This document shows positions 1 to 64,000 of a stretch of 64,000 nucleotides of DNA, in pieces. The first letter of the stretch is position 1. Every line of letters begins with the position of its first letter. The notes below the pieces were generated by a model, which was not told the DNA's origin, made no database searches, and saw only the letters and a list, made by a program, of their open reading frames with translations. Position numbers and translations under genes: made by a program. Source of the stretch: Gordonia westfalica (GTDB lineage: Bacteria; Actinomycetota; Actinomycetes; Mycobacteriales; Mycobacteriaceae); assembly GCF_900105725.1 (NCBI RefSeq), contig NZ_FNLM01000034.1, positions 4,154,001 to 4,218,000 on the forward strand, in the 5' to 3' direction.

Positions 1-1
1 T

Positions 2-463
2 CACGGTAGTGGCATCGAGATCGACGATCACCAGCCCGCCATCGACGCTGCCCGCGATGCCCTCCAACGGGCGGGCGGTGGCCCACACCCGCTCCCGCGC
101 TGCGGCGCGAGCCGCACTGATCGCGGTACTGACTGCCTCGACATCAGCAGCTAGCCGGGTGATCACCCGCGACATCGTGGGATCCGAGGCCACCTGCCCG
201 TACACCTGTGGCTGAGCCCGGACCGCGGCCACATCGGCCACGCAGTCACCACCGGCGGCCAAGGTCATCGCCAGATCCAGCACGATCTTGGCCGGGTCGT
301 GGACGGCGGCCGTTGTCCGCCACGGCGCCATGGCCGCGGTCAGGTCAGCGCCCAGGCCCGAGACGTCCACGGTTTTCGTCAGCAACACTGCGCCCGAGGT
401 CGTCACCACCGACTCCGTGCGCGTGGGGTCCACCATCATCTTGGGATACACGTTATTCTTCAC
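2..463 (-). mobile_element. IS1380-family transposase, N-terminal part (truncated by window edge)
   Basis: The minus-strand frame from a GTG at 463 is open to the window start and gives about 154 residues, beginning MKNNVYPKMMVDPTR. It contains the IS1380-type N-terminal run VLLTKTVDVSGLGADL, then LAAGGDCVADVAAVRAQPQVYG and SDPTMSRVITRLA. It reaches GGLVIVDLDATT, where the first catalytic aspartate of the DDE domain is expected. A purine-rich RBS (AGAAAGG) precedes the GTG. The rest of the element lies outside the window, so whether it is intact cannot be judged. Family assignment is from recognised motifs. Confidence 0.85.
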
Positions 464-582
464 CTGCGAGGTGCCTTTCTCCCTGTGACTATTTGTTTGT
501 GGTGAATCAATAATCACAAGGCAGACAGGCACTTTCGCGTATCACACGCCGGACGTCAGCAACATCAGTGAAATATCCAGGC
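464..582. other. IS end and flank of the polyol cluster
   Basis: This AT-richer stretch separates the transposase start from the xylulokinase stop. The GACAGG at 524-529 reads CCTGTC on the transposase strand and could be the start of the terminal inverted repeat, which would put the element boundary near 529. The other end is not visible, so neither the repeat nor a target duplication can be confirmed. Confidence 0.35.
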
Positions 583-1977
583 TCAGGGAGCGGAGGCGGC
601 TACTGCGTCCGCGATCTCGCGGTAGCGCTCATACACTTCAGGAGTAGCTGTTGCGGTGAGTGTCTCGCGCGGCACATCCCACTCCGGCAGCTCGCCGGTG
701 AGGGCCCAGGCGGCTTGGCGGGCGGCACCGAGGGCCACGTGCTCGCCGTCGGCGGGGATCTCGACCTCGCCTCCGAAGAGCGCCGGTGCGATCGCCCGCA
801 CCGCAGCCGATTTCGCGCCGCCGCCGGTGAGCAGGACGCGTTCGACGCGTTCGCCCTGTTCCTCGATCTTCTCGCGGCAGTACACGAGCGACGCGATCAG
901 TCCCTCGACCGCTGCGCGGGCGATCGTCGCCGGGCTGAGGTTGCCGGCGGTGATACCGGTGAGGGTGCCGGTGGCGTCGGGGAGGTTGGGGGAGCGTTCG
1001 CCCGCGAACCAGGGCACCATCGTCAGCCCTCCGGCGCCGGGGTCGGCCGAGATCGCAAGTCGTGCGAACTCGTCGAAGTCGACGCCGAGCATCTTCGCCG
1101 TCGACGCCAGCACCGGCGCGCCGTTGAGAGTGCATACCAGCGGCAGGTGCCGGCCGGTGGCGTCGGCGAAACCGGCGACGAGACCGGCAGCGTCGCAGGG
1201 GGCGGTGTCCGACACCGCGCAGACGACACCCGAGGTGCCCAGGGACACCACCGCGTCCCCGCGTCGGGCATGGAGTCCGAGGGCGGCTGCCGCGTTGTCA
1301 CCCGCACCGGCGCCGACGACCACATCGGTGGAGGTGGTTCCTGCCCGGTCGCCCGGACCCAGGACGACGGGTAGGACCGGTCGCCGCCCGCGAAAGGCCA
1401 ACTCCAGGAGATCGTCGTGGTACTCGCCGGAGGCCGCGCCGAAGTATCCGGTTCCCGACGCGTCGCTGCGGTCGGTGGTCAGCTCGGCGAGGTCCGTGCT
1501 GCCGCGGAGCCGCCAGGTGAGCCAGTCGTGCGGAAGGCACACGGCTGCCGTGGCATCGGCGCTCCCGGGTTCGTTGTCGGCGAGCCAGCGGAGCTTGGCC
1601 GCGGTGATCGCCGCGACCGGGACGACGCCCACCGCCTCGGCCCACGCCCCGGGTCCGCCGAGCTCGTCGACCAGGTCGGCGGCACTCAACGCCGACCGAA
1701 CGTCGTTCCACAACAACGCATCCCGCACGACGCGCCCCGACTCGTCCAGACACACCATCCCGTGCTGCTGTCCTGCCACCGACACCGCGGACACGTCGTC
1801 GAATCCGCCGGCCGCGGCCACCGCTGTGCCGAGGGCATCCCACCAGCGGTCGGGGTGAACCTCGGCGCCGGGCGGGTGCGGTGCACTCGCCGAACGGATG
1901 ACCGCACCGGTGTCGGCGTCGCAGATGACGACCTTGCACGACTGGGTCGATGAATCGATGCCGGCGACCAGGGTCAT
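583..1977 (-). CDS. xylB: Xylulokinase-type FGGY carbohydrate kinase
   Basis: FGGY-family kinase of 464 residues, the usual length, expected to phosphorylate D-xylulose (or a related ketose) with ATP in the cytoplasm. The N-terminal phosphate loop is [10 protein letters not shown] (about residues 6-15). WNDVRS (about 90) and GAGAGDN (about 220-230, the probable catalytic Asp) follow, then VSLGTSG and the C-terminal ATP-site loop LLTGGGAKS. Its ATG overlaps the TGA of the upstream mannitol-type dehydrogenase, so the two are translationally coupled. In context it is the last step of polyol catabolism: polyol to ketose to ketose phosphate. The substrate (xylulose or fructose) is not fixed by sequence alone. 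Confidence 0.9.
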
Positions 1978-3449
1978 GAGAGCAACTCGGTGAGTGTGGC
2001 GCGGGCACCCTTGGTGCGCAGGGATTCCAGCGCAGACAGATACGGCGTCGTGAACAGTTCCTCCTCGGCGAGAGTCCCGAACAGCTCACGGTCGGCGACG
2101 AAGGCCAGCGGATCGGTGCGCGACCGCTTCGCCCGCGGAACCAGCTCCGAGGCAAGGGGATCGACGACATCGATCGGCTCGCCCTGTTCATCGGTGCCCT
2201 CGGCGTACCGGGTCCAGCTCGCGACCACCGCCGCGGCGAGTTCGCTGCGCTGCCCGGTTGCCAGCCGTTCGGCGATGACCGGCAGCAGCCACTTCGGGAT
2301 CCGATCCGACGAGTCCTGGCACAGTCGCGCGATGGTGTCCGCGATGGCCGGGTTGGCGAAGCGTTCGAGCAGCGTGTCGATGTAGGCGTCGACGTCGACG
2401 CCGGGGAGTTCTTGAAGGGTGGTCTTGCCCTCCTCGGTCATGTAGCGGCGCAACAGGGTTCGGATGTCGTCATCCGACGCGGCGTCGTGGACATAGCGAT
2501 AGCCGAGAAGGTAGCCGAAGTAGCACAGGGCCTGGTGGCCGGCGTTGAGCAGCCGCAGTTTCATCAATTCGTAGGGGGTCACGTCGTCGACGACCTGCAC
2601 ACCCACCGCCTCCAGCGCGGGCCGGCCCATCGAGAAGTCGTCTTCGAGGACCCACTGGGTGAAGGGTTCGGCGACCACCGGCCACGCGTCGACGATCCCG
2701 GTGCGCGCGGCGACCTCGTCGGCGAGCTCGGGAGGCGTTGCGGGAGTGATGCGGTCGACCATCGAGTTGGGGAAGCGGGTGTTGCTCTCGATCCAGTCGG
2801 CGAGGTCCTGATCACGAAGCCGCGCGTAGGCGAGGAACGTCGACCGCGCCATGTGCCCGTTGCCCTGGATGTTGTCGCAGGACATGACCGTGAACGACGG
2901 GACACCGCGTTCGCGGCGTCGTGCGAGTGCCTCGGTGACGAGACCGAACACGGTGCGCGGAGGTGCCGAGCCCTCGAGGTCGGCGACGATGTCGGGGTTG
3001 CCGGCGTCGAACTCGCCGGTCGACGGGGAGAAGTTGTAGCCGCCCTCGGTCACGGTCAGCGACACGATCCGGGTCGCCGGATCACTGAGGCGCTCCAGGA
3101 CCTTCTCGGGATCGTCAGGCGCGAAGAGATATTCGACGATCGAACCGATCACCGACGTCTCGACCTCGCCGTGCGGGTGCTTCAACGTGAGGGTGAACAG
3201 GCCGTCCTGGGGGACGAGCGCGTCGCGCATGGCGGCGTCGGCCGGCCGGACGCCGACACCGCAGATGCCCCACTCCCCGGCACCGGGATCCGCTGCGAGC
3301 AAGCGGTCGAGGTACATGGCCTGGTGCGCGCGGTGGAACGCGCCGACGCCGAAGTGCACGATGCCGGGGACGACGGTGGTGCGGTCGTAGGCGGGGACAT
3401 CGGCGCCGCTGATCCGGGTCAGCGCGTCGGCATTCAGCGAGGTGCTCAT
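1974..3449 (-). CDS. Mannitol 2-dehydrogenase / long-chain polyol dehydrogenase
   Basis: Polyol-specific long-chain dehydrogenase of 491 residues (family about 480-500), oxidising mannitol or arabitol to fructose or xylulose with NAD. The N-terminal [16 protein letters not shown] is the family's dinucleotide-binding start. KLRLLNAGH fits the K-x4-N-x2-H catalytic signature. The frame stays open far upstream, but [15 protein letters not shown] at 3449 is the sensible start because AGGAGAGG lies just before it and homology begins there. Its ATG overlaps the TGA of the sorbitol-type dehydrogenase upstream, and its own TGA overlaps the xylB ATG, so all three genes form one tightly coupled operon. 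Confidence 0.9.
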
Positions 3450-4546
3450 CGGCCGGCCTCTCCTGTCTGTGTGGTGTCGTGTTGATGGTTCTCGGGCCAC
3501 GTCGAGATGCCGGGATAGACGACGGCCTTGATGTTCCCGGGCCGGAGGTCGGCGTTGAGCGCGTCGGCCAGTTCGTCGAGGCCGAACCGGGCGGTGACCA
3601 TGGCGTCGAGGTCCACCGCGCCGGTGCGGACGAGTGCCAATGCCGTCGGCCAGGTATTGGAGTACCGGAACACCCCGGTCACGACGAGTTCGCGGTTCTG
3701 GATGAGCGTGACGGGCAGCTCCATCGTGTCGGCACCCATGCCGACGAGGACGACATGACCGCCCGGCCGTACCCGGGTCATGCCATCCCGGACGGCGGCA
3801 GCGACGCCACTCGCGTCGACGAAGGCGTCGACCGCGTCCATCCCGTCGCCCGGCGCCACGGCCTCCGTGGCGCCGAAGTCCGTCGCCCGTCCGCGACGCA
3901 GCTCGTCGGGTTCGCTCACCACGATGCGTGTCAGGCCGGACGCCCGCGCCACCTGGGCGATCATCAACCCGATCGGCCCGGCACCGGCGATCAGGACGGA
4001 GTCGCCGGCACCCACAGCAGCCTTGCGCAGGGCGGCGATCCCCACCGACAGCGGCTCGAACAGGGCCGCGGCCTCGTCGGAGACCTCCGGCGGTATCGGA
4101 TGGGCGAAATCCGCTCCGATGGTGACGTATTCGGCGAAGGCGCCGTCGATCGGCGGCGTCGCGAAGAACTCCATGTGCGGACACAGGTGATAGTCCCCGC
4201 GTTTGGTCTCGGCGGTCGTCGGATCGGGTCGCTGCGGCTCGATGGAGACGCGTTCGCCGACGCGGTCCGGGCTGACGCCGTCGCCCACCGCCACGATGAC
4301 GCCGGACGCCTCGTGTCCGAGGACGAGTGGGTCGCGCACGACGTGGTCGCCGATGCGGCCATGACGCAGGTAGTGGGTGTCCGAGCCGCAGACGCCGACC
4401 GCCCGCACCGCCACCAGCACGTCGTCCGGCGCCGGGCGTGGTGACCTCCGGGTCTCGGTGCCGACAGACAGATCCGGGCGGAGGACACCGGCCCGCATCA
4501 CCTCGGGTGCGCCTGGGACGTTCGTATCGGTTGTTGCGTGGCTCAC
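3446..4546 (-). CDS. Zinc-dependent sorbitol/L-iditol-type 2-dehydrogenase
   Basis: Medium-chain zinc dehydrogenase of 366 residues, expected to oxidise a second polyol (sorbitol or xylitol type) to a ketose with NAD. GVCGSDTHYLRHG carries the catalytic-zinc Cys and GHEASG the His/Glu pair. GAGPIGLMIAQVA is the Rossmann nucleotide motif and LFEPLSVGIAALR is typical of the sorbitol dehydrogenase branch. The start codon is GTG with a weak RBS. It is the first gene of the minus-strand operon and faces the SorC-type regulator across a 75-bp divergent promoter region containing an operator-like palindrome. The exact polyol is an inference. Confidence 0.88.
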   Translation of the reverse strand: MSHATTDTNVPGAPEVMRAGVLRPDLSVGTETRRSPRPAPDDVLVAVRAVGVCGSDTHYLRHGRIGDHVVRDPLVLGHEASGVIVAVGDGVSPDRVGERVSIEPQRPDPTTAETKRGDYHLCPHMEFFATPPIDGAFAEYVTIGADFAHPIPPEVSDEAAALFEPLSVGIAALRKAAVGAGDSVLIAGAGPIGLMIAQVARASGLTRIVVSEPDELRRGRATDFGATEAVAPGDGMDAVDAFVDASGVAAAVRDGMTRVRPGGHVVLVGMGADTMELPVTLIQNRELVVTGVFRYSNTWPTALALVRTGAVDLDAMVTARFGLDELADALNADLRPGNIKAVVYPGISTWPENHQHDTTQTGEAGR

Positions 4547-4564
4547 ATCTCGGATGCTAGCTTA

Positions 4565-4598
4565 TTGAGCACATTCACCGCCAGTGAGCAAATGCTCA
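4565..4598. promoter_or_regulatory. Operator-like palindrome between divergent polyol operons
   Basis: TGAGCA-AA-TGCTCA at 4585-4598 is an inverted repeat with perfect 6-base arms. An extra half site TGAGCA lies 19 bp upstream at 4566-4571. The element sits in the only gap between the dehydrogenase operon and the regulator/transporter operon. This is the expected place for the SorC-type regulator to control both. Binding is inferred. Confidence 0.7.
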
Positions 4599-4621
4599 CG
4601 AGAGAACGGGGGTAAGCCACG

Positions 4622-5665
4622 ATGGCGCCTCGCAAGCAGGCGGTCGACACCGCCGACGACCAGCAGAGTTCGTCGGGACGCTCCGTCGGCCCACGCGGCA
4701 CCGATACCGGCCAGGACCTGCGGCTCCTGGTCCGCGCCGCGACGATGTACCACCTCGAAGGCCTGACGCAGGCCGAGATCGCTGCTCGGCTGGGCGTCTC
4801 CCGACCCACCGCCGGTCGGCTCGTCGCCCGGGCGCGAGCGCAAGGGCTGGTCCACGTCTCCGTGTCGGCGCCGGCGCATCTGTCCTCGTCGATCCACACC
4901 GAACTCGAGCGCGCGGTCGAGGAGACGCTCGGCCTCGACGAGGTCCTGGTCATCGACGAGATCGCCGACGGCTCGACCACCGGCAACGCCGCACTGGGAC
5001 GGGCCGGCGCATCGGTCCTGACCCGACGCATCCAGGCCACCGACACCTTCGGATTCACCTGGGGGCCCGAGCAGGTCGCGGTCGCCGACGCCATGGGCGC
5101 CTCGGCATCGTGCCAGCGGGTCGTACAGATGGACGGTTCGATGACCTCCGTCGAATACCACACGGGCGTCGATCATGCTCTGTCGAGATTCTCCGAACGC
5201 CTGCACGCCCGCCCCCTCCGATTGGTCGCGCCGCTCTACGTCGATCCCGAGACGGTCACCGCGGTGAACCGCGATTCGATTCTGTCGCAGTCGCTCTCGG
5301 CAGCCCGCGGAGCGCAGGTCATGCTCTTCGGAGTGGGGTCGGTGTCGACCTCCACGACCCTCTTCGAAGGGTCCTTCATCGACGCGATCGTCCTCGACGA
5401 ACTCATCGAACTGGGCGCGGTCGGCGAGATCGGCGGCCGGTTCTACGACGCGAACGGAACGGCGGTGGCGTCCAGCCTGGTCGACCGGACCGTCTCGGTC
5501 CCGCTCGACGCGGTCCGGGCGTGTCCCACCTCGATCCTCGTCTCCGGCGGTGAGCACCGGCAGGAGTCCATCCTCGGTGCCCTCCGAGGTGGCTACGCGA
5601 CGATTCTGGTCACCGACGTGGCGACGGCGGAATGGCTTGTGTTGCAAGAGAAAGGCGAACAATGA
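4622..5665 (+). CDS. SorC/DeoR-type sugar-binding transcriptional regulator
   Basis: Regulator of 347 residues, the usual length for the SorC family. The N-terminal helix-turn-helix is around residues 40-80 (LTQAEIAARLGVSRPTAGRLV). It is followed by the large sugar-phosphate-binding domain with the family-typical FTWGPEQVAVADA and VGSVSTSTTLFEGSF segments and a C-terminal VSGGEHRQESILGALRGG. It is the first gene of the transporter operon and its TGA overlaps the ATG of the lipoprotein gene. This suggests autoregulated control of uptake and, through the shared divergent region, of the dehydrogenases. The effector is probably a ketose phosphate, by analogy with the family. Confidence 0.9.
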   Translation: MAPRKQAVDTADDQQSSSGRSVGPRGTDTGQDLRLLVRAATMYHLEGLTQAEIAARLGVSRPTAGRLVARARAQGLVHVSVSAPAHLSSSIHTELERAVEETLGLDEVLVIDEIADGSTTGNAALGRAGASVLTRRIQATDTFGFTWGPEQVAVADAMGASASCQRVVQMDGSMTSVEYHTGVDHALSRFSERLHARPLRLVAPLYVDPETVTAVNRDSILSQSLSAARGAQVMLFGVGSVSTSTTLFEGSFIDAIVLDELIELGAVGEIGGRFYDANGTAVASSLVDRTVSVPLDAVRACPTSILVSGGEHRQESILGALRGGYATILVTDVATAEWLVLQEKGEQ

Positions 5666-7011
5666 AGTTCTCCCGACACCGAATGTTCGGCGCCCTCGTG
5701 GCGACCGTGGCGCTGGTGATGACCGGCTGTTCCGGCGCCGGCTCACTCACCGGCGGAGGCGGGCGCGAGATCACCGTGGCGATGGTCTCCAACTCGCAGA
5801 TGCAGGACGCAGTCGCGCTGTCCGGCCAGTTCGAAGAGCAGAACCCCGGTGTCTCGGTGAAGTTCGTGACGCTCTCGGAGAACGAGGCCCGCGCCAAGAT
5901 CACCGCCTCGGTCGCCACCGGCGGCGGCGAGTTCGACGTCGTGATGATCAGCAACTACGAGACCCCGATGTGGGGCGAGTACGGCTGGCTCGTGAACTTG
6001 AGCCCGTACATGGATGCCGATCCCGAGTACGACGCCGACGACTTCATCCCGACGTTGAAAACCGCGCTGTCCCACGACGGATCGATGTACTCGGCGCCGT
6101 TCTACGGCGAGTCGTCCTTCCTCATGTACAACAAGAAGCTGTTCGAGCAGGCCGGGGTCTCCCTCCCGCCGAATCCGACCTGGCCCGAGGTGGCGGAGGT
6201 CGCGAAGAAGCTCGACAACGATCGCACCGCGGGAATCTGCCTGCGCGGCAAGCCCGGCTGGGGTGAGGTGCTCGCTCCGCTCAACACCGTCATCAACGCC
6301 TTCGGCGGTCGCTGGTACGACGAGGACTGGAACGCGCAGCTCGACAGCCCGGAAGTCGAGGCGGCCGTGCAGTTCTACGTCGACACCGTCCGCAATTACG
6401 GTGAAGCCGGCGCGTCGTCGTCGGGCTTCCAGGAATGCGGAAACCTGCTCTCCCAGGGGCAGGTCGCGATGTGGTACGACGCCACCTCGGCGGTCTCGGT
6501 CCTCGAGAGCCCCGAGACCTCGTCGATCGCCGGCGACGTCGGCTACCTTCCGGCGCCGAGTATGGCCAAGCAGGACAACGGCTGGCTCTACACCTGGTCG
6601 CTCGGCATCCCGTCGAGCAGCAAGCATCCCGACGAGGCGTGGTCGTTCATCCGCTGGATGACGAGCAAGAGCTACATCGAGTACGTTTCGGACAAGCTCG
6701 GCCCCAGCCACATTCCGCCGGGTAGCCGACTGTCGACCTATGAGCTGCCCGCGTACAAGGAGCTCGCGAAGCCGTTCGCCGAGCAGACCCTGACCGCGAT
6801 GCAGGCGGCGGATCAGCTGAAACCGACGCTGAAGCCGGTGCCCTACACCGGAGTCCAGTTCCTCGCTATCCCGGAGTTCCAGGATCTCGGAACCCGTGTC
6901 AGCCAACAGATCTCGGCGGCGATTGCCGGGCAGATCAGCGTCAGGGACGCGTTGGCCCAGTCCCAGGAGTATGCCGAGGTCGTCGGCAGGTCCTACCAGA
7001 GGGAGCAGTGA
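5662..7011 (+). CDS. Polyol/sugar ABC transporter substrate-binding lipoprotein
   Basis: Family 1 extracellular solute-binding protein of 449 residues. The start at 5662 (MKFSRHRMF) is chosen because it overlaps the regulator stop as ATGA and directly gives a lipoprotein signal with lipobox VMTGC (Cys23). An upstream in-frame start would only add residues before the signal. The mature protein has the usual binding-protein features, such as MYNKKLFEQAGV, and an aromatic-rich C-terminal half with WSFIRWMTS. It should capture the polyol outside the membrane and deliver it to the two permeases that follow. Mannitol/sorbitol specificity is inferred from the operon. Confidence 0.88.
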   Translation: MKFSRHRMFGALVATVALVMTGCSGAGSLTGGGGREITVAMVSNSQMQDAVALSGQFEEQNPGVSVKFVTLSENEARAKITASVATGGGEFDVVMISNYETPMWGEYGWLVNLSPYMDADPEYDADDFIPTLKTALSHDGSMYSAPFYGESSFLMYNKKLFEQAGVSLPPNPTWPEVAEVAKKLDNDRTAGICLRGKPGWGEVLAPLNTVINAFGGRWYDEDWNAQLDSPEVEAAVQFYVDTVRNYGEAGASSSGFQECGNLLSQGQVAMWYDATSAVSVLESPETSSIAGDVGYLPAPSMAKQDNGWLYTWSLGIPSSSKHPDEAWSFIRWMTSKSYIEYVSDKLGPSHIPPGSRLSTYELPAYKELAKPFAEQTLTAMQAADQLKPTLKPVPYTGVQFLAIPEFQDLGTRVSQQISAAIAGQISVRDALAQSQEYAEVVGRSYQREQ

Positions 7012-7013
7012 TC

Positions 7014-7973
7014 ATGGCCACCGCAGTCTCCACGCGCTCGCCCGAGGAATCCTCGCCCGAGCGGACACCATTGACGTCCTCACGTGACCGCATCTCGCGG
7101 GCGGAGGGCTGGCGCCGCCGCGGACCCCTGCTGCCGGCCCTGATCTTCGTGATCGTGGTCACGCAGATCCCGTTCGTGTTCACCCTGTACTACTCCACCC
7201 AGTCATGGAACCTGGTGCGCCCGGACTCCCGAGCGTTCGTCGGCCTCGACAACTACGTCGCGGTCTTCGGCGACAGCCAGTTCTGGCGGGTCACCGTCAA
7301 CACGATCCTGCTGATCGTCGGCACCGTTCTCGTCTCGGTGATCCTCGGGCTGATCTTCGCGCTGCTCCTGGACCGGAAGTTCCTGGGCCGCGGCGTGGTC
7401 CGAACACTGCTGATCACGCCGTTCCTCGTCACCCCGGTGGCGGCGGCACTGCTGTGGAAGACCAGCCTGTTGTCTCCGACGAACGGCCTGGTGAACTGGG
7501 CGCTGAGCCCCTTCGGCATCGAGACCGACTGGCTCTCCGAGTTTCCGCTGATGAGCGTCATGGCCGAATTGGTCTGGCAGTGGACGCCGTTCATGATGCT
7601 GCTCATCCTCGCCGGGCTGCAGTCGATGCCGCGTGACATCCAGGAGGCGGCCCGCGTCGACGGCGCCACGAGCTTCCGCCTGTTCCGGGAGCTGACGCTG
7701 CCGCATCTGCGGCGGTTCATCGAACTGGGCGCCGTGCTCGGCGCGATCTACCTCGTCAACACCTTCGACGCGGTGTACATGATGACCTCCGGTGGGCCCG
7801 GGGTGTCGAGCTCCAACCTCTCGTACTACATCTACCAACGCGCCTTCCTCGGCTTCGACATCGGTCAGGCCGCGGCGATGGGTGTCGTCACGGTGGTCGG
7901 CACGATCGCCGTCGCCACGCTGGCACTGCGTCTGATCTTCAAATCATTCTCCGGAACAGAGGAGCCGGCCTGA
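7014..7973 (+). CDS. Polyol/sugar ABC transporter permease 1 (MalF/SmoF-like)
   Basis: Six-helix permease of about 319 residues. Hydrophobic segments begin with LLPALIFVIVVTQIPFVF. The cytoplasmic EAA loop reads EAARVDGATSFRLFRELTLP, which docks onto the ATPase. ATG 7014 has GGGAG nine bases upstream. A GTG at 7008 overlapping the lipoprotein stop is the alternative start and adds two residues. It is co-transcribed with the binding protein and the second permease, whose ATG overlaps its stop by one base. Confidence 0.88.
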   Translation: MATAVSTRSPEESSPERTPLTSSRDRISRAEGWRRRGPLLPALIFVIVVTQIPFVFTLYYSTQSWNLVRPDSRAFVGLDNYVAVFGDSQFWRVTVNTILLIVGTVLVSVILGLIFALLLDRKFLGRGVVRTLLITPFLVTPVAAALLWKTSLLSPTNGLVNWALSPFGIETDWLSEFPLMSVMAELVWQWTPFMMLLILAGLQSMPRDIQEAARVDGATSFRLFRELTLPHLRRFIELGAVLGAIYLVNTFDAVYMMTSGGPGVSSSNLSYYIYQRAFLGFDIGQAAAMGVVTVVGTIAVATLALRLIFKSFSGTEEPA

Positions 7974-8860
7974 TGAGCACCGACATCCGCCCCGACCGCG
8001 CCGCGGCGCGTCCCGCAGAAGTGCAGTCCGGCAACGAGATCCGTCGACGCCGCAATCCCCGGGCAGGCCTGCTCACCGCGGTCACCTGGATCATCGCCAT
8101 CGGGTTCTTCTTCCCCGTCCTCTGGATGGTCCTGACCGCGTTCAAGCAGGAGAGCGACGCGGCCACCAACCCGCCGACCTTCTTCTTCGAGCCCACTCTG
8201 CAACAGTTCCGCGACGTCTTCGACGCGGGAATCGCCACACCACTGCTCAATTCGTTGTTCGCGACCATCGTGTCGACGATCGTGGTGCTGCTGCTCGGCG
8301 TACCCGCCGCGTTCGCCCTGTCGCTACGACCGGTGCGAAAGACCAAGGACGCCTTGTTCTTCTTCATCAGCACCAAGATGCTGCCGATCGTCGCGGCGAT
8401 CATCCCGCTGTACGTCATCGTCGGCGAGATCGGAATGCTCGACAACATCTGGACGCTGGTGATCCTCTACACCGCCATGAATCTGCCGATCGCGGTGTGG
8501 ATGATGAGGTCCTTCTTCCTCGAGGTGCCCGGCGAACTGCTGGAGGCGGCGAGTATCGACGGCGCCAGCCTGTGGACGTCGGTGCGGGAGGTGATCCTGC
8601 CACTGATCTCGCCCGGGATCGCCGCCACCGCACTGATCTGCGTGATCTTCTCGTGGAACGAATTCTTCTTCGCGGTCAACATGACCGCGGTGAACGCGCA
8701 GACCATGCCGGTGTTCCTGACCGGCTTCATGTCCGGGCAGGGCCTCTACTGGGCGCAGCTGTCGGCAGCGTCGGTCCTCGCCGCACTACCGGTCGTCATC
8801 TGCGGCTGGATCGCCCAGAACAAGCTGGTCCGCGGCCTTTCGTTTGGAGCCATCAAATGA
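7973..8860 (+). CDS. Polyol/sugar ABC transporter permease 2 (MalG/SmoG-like)
   Basis: Second membrane subunit, 295 residues, of the MalG type. After a basic N-terminus it has a first helix around residues 33-55 (LLTAVTWIIAIGFFFPVLW). The EAA motif reads EAASIDGASLWTSVREVILP, followed by a conserved final helix. It starts on the base overlap TGATG with the first permease. A 54-bp gap separates it from the ATPase gene, which is in the same direction and clearly part of the same transporter. Confidence 0.88.
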   Translation: MSTDIRPDRAAARPAEVQSGNEIRRRRNPRAGLLTAVTWIIAIGFFFPVLWMVLTAFKQESDAATNPPTFFFEPTLQQFRDVFDAGIATPLLNSLFATIVSTIVVLLLGVPAAFALSLRPVRKTKDALFFFISTKMLPIVAAIIPLYVIVGEIGMLDNIWTLVILYTAMNLPIAVWMMRSFFLEVPGELLEAASIDGASLWTSVREVILPLISPGIAATALICVIFSWNEFFFAVNMTAVNAQTMPVFLTGFMSGQGLYWAQLSAASVLAALPVVICGWIAQNKLVRGLSFGAIK

Positions 8861-8914
8861 TCGCCGCCCACACCCACCGACTCGAAAACCTCTGAGACAG
8901 AACCGGAGAACATC

Positions 8915-10021
<1,107 letters not shown>

Positions 10022-10026
10022 CCCGC

Positions 10027-10118
10027 TGGTTGAGCGGCGTGCCTTGCTAATTGAGCGGTGTGTCTCTGCTGGTTGAGCGGTGTGTCTCTGCTGGTTGAGC
10101 TCCGTCGAAATCACGCCA
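10027..10118. repeat. Short tandem repeat, TTGAGC...CGTCGAAA family
   Basis: Four TTGAGC cores at 10030, 10051, 10073 and 10095 give a 21-22 bp period, the middle units reading GGTTGAGCGGTGTGTCTCTG. The last unit runs into CTCCGTCGAAAT. The array fills the gap between the convergent transporter ATPase and TSUP genes. The same core recurs at 31.4 kb, so this is one member of a dispersed intergenic family. No terminator-like hairpin with a T tract was found here. Confidence 0.7.
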
Positions 10119-10893
10119 ACAGTCGCCACAGCCCGATCAGACCGACGACGACGATCACCCCGCGGAGTGCGCGGGGTGAGAGTCGTCGTCCGTATCGAGC
10201 CCCGATGACGCCACCGAGGAGCGAACCGGCGGCGATGAGTGCGGCCGCCGTCCAGTCGATCCGGTCGAAGGCGACCAGCGTGTAGGTGACCGCGGCCACC
10301 ACGTTCACGACCAGGGACAGCAGGTTCTTGGCGGCGTTCATCCGCTGCAGGTGGTCGGGGACGACGACGCCGAGGACCGCCATGAGCATGATCCCCTGCG
10401 CGGCCGTGAAGTAGCCGCCGTAGATGCCGACGGCGAACGTCCCGGCAATCATCGCGGCGATACGCGGTGCGGTCAGGCGAGGCGTTCCGAGGTTCGTCGG
10501 CGCGGTGGAGCGGCGGCCGACCCACTTCTGAATCCACGGCTGCGCCACCACGAGGATCAGGGCGGCGATCAGGAGAACCGGCACGACCGCCTCGAACACC
10601 GTCTCCGGCAGATGCAGCAGCAACCAGCACCCAACGATCGCGCCGGCGAACGACGCCGGTATCTGCCACCGCAGCTGCGGCCACTGTCCCTCGAGTTCAC
10701 GGCGGTAACCCCAGGTTCCGGACACGCCGCCCGCGACGAGACCGATGGCGTTGGAGATCGTCGCACTCACCGGCGGGACGCCGAATGCGACGAGCGTCGG
10801 GAACGTGATGAGGGTGCCGCTACCGACGACCGCATTGATGGCGCCCGCACCCACACCGGCCAGCAGGACGGCGAACAGTTCCCATGTGCTCAC
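10111..10893 (-). CDS. TSUP (TauE/SafE) family membrane permease
   Basis: Integral membrane protein of 260 residues with about eight hydrophobic segments. Both family hallmarks are present: the N-terminal GAGAINAVVGSGTLITFPTLV and the C-terminal-half repeat with ISNAIGLVAGGVSGTWGYR. TSUP proteins export or import sulfite, organosulfonates or other small organic anions. Nothing in the immediate neighbourhood identifies the substrate. It lies convergent to the polyol transporter and 69 bp downstream of the DUF808 gene in the same direction. Confidence 0.85.
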   Translation of the reverse strand: MSTWELFAVLLAGVGAGAINAVVGSGTLITFPTLVAFGVPPVSATISNAIGLVAGGVSGTWGYRRELEGQWPQLRWQIPASFAGAIVGCWLLLHLPETVFEAVVPVLLIAALILVVAQPWIQKWVGRRSTAPTNLGTPRLTAPRIAAMIAGTFAVGIYGGYFTAAQGIMLMAVLGVVVPDHLQRMNAAKNLLSLVVNVVAAVTYTLVAFDRIDWTAAALIAAGSLLGGVIGARYGRRLSPRALRGVIVVVGLIGLWRLLA

Positions 10894-10962
10894 AGGTTCC
10901 GAGGGTGCCCGGTGCGTCGGGTGGGGTGATCACCGGGGTGGGTGTGGGGCCTCGTCGCTTAC

Positions 10963-11940
10963 TCAACCAGCCGCCGGGGCTGAGTCCTTCTTCTTCCGCT
11001 TGGGGATGACGTGCAGGATGGCGACGACGATCGCGCCAACGACGAGGCCGACGAGGGCGGACACCACGGTCCCGGCGGTCCAGGACAGCACGCCGCCGAA
11101 GCCACCGTGCACCAGGTCGCCGAACCAGTGCTCGATGTGGTGCAGCTGATCGGCGGGCCAGTGGAACCCGGCCTCACCGACGTTGACGATGAGGATGTGG
11201 CCGCCGACCCACAGCATCGCGGCGATGCCGACCACGGTGAGCGTCGCCATTATCTTGGGCATCGCGGTGACCAGGCCGCGGCCGATCTTCTGACTGAACG
11301 TCGACTCCCGTTGCGCGAGCGCAAGCCCCACGTCGTCCATCTTCACGATGATCGCGACCACGCCGTAGACCAGCGCGGTGATCAGGAAGGCGACGACGAT
11401 CAACACGGCCAGACGTGTCCAGAACGGTTCGTCCTCGACCGAGGACAACGAGATCACCATGATCTCGGCCGAGAGGATGAGGTCGGTGCGGATCGCGCCG
11501 TTGACCATGGTCTTCTCGAACTCGGGATCGCCCTGCGCAGGGCCCGACGCCTCCTCGTGGTGGCCTCCGGCGATCGCCTCGTAGACCTTCTCCGCGCCCT
11601 CGTAGCAGAGGAACAGACCACCGGCGATCAGCAGATACGGCAGGGCCTGGGGAAGGAACTGGCTGAGGATCATCGCGACGGGCAGGATGATCAGGAGCTT
11701 GTTGCGGATCGAGCCGACGGCGATCTTCCGGACGATGGGCAGCTCGCGGTCAGGGGTGAACCCGTCGACGTAGCGCGGCGTCACCGCGGTGTCGTCGACG
11801 ACGACGCCGGCGGCTTTCACGCTCGCCTTGCCTGCGGCCGCACCGATGTCGTCGAGTGACGCGGCTGCGGCACGGGTGAGCGTCGCAATGTCGTCGAGCA
11901 AGGCGACGAGACCACTGGCCACGGAGACCTCCAGGTTCAC
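10963..11940 (-). CDS. DUF808 family inner-membrane protein
   Basis: Membrane protein of 325 residues, matching the E. coli YedI-like DUF808 family. The recognisable N-terminus is ASGLVALLDDIATLTRAAAASLDDIGAA, followed by KASVKAAGVVVDDTAVTPRYV and GGLFLCYEGAEKVYE. Several hydrophobic helices follow, and the C-terminus is lysine-rich (PKRKKKDSAPA). The function of the family is unknown. Translation starts at GTG 11940. It is divergent from the RibBA gene across 279 bp and may be transcribed together with the TSUP gene. Confidence 0.85.
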   Translation of the reverse strand: MNLEVSVASGLVALLDDIATLTRAAAASLDDIGAAAGKASVKAAGVVVDDTAVTPRYVDGFTPDRELPIVRKIAVGSIRNKLLIILPVAMILSQFLPQALPYLLIAGGLFLCYEGAEKVYEAIAGGHHEEASGPAQGDPEFEKTMVNGAIRTDLILSAEIMVISLSSVEDEPFWTRLAVLIVVAFLITALVYGVVAIIVKMDDVGLALAQRESTFSQKIGRGLVTAMPKIMATLTVVGIAAMLWVGGHILIVNVGEAGFHWPADQLHHIEHWFGDLVHGGFGGVLSWTAGTVVSALVGLVVGAIVVAILHVIPKRKKKDSAPAAG

Positions 11941-12219
11941 GGGTGTCCAGCTGTGCTGGACGTGTTGTCGAACAGTATGCCGAAGTCGGCGGTGGGGAAG
12001 CCGGGGCCTGCTCCGAGATCGGCGGAAATGCCGTCTCCGCGTCCATCAAGCGGCGTATTTCGACCCCCGATCGCCGATGAGCTGCACTTTCATAAAGCGC
12101 AGGCGGCGAAACTCTCCGGCCACGGGCGGGTTTCCGTGCCGTCACGGACGCGGTGTCGAATGGTGCACAGGTCGTGGGAGACCACGACGACCATGCTTCG
12201 TCGACGTCGAGGAGAGCTG
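11941..12219. promoter_or_regulatory. Divergent intergenic region upstream of ribBA
   Basis: This 279-bp gap must hold the promoters of the DUF808 gene and ribBA. No FMN-riboswitch core (GGGGCAG/GGTG, ACCGGCGG, AGTCCGCGA blocks) is recognisable, which is notable upstream of a riboflavin gene. A GGAGAG RBS lies just before the ribBA ATG. No other structure was identified. Confidence 0.4.
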
Positions 12220-13509
12220 ATGAGCGCCATCGAGAACGCAATCGATGCCCTGCGCGCGGGCCGGCCGGTCCTGGTGACCGACGCCGCGGACCGCGAGAAC
12301 GAGGGCGACGTCATCCTGGCCGCCGACCGTGTCAGCACCGAGTGGACCGCGTGGACCGTGCGCAACACCTCCGGCCTGCTATGTGCGCCGATGGCCGGTG
12401 AGCGTGCGGACATGCTCGAACTGCCGTCGATGGTGACCAACAACGAGGACCCCAAGGCGACGGCGTACACGGTGACCGTGGACGCGGCCGAAGGAGTCAC
12501 GACCGGCATCTCTGCCGCCGACCGTGCGCTCACGCTGCGCATGCTGGCCGGGGCCGCATCCGGCCCCCGAGACTTCACCCGGCCCGGGCACGTACTACCC
12601 CTTCGTGCCCGGCCGGGTGGGGTGCTCGAGCGCCCCGGTCACACCGAGGCCGCCGTCGATCTGTGCACGCTGGCCGACGTCGCCCCGGTCGGCGTGATCG
12701 CCGAACTCGTCGCCGACGACGGTTCGATGATGCGCTACCCGCAGGTCGCCGCGATGGGGTCGCGCATGGGACTCCCGGTGCTCACCATCGAGGAGTTGGT
12801 CAACTACCGTCGCGTCCACGACGCGGACCGCTGGTCGGTGGTTCCCCGGGTGCGCCGCGGGGCGGAGACGGTCCTGCCGACCCCGACCGGCGAGCTCCGG
12901 GCGATCGGCTACCGCGACGCCGAGACCGGTGCCGAACACGTCGCGCTCGTGAGCGCGGGGATCACCGGAGAGGGGCTGGACCAGCGCGCCCCGCTGGTGC
13001 GCGTGCACTCCGAATGCCTCACCGGAGAGGCGTTCTCGTCACAGCGCTGCGAATGCGGACCCCAGCTCGACGCGGCGATCGAACGCATCAGTTACGACGG
13101 TGGTGTCGTCGTCTACCTGCGTGGACACGAGGGTCGCGGGATCGGGCTGCTCCAGAAACTGGCCGCCTACCGACTGCAGGATCAGGGCCTCGACACGGTC
13201 GAGGCGAATCTCGAACTCGACGAACCCGTCGACGGACGCGAATACGGTGCGGCAGCGGCAATCCTGGCCGACCTCGGGATCGAGCGCGCACGCGTGATGA
13301 CCAACAACCCCGACAAGGTCCGCGGATTGACCGACTCCGGGATAGAGGTGGCCCAGCGTGTTCCGCTGATCGTGGGTGTCATGCCGGCGAACGTGCGCTA
13401 CCTCGACGCGAAGCGCCGGCGCCTCGGGCACCTGCTGGGCACCATGTCCGGTAGCGGGTTCGACATGAGCCATACGGGTGACTTCTCGGTGGGTTCGCGC
13501 GCGAACTAG
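12220..13509 (+). CDS. ribBA: Bifunctional 3,4-dihydroxy-2-butanone-4-phosphate synthase / GTP cyclohydrolase II
   Basis: Two-domain enzyme of 429 residues supplying both precursors of riboflavin. The RibB domain (about 1-200) has the metal-site DRENEGD, MVTNNEDPKATAYTVTVD and GHTEAAVDL. The RibA domain (about 205-420) has the zinc ligands in CLTGEAFSSQRCECG, plus RGHEGRGIGL and NNPDKV. Both domains look intact. The ATG at 12220 follows GGAGAG and homology starts there, although the frame is open further upstream. No other riboflavin gene is nearby, so it may be a second, accessory copy. Several flavin-dependent enzymes are encoded 5-15 kb downstream. It overlaps the GntR gene tail to tail by 4 bp. 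Confidence 0.93.
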   Translation: MSAIENAIDALRAGRPVLVTDAADRENEGDVILAADRVSTEWTAWTVRNTSGLLCAPMAGERADMLELPSMVTNNEDPKATAYTVTVDAAEGVTTGISAADRALTLRMLAGAASGPRDFTRPGHVLPLRARPGGVLERPGHTEAAVDLCTLADVAPVGVIAELVADDGSMMRYPQVAAMGSRMGLPVLTIEELVNYRRVHDADRWSVVPRVRRGAETVLPTPTGELRAIGYRDAETGAEHVALVSAGITGEGLDQRAPLVRVHSECLTGEAFSSQRCECGPQLDAAIERISYDGGVVVYLRGHEGRGIGLLQKLAAYRLQDQGLDTVEANLELDEPVDGREYGAAAAILADLGIERARVMTNNPDKVRGLTDSGIEVAQRVPLIVGVMPANVRYLDAKRRRLGHLLGTMSGSGFDMSHTGDFSVGSRAN

Positions 13510-14252
13510 GTCCCCCTGACCTCGCGGGATACACCCGAGGTCGAGATGAGGCGAACACGGTCCGACCGAAACAGGTCGAAGGAGTACTCGAAAGGTGTGC
13601 CGGAGTCGTCGCGCGACAACCGCGTGATGGCGAGAAGTGGTCGTCGGACGCCGATTTCGAGCCAGCCGGCTTCACTTCCGCTGGCCGCGCCGACCTCGAT
13701 GATCTCGGTGGTCCGGGTGGCGACCAGTCCGTACCGTGTGCGCAGCAGTTCGTAGAGCGACCCGTCCAGGGGATGTTCCAGGAGACCGGGAACCAGTTCC
13801 ACGGGGAAACAGGCCAGGTCGACCGACAGCGGCGCACCATCGGCGAGTCGGATCCGGCGGACCGCGAACACTTCTGCACCGTCCGTGATCTCGAGGGCCC
13901 GCGCCTCGATCGGGGTCGCCGGACGACGTTCCGCACCGACCACCCGCGTCGCGCTGGCATGTCCGGACTCCGCCAACAACGCGGGGAGGCCGGCAGATTC
14001 GGCCGCATGGCGTTCGACGACATCGGCGCGGATGAATGTGCCACCGCCCCGGCCGGTCCGGCGTTCCAGGATGCCTGCCCGGCTGAGTGGGAGCAGTGCG
14101 CTGCGCAGCGTCGATCTCGACACCGAGAACATCTCGGCCATGTCGCGCTCGGTGCCCAGCCTCGCGCCCGGAATCAGGGTTCCCTGGGCGAGCATCGCGA
14201 GGATGCGGCGGCGCACGTCCTCGGCGACCGGGCCGCCGGTGGTCTCCCCCAT
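13506..14252 (-). CDS. GntR-family (UTRA) transcriptional regulator
   Basis: Regulator of 248 residues. The winged helix covers about residues 8-75 (VRRRILAMLAQGTLIPG, TERDMAEMFSVSRSTLRSAL). A UTRA ligand-binding domain follows (AVRRIRLADGAPLSVDLACFP, TPFEYSFDLFRSDRVRL). The ATG at 14252 is 17 bp downstream of the SDR stop, so it is probably the third gene of a kinase-SDR-GntR operon and a local regulator of that operon and the divergent PLP enzyme. The frame is open far upstream, but that part is only an antisense-like shadow of the SDR gene. Confidence 0.87.
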   Translation of the reverse strand: MGETTGGPVAEDVRRRILAMLAQGTLIPGARLGTERDMAEMFSVSRSTLRSALLPLSRAGILERRTGRGGGTFIRADVVERHAAESAGLPALLAESGHASATRVVGAERRPATPIEARALEITDGAEVFAVRRIRLADGAPLSVDLACFPVELVPGLLEHPLDGSLYELLRTRYGLVATRTTEIIEVGAASGSEAGWLEIGVRRPLLAITRLSRDDSGTPFEYSFDLFRSDRVRLISTSGVSREVRGT

Positions 14253-14269
14253 CCGGGTGTCGCGATGTC

Positions 14270-15052
14270 TCAGGCGGGGATGGCGTCGGGTGACTCGGGG
14301 AGCACCTGGCCCCCGTCGACGGCGATCGCCTGCCCGGTGATGTAACCGGCCTCGCGGGTGGCGAGGAACGCGGCGAGATGACCGATGTCCTCGGGGGTGC
14401 CCAGGGCCTTCATCGGAATGGCCCGGGTCATGCCCGCGATGTAGTCCTCGCCCATCTCGACGAGGCCCTCGGTCAGGACGTTCCCGGGCATGATCGCGTT
14501 GACGGTGACGCCCTGGGCGGCGAGTTCGACTGCGGCCGTGCGCATGAAACCCAACTGAGCGGCCTTCGACGCGCCGTAGTGCGACCAGTTGGGGAACCCG
14601 GTGATCGGGCCCGTGATCGACGAGGTGATGATCACCCGGCCACTGCCCGACTCGGTGAGCGAGGACACGCAGGCCTGCACGGTGAACACCGTGCCCTTCA
14701 CGTTCACGTCGAGGACCTGACTGAGCTGCGCATCGGTCATCGTCTCCAGCGATGCCTCGGGGAAGATGCCGGCGTTGGCGCAGACGACGTCGATCGCCCC
14801 GAAGGCCTCCAGGACCGTACGCGCCATCTCGTCGCACGACGACCGGTTGCTGACGTCGGTCACGACCCCGATGATCCTGCCGTCGCCCACACCGCTGAGT
14901 TCTGCGACAGCCGAATCGATCTCGTCCGATGATCGCGCCGCGATCGCAACGTCGGCACCCGCGCGCGCGAAGACCCCGGCGATGCCGCGTCCGATCCCCT
15001 TGGTGCCGCCGGTGACGATCACCGATCGGTCGGCCAGGCTGAACATGGTCAT
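14270..15052 (-). CDS. Short-chain dehydrogenase/reductase
   Basis: Classical SDR of about 260 residues. TGGTKGIGRGIA is the nucleotide motif near the N-terminus and CANAGIF the NAG segment. The catalytic Ser lies in VIITSSITG, YGASK is the Tyr/Lys pair, and GYITGQAIAVDGG closes the fold. ATG 15052 (MTMFSLADRS) follows AGGAG. ATG 15046 or the more distal 15091 are alternatives. It lies between the kinase and GntR genes in one direction. In this context it could act on a carbonyl product of the phospho-lyase reaction, which is an inference. Confidence 0.85.
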   Translation of the reverse strand: MTMFSLADRSVIVTGGTKGIGRGIAGVFARAGADVAIAARSSDEIDSAVAELSGVGDGRIIGVVTDVSNRSSCDEMARTVLEAFGAIDVVCANAGIFPEASLETMTDAQLSQVLDVNVKGTVFTVQACVSSLTESGSGRVIITSSITGPITGFPNWSHYGASKAAQLGFMRTAAVELAAQGVTVNAIMPGNVLTEGLVEMGEDYIAGMTRAIPMKALGTPEDIGHLAAFLATREAGYITGQAIAVDGGQVLPESPDAIPA

Positions 15053-15103
15053 GATGCTCCTGTGGATGTGCGTGACGGCGGGGATCGGCATGAGGCAGTC
15101 GTG

Positions 15104-16123
15104 TCAGGCCGCGGAGGTTCGGGCGGTGACACGACGTAGCCACGACGGATCGTCGAGGTACCTGCGGGCGAGAGATGCTGTGCCGGGAACGAAGTCGTCG
15201 GCGATACCGAGTGCGGCGTCGGCGTCGGAGTGCGATGCCACCCATGCGGTCAGATGGATTCGGCGCAACAATACGAAGGTTGGGATCAGCGCGAGATGGT
15301 CATCCGGCAGCGGCCGCACCGCGGTGTACCCGCGCAACCACTCATCGATGAGGTTCTCGGTCTCGGTTTTGTCCTCGATCCACGAGACAGCGGAACCGAG
15401 ATCGGTGAGGTGCCACGACCAACCGCAGTCGTCGAAGTCGATCACGGTGATCGCCGGGAGGTCCGAGCTCGGATCGACCATCAGATTGGCCAGACGCAGA
15501 TCGGCGTGCACGAGACCGAATCGGTCCGGCCCGGTGCCGAATTCGGCGAGTCGGTCGGTGATGACCCGGACGGCACGGTCGATGTCGGCGCAGTCCTCGG
15601 AGGACAGGCCGCGAGCCTCGCGCCACTGTCCCCACCGGGCGTGCGGGCCGAGTATGGCGTCGACGTCCCAGGTGAACCTGACGAAGTCGGCAGGTGCGCG
15701 CCACCTGGTGCTGTGCTCGTGGAGATGTGCGGTGATCGAGCCGATGGTCGCGAAATCGATGACAGCGGGGGACTCTTCGGCGGTGCACCCGGGTATGACC
15801 GTGACGGCGTCGATCAGCAGGGTCCGGCCGTCCACGGTCACGCCGACGACCTCGGCACCGTCGACGGCGGCGACCGGGGTGGGGGTGGACACCGGTGTCT
15901 CGGTTCCCAGGGCCGCCATCCAGCGGAGTTCGGAGCGGATTGCCTCGATGGGGTGATAGCCGGGACGGTGCACGCGCAGGACGAGTTGTCGTGCCGCGTC
16001 TTCGGCGAGATAGGTGGCGTTCTCCGACAGACTCAACAGACGCAGCGAGGCGGACGTCGCGAATCCGTAGCGAGGCAGGGCCTCCAGCGCGAACGCGCGG
16101 TGGTCTGGGGGTAGTCCGGGCAC
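15104..16123 (-). CDS. APH-fold small-molecule kinase, hydroxylysine/ethanolamine-kinase-like
   Basis: Aminoglycoside-phosphotransferase-fold protein of 339 residues. The N-lobe has QLVLRVHRPGYHP with the ATP lysine region replaced by Arg/His-rich sequence. The catalytic loop is HADLRLANLM and the metal-site motif IDFDDCGWSWHLTDLG. The order and the SENATYLAE start resemble the homoserine-kinase-like and HYKK (hydroxylysine kinase) group more than true aminoglycoside kinases. It is divergent from a class III PLP enzyme resembling phospho-lyases. This supports phosphorylation of an amino alcohol or hydroxy-amino acid rather than drug resistance. The substrate is not proven by sequence. Confidence 0.75.
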   Translation of the reverse strand: MPGLPPDHRAFALEALPRYGFATSASLRLLSLSENATYLAEDAARQLVLRVHRPGYHPIEAIRSELRWMAALGTETPVSTPTPVAAVDGAEVVGVTVDGRTLLIDAVTVIPGCTAEESPAVIDFATIGSITAHLHEHSTRWRAPADFVRFTWDVDAILGPHARWGQWREARGLSSEDCADIDRAVRVITDRLAEFGTGPDRFGLVHADLRLANLMVDPSSDLPAITVIDFDDCGWSWHLTDLGSAVSWIEDKTETENLIDEWLRGYTAVRPLPDDHLALIPTFVLLRRIHLTAWVASHSDADAALGIADDFVPGTASLARRYLDDPSWLRRVTARTSAA

Positions 16124-16412
16124 CGGAACAGTGTCGCCCGAAGTGGTATCCGTGAGCAGACCAAAAGGCGATGTTTAACGTGGCCGTAGCGATCGGCGCG
16201 GAGTAGGAAACGCAGCGGAAACAATCTCCCCTGTTTACTCCTGTTCGTGTTGCCCGCCAATGATTTGCGGCGTAGGAAAGAGGAACACGGGTCAGCCGAC
16301 CTCACGCCTGTGCCTCACGCGCGTCCTCGAGTCGGCCACACCGACCGGGCCGAGCAGACCAAAATGCCGGGTGGCTCTCTCCGCATCATCACTACAGCTA
16401 GGACGATCCCAC
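16124..16412. promoter_or_regulatory. Divergent promoter region, kinase operon / PLP enzyme
   Basis: This 289-bp gap separates the kinase and PLP-enzyme starts. It is AT-richer than its neighbours around 16165-16260 and probably holds both promoters and a GntR binding site. No unambiguous palindrome was seen. An AGGA at about 16400 is placed to serve the GTG at 16413. Confidence 0.4.
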
Positions 16413-17735
16413 GTGAGCTTCTCCAACATCATGGACTCCAACAGCTACACCGGTGGCTCGGTGGGACGCCATGGGGACGGGATCATCGAGGCGCGCGAAC
16501 GGATGCTGGGGCCGGCGTATCGGCTGTTCTACCGTAATCCGGTACATCTCGTGCGGGGCGAGGGGAGCCATCTCTTCGACGCCGACGGCACCCGCTACCT
16601 CGATGCCTACAACAACGTGGCCAGCGTCGGACACTGTCATCCGCATGTCGTCGACGCCGTGATGCGGCAGATGACGTCGATCAACACCCACACCCGTTAC
16701 CTCCACGACGGCATCGTCGACTACTCCGGGCGTCTGCTGGCCACGCTCGGACCGGGGATCGACCAGGTGATGTACGCGTGCACCGGGTCCGAGGCGAACG
16801 ATCTGGCCCTGCGTGTCGCGTCGGCCCACACGGGAGCCTCCGGGGTCATCGTGACGACCGAGGCCTATCACGGCAATACACATGCGGTGACCGCGATCTC
16901 GCCGTCGAACGGTGGAGCGCCGGTCCTCGGTCCGCAGGTCCGCACGGTGCCGCCGCCCGACCCTCGTTCGGCGGGTTCGACCGCTGAGACCTTCGCCGAG
17001 CATGTACGGCGAGCGGCCGACGACCTACAGCGCGCGGGGTTCGGCGTCAGCTGCCTCATCGTCGACACGATCTTCTCCTCGGACGGCATCTTCGCCGACC
17101 CCGATGTCCTCGGCCCCGCCGTCGCCGCGGCGCGCGCGGTCGGGGCGGTGTTCATCGCCGACGAGGTGCAACCGGGCTTCGGCCGGACCGGCGACGCCAT
17201 GTGGGGTTTCGACCGCCACGGAGTGCGGCCCGACATCGTCACGATGGGCAAACCCATGGGCAACGGGCTGCCGGTGTCCGCGATGGCAGCCCGTCCCGAC
17301 GTGCTGGAACGGTTCGCGACGACGCAGCCGTACTTCAACACGTTCGGGGGCAGCCCGGTGTCGATGGCTGCGGCGGCCGCGGTGCTGGACGTGATCGAGA
17401 GCGAGGATCTGCCTGCGCAGGTGACCCGCATCGGTGCTCGGCTCCGCGAGGGGATCACGCGTATCGCGGCCGATCACCCTGCCGTCGGCGACATCCGGGG
17501 AGCCGGGTTGTACATCGGGGTGGAGATCGTGACCGCCGACGCCGCTCCCGATCGCGGGCGTGCCCGTGCGATCGTGGAGGCCATGCGGGACGCGCACGTC
17601 CTCATATCCGTCTGCGGCGAGCACGGAAACGTCCTGAAGATCCGCCCGCCGCTGGTGTTCTCCGACTCCGACGTGGACTGGTTCTGCACGGCGCTGGATT
17701 CCGCGCTGGCAACGACACTCGCGACGGCCGGCTGA
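16413..17735 (+). CDS. Class III PLP enzyme, AGXT2L/ethanolamine-phosphate phospho-lyase-like
   Basis: Fold-type I PLP enzyme of 440 residues. Highly characteristic segments are YLDAYNNVASVGHCHPHVV, INTHTRYLHDGIVDY and TGSEANDLALRVA. These match the AGXT2-like branch that includes ethanolamine-phosphate and 5-phosphohydroxylysine phospho-lyases. FIADEVQPGFGRTG holds the cofactor Asp and TMGKPMGNGLPV the Schiff-base Lys. GTG 16413 is preferred because AGGA lies about 8 bases upstream; ATG 16431 has no RBS. It pairs with the divergent APH-fold kinase, SDR and GntR genes. An ordinary omega-aminotransferase role cannot be excluded. Confidence 0.8.
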   Translation: MSFSNIMDSNSYTGGSVGRHGDGIIEARERMLGPAYRLFYRNPVHLVRGEGSHLFDADGTRYLDAYNNVASVGHCHPHVVDAVMRQMTSINTHTRYLHDGIVDYSGRLLATLGPGIDQVMYACTGSEANDLALRVASAHTGASGVIVTTEAYHGNTHAVTAISPSNGGAPVLGPQVRTVPPPDPRSAGSTAETFAEHVRRAADDLQRAGFGVSCLIVDTIFSSDGIFADPDVLGPAVAAARAVGAVFIADEVQPGFGRTGDAMWGFDRHGVRPDIVTMGKPMGNGLPVSAMAARPDVLERFATTQPYFNTFGGSPVSMAAAAAVLDVIESEDLPAQVTRIGARLREGITRIAADHPAVGDIRGAGLYIGVEIVTADAAPDRGRARAIVEAMRDAHVLISVCGEHGNVLKIRPPLVFSDSDVDWFCTALDSALATTLATAG

Positions 17736-17785
17736 AGCCCGACCCCGTGTGAATCACTCTGTGATCAAGGAGGTCGCGACAGATG

Positions 17786-18718
17786 TCATCGACCGGTCTC
17801 GGCGACGGTGGGCATGTTCGCCGTCGTGACGTTGCGCCCACTGCTGGCCCGATGTTGCTCTGCAACAACGGCGTCGGTCTTCTCGAGGAAGTCGTCGAGT
17901 TCGGGTCCGAACAACCGGTCGCCGAGACGGGTGGAGAGCAAGTGCTTGCACCATGCGGCGACGGCGACCCAGCCGGGGACGTAGATGCGGCGCTGTCGTC
18001 GCGCGATGCCACGGACAAAAGCGTCGGCACACACGTCGACACCGACTATCTCGTCCAGGGGCGGACCGAGCTTCTTGAGGTAATCGTCGAACACGGACAG
18101 ATCAGACTGGATGTCGCGGATGAGCGGGGTGTCGATCCAGCTCATGTGTGCCGAACCGACGGCGACTCCGAGGCGCCCGACCTCGGCGCGCAACGACGTC
18201 GCCAGATGATCGACAGCGGCCTTGCCGGGTGCATAGGGTCCCATGCCGGGGCCGGGTAGGAATGCGGCCATCGAGGATACCAGCAGTAGGTACCCCCGAC
18301 GTTCGATGATCGAGGGGAGGGCGGCCCGCACGGTGAAGAAGACGCCGTTCACGTTGATGTCGATACCGCGCCGGAAGGTCTCGGGGGCCATGTTCCGGAA
18401 CGAACCGTATGTTCCGACACCGGCGTTGGCCACCACGATGTCGATACCGCCGAATCGCTCGATACCGGCCCGGACGGCGGCGTCGAGCGCGGCATAGTCG
18501 GTCACGTCGGCGACGTACCCGTTCGCGCGGGTGCCGATCGTCGCGGCCACGTCGTCGACGGCGGATCGGTCGATGTCGACGAGGATCAGCCGCGCGCCCG
18601 CTCCGGCGAGACGCAGGGCGGTCTCTTTGCCGATCCCGTTGCCCGCGCCGGTGATCAACGCGACCTTGCCGGTCAGGTCGACCTTCCTGTCTGAACGTGG
18701 GATCGGCAGAAATGCCAT
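17786..18718 (-). CDS. Short-chain dehydrogenase/reductase
   Basis: SDR of 310 residues, longer than classical members by a C-terminal tail. Visible motifs are LITGAGNGIGKETA (NAD(P) loop), VANAGVGTYG, LLVSSMAAF (catalytic Ser) and YAPGK (Tyr/Lys). The tail GWVAVAAWCKHLLSTRLGDRLFGPELDDFL resembles membrane-associating tails of mycobacterial SDRs. It is convergent with the PLP enzyme and 145 bp downstream of the flavin reductase in the same direction. Membership of the flavin operon is uncertain and the substrate is unknown. Confidence 0.82.
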   Translation of the reverse strand: MAFLPIPRSDRKVDLTGKVALITGAGNGIGKETALRLAGAGARLILVDIDRSAVDDVAATIGTRANGYVADVTDYAALDAAVRAGIERFGGIDIVVANAGVGTYGSFRNMAPETFRRGIDINVNGVFFTVRAALPSIIERRGYLLLVSSMAAFLPGPGMGPYAPGKAAVDHLATSLRAEVGRLGVAVGSAHMSWIDTPLIRDIQSDLSVFDDYLKKLGPPLDEIVGVDVCADAFVRGIARRQRRIYVPGWVAVAAWCKHLLSTRLGDRLFGPELDDFLEKTDAVVAEQHRASSGRNVTTANMPTVAETGR

Positions 18719-18863
18719 GGCGGGCTCCTCGGGTGGACCTCTTCCCCGGCTTGCGTGCCAGTATGCGCTCGTGCGTGGGCGGTGTACAGGATGGTTCGAC
18801 GCGGCAACGATGTCGGCGGACCCACTGCGCGGCGCGCACCGAGGGTCGCCGCGCAGTGGGGGA

Positions 18864-19370
18864 TCAGGCGCTGAGCCGGGCGAATGCCGAGCGGTGGAAG
18901 ACGATCGGCTGCTTGGAATGATCGTTTGCGAGACCGGTCACCCGCAGCACGACGATCTGGTGATCGCCTGCGGTGTGCGAACTCTCGATGGCGCACTCGA
19001 AATGGACCGGCGCGTCGTCGAGGAGCAGCGCCCCGCTGGGCAGCACGGTCGTGCCGACCCCGGCGAAGCGCTGTGTCTTGTCCTTGGAGGACAGCTGCCG
19101 GATCACGTCGGTGTGGCTTTCGCCCAGAACCGAGACACCGAGGCTGGGCAGGTTGCGCAGCATCGGCCAGGTGGTCGAACTCTGTTGCACGGCGAACATC
19201 ACCAGGGGTGGCTCCTGGGAGACACCGACGGCGAAGGACGAGGCGACGATGACGGTCGGCTCGGTGTCCGATATCCCGGCCAGTGCCACGACACCGGTGG
19301 GGAAGGCGCCGAACGCCTTTCGCAGTTCAGCACTGTCCAGATCGGTGGTCGGTACCACGTTCGTGCTCAT
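18864..19370 (-). CDS. Flavin reductase (HpaC/DszD-like)
   Basis: Flavin-reductase-domain protein of 168 residues, the normal length, supplying FMNH2 to a partner monooxygenase. Family features are LRKAFGAFPTGVVAL, VIVASSFAVGVSQEPPLVMFAVQ with the flavin-binding SSF segment, LGVSVLGESH and ALLLDDAPVHFECAI. Its ATG overlaps the TGA of the SsuE-type FMN reductase gene (ATGA), so the two reductases are coupled. It lies 7 kb from, and diverges with, the LLM monooxygenase of the same regulon-like cluster. Confidence 0.88.
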   Translation of the reverse strand: MSTNVVPTTDLDSAELRKAFGAFPTGVVALAGISDTEPTVIVASSFAVGVSQEPPLVMFAVQQSSTTWPMLRNLPSLGVSVLGESHTDVIRQLSSKDKTQRFAGVGTTVLPSGALLLDDAPVHFECAIESSHTAGDHQIVVLRVTGLANDHSKQPIVFHRSAFARLSA

Positions 19371-19882
19371 CGGTCACCCGCCGAGACCGTGACGTTTGCC
19401 GAGGCCAGCACGACCGAGCCCCAGCGATCGATCCAGGGCTGGAACGCCTCTGCATCGTCGTAGAGTTTGTCGACGACGTAGAGGCCGGCCGCCGGAACGG
19501 TTGCGCCGAGTTCGACGAGAACCGGCTTCAGGAGCAGGTCGGGTGCCATGAAGTGCGCGGGGCCGGCACCCAGCATCAGCGGGATGGCGGTGACGTCCTG
19601 GAGGCCGTCACTCGTCGAGAACTGGTCGAGGAAGAGCTTCAGTAGCCCGGTGTAGGTGGCCTTGAAGGTTGGTGACCCAAAGACCACGAGGTCGCTGTTG
19701 GCGACGGTCTCGACGGCGGCCGCCACCGCGGAGTCACCCCAGCCGAGCAGACCCGCGCCCAGGTCGACCACGTCGACGACATGGTCGGGCTCCTTGCCGG
19801 TGAGGGTCGACGCCAGCAGGCTCGCCGCCGACAGCGTTCTCGATGCAGGCTTCGGATTGCCTGCCACAACGGAAACGATCAC
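19367..19882 (-). CDS. NADPH-dependent FMN reductase (SsuE/EmoB-like)
   Basis: Flavodoxin-like FMN reductase of 171 residues. The N-terminal VSVVAGNPKPASRTLSAA is the FMN phosphate loop. VVFGSPTFKATYTGLLKLFLDQF is the family's signature Y-x-G-x-L-K segment, and LGAGPAHFMAPD follows. It is coupled by ATGA overlap to the HpaC-type reductase. Enzymes of this class (SsuE, MsuE, EmoB) feed LLM-type monooxygenases, which fits the NtaA-family enzyme at 26.6 kb. Two unrelated FMN reductases side by side are unusual. Confidence 0.88.
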   Translation of the reverse strand: MIVSVVAGNPKPASRTLSAASLLASTLTGKEPDHVVDVVDLGAGLLGWGDSAVAAAVETVANSDLVVFGSPTFKATYTGLLKLFLDQFSTSDGLQDVTAIPLMLGAGPAHFMAPDLLLKPVLVELGATVPAAGLYVVDKLYDDAEAFQPWIDRWGSVVLASANVTVSAGDR

Positions 19883-19961
19883 GATGCTCCCTTCGAATGT
19901 CGCGAGATGCGTTCTCCTGCAGAGTGCGCGGGCGACATTGCCGAATGGTCAACCGATTATT

Positions 19962-20819
19962 TCACCCAGGTTGCGCGAGGCGAACCGGTCCTTCCGGGTC
20001 CGACTCCTGCGAAATCTCATTGGTGCACAACGATTCTTCCGGCGCAGGAGCCTGTTCCGGCTCGGCGCACCACGTCACGTCGGAGTTGTCGATCTGTGAT
20101 TCGAAGCGGATTCGGTCCGCCCGGAAGCGGTCGAAGACGATCTCCACCGGCGTGCCGTCGGCGGTGGTGTAGAGGATCTCGCGCGAGAGCAGCGTCTCGC
20201 CGGGACGGACGTCGAGCAGGCGGGCGGTTCTCTCGTCGGCACGTTCGGCGCCGATGGAGACCGAGGCGCCGCCCGGTGCGACCCCGAAGAACTCGGCGAG
20301 TGTCCGTGCCATCGACATCGGCTTGTCCCGAAGGTCATTCGGGTCGGCGTTGAAACGCGGAGAGAAATAGGCGCTGCGCATCCCGATGATCTCGTCGTTC
20401 GCGATGAAGGAGTTCTCGACGAGACGGACGACGTCGTCGTCGATCTGTAGACGTTCGCGGATGAGCGGGAAGGTCGGCACGATGCACTGGTCGGTCACCT
20501 GGATGTGAACCAACTCGCCGCCGGTCGCGGAGATATCGTCCAGTGCGACACCGAGATCCCGGCGATTGACTCGCGTACCGACACGAGGCCGGCGGATGAC
20601 GACGCCGGTCTCACTCAGCTCGTTCAGGGCAGCGCGCACCGAGCCGCGGCTCGAGTTGAACATGATCATGAGGTCTTCTTCGACCAGTTGCGCGTCGATG
20701 TCGATGGTGCCGTTGCGAATCGAGGCGAGGATGAGGTCTCGGACGCGCCGGGAGGACACCTGACGCCCACGCGCGGAGCCGCCGCGCGAGCGGGGGTGGA
20801 ACGGGGGTGGTGTCGTCAT
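19962..20819 (-). CDS. GntR-family transcriptional regulator with UTRA domain
   Basis: Regulator of 285 residues. The winged helix covers about 22-85 (VRDLILASIRNGTIDIDAQL, FNSSRGSVRAALNELSETG). A UTRA effector domain (about 95-250) contains SREILYTTADGTPVEIVFDRFRADRI. The C-terminus has an unusual acidic, proline-rich tail (EPEQAPAPEES). It is divergent from the peptide-type ABC operon and reads toward the two flavin reductases 79 bp downstream. This position makes it the probable regulator of the whole uptake/monooxygenase module. Confidence 0.88.
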   Translation of the reverse strand: MTTPPPFHPRSRGGSARGRQVSSRRVRDLILASIRNGTIDIDAQLVEEDLMIMFNSSRGSVRAALNELSETGVVIRRPRVGTRVNRRDLGVALDDISATGGELVHIQVTDQCIVPTFPLIRERLQIDDDVVRLVENSFIANDEIIGMRSAYFSPRFNADPNDLRDKPMSMARTLAEFFGVAPGGASVSIGAERADERTARLLDVRPGETLLSREILYTTADGTPVEIVFDRFRADRIRFESQIDNSDVTWCAEPEQAPAPEESLCTNEISQESDPEGPVRLAQPG

Positions 20820-20871
20820 GGGTATGACTTCCGATCTTCCAACAGCGGGGGTTGAACTGCCGATGGGTACT

Positions 20872-20885
20872 GAGTCTAAGGACTC
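20872..20885. promoter_or_regulatory. Candidate GntR operator, GAGTC-TAAG-GACTC
   Basis: A perfect 5-base inverted repeat with a 4-base centre lies in the 291-bp divergent region 20820-21110 between the GntR gene and the importer operon, 53 bp upstream of the GntR start. Nearby is a direct repeat CAACAGATC(G/A)AG at about 21065-21092. Spacing and position fit a GntR half-site pair, but binding is inferred. Confidence 0.5.
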
Positions 20886-21110
20886 TTGCGAAGATCAGCG
20901 CGGGCAAGTTGTGCGCGTCACATTCGGCGCAAAAAAGATCTCGTCGATGCCGAACGGCCCGTTGACCTGCGGCTACGCGCCGATGATCACGAATGTGAAC
21001 CCGCGCAATTGATCAGTCACGCCAAGACGCGGGTTTCGAAACAAACCGACCACAGGATCGGCACTCAACAGATCGAGACCCAACAGATCAAGTCCTAGAT
21101 GGGAGATCGA

Positions 21111-22271
21111 GTGACCGTCGATATCAGCGTCGACCCGGGCATCGTCGACCCGGGCGCTGTCGATTCACGACGCGCGACGACAACCGCCGGTGGCGGCAGT
21201 GCCGGGACGAAGGGGTCCGCAGCCGGGGCGTTGTGGTCGCGTATTTCCGAATGGGCCTGGATCGGGCGTGCGGCGGGTCGGGGAATCGTCAACTTCCTGA
21301 TCTTCGTGATCGTCGCATTCTTCCTCGTCCAACTGATCCCCGGCGATCCGCTGGTGTCGGCATCAGGTGGTCGACTGTCCGGTGCTGCGCTCGAACAGGC
21401 TCGAGAGGCATACGGCCTCAACGGTTCTCTGGCTTCACAGTTCTGGGCGTATCTGACCTCGTTGTTCAGTCTCGATCTCGGCAGCTCGATCGCCACCGGC
21501 CGCCCGGTCGTCGAGGACATGGCCACCCGGGTGCCCGCGACCTTGGAACTCATCGGTGCCGGACTGTTCTTCGCCTGTCTGATCAGCCTGCCGATGTCCT
21601 ACCTGATCGTGACCCGACCGACCAATCGGTTCTCCAAAGTGCTTCGCTCCTACGCGAGTTCGGCAGGCGCGATCCCCGAGTACGTCGTCGGCATCCTGTT
21701 CCTGTTCGTCTTCTTCGCCACCTTGGCCTGGGTCCCGGCCCCGTCCGGACGACTCGACCCGATTCTCATGCCGCCGGCGGAGGTCACCGGATTCCCGGTC
21801 CTCGACGCCTTCATCGCGGGAGACACCGCTGCGGCCAACTCCTACATCGCGCACCTGATCCTGCCGGTGGCGGTGATGACCGTGTCGCACTCGGCGATCC
21901 TGGTGAAGTCGTTGGTGCTGGCACTCGACACCGAGATCGACAGCTCGGCAACGCGTTTCCGGATCGCCTCGGGCGCTCCGCGACGGGTGGTGATCCTGAG
22001 CATCTACCGCAGGGCACTGCCTTCGGCGGTCGCGATGCTCGGCATGATCTTCGGCCTGCTCCTCGGCGGCGCGGTCGTCCTCGAATCACTGTTCGGTCTC
22101 GGCGGTCTGGGTCAGTACGCGGTCGACGCGGTCCGCTCGTCGGATGTGTTCGCCCTCCGGTCATTCCTGGTCGTCATCGCCGCCCTGTGTCTGATCGTCT
22201 GCTTCCTCACCGAGGTGGCCACCGGTCTTCTCGATCCCCGTCGCCGCGACTCGCGAAACCAGGAGGTCTGA
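21111..22271 (+). CDS. Peptide/nickel-type ABC transporter permease (DppB-like)
   Basis: Permease of about 386 residues of the DppB class. The first hydrophobic segment is NFLIFVIVAFFLVQLIPGDPLV, followed by the family-typical REAYGLNGSLASQFWAYL. The C-terminal half contains GAVVLESLFGLGGLGQYAVDAV. GTG 21111 has GGGAG five bases upstream and is preferred over ATG 21099, which lacks an RBS. An acidic and glycine-rich N-terminal extension of about 45 residues precedes the first helix. It opens the importer operon that ends with the LLM monooxygenase. Confidence 0.87.
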   Translation: MTVDISVDPGIVDPGAVDSRRATTTAGGGSAGTKGSAAGALWSRISEWAWIGRAAGRGIVNFLIFVIVAFFLVQLIPGDPLVSASGGRLSGAALEQAREAYGLNGSLASQFWAYLTSLFSLDLGSSIATGRPVVEDMATRVPATLELIGAGLFFACLISLPMSYLIVTRPTNRFSKVLRSYASSAGAIPEYVVGILFLFVFFATLAWVPAPSGRLDPILMPPAEVTGFPVLDAFIAGDTAAANSYIAHLILPVAVMTVSHSAILVKSLVLALDTEIDSSATRFRIASGAPRRVVILSIYRRALPSAVAMLGMIFGLLLGGAVVLESLFGLGGLGQYAVDAVRSSDVFALRSFLVVIAALCLIVCFLTEVATGLLDPRRRDSRNQEV

Positions 22272-22272
22272 C

Positions 22273-23148
22273 ATGGTCATGGCACCCCTTTCCACGATGA
22301 CGGAATGCCCCGATACGCTGCGGAGTTCCGGCAAGACGGCCGGGCTTCGCGACTACACGGCTCTCATCCCGTTCGCTCTCCTGCTGCTTCTCGCGGTGTT
22401 CGGGCCGATGCTGGCGCCGCAGTCGGCCACCGAGGTGGTCGGCACCCCGTCGACCGCGCCGTCGGGCGACCACTGGTTCGGCACCGACTCCAACGGATTC
22501 GACGTGCTCTCCAGGACACTCACCGCGTTCCGTCTCGACATCCTCATCGCCATCGGCGTGACGGTCCTCGCTACGGCCGTGGGCATCGCCATCGGATCGA
22601 TCGCCGGCATGTACGGCTCGAAGGGCGGGCTACTCGGCGCGATCGCGGCGACGCTCGGACGCACCATCGATCTGGTCCAGGCGATGCCGGTGATGATCGG
22701 CGGCTTGGTCATCGTCTCCTTCTTCGGCCGCAACCCGGTGGTCATCGCATTGGCACTCGCGTTGGTGCTCATGCCATTCCAGGGCAGGCTGATGCGAACC
22801 GAGGTGCTGCGGACGCGGAACGACGGCTTCGTGACCGCTGCGCGGATGAGTGGCGAATCGGAGTTCCGCATCCTGATGCGCCACGTGATCCCGAACTCGT
22901 GTGCTCCGGTCCTGGAGAACGCGTCGGCGATCTTCGGAATGGGGATCATCTTCTGCGCCGGCCTCGGCTTCCTCGGCGTCGGTATCCCGCTGCCGACGGC
23001 GGAATGGGGCAACATGCTCGCCGACGGAGCGGCGGACGCCGCGGTCGGACGCTGGTGGCCCGCCCTGTTCCCGGTGCTGGCCCTCGCCTACTCGGTGTGG
23101 GCGGCTTCCCGGGTCACCACCTTCATCTCACGCCGTCGCGGCATCTGA
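22273..23148 (+). CDS. Peptide/nickel-type ABC transporter permease (DppC-like)
   Basis: DppC-class permease of 291 residues. An N-terminal helix is LIPFALLLLLAVFGPMLAP. A periplasmic stretch carries the class hallmark HWFGTDSNGFDVLSRTL. The EAA-type cytoplasmic loop includes FVTAARMSGESEFRILMRHVIPN, and LGVGIPLPTAEWGNML is also typical. It follows the DppB-like gene by a single base and forms the second half of the membrane pore. Confidence 0.87.
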   Translation: MVMAPLSTMTECPDTLRSSGKTAGLRDYTALIPFALLLLLAVFGPMLAPQSATEVVGTPSTAPSGDHWFGTDSNGFDVLSRTLTAFRLDILIAIGVTVLATAVGIAIGSIAGMYGSKGGLLGAIAATLGRTIDLVQAMPVMIGGLVIVSFFGRNPVVIALALALVLMPFQGRLMRTEVLRTRNDGFVTAARMSGESEFRILMRHVIPNSCAPVLENASAIFGMGIIFCAGLGFLGVGIPLPTAEWGNMLADGAADAAVGRWWPALFPVLALAYSVWAASRVTTFISRRRGI

Positions 23149-23202
23149 TCCCGGCGCAATCGTCACTCTCACAACCCTTCCCAGAACGGAGTCATCGATC
23201 TC

Positions 23203-24822
23203 ATGAAACGTCTGTCCACCATGGTGAGCGGAACCGCGCTCGCCCTCGCCGTCGCACTCACACTCAGTGCGTGCGGTGGCGGGTCGTCGAACAATTCCGC
23301 CGAGGGCGGCGTGGTCATCGTGACCGCGGCCCAGCCCCCGAGCTTCAGCTACGAGACGAGCGCAACCGGTTACGAGGCCGCGGAGTTCTTCCTGAACACC
23401 GGCGCCACACTCATCCGCAACCCGTACATCGCGGGATCGGACGGGCTCTCGGCACACCAGGAACTCTTCAAGTTCGAGCCGGTGCTGGCCAAGAGCTATG
23501 AGGTGAGCCCCGATGGCAAGGTCTACACCTTCCACCTCAACACCGAGGCCAAGAGCGCCGCGGGTAACGCCCTCGACGCCGACGACGTGATCTTTTCGTT
23601 CAAGCGCAAGTTCGAGGTCGACACCAGCATCGTGTCGTTCGTCAGTGCCCCGGTGATCACCTCGCCCGACCAGGTCAAGAAGGTCGACGACGCCACCGTC
23701 ACCATCTCCATCGCCGATCCTTCGCACGGCTTCACGCTGCTGTCGCTGCTGGCCAACACCCCGTACGCCATCTATGACTCCGAGGTGCTGACGGCGAACG
23801 CCACCGCGGACGACCCGTACGGTGTCGAGTACTCGAAGACCAACGCGGACTTCGGCTTCGGGGCATACAAGCTGAGCAGCTACACCCCCGGCCAGCAGAT
23901 GGTCTACGAGGCCAACCCCGGGTACGCCCTCGGTGAGCCCGAGGTCAAGCGCGTCGTCCAGCGCGTCGTCGCCGACGCCGGCCAGCGGTCGAACCTCGTC
24001 AAGAGCGGCGATGCATCTGTCGCCACCCAGCTGCGTCCTGCAGACCAGGTCGCCCTGCGCGATGCGAACGCCGCCCAGATCTTCACCGTGCCGAGCAACG
24101 CCTATGTCTACGTGCCGCTGACCACCACCATGGCTCCGTTCGACAACGTCGAGGTCCGCCGCGCGTTCTCCTACGCAGTCCCGTACGACGCGATCATGAA
24201 AGACGTCTACAAGGGCCGGCTGGGTCCGATCTCGTCGATCCTCAACGACACGCTTCCCGACTACAACGGCAGCGGACTGAAGAGCAACACCACCGATCCG
24301 GCGAAGTCGCTGGAGATCCTGCGCAACGCCGGAATCACCACACCCGTCAACTTCGAGCTGACCGTCAACAACGCCGTCCCGGACCTCAAGGAGACCGCGG
24401 TTCAGATCCAGACCGCGGCTCGTGCAGCCGGATTCGAGGTCACGCTCAACGAGGTGAACTCGGCCGTGTTCCAGGAGGGGCTCGCCAACAAGACCTTCCA
24501 GGCGTCGATGGGCCGTGACTACGCGGTTGTGCAGTCCCCGCCCTACGTGCTGTCGCTGTTCTACACCCCGGGTTCTCCCATCAACTGGCCGGACTTCGAC
24601 TACGCGCCGCTGAACAATGCGGTCGCAGCGGGCAATTCCTCCGGCGAGCCGCTCACCCCGGCCGCATGGGGCAAGTGGAATGAGGCCGAGCGAATCCTGC
24701 AGGACCAGATGCCGACCGTGTACATCGGCTATGTGCAGCCGCTCAACGCATTTGCCAACGGTGTCGAGGGCTACGTCTTCCGCACCGACAGCGTGATCGA
24801 CTACTCGGTGCTGAAGCCATGA
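23203..24822 (+). CDS. ABC transporter substrate-binding lipoprotein, family 5
   Basis: Family 5 solute-binding protein of 539 residues with a lipoprotein signal ending in lipobox TLSAC (Cys24). The mature part shows EVSPDGKVYTFHLNTEAK, LDADDVIFSFKRK and a C-terminal half with VEVRRAFSYAVPYDAIM, all typical of DppA/OppA/EppA-like proteins. It defines the importer's specificity, which need not be peptides. Relatives bind nickel chelates, EDTA, opines and glutathione. Its stop overlaps the next ATG (ATGA). Confidence 0.88.
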   Translation: MKRLSTMVSGTALALAVALTLSACGGGSSNNSAEGGVVIVTAAQPPSFSYETSATGYEAAEFFLNTGATLIRNPYIAGSDGLSAHQELFKFEPVLAKSYEVSPDGKVYTFHLNTEAKSAAGNALDADDVIFSFKRKFEVDTSIVSFVSAPVITSPDQVKKVDDATVTISIADPSHGFTLLSLLANTPYAIYDSEVLTANATADDPYGVEYSKTNADFGFGAYKLSSYTPGQQMVYEANPGYALGEPEVKRVVQRVVADAGQRSNLVKSGDASVATQLRPADQVALRDANAAQIFTVPSNAYVYVPLTTTMAPFDNVEVRRAFSYAVPYDAIMKDVYKGRLGPISSILNDTLPDYNGSGLKSNTTDPAKSLEILRNAGITTPVNFELTVNNAVPDLKETAVQIQTAARAAGFEVTLNEVNSAVFQEGLANKTFQASMGRDYAVVQSPPYVLSLFYTPGSPINWPDFDYAPLNNAVAAGNSSGEPLTPAAWGKWNEAERILQDQMPTVYIGYVQPLNAFANGVEGYVFRTDSVIDYSVLKP

Positions 24823-25730
24823 CCGCGCTGACCGAGGACACCACGGCGGCCGTCGGTGATGCAGAGAGCGACATGACGGGCAGCAACGTCACGAGCAACG
24901 GCCCGGTCCTCGAGGTCACCGATCTGACCATCCGTTACGGCGGGGTGGAGAAGATCCACCCGACCTCGTTCACGATCGGGCGGCGCGAGCGGGTCGCGAT
25001 CGTCGGCGAGTCCGGCTCGGGGAAGTCGAGCATCGCCAACGCACTCGGCGGGTTCATCCCGCCGGGTGTGGGCGAGGTGTCGGCGGCGACGTTGTCGCTG
25101 TCGGGCCGCTCGCTGCTGGCAGAGAAGGCTCAGCAGATTCCGGCTCGGCGCCAGGGGATCTCGATGATCTTCCAAGATGCGATGAGCTCACTCGATCCGA
25201 TCTGGTCGGTGGGCAGCCAACTGATGGCCGTTCTACCGAAGAGCAGGTACGGATCACGGAAAGACCGTGCGGCGGCAGCCGAGGCCTGCCTGGAGCAGGT
25301 CGGCATCGTCGAACCCCGTCGGGTGATGTCGTCGGTGCCGGGGCAGCTCTCGGGAGGTATGCGTCAGCGCGTCATGATGGCCATCGCGCTGGCCTCCGAG
25401 CCCGAACTGCTCATCGCGGACGAGCCGACGAGCGCCCTCGACGCATCGCTGGCGGTATCGGTGATGGAGCTGATGACCAGCCTGACACTCCAGAACGGGG
25501 CGTCGCTGGTCTTCATCACCCACGACATCGCCCTGGCGCGTCGCTTCGCCGACAAGGTTCTGGTCATGCAGGCAGGCAACGTCGTGGAGACCATCGCGGC
25601 TGCGGACCTCGATCACGCCACCCACCCGTACACGCGGGGACTGCTGGAATGCATGCCCACGCTGAGTTCCGCTCAGCTGGACCGCCTTCCGACCCTCGAC
25701 ACGGTGATGAGAGAGGAGACCGCAGCATGA
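24819..25730 (+). CDS. Peptide-type ABC transporter ATP-binding protein (DppD-like)
   Basis: ATPase of 303 residues. An atypical acidic N-terminal leader of about 25 residues precedes the domain. Walker A is GESGSGKSS, the Q-loop IFQDAMSSLDPIW, the signature LSGGMRQRVMMAIAL, Walker B LLIADEPTSALD and the switch His is in THD. The C-terminus HPYTRGLLECMP is the oligopeptide-class signature. It overlaps both neighbours by ATGA and pairs with the following ATPase. Confidence 0.9.
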   Translation: MTALTEDTTAAVGDAESDMTGSNVTSNGPVLEVTDLTIRYGGVEKIHPTSFTIGRRERVAIVGESGSGKSSIANALGGFIPPGVGEVSAATLSLSGRSLLAEKAQQIPARRQGISMIFQDAMSSLDPIWSVGSQLMAVLPKSRYGSRKDRAAAAEACLEQVGIVEPRRVMSSVPGQLSGGMRQRVMMAIALASEPELLIADEPTSALDASLAVSVMELMTSLTLQNGASLVFITHDIALARRFADKVLVMQAGNVVETIAAADLDHATHPYTRGLLECMPTLSSAQLDRLPTLDTVMREETAA

Positions 25731-26500
25731 GCACGATCATCGAGGTCGTCGACGTGCACAAGCAGTACGGGCGAAAGGTGACCGCCGTCGGCGGTGTGAC
25801 CACCAAGTTGGAGAGTGGCCGCGCAACCGGTATCGTCGGCGAAAGCGGTTCCGGCAAGTCCACTCTCGGCAAGATGATCGTCGGACTCACCGCGCCGACG
25901 TCGGGGCAGATCCTGGTCGACGGCCGCGATCTCTCCCGGCTGCTCGAGCGGCGTCCCGGCCGTCTCGAGTACCGCCGCAAGGTGCAGCTCGTGGCCCAGG
26001 ACACCACGACGACGTTCGATCCGCGTCGAGTCGTCCGCGAGGCGATCCGACGCCCCGCGCAGATCCTCGGCGGGCTGGACGAGAAGGCGGCGGACGCCGC
26101 CGTGGACGCCATCATCGACGAACTCGGTATCGCACCCGAACTCGTCGAACGGTTTCCGCACCAGCTCTCCGGCGGTCAGCGGCAACGGCTTTCGATCGCA
26201 CGTGCACTCGTCGTCGGTCCGGACATCCTCGTCTGCGACGAGGCGGTGAGCGCGCTCGACGTGTCCGCGCAGGCGGTGGTCCTGAACCTGCTCAAGGGCT
26301 ACGTGAAGACGCATTCGCTCGGCCTGGTCTTCATCTCGCACGGCCTGCCGGCCACCGCGTTCATCACCGACGACCTGCTGGTGATGAACCGCGGCAAGGT
26401 CGTCGAGTCCGGCGAGACGATGGCGATCCTCGACGCGCCGTCGAACGACTACACGCAGACCCTCATCGGCGCCTACCAGGCCATGGAAGCTGCGGCCTGA
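25727..26500 (+). CDS. Peptide-type ABC transporter ATP-binding protein (DppF-like)
   Basis: Second ATPase, 257 residues starting at the ATG at 25727 that overlaps the previous stop. An upstream in-frame start would lie inside the DppD gene. Motifs are GESGSGKST, LSGGQRQRLSIARAL, Walker B ILVCDEAVSALD (Ala-Val where Pro-Thr is usual) and SHGLPATAF in the switch region. The C-terminal oligopeptide-specific extension is short. A 74-bp gap with a GACAGGAGA RBS leads to the monooxygenase gene. Confidence 0.9.
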   Translation: MSTIIEVVDVHKQYGRKVTAVGGVTTKLESGRATGIVGESGSGKSTLGKMIVGLTAPTSGQILVDGRDLSRLLERRPGRLEYRRKVQLVAQDTTTTFDPRRVVREAIRRPAQILGGLDEKAADAAVDAIIDELGIAPELVERFPHQLSGGQRQRLSIARALVVGPDILVCDEAVSALDVSAQAVVLNLLKGYVKTHSLGLVFISHGLPATAFITDDLLVMNRGKVVESGETMAILDAPSNDYTQTLIGAYQAMEAAA

Positions 26501-26574
26501 CCCGCTGACTCGCCAGGCCGATCCGGCCGGCAGACAACACATCACACAACCATTTCTCACGACAGGAGATCGCA

Positions 26575-27909
26575 ATGTTCCACATGGGTTGGTTCCTCGG
26601 AGACGGCTTCGGCATTCACCCCTGGAGCCCGACGAACGGCGACGGTCCGTGGACCGGCACCAACCACCTGGACTGGATGAAGCCCGACATCCACGTCGAC
26701 ATGGCCAGGAGCCTCGAGCGTGCCGGGTTCGACTACATCCTCATCGAGGACACCTCGATGGTCGAGGACTCCTACAAGAACTCCGCCGAGACCTCACTGC
26801 GTCGCGGCTTCATGGCCCCCAAGAACGATCCGCTGCCGCTGGTCCCGCTGATGACCCAGCAGACCAAGCACATCGGCATCATCCCGACCGTCTCGACCAT
26901 CCAGTACCCGCCGTTCCTGGCTGCCCGCGCCTTCACCACGCTGGATCACCTCACCGAGGGTCGTGTGGGCATGAACGTGGTCACCAGCGTCACCGACCGC
27001 GTCGCCCAGAACTTCGGTTACGAAAGGCATCTCGAGCACGACGAGCGCTACGAGATGGCGATGGAGTGGATCGACGTCGTCAAGGCATTGCAGAACTCGT
27101 GGGAGGACGGCGCCGTCATCGCCGACCCCTACGCCGGCGTCTACGCAGACCACACCAAGGTCAATCCGATCGAGTTCGTGGGTAAGTACTTCAAGTGCCG
27201 TGGCCCGCTGAACACGATCCCGGGTCCGCAGCGCGACGTGCCGGTGTGCTCGGCCGGCAGCTCGGAGCTCGGTCGCGTGCTCGCCGCCAACTACGACGAC
27301 ACCCAGATCGCCATCGTCAAGGACGCCGCGGACGCAAAGACGTACCGCGAGAACATCCGTGCCCGAGCCGCTGCCGCCGGACGCAACCCCGACGACATCA
27401 AGATCCTCTTCATCGCGACCCCGACCATCGCGGCCACCGATGCCGAAGCCCAGGCTGCTTACGAAGCGGCCCAGGCGTTCCGGAAGACGGACAAGGCCAT
27501 CGAGTACAACCTGTGGAACATGTCCTACACCTCGGGTGGTCGCATCGACTTCGGTGCCATCGATCCCGATACCCGTGTGGGCGACATCGACCTCAGCAAG
27601 CAGAACGGCGAATACACTTCGATCGCCGGACTGTTCGGCGGTCGCGAGGACGAGACGCTGCGTGAGGTCGTCGCGAGCAGCTTCCAGGTGAAGGACATGG
27701 GCCTCATCGGCTCACCGTCCACCATCGCGGACAAGATGGGCGAGATCATGGAAGAGGCCGGCGGCGACGGCTTCCTGTTCTACCTGCCCACCACCCGCAT
27801 GAACCTGGCCATGATCTCCGACGGCCTGGCTCCGGAGCTGCGTCGTCGCGGCCTCATCCGCGAGGAGTACACCGGCTCGACCCTGAAGGAGAACCTGCGC
27901 GCCTTCTGA
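26575..27909 (+). CDS. LLM-class flavin-dependent monooxygenase, NtaA/SnaA/DszA family
   Basis: FMNH2-dependent monooxygenase of 444 residues, full length for this family. HMGWFLGDGFGIHPW opens the barrel. LDHLTEGRVGMNVVTS matches the family's GR-x-G-x-N-x-VTS flavin-site signature, and HDERYEMAMEWIDVVKAL and VCSAGSSELGR follow. Family members cleave C-N or C-S bonds in nitrilotriacetate, EDTA, dibenzothiophene sulfone and related compounds. It is the last gene of the importer operon and is followed by a strong hairpin. Reduced FMN would come from the two reductases encoded at 18.9-19.9 kb. The substrate is unknown. Confidence 0.9.
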   Translation: MFHMGWFLGDGFGIHPWSPTNGDGPWTGTNHLDWMKPDIHVDMARSLERAGFDYILIEDTSMVEDSYKNSAETSLRRGFMAPKNDPLPLVPLMTQQTKHIGIIPTVSTIQYPPFLAARAFTTLDHLTEGRVGMNVVTSVTDRVAQNFGYERHLEHDERYEMAMEWIDVVKALQNSWEDGAVIADPYAGVYADHTKVNPIEFVGKYFKCRGPLNTIPGPQRDVPVCSAGSSELGRVLAANYDDTQIAIVKDAADAKTYRENIRARAAAAGRNPDDIKILFIATPTIAATDAEAQAAYEAAQAFRKTDKAIEYNLWNMSYTSGGRIDFGAIDPDTRVGDIDLSKQNGEYTSIAGLFGGREDETLREVVASSFQVKDMGLIGSPSTIADKMGEIMEEAGGDGFLFYLPTTRMNLAMISDGLAPELRRRGLIREEYTGSTLKENLRAF

Positions 27910-27919
27910 TCGGAAAACA

Positions 27920-27954
27920 CTGTGCCCCGCATGCCTCGGTGTGCGGGGGCACAG
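27920..27954 (+). terminator. Intrinsic-type terminator hairpin after the LLM operon
   Basis: CTGTGCCCCGCA (27920-27931) pairs with TGCGGGGGCACAG (27942-27954), with one bulged G and a 10-base loop, directly after the monooxygenase stop. No T tract follows, as is common in actinobacteria. It closes the importer/monooxygenase transcription unit. Confidence 0.8.
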
Positions 27955-27992
27955 CGTTCTCGTCGATGTGCGGGATGCAGTGTGGTTGTCGC

Positions 27993-28570
27993 CTATCTGT
28001 AGGCGGCCCGGGCGTGAGGAACCATGCGGATGGCCTTGGGCAGGCGCGGGATGATCAGCCTCGACTGCAGCGAGATCAGGCGGAACAGGAAGCGACGGCC
28101 GGCGCCCCAGTCGATGCCGAGCAGTTCGCGGAGTTCCGGTGTGAGGAGCCCTGCGGTGACCGTGGACAGGACAGACCGGCCACGGGACGCACCGTCGTGT
28201 TCCACACGATCGCATGCCGTAGGACCGGGATGTGCGGTGGCGGCTTGGGAGCCGTCACCACACCGAAGACCCGATCGGTCATGTCCGAACGCTCGAGCCT
28301 GGTACGGGTCATCTCGTCGAACCAGATGCAGAAGGTCTCCCAGTCCTCGGGCATGTCCTGCTCGCGGACGCCGTACATGTGGCCGACCTGACGCATCTCG
28401 AGATAGAACTGTTCGATCTAGCCCGGCTTCCAGCCCCGGCCGAGTTCCTTCTGCTGGGTGTAGATCCCGTGCGCCAGAATCGCGTGAACCCAGTGGAATG
28501 CTTCGGGATTCAGCGAACTCCAGCGCGAGCCGTCGGGGTTCTGCCCCTTGATGTCGCGAACGCCATCGCA
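27993..28570 (-). pseudogene. DUF2236 (MpaB-like oxygenase) family remnant
   Basis: Reading the minus strand from about 28570 gives EAFHWVHAILAHGIYTQQ, then an in-frame TAG at 28418-28420. It continues with IEQFYLEMRQVGHMYGVRE, DMPEDWETFCIWFDEM and HIPVLRHAIVWNTTVRP. The frame then breaks near 28185, and the C-terminal part TAGLLTPELRELLGIDWG resumes in another frame to a TAG at 27993. These are typical DUF2236 segments. The N-terminal half is absent, the fragment beginning abruptly at the 3' end of the lipase gene. With a stop, a frameshift and a missing N-terminus it is a pseudogene produced by deletion. Confidence 0.82.
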
Positions 28571-29457
28571 TTTCGCACGTGACGCCAGGTGCGCTCACTG
28601 AAGTTGATCGACAGATGTTCGGACAGATCGACCGGGCAGTCGTCCTGCAGAAGGATGTTCGTGACGTTGTCGCCCTCGAGGAAGCCGTTCGTGAACGGCG
28701 TCGCGATCTCGTCGTATTTGGTGACGATCGTCGTGTAGTGCGGGCCCGGCTTGGTGTCGCCGTTGCCGTAGACCTTCCGGACGAGATCGGAGTACTGGGC
28801 CTGCTGGGCGAAGGCGGGGAAGAGTGCCTTGAAGATGTCGTAGCCGACCGGTCCGAACGGCGGGATGAAATACCGCACGTACGTGAGCATGTCGCCGGTG
28901 GAGCCGTGGTTGCCGGGCGCGATGCCGATGACCTTGTCGACCTTCTTGTCGCCGCCGAGGAAGTCGATGTAGTAGTGCGGGAGCAGCCCGCCACCCTGCG
29001 ACCAGCCGACCAGGTCGACCTTCTTCGCGCCGGTGCGGCGCATGATCTGATCGATCTTGCGCGAGATCTCGCGGGCCGACCCCTCGATGTCGGCGAGGCC
29101 CTGGATGGGGAAGCTGGGGATCGGCGTGATGTTGCCGTAGTTGAACGTGTAGACGCAGTACCCGCGGTTGGCGAGATAGGGGGCGCCGGCACTGTAGGCC
29201 CACTGCGTGGTGGCCGTGGCGTTCAGCAGGATCACCGGGTTGGGGCGTTCCTTCGTCAGCTTGCACGACGGGTCGTTGGCGCCCGGCGGAGACCAGTGGG
29301 CGTCCAGCGTCTGGTTGAGCACGTTCGGGATCGCGGACCGGAAGTCCCAGGACACGGGGTACTTCTTCGACGGCGCGGCCTCGGCCGTGCCCACCCCGGC
29401 GACGCCCAAGGTCGCTGTCATCGTGCATGCCACCGCAGCGGTGACGATCGTCGTCAA
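28510..29457 (-). CDS. Secreted class 2-type triacylglycerol lipase/esterase, ends possibly damaged
   Basis: Secreted alpha/beta hydrolase of about 315 residues. The nucleophile elbow is GWSQGGGLLP, the oxyanion region NPVILLNATATTQW, and a signal peptide ends at TAEAAP. The C-terminal region with LEGDNVTNILLQDDCPVDL carries the late acidic/His part. Two oddities are visible. The best RBS (GGAGGA) lies directly before an ATT at 29475, where a natural MFSFRR start would be expected, leaving only a TTG at 29457. The last 20 or so codons run into the adjoining DUF2236 remnant. The enzyme core is intact, but expression and the C-terminus are doubtful. Confidence 0.7.
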   Translation of the reverse strand: MTTIVTAAVACTMTATLGVAGVGTAEAAPSKKYPVSWDFRSAIPNVLNQTLDAHWSPPGANDPSCKLTKERPNPVILLNATATTQWAYSAGAPYLANRGYCVYTFNYGNITPIPSFPIQGLADIEGSAREISRKIDQIMRRTGAKKVDLVGWSQGGGLLPHYYIDFLGGDKKVDKVIGIAPGNHGSTGDMLTYVRYFIPPFGPVGYDIFKALFPAFAQQAQYSDLVRKVYGNGDTKPGPHYTTIVTKYDEIATPFTNGFLEGDNVTNILLQDDCPVDLSEHLSINFSERTWRHVRNAMAFATSRGRTPTARAGVR

Positions 29458-29765
29458 CCGTCGAAAACTGAAAATGTTCCTCCACTCTCGATCTGGAGAC
29501 AGATGTTGTCAGAGTTGTCGCGATTTGGCAACGAATGAGTTAACCGATCGTCGCGGTTCGACCCGGCCGCCGCCGAGGCGTCCCCCAGTATCGACGACAG
29601 CTGCTGGGGCCCAGCTGATTTCGGCGAATCGGGCATTGGCGGGGAGTCCGCGCCCTACTCTGGCACCTGCATCGGCCATGGTGACGCCCGTGACCAACGT
29701 TGCGTCACCCTCGAGCCGACCCCGTGGGCGCGGACAGCGGCTCCGGCCGCGAAAGGTGGGTGGAC
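29458..29765. other. Divergent gap between lipase and fadD
   Basis: This 308-bp gap has no supported gene. It contains the AT-richer stretch around 29500-29550, the likely promoter zone for the lipase, and the AAAGGTGGG RBS of fadD just before 29766. No convincing palindrome or terminator was found. Confidence 0.4.
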
Positions 29766-31412
29766 ATGGTCTCGGTGACCGGTGTGGTGGGAACTGCCGT
29801 CGAACAGGTGCAGGACGCCGTCGGGGCGTTCAAGGTGCTCAAGCGTTCGGGACTGCTGGATCCCACGCGGCCCAAGGAGCTCCTGACAACGGTCAAGCGC
29901 GCGAAGATCATCGGACCGTGCGCCTCGGTGGTGGCGCACGGTGCGGACGAGTATCCGGACGCGGGTGCGGTTGCCGACGAACGCGGCGAACTGACCTACG
30001 GCGAACTGAACGCCAACGCCAACGCGCTGGCCAACCATCTGTTGGCCGCCGGCATCGAGCGGGGCTCGGTGATCGGCGTCATCGCCCGCGATCATCGAGG
30101 CCTGCTGACCACGATGAGTGCCGCCGGCAAAGCCGTTCTGCGGCTGGCGATGATGAACACCGGATTCGGCAAGACCCAGTTCGTCGAGGTCGCCGAACGC
30201 GAGAAGATCGTCGCGATGCTCTATGACGAGGAGTTCACCGACCTCGCCGATGCCCTCCCTGCCGATACCCTCAGGATCGTCACCTGGGTCGACGGTGAGC
30301 GTCCGGTCCCCGAGGGCGTTCGAACCCTCGACGACATCGTCGACGGTGGGGACACGTCCACGCCCGCGGAACCGGATGAGTGGGCCGGACTCGTGATCCT
30401 CACCAGCGGCACGACCGGTCTGCCCAAAGGAGCGCAACGCTCGAAGTTGTCGCCGTTCTCCAGCGCACTCCTGCTCGACCGCATCCCGTTCCCGCAGCGC
30501 GGCACGATGGTGATCGTCTCGCCGATCTTCCACTCCACCGGGTTCGCCCTCTGGGGTGTGGGGGCGGCTCTGGGCAACAAGGCCGTCGTGATGCGACGGT
30601 TCGACCCGGAGAAGACCCTGGCCGCGCTCGCCGAGCACAAGGCGGAGGTCCTGGTCGCGGTGCCGACGATGCTCCACCGCATGGTGGCCCTCGGTCCCGA
30701 CGTCATCAAGAAGTACGACACGTCCGCACTGCGAATCGTCGTGATCGCGGGATCGGCCCTCTCGCCAACGCTTTCGGAAGCCGTCCAGGACACCTTCGGT
30801 GACGTCCTCTACAACCTCTACGGGTCGACGGAGGTGGCCGTGGCCTCGGTCGCGCAGCCGAAGGAACTGCGGCTCGCCCCGGGCACGGTGGGCCGGGCGC
30901 CGGTCACGAGCCGTCTCGCCCTGTTCGACGACGAGGGTCGACGGATCTCCGGAACCAACATCCGCGGAAGGCTTTTCGTCCGCAACGGCGCGCCCTTCGA
31001 GGGATACACCGACGGGCGGAACAAGGAGGTCATCGACGGGTACATGTCCACCGGCGACATGGCGCGGTTCGACGAGCACGGCCTGCTGCACATCGACGGC
31101 CGCGACGACGACATGATCGTCTCCGGCGGTGAGAACGTCTACCCGCTCGAGGTGGAGAACCTGCTCGCCGAACACCCCGACATCGACGACGTCGCGGTGA
31201 TCGGCGTGGACGACGACGAGTTCGGAAAACGGTTGCGGGCGTTCATCGTTTCCGCTCCGCATGCGAATCCGACGCCGGAGGACATCAAGGCCCACGTGAA
31301 GGCGCACCTCGCCCGGTACAAGGTGCCGCGGGACGTCGTGTTCGTCGAGGAACTACCACGCAACCCCACCGGCAAGCTCGTCCGCCGGCAGTTGCCGACC
31401 GGGCCGCTGTAG
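29766..31412 (+). CDS. Acyl-CoA synthetase (FadD family)
   Basis: ANL-superfamily acyl-CoA ligase of 548 residues, activating a fatty or other carboxylic acid to its CoA ester via an adenylate. Core motifs are ILTSGTTGLPKGAQ (A3), YNLYGSTEVA (A5), STGDMARFDEHGLLHIDGRDDDMI (A7-A8) and the C-terminal lysine in NPTGKLVRR (A10). The N-terminus (VSVTGVVGTAVEQVQDAVG) resembles the mycobacterial FadD2/FadD12 type. ATG 29766 follows AAAGGTGGG; the longer frame upstream lacks an RBS. It stands alone and divergent from the lipase, so a link to lipid breakdown is plausible but not shown. Confidence 0.9.
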   Translation: MVSVTGVVGTAVEQVQDAVGAFKVLKRSGLLDPTRPKELLTTVKRAKIIGPCASVVAHGADEYPDAGAVADERGELTYGELNANANALANHLLAAGIERGSVIGVIARDHRGLLTTMSAAGKAVLRLAMMNTGFGKTQFVEVAEREKIVAMLYDEEFTDLADALPADTLRIVTWVDGERPVPEGVRTLDDIVDGGDTSTPAEPDEWAGLVILTSGTTGLPKGAQRSKLSPFSSALLLDRIPFPQRGTMVIVSPIFHSTGFALWGVGAALGNKAVVMRRFDPEKTLAALAEHKAEVLVAVPTMLHRMVALGPDVIKKYDTSALRIVVIAGSALSPTLSEAVQDTFGDVLYNLYGSTEVAVASVAQPKELRLAPGTVGRAPVTSRLALFDDEGRRISGTNIRGRLFVRNGAPFEGYTDGRNKEVIDGYMSTGDMARFDEHGLLHIDGRDDDMIVSGGENVYPLEVENLLAEHPDIDDVAVIGVDDDEFGKRLRAFIVSAPHANPTPEDIKAHVKAHLARYKVPRDVVFVEELPRNPTGKLVRRQLPTGPL

Positions 31413-31602
31413 GTTTCGACGGGCTCAACCGGCAGGGGGACAGCTCAACCGGCTGCGGGGTCTCTTCTCAGCCGTGCGACCACCAGGTGACCACGCTCGT
31501 TGAGCCGGTAGCGAGCGCCAGCGAGCCACCGCGTCGAAACGACGAGCAACCGCCACACAGGGGCCGCTCCACCAGTAGCAGGGGACAAGTCAACAAGGGA
31601 GG
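31413..31602. repeat. TTGAGC...CGTCGAAA repeats in inverted orientation, enclosing a divergent cinA 3'-end copy
   Basis: GTTTCGACGGGCTCAACCGG (about 31415) and its inverse GTTGAGCCGG...GCGTCGAAAC (about 31489-31532) face each other. Between them, 31440-31487 reads on the minus strand as HLVVARLRRDPAAG-stop. This is a second, divergent version of the cinA C-terminus [18 protein letters not shown] found at 31603-31650. The repeat core is shared with the array at 10.0 kb. The segment lies downstream of both convergent genes fadD and cinA. Confidence 0.7.
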
Positions 31603-32898
31603 TCAACTGGCGTCGGAGTCTCTTCTCAGCTGTCCGACGACCAGGTGCAACGCGGCGGTGGTGGTGAGGGACCGGACCCGTTCCCGGTCACCGGGGAAGC
31701 GTCGCGTGATCGTGTAGGTGGGTCGTCCCTCGATCGCGACGCCGAAACAGACGGTGCCGACCGGCTTGGCCTCGGTCCCGCCGTCCGGCCCGGCGATGCC
31801 GGTGGTCGAGACCGCGACGTCGGACTTCAGGCGGCGGCGCGCTCCCTCGGCCATCGCGGCGGCGACCTCTTCGCTGACCGCGCCGTGCGAGGCGATCAAT
31901 TCGGCGGGGACGTCGATCAGATCGGACTTCGCATCGTTGGAGTACGACACGACGCCGCCCATGACGTAGGCGGAGGACCCGGGGCGATCGGTCAGCCGTG
32001 CCGCGATTAGTCCGCCGGTGCAGGATTCCGCGGTGGCGATCAGCCGGCCGTCGAGGGTGGCGATCAGCTGATCCTCGATGGTCGAGCCGTCGGTCGAGAA
32101 GATCTGTCGCCCATGGTGTTCGGTGAGGAACGCCAGCAGCTCGCCGTAGGTTGCGGAGTCGTCGGCGGCGAAGCGGGTGACCATGTCGAGTTCCCCGCGT
32201 CGTAGGCACGTGGTGATCTCGAGGGCGTCGAAGCCGGCGACCGATTCCTCTGCGCGACGCAGCGTCTCGGCGAGTTCGGCCTCGTGCAGGCCGTAGGCCC
32301 GGATGGTCTCCTGCTGAAGGTCGTCGGCGCGGGACAGCACGTCGGCAACCGCAGGTGAGGCGATGGCGGTCGGCCACATCGCCTGCAGCTCGCCGGGTGG
32401 GCCGGGAAGGATCAGGATCGTGGGAAGAGGCTGGTCTCCGGCTGTCGCGGGGATGGCGACGCCCGGTGCCGTGCCGGTGGGTGGAATCGCGGTGGCGCCG
32501 GCGGGAACACAGGCCTGCTTACGGATGCCGATGCGGGTGGGGCCCTCGTCGAGATCGACGGTGTCGGGGCGCCAGCGTCGGATGACGCCGGCGATGTGTT
32601 TCTCGAGGGCCCGGTCGAGGTGGACGTCGCGTCCGCAGAACTCGGCGACCGTCGCCACCGTCAGATCGTCGGCGGTGGGGCCGAGGCCGCCACTGGTGAC
32701 GATGAGATCGACCTGCTGGTTGGCGAGGAACCGCAGCTGCGCGGTGAGGTCGGCGGGCCGGTCTCCGCAGATCGTGATGTGGGCGACGTCGACGCCGAGT
32801 TCGAGCAGTTGCTCGGACAGCCACGGGCCGTTCTGGTCGGTGATCCGCCCGGTCAGTACCTCGGTCCCGGTCACGATGATGCCTGCGCGCACACTCAC
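31603..32898 (-). CDS. cinA: CinA family protein (competence/damage-inducible, nicotinamide-nucleotide amidase-type)
   Basis: Two-domain CinA of 431 residues. The N-terminal MoaB/MogA-like domain (COG1058) has [12 protein letters not shown] and [13 protein letters not shown]. The C-terminal CinA domain (pyridine nucleotide deamidase type) has [26 protein letters not shown] and [23 protein letters not shown] 32898 ([11 protein letters not shown]) is chosen because homology starts there; upstream codons extend open only into low-complexity sequence. It probably recycles deamidated or hydrated pyridine nucleotides. The gene is flanked on both sides by repeats. Confidence 0.88.
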
Positions 32899-32997
32899 GG
32901 GGTCGAGCCTAGTCGGCGACGGACCAGCGGCGGTGTCTCCCGCAACTCGAAGAGCCTGGCGAGTTCGGCTCACCAGGCCCTTCGAGGCTCGTCGCTA

Positions 32998-33253
32998 TCG
33001 CTCCTCGCACCTCTGGGAGCGGGGGGTCGTGCTGTCGCTCCTCGCACCTCTGGGAGCGGGGGGTCGTGCTGTCGCTCCTCGCACCTCAGGGAGCGGGGGT
33101 CGTGCTGTCGCTCCTCGCACCTCAGGGGCGGGGGGTCGTGCTGTCGCTCCTCGCACCTCAGGGGTCGGGGGGTCGTGCTGTCGCTCCTCGCACCTCAGGG
33201 GGCGGGGGGTCGTGCTGTCGCTCCTCGCACCTCAGGGAGCGGGGGTCGCGTTG
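32998..33253. repeat. Seven-copy tandem repeat, 36-37 bp unit
   Basis: Units begin at 32998, 33035, 33072, 33108, 33144, 33181 and 33218. Each reads close to TCGCTCCTCGCACCTCAGGG followed by AGCGGGGGGTCGTGCTG. Differences are limited to the CTCTGGGAGC / CTCAGGGAGC / CTCAGGGGCG region and G-run length. A leader CACCAGGCCCTTCGAGGCTCGTCGCT (32971 on) precedes the array. It fills the gap between the catalase stop and the cinA start. There are no spacers, so it is not a CRISPR array. It belongs to the family also seen at 42.2 and 63.2 kb. Confidence 0.95.
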
Positions 33254-33257
33254 AGGG

Positions 33258-34790
33258 TCAGGCTTTTTCGGCCTTGGCCTTCTCCTGCATCGACGACCGG
33301 GCGGGGTTGCCCTGATCGTCCTTCTTGGGATCGGACTCGTCCTTCTTCTCGGTCACGCCGGACTTGATGCGGGCACCGATGTCGGGATCGACGCGGCTCC
33401 AGTACTCGAACGCGCGCTGCAGCACGGGTTCGGAGACACCGTTGAGGAGATGGCCGACGACGTTGTCGACGAAACGCTCTCGCGCGTCGTCGTCGAACAC
33501 CTCGCGGACCATCGTGCCGGCCTGTCCCCAGTCGTCGTCCTCGGGGTGATCGACGTAGGCGCTCCGCAGGATCTCACCGTTGGCCGCCCACTGTGGTTCT
33601 CCCTGACCGGGATACAGCGCAGAGGGGCCGCCCTTGGAGTTCGGCGCGTAGACCGGGTCGGTCACGTTGTGGATACGCATCGCGCCGTCCTTGGAGTACG
33701 AGTGGACCTCGTTCTTCGGCGCGTTCACCGGGATCTGCTTGTAGTTGCCGCCGAGGCGGTGCCGGTGGGCGTCGGCGTAGGAGAACACCCGTCCGAGCAG
33801 CATCCGGTCGGGGCTGAAGCCGATGCCGGGCACGACGTTGTTGGGCTCGAAGGCGACCTGCTCGATCTGTGTGTGGTGATCGACCGGGTTGGTGTGCAGC
33901 GTCATCTTGCCGACGTCGATCAGCGGATAGTCGCCGTGCGGCCACACCTTGGTCAGGTCGAACGGGTTGAAGCGGTAGCTCACCGCGTCGTCGAACGGCA
34001 TGAGCTGGACCTTGAGCGTCCAGCTCGGGTGGTTGCCCGCATCGATGTTCTCGAAGAGATCCCGGGTGTGGAAATCGGTGTCGGCGGCAGCCATCTGGTC
34101 CGCCTCGTGCTGCGTCAGGTGTTCCACGCCCTGGTCGGACTTGAAATGGTATTTGACCCAGTGCTTCACGCCCTCGGCGTTGACCCACAGATAGGTGTGC
34201 GAGCTGTAGCCGTTCATGTGGCGCCACGTCTTCGGGATGCCGCGGTCGCCCATCAGCCAGGTGACCTGGTGTGCGGACTCGGGTGAGAGCGTCCAGAAGT
34301 CCCACTGCATGTCGTGGTCGCGAAGATTGTTGTCCTGGCGCCGTTTCTGGGAACGGATGAAGTGCTGGAACTTCATCGGGTCCTTGACGAAGAAGATCGG
34401 CCTGTTGTTGCCGACCATGTCGTAGATGCCTTCGGACGTATAGAACTTCAGCGCGAAACCGCGCGGGTCACGCCAGGTGTCAGGGCTACCCCGTTCGCCG
34501 GCCACGGTCGAGAACCGTGCCACCATCTCGGTTTTGACGCCGGGCTGGAACAGCGCGGCGCTGGTGTAGGCCGAGACGTCCTCGGTGGTCTCGAACGTTC
34601 CGAATGCGCCGCTGCCCTTGGCATGTGGCTGTCGTTCGGGGATTCGTTCGCGGTTGAACTGGGCCATCTGCTCGATCAGATAGTGATCGTGCAGGACGAT
34701 CGGTCCTCCGGCGCCCACCGTCAGAGAGTGTTCGTCACTCCCGGCCGGCGCACCCGAGTCCCGGGTTGTGTACAGCGAATCGTCGGACAT
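33258..34790 (-). CDS. katA: Monofunctional haem catalase
   Basis: Clade 3-type catalase of 510 residues, decomposing hydrogen peroxide. The catalytic His lies in [17 protein letters not shown], the catalytic Asn in [13 protein letters not shown], and the proximal haem Tyr motif is [14 protein letters not shown]. The N-terminus ([20 protein letters not shown]) is typical. The C-terminal tail is rich in Lys/Asp/Glu and ends QEKAKAEKA. It appears monocistronic. No Fur-type regulator gene or obvious OxyR site is adjacent. The seven-copy repeat begins 5 bp past its stop. Confidence 0.95.
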
Positions 34791-34885
34791 ATCGCCTCCG
34801 AGAGGTCGTCGTATCCGTGCAGGAGAAATGCGCGACCCGAGGGCTGCAGGTCCGCTCCGCCGATCCTACGCCGAGCTGATGATCG

Positions 34886-36133
34886 TCAGGGCTGCTCGTC
34901 CGTGCCGATGCCGAACTCGCGGAGCACCGCGTCGGTGTGTTCGCCGAGGGCGGGCACGGCTCCCATCGCCAACTCGACGTCGTCGAAGGTCATCGGCGGC
35001 AGCACGGCCTTGATCGGTCCGACCTCGGTGTCGACGTCACGCCAGCGGTCGCGTTCGCTGAGTTGAGGATGCTCCACCACGGCCTCGAGGTCGCGGATCT
35101 CGGCGGCGGGCACTCCGGCGTCGGCGAGCCGGCGGTCGAGTTCGTCGGTGGTGAACCGCTTGGTCTCCGCGGCGATGATGGCGTCGACCTCCGCCCGGCG
35201 AGAGACACGTTCGATGTTGGTCTTGTACCGAGCGTCTTCGGCGAGATCGGGGCGCTCGAGCACGACGCGGGTCAGTGTGTCCCAGCCGCGGTCGTTCTGG
35301 ACGCCGATGAGGATGGTCCCGTCCTGCGTGGGGTACTTGTCGTACGGCACGATCGCCGCGTGGCCGAGGCCCACCCGCGCGATCTGGCGGCCGCCGTAGA
35401 GCCGCATGTACATGGGGTGGCCCATCCACTCGACCGTGGCGTCGAACATCGACACCGACACCCGCGCGCCGACCCCGGTGGTCGCCCGGCGGAACAGTGC
35501 CGAGAGCACCGAGGTGAGTGCGTACATGCCGGCGGCGATGTCGGAGGACGGGATGCCGGTCTTGGTCATGTCCTCGGGGGTGCCGGTCACCGAGATCAGG
35601 CCGGTCTCGGCCTGCACGAGCATGTCGTAGGCCTTGCGGTCGCGGTACGGACCGGCGTCGCCGTATCCGGACATGTCGATGACGATCAGCTCGGGATGGT
35701 CGGCGCGCAGGACGTCGGCGCCGAGTCCGAGCCGGGCCGCGGCTCCGGGCGCGAGATTCTGCAGGAAGACGTCCGCCCCGGCGATCAGAGTCTTGATCGC
35801 GTCGCGGCCGGCGTCGCTCTTGAGGTCGAGTTCGACCGATTCCTTACCCCGGTTCAGCCAGACGAAATGCGAACCCGCCCCGCCGCGCACCGCGGAGTCG
35901 TACTGCCGGGCGAAGTCCCCCTCGCCGACGCGCTCCACCTTGATCACCCGTGCGCCCAGATCGGCGAGGTGTCGGGTGGCCAAGGGGGCGGCGACGGCCT
36001 GCTCGAGGGCGACGACGGTGATGCCCTCGAGCGGCAGCGGGGCAGTGTCCGCGGAGCGCGGCAGCGGGGCAGCGCCCGCGGAGCGCGGCAGCGGGGCGTG
36101 GCTGTCCGGGGTGGGCGACTGGTCCGAATTCAC
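34886..36133 (-). CDS. CaiB/BaiF family (family III) CoA-transferase
   Basis: Family III CoA-transferase of about 415 residues, moving CoA between carboxylic acids. Diagnostic segments are GITVVALEQAVAAPLATRHLADLGARVIKVE, HFVWLNRGKESVELDLK, KAYDMLVQAETGLISVTG (with the likely catalytic Asp) and PPMTFDDVE. GTG 36133 is used; a TTG at 36169 would add 12 residues, and neither has a clear RBS. Residues about 12-30 contain a 9-residue repeat (APLPRSAGA, APLPRSADT, APLPLEG), encoded by a 27-bp tandem repeat, before the conserved start. It is 43 bp downstream of the MFS gene on the same strand. Confidence 0.87.
   Translation of the reverse strand: MNSDQSPTPDSHAPLPRSAGAAPLPRSADTAPLPLEGITVVALEQAVAAPLATRHLADLGARVIKVERVGEGDFARQYDSAVRGGAGSHFVWLNRGKESVELDLKSDAGRDAIKTLIAGADVFLQNLAPGAAARLGLGADVLRADHPELIVIDMSGYGDAGPYRDRKAYDMLVQAETGLISVTGTPEDMTKTGIPSSDIAAGMYALTSVLSALFRRATTGVGARVSVSMFDATVEWMGHPMYMRLYGGRQIARVGLGHAAIVPYDKYPTQDGTILIGVQNDRGWDTLTRVVLERPDLAEDARYKTNIERVSRRAEVDAIIAAETKRFTTDELDRRLADAGVPAAEIRDLEAVVEHPQLSERDRWRDVDTEVGPIKAVLPPMTFDDVELAMGAVPALGEHTDAVLREFGIGTDEQP
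36032..36112 (-). repeat. 27-bp in-frame tandem repeat in the CoA-transferase N-terminus
   Basis: The core CGGCAGCGGGG recurs at 36032, 36059 and 36086, a 27-bp period equal to nine codons, giving Pro/Arg/Ala repeats upstream of the conserved domain. Because the period is in frame, copy-number change would alter only linker length. Confidence 0.75.
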
Positions 36134-36175
36134 CGGCCAAGGATCACCCGCGCCCGTCCGGTTCGTCAACGAGGG

Positions 36176-37870
36176 TCAGGACCTACGGTCGAGCGGTTCC
36201 GCGACGGGATCGATGACGGCCCGGCGTCCGAGCGCGCCCTCATCCGTGTCGCCGAAGGTCTCGCCCGCGATGACCTGGGCGAACTCCTCGTCGGTGGAGG
36301 CGATTGCCGCCTCGGCGGCGCGTCGCTGGTCCTCGCCGCTGAGGGTGTTGAGCGCGACCTCCTTGATGAAGAGGACCGCGATCGTGCCGACGATGGCCAT
36401 CGCCATCGAGACGAGGAAGATCCGGGCCGTTCCGTCGCCGTAGGCGCCGCGGACGATCGCCGCGATGGGCGCCGGCAGTTCGTTGAGATTGGACAGACCC
36501 GCGCCGCCGCCGGAGCCGGTCTGCGTGATGCCGATGGCGCGCAGACCCTGACCGATGAGGTCGGTGACGTGGTTCGACAGCACCGCGCCCAGTACCGACA
36601 CGCCGGCCGCACCACCGAGCGACCGGAAGAAGGTCACGGTCGAGGTGGCTGCACCGAGGTTCTTCGGCTCGACGGTGTTCTGCACCGCGAGGACCAGATT
36701 CTGCATGGTCATGCCCATGCCGAGGCCGAGCGCGAACAGGTAGCCGCTGAGCACGGCCATGTTGGTGTGGGCGTCGATCGTCGCCAGGAGGCCGAAACCG
36801 ACCGCCATCACGATCGAGCCGGCGACCAGGTAGTTCTTCCAGCGACCGTACTTGGTGATGAGACGTCCGGACAGGGTCGCCGAGACCACCGAGCCGAACA
36901 CCATCGGCAGGGTCAGCAGGCCGGCCGCAGTGGGCGAGTAGCCGCGGGCGATCTGGAAGTACTGGCCCAGGAACACCGCGCCACCGAACAGCGCCACACC
37001 GACGGCGATGCTGGCGATGGTCGCGAGGGTGGTCGTGCGCTCCTTGAACAGGTGCAGCGGGATGATCGGATCCTTGGCCTTGGACTCCACCCACACCGCG
37101 GCGGCGAGCAGGATGAGACCGAGCGCGACGAGGCCGAAGGACATGGCCGAGACCCAGTCGAAGTTCTTGCCGGCGAGGGTGACCCAGATCAGGATGGCGC
37201 TGACGCCCGCCGAGATGAGCAGTGCGCCGGCGTAGTCGATGTACACCTTGCGCCGGATGACCGGCAGGTTCAGGGTGCGCTGCACGACGACCATGGCGAT
37301 GACGGCCAGCGGGACGCACACGTAGAACGTCCAGCGCCAGCCGAGCCAGCTCGTGTCGACGATGACGCCGCCCATCAGCGGTCCGGCGACGGTCGCGATC
37401 GACATGACGCCGGCGATGGCGCCTTGGTAGCGGCCGCGCTCACGCGGGCTGAACATCGACGCGATGACGATCATGACCAGCGACTGCATGCCGCCGAGGC
37501 CGAGGCCCTGGATCACGCGGAAGCCGATCAGCATCGAGACCGACGTCGAGAGGCCGGCGAGCACCGAGCCGAGGGTGAAGACGCCGAGCGACAGCTGGAC
37601 GAGCAGCTTCTTGCTGAAGACGTCGGAGAGCTTGCCCCAGATCGGGGTGGCGGCTGTCGACGCGAGCAGGGTCGCGGTCACGACCCACGTGTACTGATCC
37701 TGGGTGCCGTGCAGCTCGGTGATGATCGTCGGTAGCGCGTTGGACACGATCGTGGCCGAGGTCAGTGCGACGAACATGCCGAGCAGCAGCCCGACGAGCG
37801 CGTTGATGCGCTGTTTGTGGGTCATCGGGGTGTCGTCGACGGATTCCACGCGTGGCGGGGACGTTGTCAT
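36176..37870 (-). CDS. MFS multidrug exporter, DHA2 (14-helix, EmrB/QacA) family
   Basis: Proton-driven exporter of 564 residues with about 14 hydrophobic helices. Motif A is GKLSDVFSKK and motif C GPLMGGVIVDTSWLGWRWTFYV. An N-terminal run RINALVGLLLGMFVALTSATIVSNALPTII is typical of the family. The start at 37870 (MTTSPPRVES) follows GGAGGA; the frame extends upstream without RBS. The C-terminal tail of about 50 residues is acidic and cytoplasmic. A MarR regulator gene lies 260 bp upstream with a TAGTTG/CAACTA palindrome in between, a classic drug-efflux arrangement. Confidence 0.92.
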   Translation of the reverse strand: MTTSPPRVESVDDTPMTHKQRINALVGLLLGMFVALTSATIVSNALPTIITELHGTQDQYTWVVTATLLASTAATPIWGKLSDVFSKKLLVQLSLGVFTLGSVLAGLSTSVSMLIGFRVIQGLGLGGMQSLVMIVIASMFSPRERGRYQGAIAGVMSIATVAGPLMGGVIVDTSWLGWRWTFYVCVPLAVIAMVVVQRTLNLPVIRRKVYIDYAGALLISAGVSAILIWVTLAGKNFDWVSAMSFGLVALGLILLAAAVWVESKAKDPIIPLHLFKERTTTLATIASIAVGVALFGGAVFLGQYFQIARGYSPTAAGLLTLPMVFGSVVSATLSGRLITKYGRWKNYLVAGSIVMAVGFGLLATIDAHTNMAVLSGYLFALGLGMGMTMQNLVLAVQNTVEPKNLGAATSTVTFFRSLGGAAGVSVLGAVLSNHVTDLIGQGLRAIGITQTGSGGGAGLSNLNELPAPIAAIVRGAYGDGTARIFLVSMAMAIVGTIAVLFIKEVALNTLSGEDQRRAAEAAIASTDEEFAQVIAGETFGDTDEGALGRRAVIDPVAEPLDRRS

Positions 37871-38019
37871 ACGGGAGTTCCTCCGGGTCGTGCGTGCGCC
37901 GTGGAGACGGAGCCGGGTGGGCGACCACGGAACATCGACGAGAAGATTCGTCGACCTCGTGGACACAGGCGCCGAGAAGGCTGGTGGAAACAGGGGTCCG
38001 GCAAAGGCCGCCGCCCGTT

Positions 38020-38038
38020 TAGTTGAATGCTGCAACTA
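38020..38038. promoter_or_regulatory. MarR-type operator TAGTTG-N7-CAACTA
   Basis: Perfect 6-base inverted arms (38020-38025 and 38033-38038) lie in the 260-bp region between marR and the MFS gene. Another CAACTA at 38062-38067 may be a half site. TAGTTGC/GCAACTA palindromes are frequent MarR targets. The site would let the upstream MarR protein repress the exporter. Binding is inferred from sequence and position. Confidence 0.7.
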
Positions 38039-38130
38039 TAGGACGTGAAAGGTGTAACGCGCAACTATCGCGTTTATTCCCCGCCGGGCGACGAATGGTG
38101 CAGAACCCCGTTGCCGGGGTGTGCGGGTCG

Positions 38131-38637
38131 TCAGGAATTCGGGTCGACGACCGGGTCGTTGGTCGCCTCGCCGAGCCGGTGAAGCAGACGCGTGAGGGTG
38201 CGGATGTCGTCCGGGTCCCACTGGGCGAGACGGGCGCGCCACTCGGAGACGGCCGAGGCGAGGACGGCGTCGACGCGTTCGCGGCCGTGATCGGTCAGCG
38301 TGATCACCCGGGCCCGCGCATCGCGGGGGTCGGGGTGCCGCTCGGCGAGTCCGAGCCGGACGACGGCGTCGATCTGGCGCGTGACCGTCGACTTCTCCAT
38401 CCCGACGGCGCTGACCAAATCGGACATCGGCATCGAGTTGTGTCGTGCGAGCACGGATATGAGCGGATAGCACGACGGGTCGAGACGGCTGTCGATCTCT
38501 CGGGCCCGCAGACGCGTACGGATTCGGCCGCGTCGCCAGAAGTCGGTGAGCTCGGCTTCCAGACCGCCGATGGCATCGGGGCCGATGGGGTCGGGGTCTG
38601 TCGGGTGGGACGCGGCGTTCTCCGGGTCCGAGCTCAT
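38131..38637 (-). CDS. MarR-family transcriptional regulator
   Basis: Winged-helix regulator of 168 residues. The DNA-binding core is about residues 55-120: SCYPLISVLARHNSMPMSDL, VGMEKSTVTRQIDAVVRLGL and the wing RHPDPRDARARVITLTDHG. The N-terminus is a Pro/Asp-rich leader of about 25 residues. It is encoded just upstream of, and in the same direction as, the DHA2 exporter. It probably represses the exporter, with a phenolic or other hydrophobic ligand as inducer. The ligand is not predictable. Confidence 0.9.
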   Translation of the reverse strand: MSSDPENAASHPTDPDPIGPDAIGGLEAELTDFWRRGRIRTRLRAREIDSRLDPSCYPLISVLARHNSMPMSDLVSAVGMEKSTVTRQIDAVVRLGLAERHPDPRDARARVITLTDHGRERVDAVLASAVSEWRARLAQWDPDDIRTLTRLLHRLGEATNDPVVDPNS

Positions 38638-38846
38638 GATCGGGGGAGTCCTTTCGCCGGTACGCCGTGCCGAGTCGCGGTCAGACTACCGACCGCGGAG
38701 GGGCCGAGCACACGCAGCCATGACCTGAATGACCGATTCTCAGGTGCTGGTCGGTGGGTGCCCGGCCAGGTGCGGCTCGACGTGTAGAAGTGTGGCCTGC
38801 GTCAACATACTTGGGAGTCGGCTCCCGGTTGGGGCACGATCGAGGA

Positions 38847-39245
38847 GTGAGCACCACACAACGCACCACACCGAACGCCTGGGAGTACATCAAGTACTGC
38901 TACTGGGCGCCCCTGCCGAAGTCGATGACCGCCTGGGTCGAGAACGACCTCGCGGGACCCGGGGCCTCGGGGCGGATGGTCGTGCGTTGGGCCATTCCCT
39001 GCATCATTCTCCTGAGCCCGATGCTGTTCGTCCCGGCGGACTGGGGCGTTCGGATCATCATGACGATGCCGATCCTCATCGCCTACCTGTTCTTCTCGGT
39101 CGCGCTGAACCGCGTGTACCGCCGTCACCGGCTGGCCCAGCACGGACTGAACCCCGACCTGATCAACCGGCTCGAACGTGAGAAGAACTCCGACCTCTAC
39201 GACGAATACCACCGCAAGTACCGCGGCGAGCATCGTCGTCGCTGA
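38847..39245 (+). CDS. DUF5313 family membrane protein
   Basis: Actinobacterial membrane protein of 132 residues. Family features are the N-terminal TPNAWEYIKYCYWAPLPKSM and WVENDLAGPGASGRMVVRWAIP. Two hydrophobic helices follow (CIILLSPMLFV; IIMTMPILIAYLFFSVALN) and then a basic tail with YRRHRLAQHGLNPDL. The start is GTG 38847; an upstream in-frame start has no support. Function unknown. It is divergent from marR across 209 bp. Confidence 0.8.
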   Translation: MSTTQRTTPNAWEYIKYCYWAPLPKSMTAWVENDLAGPGASGRMVVRWAIPCIILLSPMLFVPADWGVRIIMTMPILIAYLFFSVALNRVYRRHRLAQHGLNPDLINRLEREKNSDLYDEYHRKYRGEHRRR

Positions 39246-39275
39246 TTTCGATACGGCTTGTCCCGCGTATCGAGG

Positions 39276-40112
39276 TCAGTACAGGTAGTCCTCGCCACTC
39301 GCGCGGACGGTCACGTCGGACAGGCTGATGCCCCAGGGCTGGTCGATGACGTGGACGACGGCCTCGGCGAGGTCCTCCGGAGTGATGAGCCAGTACTTGA
39401 TCGAGTCCGCGTCGGTCAGCTCGGGCGGTAGTTCGCCCTGCAGCATCTGGGTGATGTGTTCCTTGTACGACGACACGCGCTGGCCGACGATGCCGCGGAT
39501 CGCGCGGTCGTTGACGATCCAGCTCGCGAGGTTGGTGCCGGCGACACCGGTGGGTTTGACCGTGGTGACCTTGATCTTGCCCTTCGCCTCGATCCGCAGC
39601 GAATCCGACAGCATGGTGACCGCGGCCTTCGTCGCGCTGTAGACCCCGGACCCCTCGAAGCCGCCGTTGCCGTAGATCGACGCGATGTTGACGACCTGTC
39701 CGCGGCCCTGCGCGATCATCTGGTCGTAGACGGCGGAGATGCCGTTCACGACGCCTTTGATGTGGATGTCGATGGCCTTGTGCCACTTCTCCCAAGCGCG
39801 TTCGTGATCGGCGAAGAACGCGAGAGGCATGACGCCGGCGTTGTTGACGATGACGTCGATCGCCCCGAACCTCTCTACGGCGAGCGTTGCGGCCGCGCGC
39901 ATCTGCTCCATGTCGGTCACGTCGGCGACCTGACCGACCGCCGATCCGCCTGCGGCGGCGATGCCGTCGACAACAGCGGTCAGGCCCTCGGCGTCGATGT
40001 CCACGCCGACGACACGTGCGCCGCGTGCCGCGCACTTCTCGGCGATGACCTTGCCGAATCCACCACCGGCTCCGGTGATGATGATGGTCTTGTCCTGCAG
40101 GTGATCTGACAT
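39276..40112 (-). CDS. Short-chain dehydrogenase/reductase
   Basis: SDR of 278 residues. The nucleotide loop is ITGAGGGFGKVIA, VNNAGVMPL is the NAG motif, VNIASIYGNGG carries the Ser and YSATK the Tyr/Lys. The C-terminus (QPWGISLSDVTVRASGEDYLY) is typical of mycobacterial SDRs close to Rv-type hydroxyacyl/ketoreductases. ATG 40112 follows GGGGGAAA. It is convergent with the DUF5313 gene and divergent from the GMC oxidase across 443 bp. Substrate unknown. Confidence 0.85.
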   Translation of the reverse strand: MSDHLQDKTIIITGAGGGFGKVIAEKCAARGARVVGVDIDAEGLTAVVDGIAAAGGSAVGQVADVTDMEQMRAAATLAVERFGAIDVIVNNAGVMPLAFFADHERAWEKWHKAIDIHIKGVVNGISAVYDQMIAQGRGQVVNIASIYGNGGFEGSGVYSATKAAVTMLSDSLRIEAKGKIKVTTVKPTGVAGTNLASWIVNDRAIRGIVGQRVSSYKEHITQMLQGELPPELTDADSIKYWLITPEDLAEAVVHVIDQPWGISLSDVTVRASGEDYLY

Positions 40113-40555
40113 ACGTTTCCCCCGGCCGCGTTGTGGTCGGGCCATCCTAGCAACGGGTGGAGATTCGGTGATCTGGTCGTGACCCGTCCACGGTGTGCAC
40201 CCCTCTGCACACCGTGGCCGAGGTGACGCATAACTCGAGAGGCCGGATCCTCGGCCTGCTCGGAAGACCGTCCCGGTCGATCGTCCGCTGTGGGATCTGT
40301 GGTGTAGACCCGTCTCGCTAGATTCAGTCACATGACTCAGGATCTGTCAAGCGTGCCGCGCGGCGGACTTCGAATCGGGGTCGAAATCCATTGTTGCCCT
40401 TGACACGGCGATGGTCGATGCCAAAGTCTTCTTCGGGCGGGCGCTTCCCACGCGGAGGCCCGTTGTTCTCCCGCTCGCGGCCGTTCCCTTCGGTGACCGT
40501 GAGTTCCCCAGCACGTCTGCGCGAGACCTCCTCGCGCACTGATGACAGGAGATCC
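40113..40555. other. Divergent gap between SDR and GMC oxidase genes
   Basis: This 443-bp gap has no supported gene. It contains a perfect 12-bp hairpin (40188-40217), a region around 40300-40350 that may hold promoter elements, and ACAGGAGATCC just before the oxidase ATG. An open frame from 40391 in phase with the oxidase lacks an RBS and does not look like a signal peptide. Confidence 0.5.
40188..40217. promoter_or_regulatory. Perfect 12-bp inverted repeat, CCACGGTGTGCA / TGCACACCGTGG
   Basis: Arms at 40188-40199 and 40206-40217 are exact complements around a CCCCTC loop. It lies 76 bp upstream of the SDR start and 340 bp from the oxidase start, with no T tract. It may be a dimeric-regulator operator, or a terminator of an unseen short transcript. 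Confidence 0.6.
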
Positions 40556-42166
40556 ATGTCCGGGGCGAACCCAACGAGACGTACCTTCCTCAAGGCCGCG
40601 GCGGTCACCGCAGCCGGCGCGGCGAGCGCGGTCGCGGTGTCCGCGAACGGAACTCCGACGGCGTCGTCGGTGCCGGGCCGTCGTGTCCGCCGCACGCGTG
40701 AGGAACATCGGGTGGTGGTCGTCGGCTCCGGTTTCGGTGGAGGTGTCTCGGCGCTCCGCCTGGCGCAGGCCGGCGTGCCCGTCCTGATGCTCGAACGCGG
40801 CAAGCGGTGGCCGACCGGACCCAATGCGGAGACCTTCCCGCGGGCGTCGAACCCCGACAAGCGCATGCTCTGGCACGAGTCCACCCCGAACCTGTTCGGC
40901 AAGCCGCTGAGCGTCGAACCCTATGTGGGACTGTTCGAATCGGTGGCGGGTGCGAACATGACGGCGTTGTGCCCCACCGGGCTCGGTGGCGGATCGCTGG
41001 TCTACCAGGGCATGACATTGCAGCCGAGCGAGGCGGTGTTCAACGAGCACTTCCCCAATGCGCTCGACTGGGAGCTGATGAACCGGGTGCACTATCCGCG
41101 GGTCGCACAGATGCTCAAGGTCGCGGTGGCGCCGGACTCACTCGTGCGTTCGCCGGAGTACCTGGCGCCGCGACAGTTCGCCAAACGTGTTCGCGCCGTG
41201 GGTCTCCCACTGCAGAAGATCCCGATGCCCATCGACTGGGGATACGCCGAGGCGGAACTGCGCGGCGAGATGAAGCCGGCCTTCTCCAACGGTGACGGTT
41301 CCATCGGCGTGAACAACGGCGGCAAGCACAGCGTCGACGTCACGTACATCCGGCAGGCAGAGGCCACCGGGCTGGTGACGGTGCGGATACTGCACACCGT
41401 CCGGCAGGTCAGCAGGCGAAAGGACGGCAAGTGGTCCCTCGACGTCGAGCGGACCGACGAGACCGGAAAGGTGCTGGAGCACAAGGAGATCGTCACCAGG
41501 ACACTCATCATGGCGGCCGGTAGCGTCAACACCACCAAGCTTCTCGTGCGGGCCCGCGCGGCCGGCACGATCACCGACCTGCCCGACGACCTCGGCCGCG
41601 GGTGGGGCACCAACGCGGACCGCATCTACACCTGGACCAGCCCGAGCATCGATTTCGGTGCGGTGCAAGGAGGTCCGGTCGTGTACGGCAGTCCCAACTG
41701 GAGTGATCCCAAGAGCGCCTTCACCGTCATCCAGGCGTCTCTGCCCCCGCTGCCGGTCTACGCGGGTACCACGATGCTGGTGGGCTTCGGCGTCAGCTCG
41801 GGGCGCGGCGTCATCTCCTACGACTCCGCGGCACGCGATGCGATCATCAAGTGGCCGCACGAGGGTGACTCGGAGATCCAGACCAAACACATCGACCGCA
41901 CGGTGCGCAAGATCGCCGGCCCGGATGCGATTCTCACCGACACCAACGCCGTCTTCCCGTCGACCTGGCATGCGCTGGGCGGGGCCAACATGGGCACGGT
42001 GTGCGACCTCGAGGGGCGCGTCAAGGGGCAGCCCGGGCTCTACGTCCTCGACGGTGCGCTCATGCCGGGCAACACCGCGGCCTGCAATCCGTCGATGACG
42101 ATCGCCGCGGTGGCCGAACGCGCACTCGACCACATCGTCGCCAAGGATGTGGGCACCACGATCTGA
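40556..42166 (+). CDS. Tat-exported GMC oxidoreductase, cholesterol-oxidase-like
   Basis: FAD-dependent GMC oxidoreductase of 536 residues, the length of class I cholesterol oxidases. A perfect Tat motif TRRTFLK lies at residues 7-13 followed by AAAVTAAGAASAVA. The FAD loop is VVVGSGFGGGVSALRLAQAG, and GLGGGSLVYQGM and NNGGKHSVDVTYI match cholesterol oxidase positions. WHALGGANMG and NPSMTIAAVAERALD supply the active-site His and Asn. It probably oxidises and may isomerise a 3-beta-hydroxysterol outside the cytoplasm. The steroid assignment is by similarity; another alcohol is possible. ATG 40556 follows ACAGGAGA. Confidence 0.87.
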   Translation: MSGANPTRRTFLKAAAVTAAGAASAVAVSANGTPTASSVPGRRVRRTREEHRVVVVGSGFGGGVSALRLAQAGVPVLMLERGKRWPTGPNAETFPRASNPDKRMLWHESTPNLFGKPLSVEPYVGLFESVAGANMTALCPTGLGGGSLVYQGMTLQPSEAVFNEHFPNALDWELMNRVHYPRVAQMLKVAVAPDSLVRSPEYLAPRQFAKRVRAVGLPLQKIPMPIDWGYAEAELRGEMKPAFSNGDGSIGVNNGGKHSVDVTYIRQAEATGLVTVRILHTVRQVSRRKDGKWSLDVERTDETGKVLEHKEIVTRTLIMAAGSVNTTKLLVRARAAGTITDLPDDLGRGWGTNADRIYTWTSPSIDFGAVQGGPVVYGSPNWSDPKSAFTVIQASLPPLPVYAGTTMLVGFGVSSGRGVISYDSAARDAIIKWPHEGDSEIQTKHIDRTVRKIAGPDAILTDTNAVFPSTWHALGGANMGTVCDLEGRVKGQPGLYVLDGALMPGNTAACNPSMTIAAVAERALDHIVAKDVGTTI

Positions 42167-42182
42167 CAGGCGAGGGGGCCTT

Positions 42183-42379
42183 TCGAGGCTCGCTTCGCTC
42201 GCACCTCAAGGAGCGGGGGGTGGCGCTTCGCTCGCACCTCAAGGAGCGGGGGGTGGCGCTTTGCTCGCACCTCAAGGAGCGGGGGGCGTGGGGCGCTTCG
42301 CTCGCACCTCAAGGAGCGGGGGGTGGGGCGCTTCGCTCGCACCTCGAGGAGCGGGGGGTGGCGGTTCGGACCTCGCGCC
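42183..42379. repeat. Tandem repeat array, 33-37 bp units, five copies plus a partial
   Basis: Units start at 42191, 42224, 42257, 42294 and 42329, each close to CGCTTCGCTCGCACCTCAAGGAGCGGGGGGTGG. The leader GGCCTTTCGAGGCTCG just upstream matches the leader of the arrays at 33.0 and 63.2 kb. The array fills the convergent gap between the GMC oxidase and TetR stops. Confidence 0.92.
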
Positions 42380-43024
42380 TCAGGGGGCGAGGGGGGTGAC
42401 CGGCGCGAGCCACATACCGGTGAGCGAATCGACGACGATCTCGCACCGGTGCTCCCAGGGCGTGACCGGGTGGTCACCGGCCTCGGCGGCGCGTTCGATG
42501 TCGGCGAGCGTGTTCACGATGATGTGGCGCGTCATGTTGTTGCGGATCTCGAGGACGTCGCCGGGGAATTCCGGCAAAGCGCTGTAGAAGCCCTCGAGGA
42601 TCGCCAGCAGCGGCTCGGACTCGCCCATCTGCTCGTACAGCAGGACGGTGGTGGCCGGGTCGCTGGAGACATTCGCGAAGAATCGGGCGAAATACGTCGG
42701 GGCGCCGAGCTCGCCGAGGTACTCGATCTCCGGACACACCAGGCATCGAATCCAGTCGCGGACCTGCGGGTGCGGCCCGATCTCGTCGAGGGCTTTCTGG
42801 CGGAGTCGATCGATGGGGATGTTGTGCGTGGTGAGGGTGGCCCGGATCAGGTCGTCCTTGGAACCGAAGTGATGGCCGACCGCATAGTTGTTGCCCTGAC
42901 CGGCGGCCTTGCTGATCTGCCGACTCGAGACAGCTGACACGCCGTGCAGCGCGATCAGCTCCTCCGCCGCGCCGATCAGCGCCTGGCGGGTACGGGCAGA
43001 CTGCTCCGTCTTCCCCTCGGTCAT
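42380..43024 (-). CDS. TetR-family transcriptional regulator
   Basis: TetR protein of 214 residues. The helix-turn-helix is RQALIGAAEELIALHGVSAVSSRQI followed by AGQGNNYAVGHHFGSKDDLIRA. An all-alpha ligand domain follows, with a Cys/Pro-containing segment IRCLVCPEIEYLGELG. It is divergent from the OPT transporter across 210 bp, with an imperfect palindrome in the gap, so the transporter is its most likely target. ATG 43024 is chosen at the conserved start; the frame is open upstream. Confidence 0.87.
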   Translation of the reverse strand: MTEGKTEQSARTRQALIGAAEELIALHGVSAVSSRQISKAAGQGNNYAVGHHFGSKDDLIRATLTTHNIPIDRLRQKALDEIGPHPQVRDWIRCLVCPEIEYLGELGAPTYFARFFANVSSDPATTVLLYEQMGESEPLLAILEGFYSALPEFPGDVLEIRNNMTRHIIVNTLADIERAAEAGDHPVTPWEHRCEIVVDSLTGMWLAPVTPLAP

Positions 43025-43166
43025 GGATAGATCATGCCCTACCGTCGCCGGTGCCCGGCGCCGGGTTTTGGGACCCGTTCCCGGGCGTTCCGACCCGCGA
43101 GTCGACCCGGCCCGAACGGACCGAGTTTGCACGGAGCGGACTGCCCGGACCTAAGGTGGATCGACT

Positions 43167-43182
43167 GTACTCAAGTGAATAC
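43167..43182. promoter_or_regulatory. Imperfect palindrome GTACTCAAGTGAATAC upstream of OPT gene
   Basis: A 16-bp inverted repeat with six of eight positions matching per arm lies 53 bp upstream of the OPT ATG in the TetR/OPT divergent region. This is a plausible TetR operator. Binding is inferred. Confidence 0.45.
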
Positions 43183-43234
43183 GGTTCGCGTCCAGGCAGG
43201 GCGGGAGCCTTTCACGCCTGTGTGAGGGGACCTG

Positions 43235-45247
43235 ATGGCGACGACGCCCACGGCCACGGCAAGTCTGCGGGAACTGACGCTGCGAGGAATCATCCTCGGC
43301 GGCATCATCACGCTCATCTTCACCGCGGCCAACGTCTATCTCGGTCTCAAGGTCGGGCTCACGTTCGCCACGGCCATCCCGGCGGCCGTCATCTCGATGA
43401 GCATCCTGCGGTACTTCGCCAACCACTCGGTGGTGGAGAACAACATCGTCCAGACCATCGCGTCGGCGGCCGGCACACTGTCGGCGATCATCTTCGTGAT
43501 CCCCGGTCTGGTGATGATCGGGTGGTGGACGGGATTCCCGTACTGGATCACCGTCGCCGTCTGCGCGATCGGCGGCATCCTCGGCGTCATGTACTCGATC
43601 CCGCTGCGCCGCGCACTCGTCACGGGATCGGACCTGCCATATCCGGAAGGCGTTGCGGCAGCCGAGGTCCTGAAGGTCGGCGATTCGGCCGGCGGTGCGA
43701 CGGAGAACAAGGCCGGTCTCCGCACCATCGTCATCGGCTCGATCGCGTCGGCCGGCTTCGCGCTGCTGACGAAGCTGAAGCTGCTGAGCGACTCGATCAC
43801 CGCGACGATCAAGGTGGGAGCGGGCGGCACGCTGTTCAGTGCCGGACTCTCGATGTCGCTCATCGGTATCGGTCACCTCGTCGGCGTCACCGTCGGCGTC
43901 GCGATGCTCGTCGGACTGCTCATCTCCTACGGCGTCCTGCTGCCCTTCGAGAGCCAGAACCAGGGAGAGGCAGGAGAGTCGCTGAGCGACATCGTCTCCG
44001 CCGTCTTCGCCAACGACGTGCGACTCATCGGTGCGGGTGCCATCGCGATCGCCGCGATCTGGACCCTCATCAAGGTGATGGGACCCATCGCCCGCGGGAT
44101 CAAGGGCTCCCTCGCATCGTCGCGGTCACGTCGCGAGGGCGTGAGCGTCGACATCACCGAGCGCGACATCCCGTTCAACATCGTCGGCGGCAGCATCCTC
44201 GTGCTGCTCATCCCGATCGGCCTGCTCCTGTGGGACTTCGTGCACGACACGGTCCTCGAGGGCAGTGCCACCGGGATCATCGTGGTGAGCATCGTCTTCG
44301 TCTTCGTCATCGGCTTGGCGGTGGCCGCGGTCTGCGGTTACATGGCCGGTCTCATCGGGTCGTCGAACTCCCCGATCTCCGGCGTCGGCATCTTGGTGGT
44401 CCTCATCGCCGCGCTCCTCATCAAGGCGACCTTCGGGACCGCGGACCCCTCGCAGACCGATGCGCTGATCGCTTACACGTTGTTCACCGCAGCGGTGGTC
44501 TTCGGTGTCGCGACGATCTCCAACGACAACCTGCAGGACCTCAAGACCGGTCAGTTGGTCGGCGCGACACCGTGGAAACAGCAGGTGGCGTTGGTGATCG
44601 GCGTACTCTTCGGTTCGGCGATCATCCCGCCGATCCTCGGCCTGATGTATGACGTCTTCGGCTTCGTCGGCGCTCCCGGTGCAGGTCCCGACGCGCTGGC
44701 CGCACCGCAGGCGGGTCTGCTGTCGACCCTGGCCAAGGGTGTGCTCGGCGCCGATCTCAACTGGGGTCTCATCGGGATCGGCGCCCTCATCGGTGCGGTC
44801 GTCATCCTCATCGACGAATTACTCGGTCGCGCAGGGAAGTTCCGGTTGCCCCCGCTCGCGGTGGGCATGGGTATGTACCTGCCGATGTCGGTCACCCTCA
44901 TCATCCCGGTGGGCGCGTTCCTCGGACACTTCTACAACCGCTGGGCCGAACGAAGCGGTGGCGCAGTCGAACACAAGAAGCGCATGGGTGTGCTGCTCGC
45001 GACCGGCCTGATCGTCGGTGAGGCACTCTTCGGCGTCGTCTTCGCGGGCATCGTCGCCGCCACCGGCGACGACTCGGTACTCGCCATCGTCGGCGACGGC
45101 TTCGAGACCTGGGCGCAGATCCTCGGCGTCATCGTGTTCGCCGGCGTGGTCGCCCTTCTCTATGACCGCATCGCCAAGCTCGCCGCCGCCAGCGGCGTCG
45201 TGCCGGCCGAGTCCGACGACACGACCGGGACCGGACCGAAGGCCTGA
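43235..45247 (+). CDS. OPT-family oligopeptide transporter
   Basis: Large integral membrane protein of 670 residues with about 15 hydrophobic segments, typical of bacterial OPT proteins. LRELTLRGIILGGIITLIFTAANVYLGLKVGLTFA, YPEGVAAAEVLK and GLIGSSNSPISGVGIL match the family (the last is the conserved SNSPISG box). OPT proteins import peptides or metal chelates by ion symport. It is regulated in all likelihood by the divergent TetR. It is convergent, with an 18-bp gap, with the dialkylglycine decarboxylase gene. Confidence 0.92.
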   Translation: MATTPTATASLRELTLRGIILGGIITLIFTAANVYLGLKVGLTFATAIPAAVISMSILRYFANHSVVENNIVQTIASAAGTLSAIIFVIPGLVMIGWWTGFPYWITVAVCAIGGILGVMYSIPLRRALVTGSDLPYPEGVAAAEVLKVGDSAGGATENKAGLRTIVIGSIASAGFALLTKLKLLSDSITATIKVGAGGTLFSAGLSMSLIGIGHLVGVTVGVAMLVGLLISYGVLLPFESQNQGEAGESLSDIVSAVFANDVRLIGAGAIAIAAIWTLIKVMGPIARGIKGSLASSRSRREGVSVDITERDIPFNIVGGSILVLLIPIGLLLWDFVHDTVLEGSATGIIVVSIVFVFVIGLAVAAVCGYMAGLIGSSNSPISGVGILVVLIAALLIKATFGTADPSQTDALIAYTLFTAAVVFGVATISNDNLQDLKTGQLVGATPWKQQVALVIGVLFGSAIIPPILGLMYDVFGFVGAPGAGPDALAAPQAGLLSTLAKGVLGADLNWGLIGIGALIGAVVILIDELLGRAGKFRLPPLAVGMGMYLPMSVTLIIPVGAFLGHFYNRWAERSGGAVEHKKRMGVLLATGLIVGEALFGVVFAGIVAATGDDSVLAIVGDGFETWAQILGVIVFAGVVALLYDRIAKLAAASGVVPAESDDTTGTGPKA

Positions 45248-45265
45248 CCCCGGCTCAGCCGTCGA

Positions 45266-47326
<2,061 letters not shown>

Positions 47327-47329
47327 ACG

Positions 47330-47899
47330 TCAGCTCGGGACCCGGCTGTGGGCGAACTCGGCGACGATCGCCGCGTTGAACGCCGGGAGGTCGTCGGGCT
47401 TGCGGCTGGTGATCAGCACGTTGTCGCCGCCCCGGCAGGTGACAACCTCTTCGTCGACCCAGTTGCCGCCGGCGTTGATGACGTCGGTCTTGACGCTGGG
47501 GAACGAGGTCAGCGTGCGGCCGCGCACGACGTCGGCCTCGATGAGCGTCCACGGCGCGTGACAGATCGCGGCGACGGGTTTGCCCGCCTCGAAGAAGCCG
47601 CGCACGAAGCGCACGGCCGGGGCCGACGCGCGCAGGAAGTCGGGGTTGGCGACGCCGCCGGGAAGCACGAGGGCGTCGAAGTCGGCGATGCGGGCGTCCT
47701 CGAGCGTCATGTCGACCGGGAAGGTGTCGGCCTTGTCGAGATGGTCGAAGGCCTGCACGGTGCCGGATTCGGTGGACACCAGGACGGGTTTGCCGCCGCA
47801 AGCCTCGATCGACTTCCAGGGTTCGGTGAGTTCGACCTGTTCGGCGCCCTCGGTGGCGACCAGGAAAGCGACGGTGACGTTGTTGAGTTCTTCGGCCAT
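47330..47899 (-). CDS. DJ-1/PfpI family protein (type 1 glutamine-amidotransferase-like)
   Basis: DJ-1/PfpI protein of 189 residues. The nucleophile elbow AAICHAPW places Cys113-His114 at the family position. The conserved early Glu is in VATEGAEQVEL, and LVLPGGVANPDFLR is the oxyanion strand. Members act as stress-related hydrolases, deglycase/glyoxalase-like enzymes or chaperones. ATG 47899 has a strong GGAGGAG RBS; the open frame upstream has none. Confidence 0.88.
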   Translation of the reverse strand: MAEELNNVTVAFLVATEGAEQVELTEPWKSIEACGGKPVLVSTESGTVQAFDHLDKADTFPVDMTLEDARIADFDALVLPGGVANPDFLRASAPAVRFVRGFFEAGKPVAAICHAPWTLIEADVVRGRTLTSFPSVKTDVINAGGNWVDEEVVTCRGGDNVLITSRKPDDLPAFNAAIVAEFAHSRVPS

Positions 47900-48128
47900 G
47901 GTGTCTCCTCCTCGTACGCACGGGCGGTCAGGGATGTGGCAGCGCCGGTGCGGGCTGATCGGTCCGACCGCGTCTTGATCGCCGGCACCCGGCCGGAGCC
48001 GTGATGCCTCGATCCGGACATACCCACCCGCGCTCGGCCCCAACCATGTCGCGTGCCGAGGCCCCGTGTTGAATGGCCTGCGATCGCGCGCTCGCGGGGT
48101 GCGGATGATGTTCGAGGGGAGAGCTGTC

Positions 48129-49241
48129 ATGGGTGGTCTCGACGGCGTCGCGACGCTGGTTCACCTCGCACGGGGTGGGGAGATCGGGGAGTCGCACGAA
48201 ACCCCGCACACCGTGATCGTGGACGAGCCGCATCGGCAGGTGCGGCGGTATGGCACGGCCGGGCAGCTGACGTCGTCCCGCGAGGCGTCGACGCGGCCGG
48301 TGCTGCTCGTCCCGCCGCTGGCGGTGTCGACGGACTGCTACGACCTCGCCCCGGGCCTGAGTGTGGTGGAGTACCTCCTGTCGACCGGTCGGGTGCCCTA
48401 CGTCGTCGACTTCGGGGACATGACCCGCGACGATCGACATCTGGGCTTCGCAGATTTCTTCGCCGACATCGTGCCCGGCGCGATCGCCGCGACCCTCACG
48501 GACTTCGATGCCCGGCAGTCGACCGGCGAGGGGATCGACCTGCTCAGCTGGAGTCTCGGCGGCACGATCTCGTTCCTCACCGTGGCCGCCGACCCGGGCC
48601 TGCCGGTGCGGTCGATCACGGCGGTCGGAACCCCGCTCGACTACGACCGGGTCCGGCCGTATCCGCTGGTGAAGACGCTGATGCGCCCAATCGGTGCCAA
48701 GCCGGTATCGCTCGCACTCCGGACCCTGGGCGGCATCCCGGCGCCGCTCGTGCGGACCGCCTACCGGGCGACGGCCTGGCAGCGGGAACTCAGGAAACCG
48801 GGGTACATCATCCGCAACGCCGACGACACCGAGGCGTTGACCAGGATGAAGGCCATCGACCGCTTCCAGGAGACGATGCCCGGCTATCCGGGCAAGGCGT
48901 CGGAGCAGATGTGGGAGAACTTCATCATGCGGGGCGAGCTGGCCCGCGGCGTCCTGACCTTCGACGACGTCACCGTCGACCTGTCGAAGGTTGCGGTACC
49001 GGTGCAGCTGTTCGGCAGCCACCGCGACGCCATCGTCAGCTGGGCGGCGGCCCACCACGGCGTCGACCTGTTCACCGGGTCGCCGAGGGTCGAGTTCACG
49101 ACAGTGGAGACCAGCCACCTCGGGCTCATCGCCGGGTCTGCGGCCGTCGAGCAGACCTGGCCGCGGATCGACGAGTTCCTGAGCAGCCTGGACGGGGACG
49201 AGTCGAAGATGAAGAAACCTTCATCTTCGACTCATCGATGA
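48129..49241 (+). CDS. Alpha/beta hydrolase, PhaC-like fold
   Basis: Protein of 370 residues in the alpha/beta-hydrolase superfamily, most like PHA-synthase-related mycobacterial hydrolases. RPVLLVPPLAVSTDCYDLAPGLSVVEYLL is the typical opening and YVVDFGDMTRDDRHL follows. The nucleophile Ser lies in LLSWSLGGTISFL, the acid region in VPVQLFGSHRDAIVSW and the His in VETSHLGLIAG. ATG 48129 is chosen for its GGGGAGAG RBS; GTG 48066 and ATG 48105 are alternatives. A PhaC-type active-site Cys is absent, so it is a hydrolase rather than a synthase. Its last codons form a perfect hairpin. Confidence 0.8.
   Translation: MGGLDGVATLVHLARGGEIGESHETPHTVIVDEPHRQVRRYGTAGQLTSSREASTRPVLLVPPLAVSTDCYDLAPGLSVVEYLLSTGRVPYVVDFGDMTRDDRHLGFADFFADIVPGAIAATLTDFDARQSTGEGIDLLSWSLGGTISFLTVAADPGLPVRSITAVGTPLDYDRVRPYPLVKTLMRPIGAKPVSLALRTLGGIPAPLVRTAYRATAWQRELRKPGYIIRNADDTEALTRMKAIDRFQETMPGYPGKASEQMWENFIMRGELARGVLTFDDVTVDLSKVAVPVQLFGSHRDAIVSWAAAHHGVDLFTGSPRVEFTTVETSHLGLIAGSAAVEQTWPRIDEFLSSLDGDESKMKKPSSSTHR
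49200..49233 (+). promoter_or_regulatory. Perfect 15-bp hairpin at hydrolase 3' end, before the two-component operon
   Basis: GAGTCGAAGATGAAG (49200-49214) and CTTCATCTTCGACTC (49219-49233) are exact complements around AAAC. An adjoining TCATCGATGA (49232-49241) is also a perfect palindrome. The hairpin encodes the last residues of the hydrolase and lies 37 bp upstream of the Asp-rich gene that opens the histidine-kinase operon. It could be a terminator without T tract or an operator for the response regulator. Confidence 0.75.
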
Positions 49242-49269
49242 CTCACCGGAGGCCGACATAGTCGGAGAC

Positions 49270-49668
49270 ATGAAGATCTCACGACTCCTCGCAACCCTCT
49301 CCCTCGGTGCGCTCGCGATCGCGGTGGTGGCCGCCAGTTTCCTGCTCACCCGATCGGCGGAGCCGAGCCTGGCCGGCGATCCGGTCTCGGTGAGTGTGGC
49401 CACCGAATCGGCTCCCCAGACGCAGGGCCCCGCACCGGCCCCACGCCCGAGCGGCGGCGATCTGCAGCCGCGCGCGGTGGCGCCCAACCTGGTCTCGGAC
49501 GACGACTGGTGTGACGACCGATTCGACGACGACGCCGCCGAGGACGCCTGCGAGGACCGGTTCGACGATGACGACGACCGCTTCGACGACGATCACGACG
49601 ATGACGATCACGACGACGATCACGACGACAACGATGATTGGGATGATGACGACCGTTTCGACGACTGA
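49270..49668 (+). CDS. Small exported Asp/His-rich protein
   Basis: Protein of 132 residues with an N-terminal signal or anchor (ISRLLATLSLGALAIAVVAASFLL), a Pro/Ala linker (residues about 45-68) and an extremely acidic C-terminal half. That half, residues 77-132, is dominated by Asp with interspersed His, Arg, Phe and Trp and contains two Cys (WCDDRF, DACEDRF). Such a tail suggests divalent cation binding outside the membrane. No known family was recognised. Its end overlaps the sensor kinase start by 23 bp in another frame, so it belongs to the two-component operon. It may sense or buffer the signal. Confidence 0.72.
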   Translation: MKISRLLATLSLGALAIAVVAASFLLTRSAEPSLAGDPVSVSVATESAPQTQGPAPAPRPSGGDLQPRAVAPNLVSDDDWCDDRFDDDAAEDACEDRFDDDDDRFDDDHDDDDHDDDHDDNDDWDDDDRFDD

Positions 49669-51229
49669 CGATCGCAATTCCCGGGACCTCGGTCCCGGAG
49701 AAGGTCGAACCGCCGCCGGGAGCACGAGGGCGCGAAAGCGTCCGGCGCTCCCGGCGCGCTGGCGTATCACCGCGTGGATCATGCTCACCACCTTCGGGTT
49801 GCTCGTGGTGGTCTTCGTCATCACCCGCAACCTGCTCCTCCACGATGTCGACAGCCGCGCCAATCACGATGTCGCACAGGAAGCCAGCGAGTTCCGCACC
49901 TTCGCCGACGAGGGCGTCGATCCGACCACCTCCGAACCCTTCACGTCGGTGTCACGGCTTCTCGAGGTCTTCCTGTCGCGACAATCGGCCGGTCAGGGTG
50001 AGGTGATGGCCGGCGTGGTGGGGAACTCCGAGATCCTCGAGCTCCCCGGCAACGCCTGGCCCGCCGCGGGGGAAGGCCGTCGTGTGCTCGGCGAGCTGCG
50101 GAGCGCACCCGGCCCGGCGGGAGTCCTGGCGACCGATCACGGGGAGATCAGGTGGGGAAAGGTGGAGGTGTCCTCGGATGCTCCGCCCGGTGCCGCTGCT
50201 GGTGCCGCTTCCGATGCCTCAGGGCCGGGGACCTTCATCGTCGGCATCTACACCGATCCGGGGCGCGAACTGGTGGATCGCACGATGCGCGTGCTCGCGC
50301 TCGTCGGCCTCGCCGGGATGGCCGTGACCACCGGGGCCGCCTACCTCGTGGCCGGACGCATCCTGGCCCCCGTCCGCAGCGTGCGGATGGTCGCCGAGGA
50401 GATCGGGGAGAACGACCTCACCGGACGCGTGCCGGTCGACGGCCACGACGACATCGCCGCTCTCGCCGAGACATTCAACGCGATGCTCGACCGTCTGGAG
50501 AACGCCTACACCACCCAGCGGCAGTTCGTCGACGACGCGGGTCACGAACTGCGCACCCCGATCACCGTCGTCCGTGGACATCTCGAGCTGCTCCCCGACG
50601 ACCCGACCGAGCGGCGGAAGACCCTCGACCTGGTCGACAGCGAGCTGGTCCGGATGAGTCGGATCGTGGCCGATCTGCTCATGCTGGCGAAATCCGAGCA
50701 GCCCGACTTCGTGGTGTCTCGCGAGGTCGACGCGGCCCAGCTGATGCTCGACATCGAGTCCAAGGTGCAGCCGCTCGGCGACCGCTTCTGGTTGCTGATG
50801 GAGGTCGCCGAAGGGCCGTGTCAGGTCGACCCCGAACGCATCACCCAGGCGATGCTGCAACTGGCGTCCAACGCCGTGCGCCACACCAAGGAGGGGACGG
50901 CGATCCGGCTCGGATCGAGGTTCGACGGTGCCGGACCGGGCCGTCGTCTGTCGATCTGGATCACCGACGAGGGTCCCGGGGTGTCACCCGAGGACGCGCC
51001 GCGCATCTTCGAACGCTTCCAGCGGGGTGCCGGGAGCAGGTCCGCCGAACACTCGTCCGGTGCCGGCCTCGGGCTGGCCATCGTCCGGGCGATCGCCGAG
51101 GCCCACGACGGCGTCGCGTGGGTTCGCAGCGTCCCGGGCCAGGGAGCGACCTTCGGGATCGAGGTCCCGGCACCAGAGCCGACCAGCGCACCACAGGCGT
51201 GGCCGCACGCGGAAGGAGAAACCCGATGA
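49646..51229 (+). CDS. Sensor histidine kinase
   Basis: Membrane sensor kinase of 527 residues. TM1 is about residues 38-60 (ITAWIMLTTFGLLVVVFVIT), followed by an extracytoplasmic sensor of about 145 residues. TM2 is VLALVGLAGMAVTTGAAYLVAG, and then comes a HAMP linker. The H-box is HELRTPITVVRGHLELL, the N-box MLQLASNAVRHT, G1 ITDEGPGVSPED and G2 SSGAGLGLAIVRAI. ATG 49646 (or the adjacent 49643) lies inside the end of the Asp-rich gene; longer upstream frames only re-read that gene. The stop overlaps the regulator ATG (ATGA). Confidence 0.92.
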   Translation: MTTVSTTDDRNSRDLGPGEGRTAAGSTRARKRPALPARWRITAWIMLTTFGLLVVVFVITRNLLLHDVDSRANHDVAQEASEFRTFADEGVDPTTSEPFTSVSRLLEVFLSRQSAGQGEVMAGVVGNSEILELPGNAWPAAGEGRRVLGELRSAPGPAGVLATDHGEIRWGKVEVSSDAPPGAAAGAASDASGPGTFIVGIYTDPGRELVDRTMRVLALVGLAGMAVTTGAAYLVAGRILAPVRSVRMVAEEIGENDLTGRVPVDGHDDIAALAETFNAMLDRLENAYTTQRQFVDDAGHELRTPITVVRGHLELLPDDPTERRKTLDLVDSELVRMSRIVADLLMLAKSEQPDFVVSREVDAAQLMLDIESKVQPLGDRFWLLMEVAEGPCQVDPERITQAMLQLASNAVRHTKEGTAIRLGSRFDGAGPGRRLSIWITDEGPGVSPEDAPRIFERFQRGAGSRSAEHSSGAGLGLAIVRAIAEAHDGVAWVRSVPGQGATFGIEVPAPEPTSAPQAWPHAEGETR

Positions 51230-51903
51230 GCCGAATCCTCATCGCCGAGGACGATATTCGGATCGCCGCGTTCGTCGGCAAGGGCTTGCGCGCGGCCGGT
51301 TACAGCACCGAACACGTGGCGGACGGCCGATCCGCCCTCGAGGCGGCCCGCAGCGGGGACTTCGACATGGTGGTCCTCGACATCGGGCTGCCCGCGATGG
51401 ACGGTTTCGACGTCCTGACGCACATGCGCGGCGAGGGGATCACGACACCGGTGATCGTGCTGACCGCGCGAGACAGCGTGACCGACACCGTGACCGGGCT
51501 CGAGGGCGGTGCCAACGACTACATGACCAAACCCTTCCAGTTCGCGGAGTTGCTCGCCCGGGTCCGCCTGCGTCTGGTCGACGACTCCGCCGTGGCGTCG
51601 GGTACCAACGAACAGGTCCTGTCGTTCGCGGATCTGCACCTGGATCTGAAGACACGGCGGGTCCACATCGGGGCCACGGTGGTCGACCTGACCGCGCGGG
51701 AGTTCGCCCTCCTCGAGGTCTTCCTCCGGCATCCCGGCCAGGTGTTGTCCCGGGAGCAGATCCTGGGACATGTCTGGGGGTATGACTTCGACCCGGCGTC
51801 GAACGTCGTCGACGTCTATGTGCGCTCGCTGCGGAACAAGATCGGCGCCGAGCGGCTGGAAACCGTGCGCGGCATGGGGTATCGACTCAGCGACGGTCGA
51901 TAG
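51226..51903 (+). CDS. OmpR/PhoB-family response regulator
   Basis: Response regulator of 225 residues. The receiver domain (1-120) has the acidic pair AEDD, phosphoacceptor Asp52 in VVLDIGLPAMDG and the conserved Lys in MTKPF. The C-terminal winged helix (about 130-225) includes LTAREFALLEVFLRHPGQVLSREQIL and NVVDVYVRSLRNKIG. A GGAAGGAG RBS lies upstream and the ATG overlaps the kinase stop. It probably regulates its own operon and possibly the upstream hydrolase via the TTCATC/GATGAA palindrome. Confidence 0.95.
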   Translation: MSRILIAEDDIRIAAFVGKGLRAAGYSTEHVADGRSALEAARSGDFDMVVLDIGLPAMDGFDVLTHMRGEGITTPVIVLTARDSVTDTVTGLEGGANDYMTKPFQFAELLARVRLRLVDDSAVASGTNEQVLSFADLHLDLKTRRVHIGATVVDLTAREFALLEVFLRHPGQVLSREQILGHVWGYDFDPASNVVDVYVRSLRNKIGAERLETVRGMGYRLSDGR

Positions 51904-51940
51904 GTCGGCGGGCGGCGGTGAAGTCGCGATCGGGCGTCGG

Positions 51941-53077
51941 TCAGGGGGCCACGTCGAGCCAGTCGGCGAAGCCGGACGGGTCGTGGCGGCCGAGCGCACC
52001 GTGCTCGAACAGACCCCACCCCGTGCGGGTCGTGCCGTCGCCTTCCCGGCAGACCGCCCGGCCCACGTGGTCGATGACGCCGAACGGGATTCGGCCGACG
52101 ACCTCCGGGCTGGTCATGTCGTAGGTTAGTCGCTCGGTGAAATTCTCCCCGCGCCACACTCCGTGGGTCCAGTCGCGGTCGCCGCCGTAGCCGCCGCCGA
52201 CGTGGATCGGGACGGGCAGCAGTGACTCCACCTCGAACGTCACTGCCGAGCCATCCGATCCGGTCGCGGAAATGGTTGCCCCGGTTGGTATCCGGGTTCC
52301 GGAGGCGTAGTGCACGGAGATCCGCGGCCATCCCAGTTGCTCGACGCGGCCGTCCTTCCACACGCGGGAGCAATCGTTGAGGGTACGGAATCCGCTGGGA
52401 TCCTCCTGGACGATCAGGACGAGCTGGAAATCGTCGAAGGACATCGGCACGTACAGCCACCACATGCCCTCGAAGGGCGGATCGGACGGTCGCCCTGCGG
52501 GTTCCGGCTCGCCGACGGGCCGGATGCCCCAGGACCGGTCGCGGGTGCCGATCCACGTGGACGGGTCGACCTCGATGTGTTCGTCGTCGACGGTGATGGA
52601 CCCGCGCCAGGTGCCCACCTGGGCGAAGCGCTGCGCGTCGAGCGTGACCTTCGCGCCCTGACGCATGATGTGGGGCTGCTCCAGAAGCGGGTCGAACAGG
52701 CCCTCCCAGTGCAGGTCGACGGCGATGCCCTCGGTCTCGGTGAGCGTGAGATGCAGTGTGCGCAGCGGCTCGTCGACGGCCAACCGGTACCCGCCGACAT
52801 GCTGGTCGAGACGATCCCCGTCGATGGCGTCGGACAGGTGCACCGCGGTCTGGGTGTCCGGGCCGTCGGGCTGCCGGCGCCGGATGAGGACGAAGGCGTC
52901 CTTGACCCCGAGGTTGGGGTAATAGCCGATTCCGGTGATCAGGAAGATCTTGCCGCTGCGGTCGTGGGCGTTGAGGTACGCGCGATCATAGAAGTTGCGG
53001 TCGGAGTTCGCCGGCCAGGAGATCGGTTGTGGCAGTTGATGAATCGGGAACTCGTCGAGCGGTCCGAGACCGGACAT
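51941..53077 (-). CDS. Conserved actinobacterial protein of unknown function
   Basis: Soluble protein of 378 residues with no signal peptide or membrane segment. Visible features are a WPANSDRNFYDRAYLNAHD opening, repeated beta-rich segments (LHLTLTETEGIAVDLHWEGLFD; GSITVDDEHIEVDPSTWIG), RDRSWGIRPVGE, and a Trp-rich middle (GMWWLYVPMSFDDFQL). The last stretch is GRAVCREGDGTTRTGWGLFEHGALG. The pattern suggests an AttH/lipocalin-like double beta barrel, which is a guess. Its ATG is 5 bp after the APH gene stop, with GGAGGA inside that gene, so the pair is an operon. Function is probably linked to the phosphotransferase. Confidence 0.72.
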   Translation of the reverse strand: MSGLGPLDEFPIHQLPQPISWPANSDRNFYDRAYLNAHDRSGKIFLITGIGYYPNLGVKDAFVLIRRRQPDGPDTQTAVHLSDAIDGDRLDQHVGGYRLAVDEPLRTLHLTLTETEGIAVDLHWEGLFDPLLEQPHIMRQGAKVTLDAQRFAQVGTWRGSITVDDEHIEVDPSTWIGTRDRSWGIRPVGEPEPAGRPSDPPFEGMWWLYVPMSFDDFQLVLIVQEDPSGFRTLNDCSRVWKDGRVEQLGWPRISVHYASGTRIPTGATISATGSDGSAVTFEVESLLPVPIHVGGGYGGDRDWTHGVWRGENFTERLTYDMTSPEVVGRIPFGVIDHVGRAVCREGDGTTRTGWGLFEHGALGRHDPSGFADWLDVAP

Positions 53078-53081
53078 GCGA

Positions 53082-54215
53082 TCAGTCCTCCTCGAGGAGA
53101 CGTTCGAGCAGCGGACGGTGGTAGAAGAGCGTGCCGTCGACGTCGTCGGGATGCTCGAGTTCGCCGAAGTGCACGCGTCGGGCACCGGTGCGCATGAACA
53201 CGCAGCACCACTGCACCGCGGCGTAGACGTAGAACCAGCGCAGGTCACCGAGCCGGGCCCCAGTCCTCTCCAGATAGGTTGCGCGGACGTCCTCCTCGCG
53301 CAGGAGGTCAGGCAGGCCGGGGAGTCCGGCCATCGTGGCGAGCTCCTGGAAGACGCTGTGCGCGAACATCACCCACGCGGCGTCGAGTTCGCGTGGTCCG
53401 ATTCGCGCCATCTCCCAGTCGAGTACGGCGGTCGGGGCGAAGTCGACGAACATCATGTTGCCCAGTCGGGAGTCGCCCCACGACAGCACGGGGTCGGCGG
53501 ATGCGGCGTCGTCGGGGAAGTTCGCGCTGAGCCACGTCAACGCGCGTTCGACGAGGGGGGAGCGGCCGATTCCCTCGACCGAGAGGTCGTACCAGTCGTG
53601 CAGCCACGCGAGCAGTCGCGACAGGACTGAATCCCCCGCGGGTAGGTCGTCGAGGAGGAAACCGAAGTGGTCGGCCGCGTCGGGGATGGCGTGGAGGTCG
53701 GCGATGACGTGGATCGCGGAGTCCTGGGCACGACGCCGATCGGCGGGGGCGGCATCGGCGAACCAGTTGTCGCCGAAGGTGTACGGCATGACGTCGGGAG
53801 GAACGTCGCCTTCCATCCGGTCCATGAGGAAGAACGGCGCACCGAGCAACGACCCCGTCGGCTCGAGGTGGTGGACCCGCGGCACCGGCACGTCGGTCAG
53901 TTCGGCGACCTTGCGCATGACCTCGAACTGATGGTCCATCCGGTATGTGCGAAACACCGGGATGTCGCCGGCGGAGGGCGCCATCCGCATCACCCAGTGT
54001 CTGGTGTCGGAGCCCGGCCAGGTCGCCGAGACCGGGATCGTCTCCGACGACATGCCGTTGGCGTCGCCACCCGCGGCCACCGTCACCTCCGGAGTGGTGT
54101 CGGGTGTGTCGGGTTGCTCGGCGAGCCAGGCGGCGAGGACGTCCGGGACCGAGGCGTTGTCCCGGCTGGAGCGTTGTAGGTGGTCGATGTGTTCGACGGT
54201 GGGATCAGTGGCCAC
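53082..54215 (-). CDS. APH-family phosphotransferase
   Basis: APH/ChoK-fold phosphotransferase of about 377 residues. The N-lobe contains MSSETIPVSATW and HWVMRMAP. The catalytic loop is SWGDSRLGNMMF (His replaced by Trp-Gly before the Asp, as in many mycobacterial members) and the metal motif VLDWEMARIGPRELDAAW. This branch occurs with acyl-CoA dehydrogenases and lipid enzymes, not antibiotic resistance. GTG 54215 has GGGGG upstream; GTG 54221 is the alternative. It is divergent from a TetR gene. Confidence 0.83.
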   Translation of the reverse strand: MATDPTVEHIDHLQRSSRDNASVPDVLAAWLAEQPDTPDTTPEVTVAAGGDANGMSSETIPVSATWPGSDTRHWVMRMAPSAGDIPVFRTYRMDHQFEVMRKVAELTDVPVPRVHHLEPTGSLLGAPFFLMDRMEGDVPPDVMPYTFGDNWFADAAPADRRRAQDSAIHVIADLHAIPDAADHFGFLLDDLPAGDSVLSRLLAWLHDWYDLSVEGIGRSPLVERALTWLSANFPDDAASADPVLSWGDSRLGNMMFVDFAPTAVLDWEMARIGPRELDAAWVMFAHSVFQELATMAGLPGLPDLLREEDVRATYLERTGARLGDLRWFYVYAAVQWCCVFMRTGARRVHFGELEHPDDVDGTLFYHRPLLERLLEED

Positions 54216-54320
54216 GGGCACCCCCAGAATTCGCTACGGTGAGTAGCGTAATGACAGCAGACCGGTCGCGGGGCTCGCAGGGACTTGGGGAAAGTCGCGA
54301 CTGCTACGAGAGTTGGTCGC

Positions 54321-54944
54321 ATGGGTGCCGGTGTTGACGGCGTCGGCGTCGATGGTGTCGGTGTCGAGCTCGCGGAGACCATCGCCGGGCGTCCCCGCGA
54401 CGCGCGGATCGACTCCGCGGTGCTCGACGCCGCGGCCGAACTCGTCGTCGAAGTGGGGTATCGCCGACTGACGATGGTCGCCGTCGCCGAGCGGGCGGGC
54501 ACCACCAAGACGGCCCTGTACCGGCGATGGTCGGGTAAGGCCGAACTCGTGCACGATGTGGTGTTCGCGCAGATGACGCGTCTGCCGCCGTCGAGCGGGG
54601 AGATGGAGACCGATCTGCGGACGATGGTGGACGCGGCTCGGGACCTGTTCGCCCGACCGGTGACCCGCGTCGCGCTGCCCGGCCTGATCGCCGACATGGC
54701 CGCCGATTCGGCCCTCGCCGGCCGCGTCCATGCCGGCTTCGCCGAGGTCTTCGGCGGATTGCGTGAGCGTCTGGTCGTCGCGGTGGAGCGGGGTGAGGTG
54801 CACCCCGACGTCGACCCGGACCGACTCATCGAGGTCGTCGGGGGAGCGGCGATGCTGCACGTATTGCTGCTCCGCGACCGGGAGTTCGACGACGCCTGGA
54901 CCGAGCGGTTGGTGGCCATCGTGCTTCACGGCGTGATGCGCTGA
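54321..54944 (+). CDS. TetR-family transcriptional regulator
   Basis: TetR protein of 207 residues. The helix-turn-helix is LDAAAELVVEVGYRRLTMVAVAERAGTTKTALYRRWSGK, with an alpha-helical C-terminal domain of the TetR_C_11 style. ATG 54321 is chosen; a TTG at 54285 would add 12 residues. The first residues form a small repeat (GVDGVGVDGVGV) from short GGTGTC direct repeats. It is divergent from the APH/unknown operon and is its probable repressor. Confidence 0.87.
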   Translation: MGAGVDGVGVDGVGVELAETIAGRPRDARIDSAVLDAAAELVVEVGYRRLTMVAVAERAGTTKTALYRRWSGKAELVHDVVFAQMTRLPPSSGEMETDLRTMVDAARDLFARPVTRVALPGLIADMAADSALAGRVHAGFAEVFGGLRERLVVAVERGEVHPDVDPDRLIEVVGGAAMLHVLLLRDREFDDAWTERLVAIVLHGVMR

Positions 54945-55000
54945 CGTCCCGGAACCCCTGACCTGCCGAATCGTCAACGACCACCACATACACTCGGTGA

Positions 55001-55441
55001 ATGGCTACCCCTGACTCCGCCGGCCCCCGCACCACGGACGAGATCGTCGAGAAGATCCTGTCCACCTACGACACCATCACCGTCGTGGGTGCCAGCGCCA
55101 ATACCGCCAAGCCCGCCAACGAGGTGCCTGCGCACATGAAGCACCTCGGGTGGCGGATCATCCCGGTGAACCCGACCGCCGACGAGATCGTCGGCGAGAA
55201 GGTGTACCGGTCCCTCGCGGACGTTCCCGAGCAGGTCGGCCTCGTCGACGTGTTCCGTCCGGGTCCGGAGTGCGCCGAGGTGGCGCGTGCCGCGGTCGAG
55301 GCCGGTGCGACGGCGCTGTGGCTGCAGCTCGGAATCCGTTCGGACGAGGCACGGAAGATCGCCGAGGACGCCGGACTGCTCTACGTCGAGGACCGCTGCC
55401 TGATCATCGAGCAGCGGCGCACGGGCATCGTGCCCGCATGA
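55001..55441 (+). CDS. CoA-binding domain protein (YccU-like)
   Basis: CoA-binding Rossmann-fold protein of 146 residues. TITVVGASANTAKPANEV is the nucleotide loop. HLGWRIIPVNPTADEIVGEKVYRSLADVP, VDVFRPGPECAEVARAAVEAG and ALWLQLGIRSDEARKIAEDAG are typical of the family, as is DRCLIIEQRR. Members bind CoA or NAD(H) and have no assigned reaction. It is followed 17 bp later by a membrane protein gene in the same direction. Confidence 0.88.
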   Translation: MATPDSAGPRTTDEIVEKILSTYDTITVVGASANTAKPANEVPAHMKHLGWRIIPVNPTADEIVGEKVYRSLADVPEQVGLVDVFRPGPECAEVARAAVEAGATALWLQLGIRSDEARKIAEDAGLLYVEDRCLIIEQRRTGIVPA

Positions 55442-55458
55442 CGAGGAGTGAGTGAACG

Positions 55459-56235
55459 GTGGAATTCCTCGATGATCTGACCCATCAACGACTTCCACTG
55501 TTCCTGCTGTTCGCCTCGTTCACGGTGACGTTTGTCGTGACGCGGGTGATCACGCGCCTGATCCGGGCCGGCAAGGGGCCGTTCAAGAACAACGTCTCCG
55601 GCGGTCTCCATGTCCACCACATGGTTCCGGGACTGGTCCTCCTGCTCGTCGGGGCGTTCGTCTCCGTCGGTGTGTACGGTGCCGAACCGGGTGCGTCGAT
55701 CAGTGCTGTCCTGGTCGGTATCGGCGCCTCGCTGGTGCTCGACGAGTTCGCCCTGATCCTCCGCCTCCAGGACGTGTACTGGTCACGCGAGGGCCAACTC
55801 TCGGTTCAGGTCGTCGCGTTGACGGTGGCCGCGCTGGGAATGGTCCTCCTCGGCTTCAACCCCTTCAACGCCGAGACCGACGTCGAGTTCGGGCCGGTGG
55901 CCTTCGCCCTGACCGCGCCGATCAACATCGCGTGTGCGATCTTCTGCGTGGTGAAGGGCAAGTATTCGACGGCGATCGTGGGTGTGTTCATCCCGATCTT
56001 CGCCTGGGTCGGTGCCATTCGCCTGGCACGACCGAGGTCCACCTGGGCCCGGCGCCGCTACTCACCGAAGAAACTGGAGAAGGCGACCGCGCGGGCGCGG
56101 CACTTCGACAAGCGTTGGGGGCGCCGGGGATTGAGTATCGGCGACTGGATCGCCGGGAAGCCGACCGACGATTCGGTGGACCCCGCGGTACCGGAGAAGC
56201 CGGCGGACGAGACCGGGGACGCGCTGGCGAGCTGA
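55459..56235 (+). CDS. Conserved integral membrane protein
   Basis: Membrane protein of 258 residues with about six hydrophobic helices. Notable features are the short His-rich loop GGLHVHHMVPGLVLLLVG and GIGASLVLDEFALILRLQDVYW with conserved Asp/Glu within or near membrane segments. These could form a metal site. The C-terminus is a cytoplasmic basic then acidic tail. It starts at GTG 55459 after a GAGGAG RBS. The His/Asp/Glu pattern recalls membrane-embedded metal enzymes, but no family function is known to me. Confidence 0.75.
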   Translation: MEFLDDLTHQRLPLFLLFASFTVTFVVTRVITRLIRAGKGPFKNNVSGGLHVHHMVPGLVLLLVGAFVSVGVYGAEPGASISAVLVGIGASLVLDEFALILRLQDVYWSREGQLSVQVVALTVAALGMVLLGFNPFNAETDVEFGPVAFALTAPINIACAIFCVVKGKYSTAIVGVFIPIFAWVGAIRLARPRSTWARRRYSPKKLEKATARARHFDKRWGRRGLSIGDWIAGKPTDDSVDPAVPEKPADETGDALAS

Positions 56236-56245
56236 GGTCGCGCGC

Positions 56246-57121
56246 TCACTCCGGGGCGGCGAAGGCCTCCCGGGTGAGTTCGACGAACCGTCGCGTCGCG
56301 GGGGACGGGTCGCCCCTCCACACGAACCCGAGCCGGGCGTCGACGTCGACGCCCTCGATGGGGAGTCCGGTCACCCGTTCGTCAGCGGCTGCGATGGAGG
56401 CGCTGAGGATGCCGATACCCATGCCGCTGCACACCAACTCGACGATGGCGTCCGGGGATGACGCCTCGATGGCCGGACGGATGGGGCCGCCCCGGGTCGC
56501 CGCCGCGTCGTCGAAGACGGATCGGATTCCGGCGCCGCGCGGCAGGCAGATGAGCGAGTGTTGCCGTAGGTCGTCGAGGTTCGCCTTCGCCCCGAACGAC
56601 GCATTGGCCGGCATCACCGCGACGAGGGGTTCGGAGATGACGGTGAATGAGTCGACGCCGCGCGGCAATTCGTCGCCGTAGCCGGCGAGCGCAACGTCGA
56701 TAGTGCCGTCGGCGACCGCTGCGATGAGCCGGTCCGACGGGGATTCACGCAGGCTGAGAGCGACTTTCGGGTGGGCGGAACCGAAGGTGCCCAGAGCGGT
56801 GAACAGTGGTGCCATGGTGCACCCCTCGACCATGCCCACCGACAGGCTCCCGCGAAGCAGGCCGCGCACCTCGGACACCGCGTGGGTCACGTCCCGGGCG
56901 ACCGCCAGTGCCGCGCGTGCACTCGGGAGAGCTGCGCGTCCCGCATCGGTGAGACGGACCGACCGTCCCGACCGGTCGAAGAGCGCCGCGCCGAGTTCGC
57001 GTTCGAGGCCGCGGATCTGCGCGCTGATGTTGGGCTGGGTGGTGTGCACCCGGTGCGCCGCGGCGGTGAAACCCTCCTCATCGGCCACCGCCACGAAGTA
57101 CTCGAGCTGCCGCATCTCCAT
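56246..57121 (-). CDS. LysR-family transcriptional regulator
   Basis: LysR regulator of 291 residues. The HTH is MRQLEYFVAVADEEGFTAAAHRVHTTQPNISAQIRGLERELGAALFDR (residues about 3-50). The effector domain follows with GLLRGSLSVGMVEG and SLICLPRGAGIR. Its start is divergent from the NTF2-like gene across 100 bp containing ATGATAGTCACGATCAT, an imperfect palindrome near the start that could be an autoregulatory site. The target is probably the divergent gene. Confidence 0.9.
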   Translation of the reverse strand: MEMRQLEYFVAVADEEGFTAAAHRVHTTQPNISAQIRGLERELGAALFDRSGRSVRLTDAGRAALPSARAALAVARDVTHAVSEVRGLLRGSLSVGMVEGCTMAPLFTALGTFGSAHPKVALSLRESPSDRLIAAVADGTIDVALAGYGDELPRGVDSFTVISEPLVAVMPANASFGAKANLDDLRQHSLICLPRGAGIRSVFDDAAATRGGPIRPAIEASSPDAIVELVCSGMGIGILSASIAAADERVTGLPIEGVDVDARLGFVWRGDPSPATRRFVELTREAFAAPE

Positions 57122-57221
57122 AACTGTCGATGATAGTCACGATCATATCCATCAGTTGGACTTACTTCTCCTTGCGGTGGACGGTGGGAGGTACCAGCAC
57201 ATCCGGAGGAGAGGAACGGCC

Positions 57222-57590
57222 ATGACCACTCACGAGACCGCCCAGACCCCCGAAGACCTCACCAGGCTCTTCGTCGAGTACTCGAACGCCGGCGACGCCG
57301 ACGCGGTGGCCTCGCTCTATCACGAGGACGCTGTCATGGCGTTTCCTCCGGGGCAGGTGACCAGAGGTCGCGCGGCCATTCGCGACCTCTGGGCATCGGT
57401 ACTCGAACACCGCCCGACCTTCGTCCCGGAGCCGCCGTTGCCGACGCTCGTCTTCGGGGACGACCTGGCCCTGACCTCCACCCCGCCGCGCGACGGCGCG
57501 GGTGCGCGAGCTCAGGTGGTGACCCGGCGCGCCGACGGATCGTGGGTGCGCATCATCGATCAGCCGGAGTTCCAGGCCCCGACGCGCTGA
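57222..57590 (+). CDS. NTF2-like/SnoaL-type protein
   Basis: Cone-fold NTF2-like protein of 122 residues. LTRLFVEYSNAGDADAVASLYHEDAVMAFPPGQVTRGRAAIRDLW is the typical SnoaL/DUF4440 opening, and the sequence ends DGSWVRIIDQPEF. Such proteins are isomerases, hydrolases or binding proteins for small ligands. ATG 57222 follows GGAGGAGAGGAA; a much longer upstream frame antisense to LysR is rejected. It is divergent from LysR, which probably controls it. Confidence 0.83.
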   Translation: MTTHETAQTPEDLTRLFVEYSNAGDADAVASLYHEDAVMAFPPGQVTRGRAAIRDLWASVLEHRPTFVPEPPLPTLVFGDDLALTSTPPRDGAGARAQVVTRRADGSWVRIIDQPEFQAPTR

Positions 57591-57709
57591 CCCAGGCTGC
57601 TCCGGAGATTTCTGACAGCGGATTCAGCTTCCGTGCTAGCTTCGCTGTGTCGGGGACTACACCGGTGATGGCGTCGACCACCGGGCGGCGCGTGAAGGGA
57701 TGGATCTGC

Positions 57710-59104
57710 GTGGGAGTGCATGAGGCCCGGGACCTGGCCGCACGAGTCGCCGAACGTCTCAGCACGACGCGAGGCACCAGGGTGTCGGTCGATTCCGCCC
57801 GGCAACTGCCCGCGGGGGCGAGCCGTGCGACCTACGCCGCGACCGTCGTCGATGATGCGGGCACGCCGGAACCGATCATCATCCGCGCCGTACCGGCCGC
57901 GGAGGACGACGGCGGATTGGGCGCCGAGGCCGAGGTCCTGAAGGCCGCCGCCGACGCCGGGGTCCCGGTGCCGAAGATCCTCGACGCCGGTCTCGATGAC
58001 GACAGTGTTCTCGGGTTTCCCTATCTGGCAATGAATTTCATCGGCGGCGAGTCGATCCCGCGTCGGATTCTCCGGGACGACACCTACGCTTCCGCGCGCG
58101 AGCGGTTCGTCGGACAGTGCGGCGGGATCCTGGCGCGCGTCCACCGGATCGACGCCGCGCAGACGCCCGGCCTCGAAGAACTCGTCGACCCCATCGATGC
58201 GCTTCGCGAACTGTTCCCGCGTGAATTCGACGCGATGCCGGCGGGGCTGGTCCTCGCGACCCAGTGGCTCGTGGCCAATCCACCGCCGTCGTCACCCCGA
58301 ACCTGCGTCGTCCACGGCGACTTCCGGCTCGGCAACCTCCTCGTCGACGCTGATGGTGTTGCGGCAGTGCTCGATTGGGAACTGGTCCACATCGGTGACC
58401 CGGTCGAGGACCTCGGCTGGTTGTGCGCCAAGGCCTGGCGATTCGGCGGTTCCACCCCGGTCGCCGGGATGGGTGAGCGCGCTGCGCTTCTCGACGCCTA
58501 TGCGGAGGTGGCCGGGTGGCGACCCACCGAGGAGGCGCTGCGCTGGTGGGAGCTGTACGCGACCGTCCGGTGGGGTCTGATCTGCGCGCTGCAGGCGTCC
58601 CGCCACCTCGACGGCATCGAACGGTCCGTCGAACTCGCTGCAATCGGACGGCGAAGTGCCGAACAGGAATTCGACGCCCTGCTCGATCTGGGGATCGTGT
58701 CGCCGGAGGTGGTCACGGACCCGCTGACCGTCGAAACCCCTGGGCCCGACGAGGAGCCGCACGGGTCGCCGTCCTCGCTCGAGTTGCTCGAAGCGCTCGG
58801 CGAGTTCCTCCGCTCCGACTCCGTGACCGGCGAGATGTCACCGCAGGTCAAGTTCCACACCAGGGTTGCCGGCAACGTCGTGGACGTCGTTCGACGCCAG
58901 GTGCTGCTCGGCGCCACCCACGCGGCGGAGAGCGCACAACGGCTGGCCGCGCTGGGTGTCGCCGATCAGCGCGCACTGTGCGACGCCCTGCGATCCGGCG
59001 AACTCGACGGCGCCGACGAGAAGGTGCGCGCGGCGATCGCGGCCGACGTGCGGGCGCGGTTACTGGTCGCCAATCCGAAGTACTTTGCGGTCCCACATCC
59101 GTAA
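57710..59104 (+). CDS. APH-family phosphotransferase fused to DUF6285
   Basis: Fusion protein of 464 residues. Residues 1-330 are an APH-type kinase domain with VVHGDFRLGNLLVD (catalytic loop) and AVLDWELVHIGDPVEDLGWLCAK (metal site). Residues about 350-464 are a DUF6285 domain (LLEALGEFLRSDSV, VKFHTRVAGNVVDVVRRQ, ADVRARLLVANPKYF). In many actinobacteria these are separate genes beside an acyl-CoA dehydrogenase, and here an acyl-CoA dehydrogenase gene follows by 49 bp. GTG 57710 has AAGGGATGG upstream; ATG 57668 is a weaker alternative. Related to ACAD10/11, where the kinase phosphorylates a 4-hydroxyacyl-CoA. Confidence 0.87.
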   Translation: MGVHEARDLAARVAERLSTTRGTRVSVDSARQLPAGASRATYAATVVDDAGTPEPIIIRAVPAAEDDGGLGAEAEVLKAAADAGVPVPKILDAGLDDDSVLGFPYLAMNFIGGESIPRRILRDDTYASARERFVGQCGGILARVHRIDAAQTPGLEELVDPIDALRELFPREFDAMPAGLVLATQWLVANPPPSSPRTCVVHGDFRLGNLLVDADGVAAVLDWELVHIGDPVEDLGWLCAKAWRFGGSTPVAGMGERAALLDAYAEVAGWRPTEEALRWWELYATVRWGLICALQASRHLDGIERSVELAAIGRRSAEQEFDALLDLGIVSPEVVTDPLTVETPGPDEEPHGSPSSLELLEALGEFLRSDSVTGEMSPQVKFHTRVAGNVVDVVRRQVLLGATHAAESAQRLAALGVADQRALCDALRSGELDGADEKVRAAIAADVRARLLVANPKYFAVPHP

Positions 59105-59153
59105 CCGCACGCCCGGCCCCAGAAACCCCGATCACTAGCGAGAAGGATTCACC

Positions 59154-60425
59154 GTGGACTTCGCACTGCCCGAGTCGCTGAGCGACTACCTGGATGAGCT
59201 CGACGCCTTCATCGAGGCGGAGATCAAGCCCCTCGAGCAGGCCGACGACAACATCCGGTTCTTCGACCACCGGCGCGAGGACTCCCGCACGGACTGGGAC
59301 CGGGGTGGTCTGCCCAACCACGAGTGGGAAGCGCTGCTGGGCGAGGCGCGTCGTCGTGCCGATGCCGCCGGACACTTCCGTTACCCGTTCCCCGCGGAGT
59401 TCGGCGGTCGCGACGGATCGAACCTCGCCATGGCGATCATCCGCGAGCACCTCGCGTCGAAAGGCCTGGGCCTGCACTGCGACCTGCAGAACGAGCACGC
59501 CATCGTCGGCAACAACATCGGGCTCCTCCTGATGCTGGAGTACGGCACTCCCGAGCAGCAGGAGGAGTGGGTCGAGGGTCTCGCCGCCGGCACCAGGTTC
59601 TTCGCGTTCGGGATCACCGAACCGGAGCACGGCTCCGATGCGACGTACATGGAGACGACCGCAGTCCGCGACGGCGACGACTGGATCATCAACGGCGAGA
59701 AGACCTGGAACACCGGCATCCACGCCGCCCACCGGGACATCGTCTTCGCCCGGACGAGCGGGGAACCCGGCGATGCGCGCGGCATCACGGCGTTCCTCGT
59801 CGACCCGCAGGCGCCCGGGTTCGCCGTCGAGGAGTACCTGTGGACGTTCAACATGCCCACCGATCACGCGCACATCAGCCTGCGCGACGTGCGGGTGCCG
59901 AATTCGGCGGTGTTCGGCGCGGAGGGCGCCGGCCTGCAGGTGGTTCAGCACTTCTTCAACGAGAACCGGATTCGGCAGGCCGCGTCGAGTCTCGGTGCCG
60001 CACAGTACTGCGTGGACCGCGCGGTCGAGTACGCCAACGAGCGGGCGCCGTTCGGTAAGAAGCTCTCGACCAACCAGGCCATCCAGTTCCCGCTCGTCGA
60101 CCTGCACACGCGTTGCGCGATGATCCGCGCGCTCATCCGGGAGACGGCCTGGAAGATGGACACGTACGGCAACTTCGCCGCGTCGGCGGAGGTCTCGATG
60201 TGCAACTATCAGGCCAACCGGCTGTGCTGCGACGCCGCCGACCAGGCGATGCAGGTGTTCGGCGGACGCGGGTACTCGCGGCACGAACCGTTCGAACACA
60301 TCTACCGTCACCACCGGCGATACCGGATCACCGAAGGTGCCGACGAGATCCAGATGCGACGCGTCGCCGGGTACCTGTTCGGTTTCATGTCGGGCAAGGC
60401 GCCCAAGGGAGTGCGTTCGTCCTGA
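59154..60425 (+). CDS. Acyl-CoA dehydrogenase
   Basis: FAD-dependent acyl-CoA dehydrogenase of 423 residues. FAFGITEPEHGSDATYMET is the first FAD/substrate signature. SLRDVRVPNSAVFGAEGAG, QAASSLGAAQYCVDRAVEYANERAPFGK and VFGGRGYSRHEPFEHIYRHHR follow, and YRITEGADEIQMRRVA supplies the C-terminal signature. Paired with the phosphotransferase/DUF6285 protein, it resembles a split form of the ACAD10/11 4-hydroxyacid pathway, in which phosphorylation precedes elimination. The GAGAAGGA RBS is clear. Confidence 0.92.
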   Translation: MDFALPESLSDYLDELDAFIEAEIKPLEQADDNIRFFDHRREDSRTDWDRGGLPNHEWEALLGEARRRADAAGHFRYPFPAEFGGRDGSNLAMAIIREHLASKGLGLHCDLQNEHAIVGNNIGLLLMLEYGTPEQQEEWVEGLAAGTRFFAFGITEPEHGSDATYMETTAVRDGDDWIINGEKTWNTGIHAAHRDIVFARTSGEPGDARGITAFLVDPQAPGFAVEEYLWTFNMPTDHAHISLRDVRVPNSAVFGAEGAGLQVVQHFFNENRIRQAASSLGAAQYCVDRAVEYANERAPFGKKLSTNQAIQFPLVDLHTRCAMIRALIRETAWKMDTYGNFAASAEVSMCNYQANRLCCDAADQAMQVFGGRGYSRHEPFEHIYRHHRRYRITEGADEIQMRRVAGYLFGFMSGKAPKGVRSS

Positions 60426-60480
60426 GTAGGCTGGGCGGTATGCGAGATCGTGTGCGAAACGTGCCGGGCGAGGTCAGGTC

Positions 60481-60957
60481 ATGATCGCGGTCATCATCAT
60501 CGTCGCGACCGTGGTGGTCGCCCTGTTCGTCCTGGGCGGGGCGGCGTGGTTCGCCTGGGACTCGGACAAACGGGTGCGCAACTTCGCGCGGTCGACCGAC
60601 CTCATCCCCGGCCGGCCCGGCCGCGCGCCGGAGAGCTGGACCACCGACAACACGCGAGAGGCGTTGCTGCACCGACGCATTCGGTATGCGATCGCTGATG
60701 TCCACGCCAACCCCGCCATTCCGCTCGACGAGGAACTCGTGGCGGCGCGCGACCGGCTGGACGACGCGGTCTTCGAACTCGACGATCGGCTCATCGCCGC
60801 ATCCGAAGCGGGCCGCGACGAGGCCACCGAGGTGCTCGACGGCGCCGAGTCGGCGGTCAAGGTTCTCGAGGGGCTGCCCAAGAAGCTGTGGGAGGCGCCG
60901 AAGTCGGATCAGCTGGCCGAACTCGATCACGTCTCGCGGCTGCTGTCGCGGGGCTGA
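60481..60957 (+). CDS. Single-pass membrane protein, function unknown
   Basis: Protein of 158 residues: one N-terminal helix (IAVIIIVATVVVALFVLGGAAWFAW) and a charged helical cytoplasmic domain with LDEELVAARDRLDDAVFELDDRLIAASEAGRDEATEVLDGAESAVKVLE, probably a coiled coil. ATG 60481 follows GAGGTCAGG. No family was recognised. It is 55 bp downstream of the acyl-CoA dehydrogenase gene, in the same direction but not clearly functionally linked. Confidence 0.75.
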   Translation: MIAVIIIVATVVVALFVLGGAAWFAWDSDKRVRNFARSTDLIPGRPGRAPESWTTDNTREALLHRRIRYAIADVHANPAIPLDEELVAARDRLDDAVFELDDRLIAASEAGRDEATEVLDGAESAVKVLEGLPKKLWEAPKSDQLAELDHVSRLLSRG

Positions 60958-60960
60958 CGC

Positions 60961-61134
60961 TCAGATCACGACCGGCCGCGGCGGCGGATCCGGATCGGGC
61001 GGTCCCGGTTGCGGATCGGGCGCCGGGGGCGGCGTGGGCACCGGGATCGGCGGTTCCGGCGGCGGTTCGGGGATCGGCTCCGGAGCGGGCATCGGGTCGG
61101 GTGGCGGAGGGGGCTGAGGTACCGGCTGGTTCAC
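60961..61134 (-). CDS. Small proline-rich protein (57 aa)
   Basis: A minus-strand frame from GTG 61134 to TGA 60961 encodes 57 residues, over half of them proline (NQPVPQPPPPPDPMPAPEP and so on), ending PRPVVI. It has GAGAGGAG six bases before the GTG, an RBS better than most in the window. Pro-Glu/Asp-Pro runs suggest an extended, polyproline-helix peptide. It lies tail to tail with the preceding gene. Low complexity means composition could mimic coding, so the RBS is the main support. Confidence 0.55.
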   Translation of the reverse strand: MNQPVPQPPPPPDPMPAPEPIPEPPPEPPIPVPTPPPAPDPQPGPPDPDPPPRPVVI

Positions 61135-61214
61135 GAGGGACTCCTCTCGACGTGCGCGGTGTCCTCGTCCCGACGCTACGCTCGTGCCCGCGGTCCGGCC
61201 ACCGGGCTCGGTCG

Positions 61215-61757
61215 TCAGCCCTCGGTGAGGTCCAGCAGCTTCCGCACCGTACGCAGGTTTCGTCCGGTGCCCTGCACGCCCAGGCCCCGGGCGATGGCAG
61301 GTGCGGTGAGCTTGGATCGGCCTGCGCCGTCGGCGTAGCGGATGTGGAGATCGGCGCCGATTACGCGCCGGACGTCATCGCCGAAGTCCTTCTCCTCGAA
61401 CGCGGCAGCCTTGTCGGCGTCCGGTCGGGCGACGAGAAAGTAGACGTAGGAGTACTTGTCGTCGATGATCTCGAAGGGGTGGGCGTCGAGCGCGGTACGC
61501 ACCTCGTCGGGAGTGCGACTGATGACCTCGCGGAAGAAACCGTAGCGTTCCTCTATCGCGCGCTCGAGCGCACGGTCGAATTCGGCGGGGTCACCCGGTG
61601 GCGAACAGATGAGATTGCCCGACGCGATGTACGTCGAGGGGTCGGTCGCCCCGAGTTCGGTTGCGATCTGGCGTAGTTCGGCCATCGGTAGTGTGGCGCC
61701 GCCGACGTTGACCGCGCGGATGAGGACGATGCGCGTCGTCGATGATTCGCTGCTCAC
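61215..61757 (-). CDS. DUF1697 domain protein
   Basis: DUF1697 protein of 180 residues. Family features are IVLIRAVNVGGATLPMAELRQIATELGATDPSTYIASGNLI at the start and a conserved end GTGRNLRTVRKLLDL. The central part VISRTPDEVRTALDAHPF is also typical. Function unknown. It starts 22 bp after the DUF4185 gene stop, so the two may be co-transcribed. Confidence 0.88.
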   Translation of the reverse strand: MSSESSTTRIVLIRAVNVGGATLPMAELRQIATELGATDPSTYIASGNLICSPPGDPAEFDRALERAIEERYGFFREVISRTPDEVRTALDAHPFEIIDDKYSYVYFLVARPDADKAAAFEEKDFGDDVRRVIGADLHIRYADGAGRSKLTAPAIARGLGVQGTGRNLRTVRKLLDLTEG

Positions 61758-61779
61758 CGCTCCATGATGGCAGGCGGAC

Positions 61780-63075
61780 TCACAACTTCGACAGGTCGGT
61801 GCGTGCCAGCATCACGTTGTAGTCGTCCCAGCGGGACACGACGAAGTACAGGTTCTTGCCGCTCGAGCGCGGGTGGATGTACGGGGTGTACAGCCCGCTG
61901 GACTGCTGGTTGGAGATGAGGACGCGTTCGCCGCTCCACGGGCCGACCGGGGTCGGCGAGGTGCGCATCATGACGGTGCCGGCGCGCTCGGTGAGCATGA
62001 CGAACTTCTCGAGGTAGTCGTTGTAGGCCACCGACATCTCGCTGACCGGCCGGCCGATGATCGGCGCGGCGTCGGCCGGGTTCGGCGACCACGAATTACC
62101 GCCCCGGAAGTATTGGTAGCGGCTGAGATTCAGGATGTCGCCGGGCCGGAAGCGGGCGACGAACGCCGAACCCTGCCGGCCGTTGGGGGTTCCGTACTGG
62201 TAGATGTAGTCGCCGCTGCGCAGGAAGGCACCCATCTGGAAGCGGCTGTGGCCCTGCGCGATCTGCGGTATGCCGGGCACGGTCAACTCGAGGTTCGCGC
62301 GGATCGTGTTGTTGTCGACGGTCCACGTCTGACCGTTGTTGCGCGACACCGCGATCGCCGAGTAGTTGGTACTCCAGCGTCCGGGGCCGAGCCATTTGTG
62401 GATCGACATGAAGCTCTGGAACTGGACGCCGTTGATCGAGACACCGCCGGTGGGGATGCGTCCCACCTCGATGTTGCGGACGCCCACCGCGTTGAACATC
62501 GGTTGCGAGTAGGTGGGATGCGCAGGCGTCACCGATGCGCCGGAGCGAACCGATCCGGGTATCGCGGTCGGGAAGCGGATCGCCTTGTCGAGGTTCGAGT
62601 TGGCGTCGCTGCGGAGCATCGTGTTGTGCCGCCACACCATCTGGCCGGCGCATTTGCCCCAGGTGTCGCCGAACGCCATCAGGATCTGACCCGAGCCGTT
62701 GTCCCAGGGGACGCCGACATCCGTCGCGGTGATGCCGAAACGGGTGTCCGTGCGTTCCGGGCTACGTGGTCCGGTGACCCACGATACGGCGGTGGTCGCA
62801 CCCCTGAGTTTGGGCAACGGACCCTGGGGCTTCTTGCCGCCGGCCCGGTAGCTGCCGAAATCGATGCTGCCCCAGCCGAGATCGCTGGACCCGGTGCTGC
62901 CGGTACTGCCGACGTCGCCGCCAGTGATGCCGGTGACGTCGCAGACCGACGCGGCGGCGGGCGAGGCCACCGCGGAGAGGAGTCCGGCGGTGAGTCCTAC
63001 GGTCACGCCGCCGATCATCAGGGTTCGGCGGGCACCCGAGAGTGGGCGCAGGCGCTCATGGCTGCGTCGGGACAT
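61780..63075 (-). CDS. Secreted DUF4185 domain protein
   Basis: Exported protein of 431 residues. The N-terminal signal is arginine-rich (SRRSHERLRPLSGARRTLMIGG) with a hydrophobic core ending PAAAS. The DUF4185 domain (about 105-430) shows TDTRFGITATDVGVPWDNGSGQILMAFGDTWGKC, MVWRHNTMLRSDAN and repeated beta-propeller-like blades such as NNGQTWTVDNNTIRANLEL and YLEKFVMLTERAGTVMMRTS. The family is predicted to bind or process cell-envelope glycans, without a proven reaction. ATG 63075 is the first in-frame start before the signal. Confidence 0.88.
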   Translation of the reverse strand: MSRRSHERLRPLSGARRTLMIGGVTVGLTAGLLSAVASPAAASVCDVTGITGGDVGSTGSTGSSDLGWGSIDFGSYRAGGKKPQGPLPKLRGATTAVSWVTGPRSPERTDTRFGITATDVGVPWDNGSGQILMAFGDTWGKCAGQMVWRHNTMLRSDANSNLDKAIRFPTAIPGSVRSGASVTPAHPTYSQPMFNAVGVRNIEVGRIPTGGVSINGVQFQSFMSIHKWLGPGRWSTNYSAIAVSRNNGQTWTVDNNTIRANLELTVPGIPQIAQGHSRFQMGAFLRSGDYIYQYGTPNGRQGSAFVARFRPGDILNLSRYQYFRGGNSWSPNPADAAPIIGRPVSEMSVAYNDYLEKFVMLTERAGTVMMRTSPTPVGPWSGERVLISNQQSSGLYTPYIHPRSSGKNLYFVVSRWDDYNVMLARTDLSKL

Positions 63076-63171
63076 GCGGACCCCCTGTGGCTACGGCTGT
63101 TGGCAGTGTTGCAGAAGTTGCAGGTGCGAGCGGTGGCGGTGGCCAAAGCTTGACCGGGGCGTGACTTTCCC

Positions 63172-63360
63172 CGCTCCCTGAGGTCGAGCGGAGCGAGCCA
63201 CGGAGGGCCGGCGAGATGGGGTCACCAGGCCTTCGTGGCTCGTCGCTTCGCTCCTCACGCCTCAGGCGACGAGTGGGTGCGTGCGCTCCTCACGCCTCAG
63301 GCGACGAGTGAGTGCGTGCGCTCTGCACGCCTCAGGCGACGAGGCGCGAGGAGCGCTCGT
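63172..63360. repeat. Repeat array with one inverted copy and about three direct units of 34-36 bp
   Basis: 63172-63210 is, on the minus strand, CTCCGTGGCTCGCTCCGCTC followed by GACCTCAGGGAGCGGGG, an inverted copy of the family unit. After the leader CACCAGGCCTTCGTGGCTCGTCGCT (63223 on), direct units begin at 63250, 63284 and 63320, each near GCTCCTCACGCCTCAGGCGACGAGTG. The array lies between the DUF4185 start and the methyltransferase stop and could fold into a long hairpin. Confidence 0.85.
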
Positions 63361-63370
63361 GGCGAGAGGG

Positions 63371-64000
63371 TCAGGGGCGCGTGGCGACCGCGAAGGCTCG
63401 GCGGAACGGCATGAGCGTGCCCCAGTCATGCTTGGGGTAGGCCTCGGCGAGGCGGCGTTTGAGTTCGGTGACGAACTCCTCGCGCTGGTGGGTGGGTAGC
63501 GCCTGCAGGTACGGCCGGGCGCCGGTTCCGGAGATCCAGTCGAAGACGGGGTCGTTGCCGTCGAGGTCGTGCAGGTAGGTGGTCTCCCAGGCGTTGACGC
63601 GGAACCCGTGTTCGACGAAGAAATGCAGGTAGTCCTCGGCGTCGAGGCGCGGGAGGGGCCGGACGTCGCTCAGTGACTCGGCGAACGGCTCGGCGGCGGC
63701 GAGGTCGGCCAGCGCGGTGCGGAACGGGGCGTCGCGGCCGTTGGGGACCTGGATCGCGAAGGCACCACCGTCGGAGAGATGACTCAACAGGCGGTCGATG
63801 ACCGCGAACTGGTCGGGCACCCACTGGAACATCGCATTGGAGATCATCAGGTCGAACGTGCGGTGCGGAGTCCAATCGATCACGTCGGCCACGTCGAAGT
63901 TGGCGCGTGGATCGAAGTTGTCGCTGATGGCGCGGTCGATCATGGCCGCGGACTCGTCGATGCCGAGGATCTCGGCGGCCGGCCACTGTGCACGCAGGTG
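63371..64000 (-). CDS. tam: Trans-aconitate 2-methyltransferase-like enzyme, C-terminal part (truncated by window edge)
   Basis: The frame is open from the right edge to a stop at 63371, about 209 residues. HLRAQWPAAEILGIDESAAMIDRA is the SAM-binding motif I/II region, followed by VADVIDWTPHRTFDLMISNAMFQWVPDQ and the Tam-specific FFVEHGFRVNAWETTYLHDLDGNDPVFDWISGT. The C-terminus is PKHDWGTLMPFRRAFAVA. It should methylate trans-aconitate or a similar tricarboxylate with SAM. The N-terminus is outside the window; an internal ATG at 63943 is not the start. Confidence 0.87.
   Translation of the reverse strand, partial: HLRAQWPAAEILGIDESAAMIDRAISDNFDPRANFDVADVIDWTPHRTFDLMISNAMFQWVPDQFAVIDRLLSHLSDGGAFAIQVPNGRDAPFRTALADLAAAEPFAESLSDVRPLPRLDAEDYLHFFVEHGFRVNAWETTYLHDLDGNDPVFDWISGTGARPYLQALPTHQREEFVTELKRRLAEAYPKHDWGTLMPFRRAFAVATRP

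Follow-up and report, generated by a model that had tools for sequence, protein, structure and literature searches.

The EDTA system combines an Opp-type importer with an NtaA-family monooxygenase and a flavin reductase. The CmoJ/YtnJ operon of Bacillus subtilis also carries an importer and a riboflavin-related gene, and the lux-rib operon of Photobacterium places riboflavin-synthesis genes alongside the FMNH2-consuming luciferase. Many flavin monooxygenases of the NtaA/DmoA family are annotated without a substrate. For the EDTA importer protein EppA, four cationic residues are reported to bind EDTA (PMC7312458).

The locus described here lies in a window of 64,000 nucleotides from Gordonia westfalica (contig NZ_FNLM01000034.1), where genes in the order permease, permease, lipoprotein, ATPase, ATPase and monooxygenase face a GntR regulator, an SsuE-type FMN reductase and an HpaC-type flavin reductase (Table 1). 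Pfam and NCBIfam searches recovered in place every gene named in a first-pass annotation. The coupling of the two reductases was likewise borne out, their genes sharing 4 bases (19367-19370). The lipoprotein and first ATPase genes overlap at 24819-24822, and the most probable start of the second ATPase gene is the ATGA overlap at 25727 rather than the ORF start set mechanically at 25649. A terminator had been proposed after the monooxygenase gene; a 12-bp hairpin with one bulge is indeed present, but it has no T run and is absent from the output of an intrinsic-terminator scan. The left boundary at 17786 did not hold: it brought in a short-chain dehydrogenase whose conservation does not follow that of the module (of the named Gordonia loci, only L018 of G. 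amicalis has a homologue, at 79%) and omitted linked genes farther left (12217-17735), namely RibBA and a kinase/aminotransferase/SDR/GntR set. Importer exchange in close relatives and a 48% paralogue located 4.5 kb beyond the window had also been overlooked.

Table 1. Features of the module and its flanking genes (positions in the window).
Feature	Coordinates	Strand	Basis or remark
Accessory RibBA (DHBP synthase + GTP cyclohydrolase II)	12217..13509	+	Pfam, both domains
GntR-UTRA regulator 2	13506..14270	-	Pfam
Short-chain dehydrogenase 2	14270..15091	-	Pfam
APH-type kinase, similar to PRK06149 kinase part	15104..16123	-	Pfam APH; NCBIfam below cut-off
Class III aminotransferase / possible PLP phospho-lyase	16260..17735	+	PRK06148/PRK06149 C-terminal part, below cut-offs
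Short-chain dehydrogenase, not a conserved module member	17786..18718	-	Pfam
HpaC/HsaB-type flavin reductase	18864..19370	-	PF01613 Flavin_Reduct, Pfam
SsuE-type FMN reductase	19367..19882	-	PF03358 FMN_red, Pfam + NCBIfam
GntR-UTRA regulator, divergent from import operon	19962..20819	-	Pfam
Inverted repeat, candidate operator	20998..21035		AACCCGCG-N22-CGCGGGTT
Permease B, BPD_transp_1	21099..22271	+	Pfam
Permease C, BPD_transp_1	22273..23148	+	Pfam
Lipoprotein solute-binding protein, SBP_bac_5	23203..24822	+	Pfam
ATPase D, ABC ATPase	24819..25730	+	Pfam
ATPase F, ABC ATPase	25727..26500	+	Pfam
NtaA/DmoA-family FMNH2-dependent monooxygenase (predicted)	26575..27909	+	TIGR03860
Hairpin 3' of monooxygenase	27920..27954	+	Read from sequence; no T run

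In Gordonia, the importer-plus-monooxygenase module with its two reductases forms a single inherited unit, and importer and monooxygenase recur in distant relatives. Of 59 Gordonia genomes, 10 have an orthologue of the monooxygenase (84-100% identity), the same 10 have one of the lipoprotein, and neither was found in the other 49. Eight distant lipoprotein relatives (39-45%) were detected in 344 genomes of the class, each accompanied by the two permeases, the two ATPases and an NtaA/DmoA-like monooxygenase of 40-48%. Conservation of the importer without the monooxygenase, which the first-pass annotation had named as contrary evidence, was therefore not found among the 10 Gordonia carriers or the 8 distant relatives. 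Synteny of all nine genes, also raised there, extends to most Gordonia carriers, whereas outside Gordonia the core consists of importer and monooxygenase, and only some loci add GntR and the reductase pair. Copies of the SsuE-type FMN_red gene (77-95%) adjoin the module in seven of the nine other Gordonia carriers, and in Gordonia, as at some further loci, the HpaC/HsaB-type flavin reductase is a neighbour of FMN_red or of the module. G018 has no left half of the module, which is thus dispensable in that genome. The candidate operator is the single match in the window, with 0 in 100 shuffles, and a longer version of it has a single occurrence genome-wide; across 7 aligned Gordonia sequences its arms are intact in 3, carry one mismatch in 2 and are broken in 2.

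The identical distribution over 59 genomes and the eight-of-eight distant pairings argue against a chance linkage of an ordinary oligopeptide importer and an unrelated monooxygenase, an explanation that appears very improbable. Such a pairing is not rare in this genome, since two of its seven SBP_bac_5 genes, this lipoprotein included, adjoin one of its 10 above-cut-off TIGR03860 genes; moreover, no importer was present in the DNA examined at L036 and L038, two named loci with 45-46% monooxygenases. The lipobox Cys24 of the lipoprotein is invariant in 11 sequences. DppA Arg355, a further hallmark residue of DppA-type dipeptide-binding proteins and in keeping with the title of structure 8z1z, lands in an unaligned insertion of the lipoprotein alignment. 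The position of DppA Asp408, which is reported to anchor the peptide (PMC3295651), is V442 in the lipoprotein (V in 9 and I in 2 of the 11 sequences); the lipoprotein thus lacks this hallmark of DppA-type dipeptide-binding proteins, which counts further against an ordinary peptide importer.

The module is also larger than originally drawn, as a RibBA-type riboflavin gene is linked to it in 9 of the 10 Gordonia carriers: a full RibBA in six, and a divergent RibBA-like gene directly downstream in G003, G028 and G034. The copy in the window is the third RibBA-type gene of the genome, and both of its domains are full length (DHBP synthase, 259 bits; GTP cyclohydrolase II, 205 bits; Pfam). Copies of 88-95% were found in 5 other genomes, module carriers without exception, and copies of 63-68% in G003, G030 and G063, in each case with an FMN_red copy roughly 0.5 kb away; of the nine copies of at least 63%, none is more than 6 kb from an FMN_red copy. 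The trio of FMN reductase, flavin reductase and RibBA recurs at three other loci, one of them with a RutA-like enzyme and amidases. In G003, a RutA-like monooxygenase gene (442 bits over 276 residues) precedes the trio by about 9 kb, and the stretch between them encodes a CN-hydrolase, an amidase and an isochorismatase-family protein.

Among the remaining left-hand genes, homologues of GntR-UTRA regulator 2 (60-63%) adjoin the module in L021 (G. polyisoprenivorans) and L045 (G028), where homologues of short-chain dehydrogenase 2 (70%) and of the kinase (52-53%; 73% in L017) are also found. The aminotransferase gene, whose true start is probably downstream of 16260, has copies (64-100%) in only 5 of the 59 genomes, all of which carry the module, each copy adjoining it; the copy in G034 contains one internal TGA. 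Kinase, aminotransferase and short-chain dehydrogenase 2 could be a separate amino-alcohol locus merely adjacent to the module.

The monooxygenase belongs to the NtaA/DmoA family (TIGR03860, 363.3 bits; cut-off 279.7), and its structure is predicted with a pLDDT of 93. Among solved full-length enzymes of the group, it scored best against DmoA (216 bits), LadA (207) and DszA/BdsA (200) and lowest against EmoA (125); profile comparison gave 176 for EmoA and 319 for DmoA. The score against CmoJ was 165 bits. The data thus do not support a special relationship to the EDTA system, for which the first-pass annotation had invoked the same plan. The distance of EmoA likewise weighs against catabolism of an aminopolycarboxylate, metallophore or opine, in which the Opp-type lipoprotein would bind the free chelator or opine and the monooxygenase would remove carboxymethyl groups; with a lipoprotein model of mean pLDDT 72 only, this EDTA-like reading seems improbable.

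The flavin-N5-peroxide group (RutA, DszA, CmoJ, DmoA) is reported to share the O2 motif F/L-T/S-NxV-A-F/L/Y (PMC8234197). L56, T105, N134-V135-V136 and A227 of the window enzyme fit it; at the final position, for which the motif calls for F/L/Y, the enzyme carries I245. T105, N134, V136 and A227 are kept in 40 of 40 aligned sequences, and the position of I245 holds I in 18, L in 13, M in 7 and V in 2. Residues at the FMN-site positions of DszA are largely conserved. His20 and His316, reported as substrate/catalytic residues of DszA (PMC11134501), align with N21 and T319, so the enzyme lacks these marks of a DszA/BdsA-type dibenzothiophene sulfone monooxygenase. Its scores for the SfnG equivalog (TIGR04021; 58 bits, cut-off 382.95) and the RutA equivalog (TIGR03612; 60.9 bits, cut-off 498.3) fall far short of the thresholds.

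The best-scoring solved relatives act in C-S cleavage (DmoA, DszA) or alkane oxidation (LadA), and a TauE/SafE-family gene, named for sulfite export, is present at 10111-10893; both observations weigh against a nitrogen compound. In a rival reading, organosulfur scavenging, an S-alkyl or sulfone compound would be imported and its C-S bond cleaved by the monooxygenase for sulfur, in the manner of CmoJ, DmoA or DszA. This explanation is rather unlikely, given the substituted DszA histidines, the absence of a desulfinase or sulfonate-type importer from the module genes, and the pairing of related loci with RutA-like enzymes and amidases. Close monooxygenase relatives occur without this importer in 6 of 15 named loci. 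At four of the five loci with sugar-type importers, a RutA-like monooxygenase gene (326-347 bits) comes no more than 1 kb after the gene for the 67-70% relative; the four full-length RutA-like neighbours all fall under the RutA equivalog cut-off of 498. Since close relatives accompany sugar-type importers and RutA-like enzymes, nitrogen is tentatively favoured over sulfur or carbon as the element gained, with slightly less than even confidence.

Import plus oxidation with a dedicated flavin supply is likely, and on balance the locus probably represents a self-contained, locally regulated scavenging module. The analysis itself shows the gene content, the joint inheritance and the motifs; we infer the reaction, the substrate class and the roles of RibBA, GntR and the kinase/aminotransferase pair as follows. 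The SBP_bac_5 lipoprotein would capture a small, polar organic molecule, for which a nitrogen compound (an N-heterocycle, cyclic amide or similar) is the likeliest candidate, and the Opp/Dpp-type ABC importer would carry it into the cell, where the monooxygenase would cleave it with O2 via a flavin-N5-peroxide. The two dedicated reductases would supply FMNH2, fed by flavin synthesis boosted by the accessory RibBA. GntR would bind the shared intergenic region and control both arms, and the linked kinase/aminotransferase pair may complete nitrogen release from an amino-alcohol fragment. A more speculative and rather doubtful extension is an N-heterocycle pathway not yet described, in which the monooxygenase would yield a flavin-N5-oxide, one reductase would make FMNH2, the second would recycle the N5-oxide and RibBA would replace lost flavin; this cassette would be common to RutA-like and window-type monooxygenases, which would recruit peptide-, sugar- or NMT1-type importers.

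The module connects one monooxygenase clade with an importer, a pair of reductases and a gene of riboflavin synthesis, so that a substrate screen can be confined to a single binding protein and a single enzyme. If real, the reductase-RibBA cassette would illustrate how two-component oxygenases may be kept supplied with flavin and would provide a marker for finding further ones.

Compared with described systems, the module shares with the EDTA system the component types (NtaA-family monooxygenase, Opp-type ABC importer, flavin reductase), a likeness that bears on the plan, with nothing pointing to a chelator substrate; it differs in its distance from EmoA, its two reductases of different folds, the linked RibBA and the two GntR genes. 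DszA/BdsA, DmoA, LadA and HcbA1 share fold and family with the monooxygenase (181-216 bits) and largely the O2-side motif, but only 29-34% identity, and to our knowledge none of them is accompanied by an Opp-type importer. The CmoJ/YtnJ cysteine-salvage pathway likewise pairs a related, C-S cleaving monooxygenase with a flavin reductase that feeds it, but CmoJ is more distant, and its operon has an importer of another family and no RibBA. The RutA pyrimidine pathway uses the flavin-N5 chemistry that is proposed for the module, and RutA-like enzymes share the reductase-RibBA cassette (L082) or adjoin window-type monooxygenases (L024, L027, L028 and L029); however, the match of the window enzyme to TIGR03612 reaches only 61 bits, and the module genes include no amidase-type hydrolase. 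The lux-rib operon serves light emission and has no importer, whereas the window links only RibBA. The overall plan of importer, monooxygenase and flavin reductase is thus already known, and the module in the window is a variant of it.

The module of a peptide-type importer, an NtaA/DmoA-type monooxygenase (TIGR03860), a GntR regulator and two reductases is real, larger than the first-pass annotation had stated, and functionally coherent. Every gene named for this part of the 6.4-Mb genome was found, in the family and on the strand proposed. Matches of 95-97% to named members of the genus point to Gordonia as its source. Three details were corrected: the most likely start of ATPase F is 25727, the hairpin put forward as a terminator lacks a T run and was absent from the list of an intrinsic-terminator scan, and an SDR gene included in the reported interval lay outside the conserved unit in the locus comparison.

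Coordinates of features (window positions unless a locus is named)
Feature	Position
TauE/SafE-family gene	10111-10893
Full RibBA	12217-13509
Aminotransferase	16260-17735
SDR outside the conserved unit	17786-18718
Hairpin	27920-27954
Divergent RibBA-like gene after the monooxygenase	L020:11352-12380 and L045:11391-12368
Monooxygenase paralogue (48%)	L043:12144-13451 (G000:C34:4148144-4149451)

Matches to the monooxygenase (E ≤ 1e-90) were found in 11 of 59 Gordonia genomes, 10 of which, its own included, carried an orthologue (84-100% identity), the other (G030) holding only a 41% relative. The lipoprotein (E ≤ 1e-60, 76-100%) was detected in exactly these 10 genomes and, at this threshold, in none of the other 49; in G034 its gene is broken across two contigs. 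Of the module, the lipoprotein, ATPases and monooxygenase were found in G018, where permeases, GntR, reductases and a window-type RibBA were looked for and not found. In this single-contig genome, represented by the loci L044 and L080, the module's left half was thus not found.

At class level, the lipoprotein was present (E ≤ 1e-85) in at least 9 of 344 genomes, its own included, a search in which up to four candidates were scored per genome and misses are possible. The eight further copies showed 39-45% identity, and in every one of their loci the two permeases, the two ATPases and one or more monooxygenases (40-48%) lay next to the lipoprotein gene, accompanied by GntR (5/8), a flavin reductase (4/8) or an FMN reductase (1/8). 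As a baseline, two of the seven SBP_bac_5 genes of the window's genome, the lipoprotein included, adjoin a TIGR03860 gene scoring above cut-off, and the pairing is thus a recurrent plan. At G000:C34:40944-46784, a second peptide-type solute-binding protein of this genome adjoins two TIGR03860 monooxygenases.

RibBA matches (E ≤ 1e-110) occurred in all 59 Gordonia genomes, and the window's genome has two further RibBA-type genes (52-54%). Copies of at least 88% were confined to six genomes (own included), module carriers in every case, and copies of 63-68% to three more (G003, G030 and G063). None of the nine lay more than 6 kb from an FMN_red copy, and for the latter three the distance was about 0.5 kb, with the flavin reductase in between. 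At these three loci the oxygenase differs: an NtaA/DmoA-family enzyme (393 bits) in G030 (L073) and a RutA-like one in G003 (L082), while in G063 (L083), whose locus includes an NMT1-type binding protein, none was recognised within the 11.5 kb examined. Carriers G003, G028 and G034 have a divergent RibBA-like gene directly 3' of the monooxygenase, and in both copies that were tested just half of the GTP cyclohydrolase part was matched; G003 was taken as G. rhizosphera because this gene is a 100% match to L020. Counting full window-type copies and these divergent genes, RibBA-type linkage was found in 9 of 10 Gordonia carriers, the exception being the truncated G018.

Five of the 59 genomes, each of them a module carrier, had a copy of the aminotransferase (64-100%), always beside the module; remaining matches at E ≤ 1e-120 reached only 51-56%. 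In L021 (G. polyisoprenivorans) and L045 (G028) it also lies, together with GntR2, SDR2 and the APH kinase, on the far side of the monooxygenase; the window's lipase flank was not seen at these two loci. Kinase and aminotransferase match opposite ends of the PRK06148/PRK06149 fusion families with scores below cut-offs, and may form a kinase and phospho-lyase pair.

Other neighbours were also recorded. The genes at 583-10021, among them those for an FGGY kinase, an SBP_bac_1 binding protein and a sugar-binding regulator, appear to form a locus for a sugar or a sugar alcohol that has no connection with the module. Between it and RibBA (10111-11940) lie the TauE/SafE-family gene and a DUF808 gene; L022 (Curtobacterium) and L044 each have a DUF808-like homologue close to the module. 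A rubber-oxygenase/MpaB-type domain protein (L019:11495-12352; PF09995, tested in L019) stands between monooxygenase and lipase, with homologues in L018, L030 and L044 and none seen in the window's ORF list.

The divergent intergenic region, to which GntR presumably binds, contains an inverted repeat occurring once in the genome. Among seven aligned Gordonia sequences its arms were intact in three, carried one mismatch in two and were broken in two, and the nearby GTCAC and CGAAACAAA were retained in all seven. A statistically weak GTCAC-n17-GAAAC arrangement at 21016-21042, spaced by two helical turns, is reminiscent of GlnR half-sites. An Rfam search of the window returned no family at gathering score.

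Compared by sequence score with solved relatives, the monooxygenase was closest to DmoA (216 bits), LadA (207), DszA/BdsA (200) and HcbA1 (181), followed by NtaA-like, YtnJ and MoxC (165 each), RcaE (145) and EmoA (125), SfnG (38) and RutA (33) being lowest; a 40-sequence profile left this ranking nearly unchanged. It fits the O2-side motif described for RutA, CmoJ, DmoA and DszA (PMC8234197) at all positions but I245, and conserves neither His20 nor His316 of DszA. At the position of DppA Asp408 the lipoprotein carries V442; loss of this aspartate in another clade is used in PMC3295651 as an argument against dipeptide binding.

In 15 named loci the monooxygenase reached 65% identity or more; there the importer was peptide-type in nine (one, L021, ending at a contig end) and sugar-type in five, with none nearby in one. 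The sugar-type binding protein was tested directly in L024 (Peripla_BP_4), with which L025, L027, L028 and L029 cluster; the ATPase of these loci is probably RbsA-like. Of 11 named loci at 44-48%, six had a homologous lipoprotein and one only a distant one (25%); two ended early with importer genes in view, and two showed no importer in the stretch covered. In a midpoint-rooted tree of 86 rows (14 assigned to no group, long rows flagged), Gordonia fell within Microbacteriaceae diversity and the sugar-importer loci in the same clade as Gordonia, which suggests that the module was transferred into Gordonia and that importers were exchanged. The 48% paralogue of the window's own genome, 4.5 kb outside the window, is accompanied on one strand by an NMT1-type solute-binding protein, an ATPase and two permeases. 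L031, L033, L034 and L039 each held 4 to 7 matches to the monooxygenase's family, often adjoining the same importer.

Some neighbours hint at nitrogen, as associations rather than substrate evidence. In L024, L027, L028 and L029, the four sugar-importer loci covered (the fifth, L025, ends before the informative stretch), a gene for a RutA-like enzyme comes after that of the window-type monooxygenase, no more than 1 kb away, and scores 326-347 bits against an equivalog cut-off of 498. L082:3-12038 has, on one strand, genes for a RutA-like monooxygenase that the locus end truncates (442 bits over 276 residues), for a CN-hydrolase, an amidase, an MFS transporter and an isochorismatase-family protein, and for a sugar-type importer; FMN reductase, flavin reductase and RibBA lie on the same strand, about 9 kb from the RutA-like gene. 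Against these hints stands the window's TauE/SafE-family gene, whose family takes its name from sulfite export.

In the literature searched, no description was found of the monooxygenase clade, of a supply by two reductases plus RibBA, or of the module's substrate. The plan of the module was already known from the EDTA system and others.
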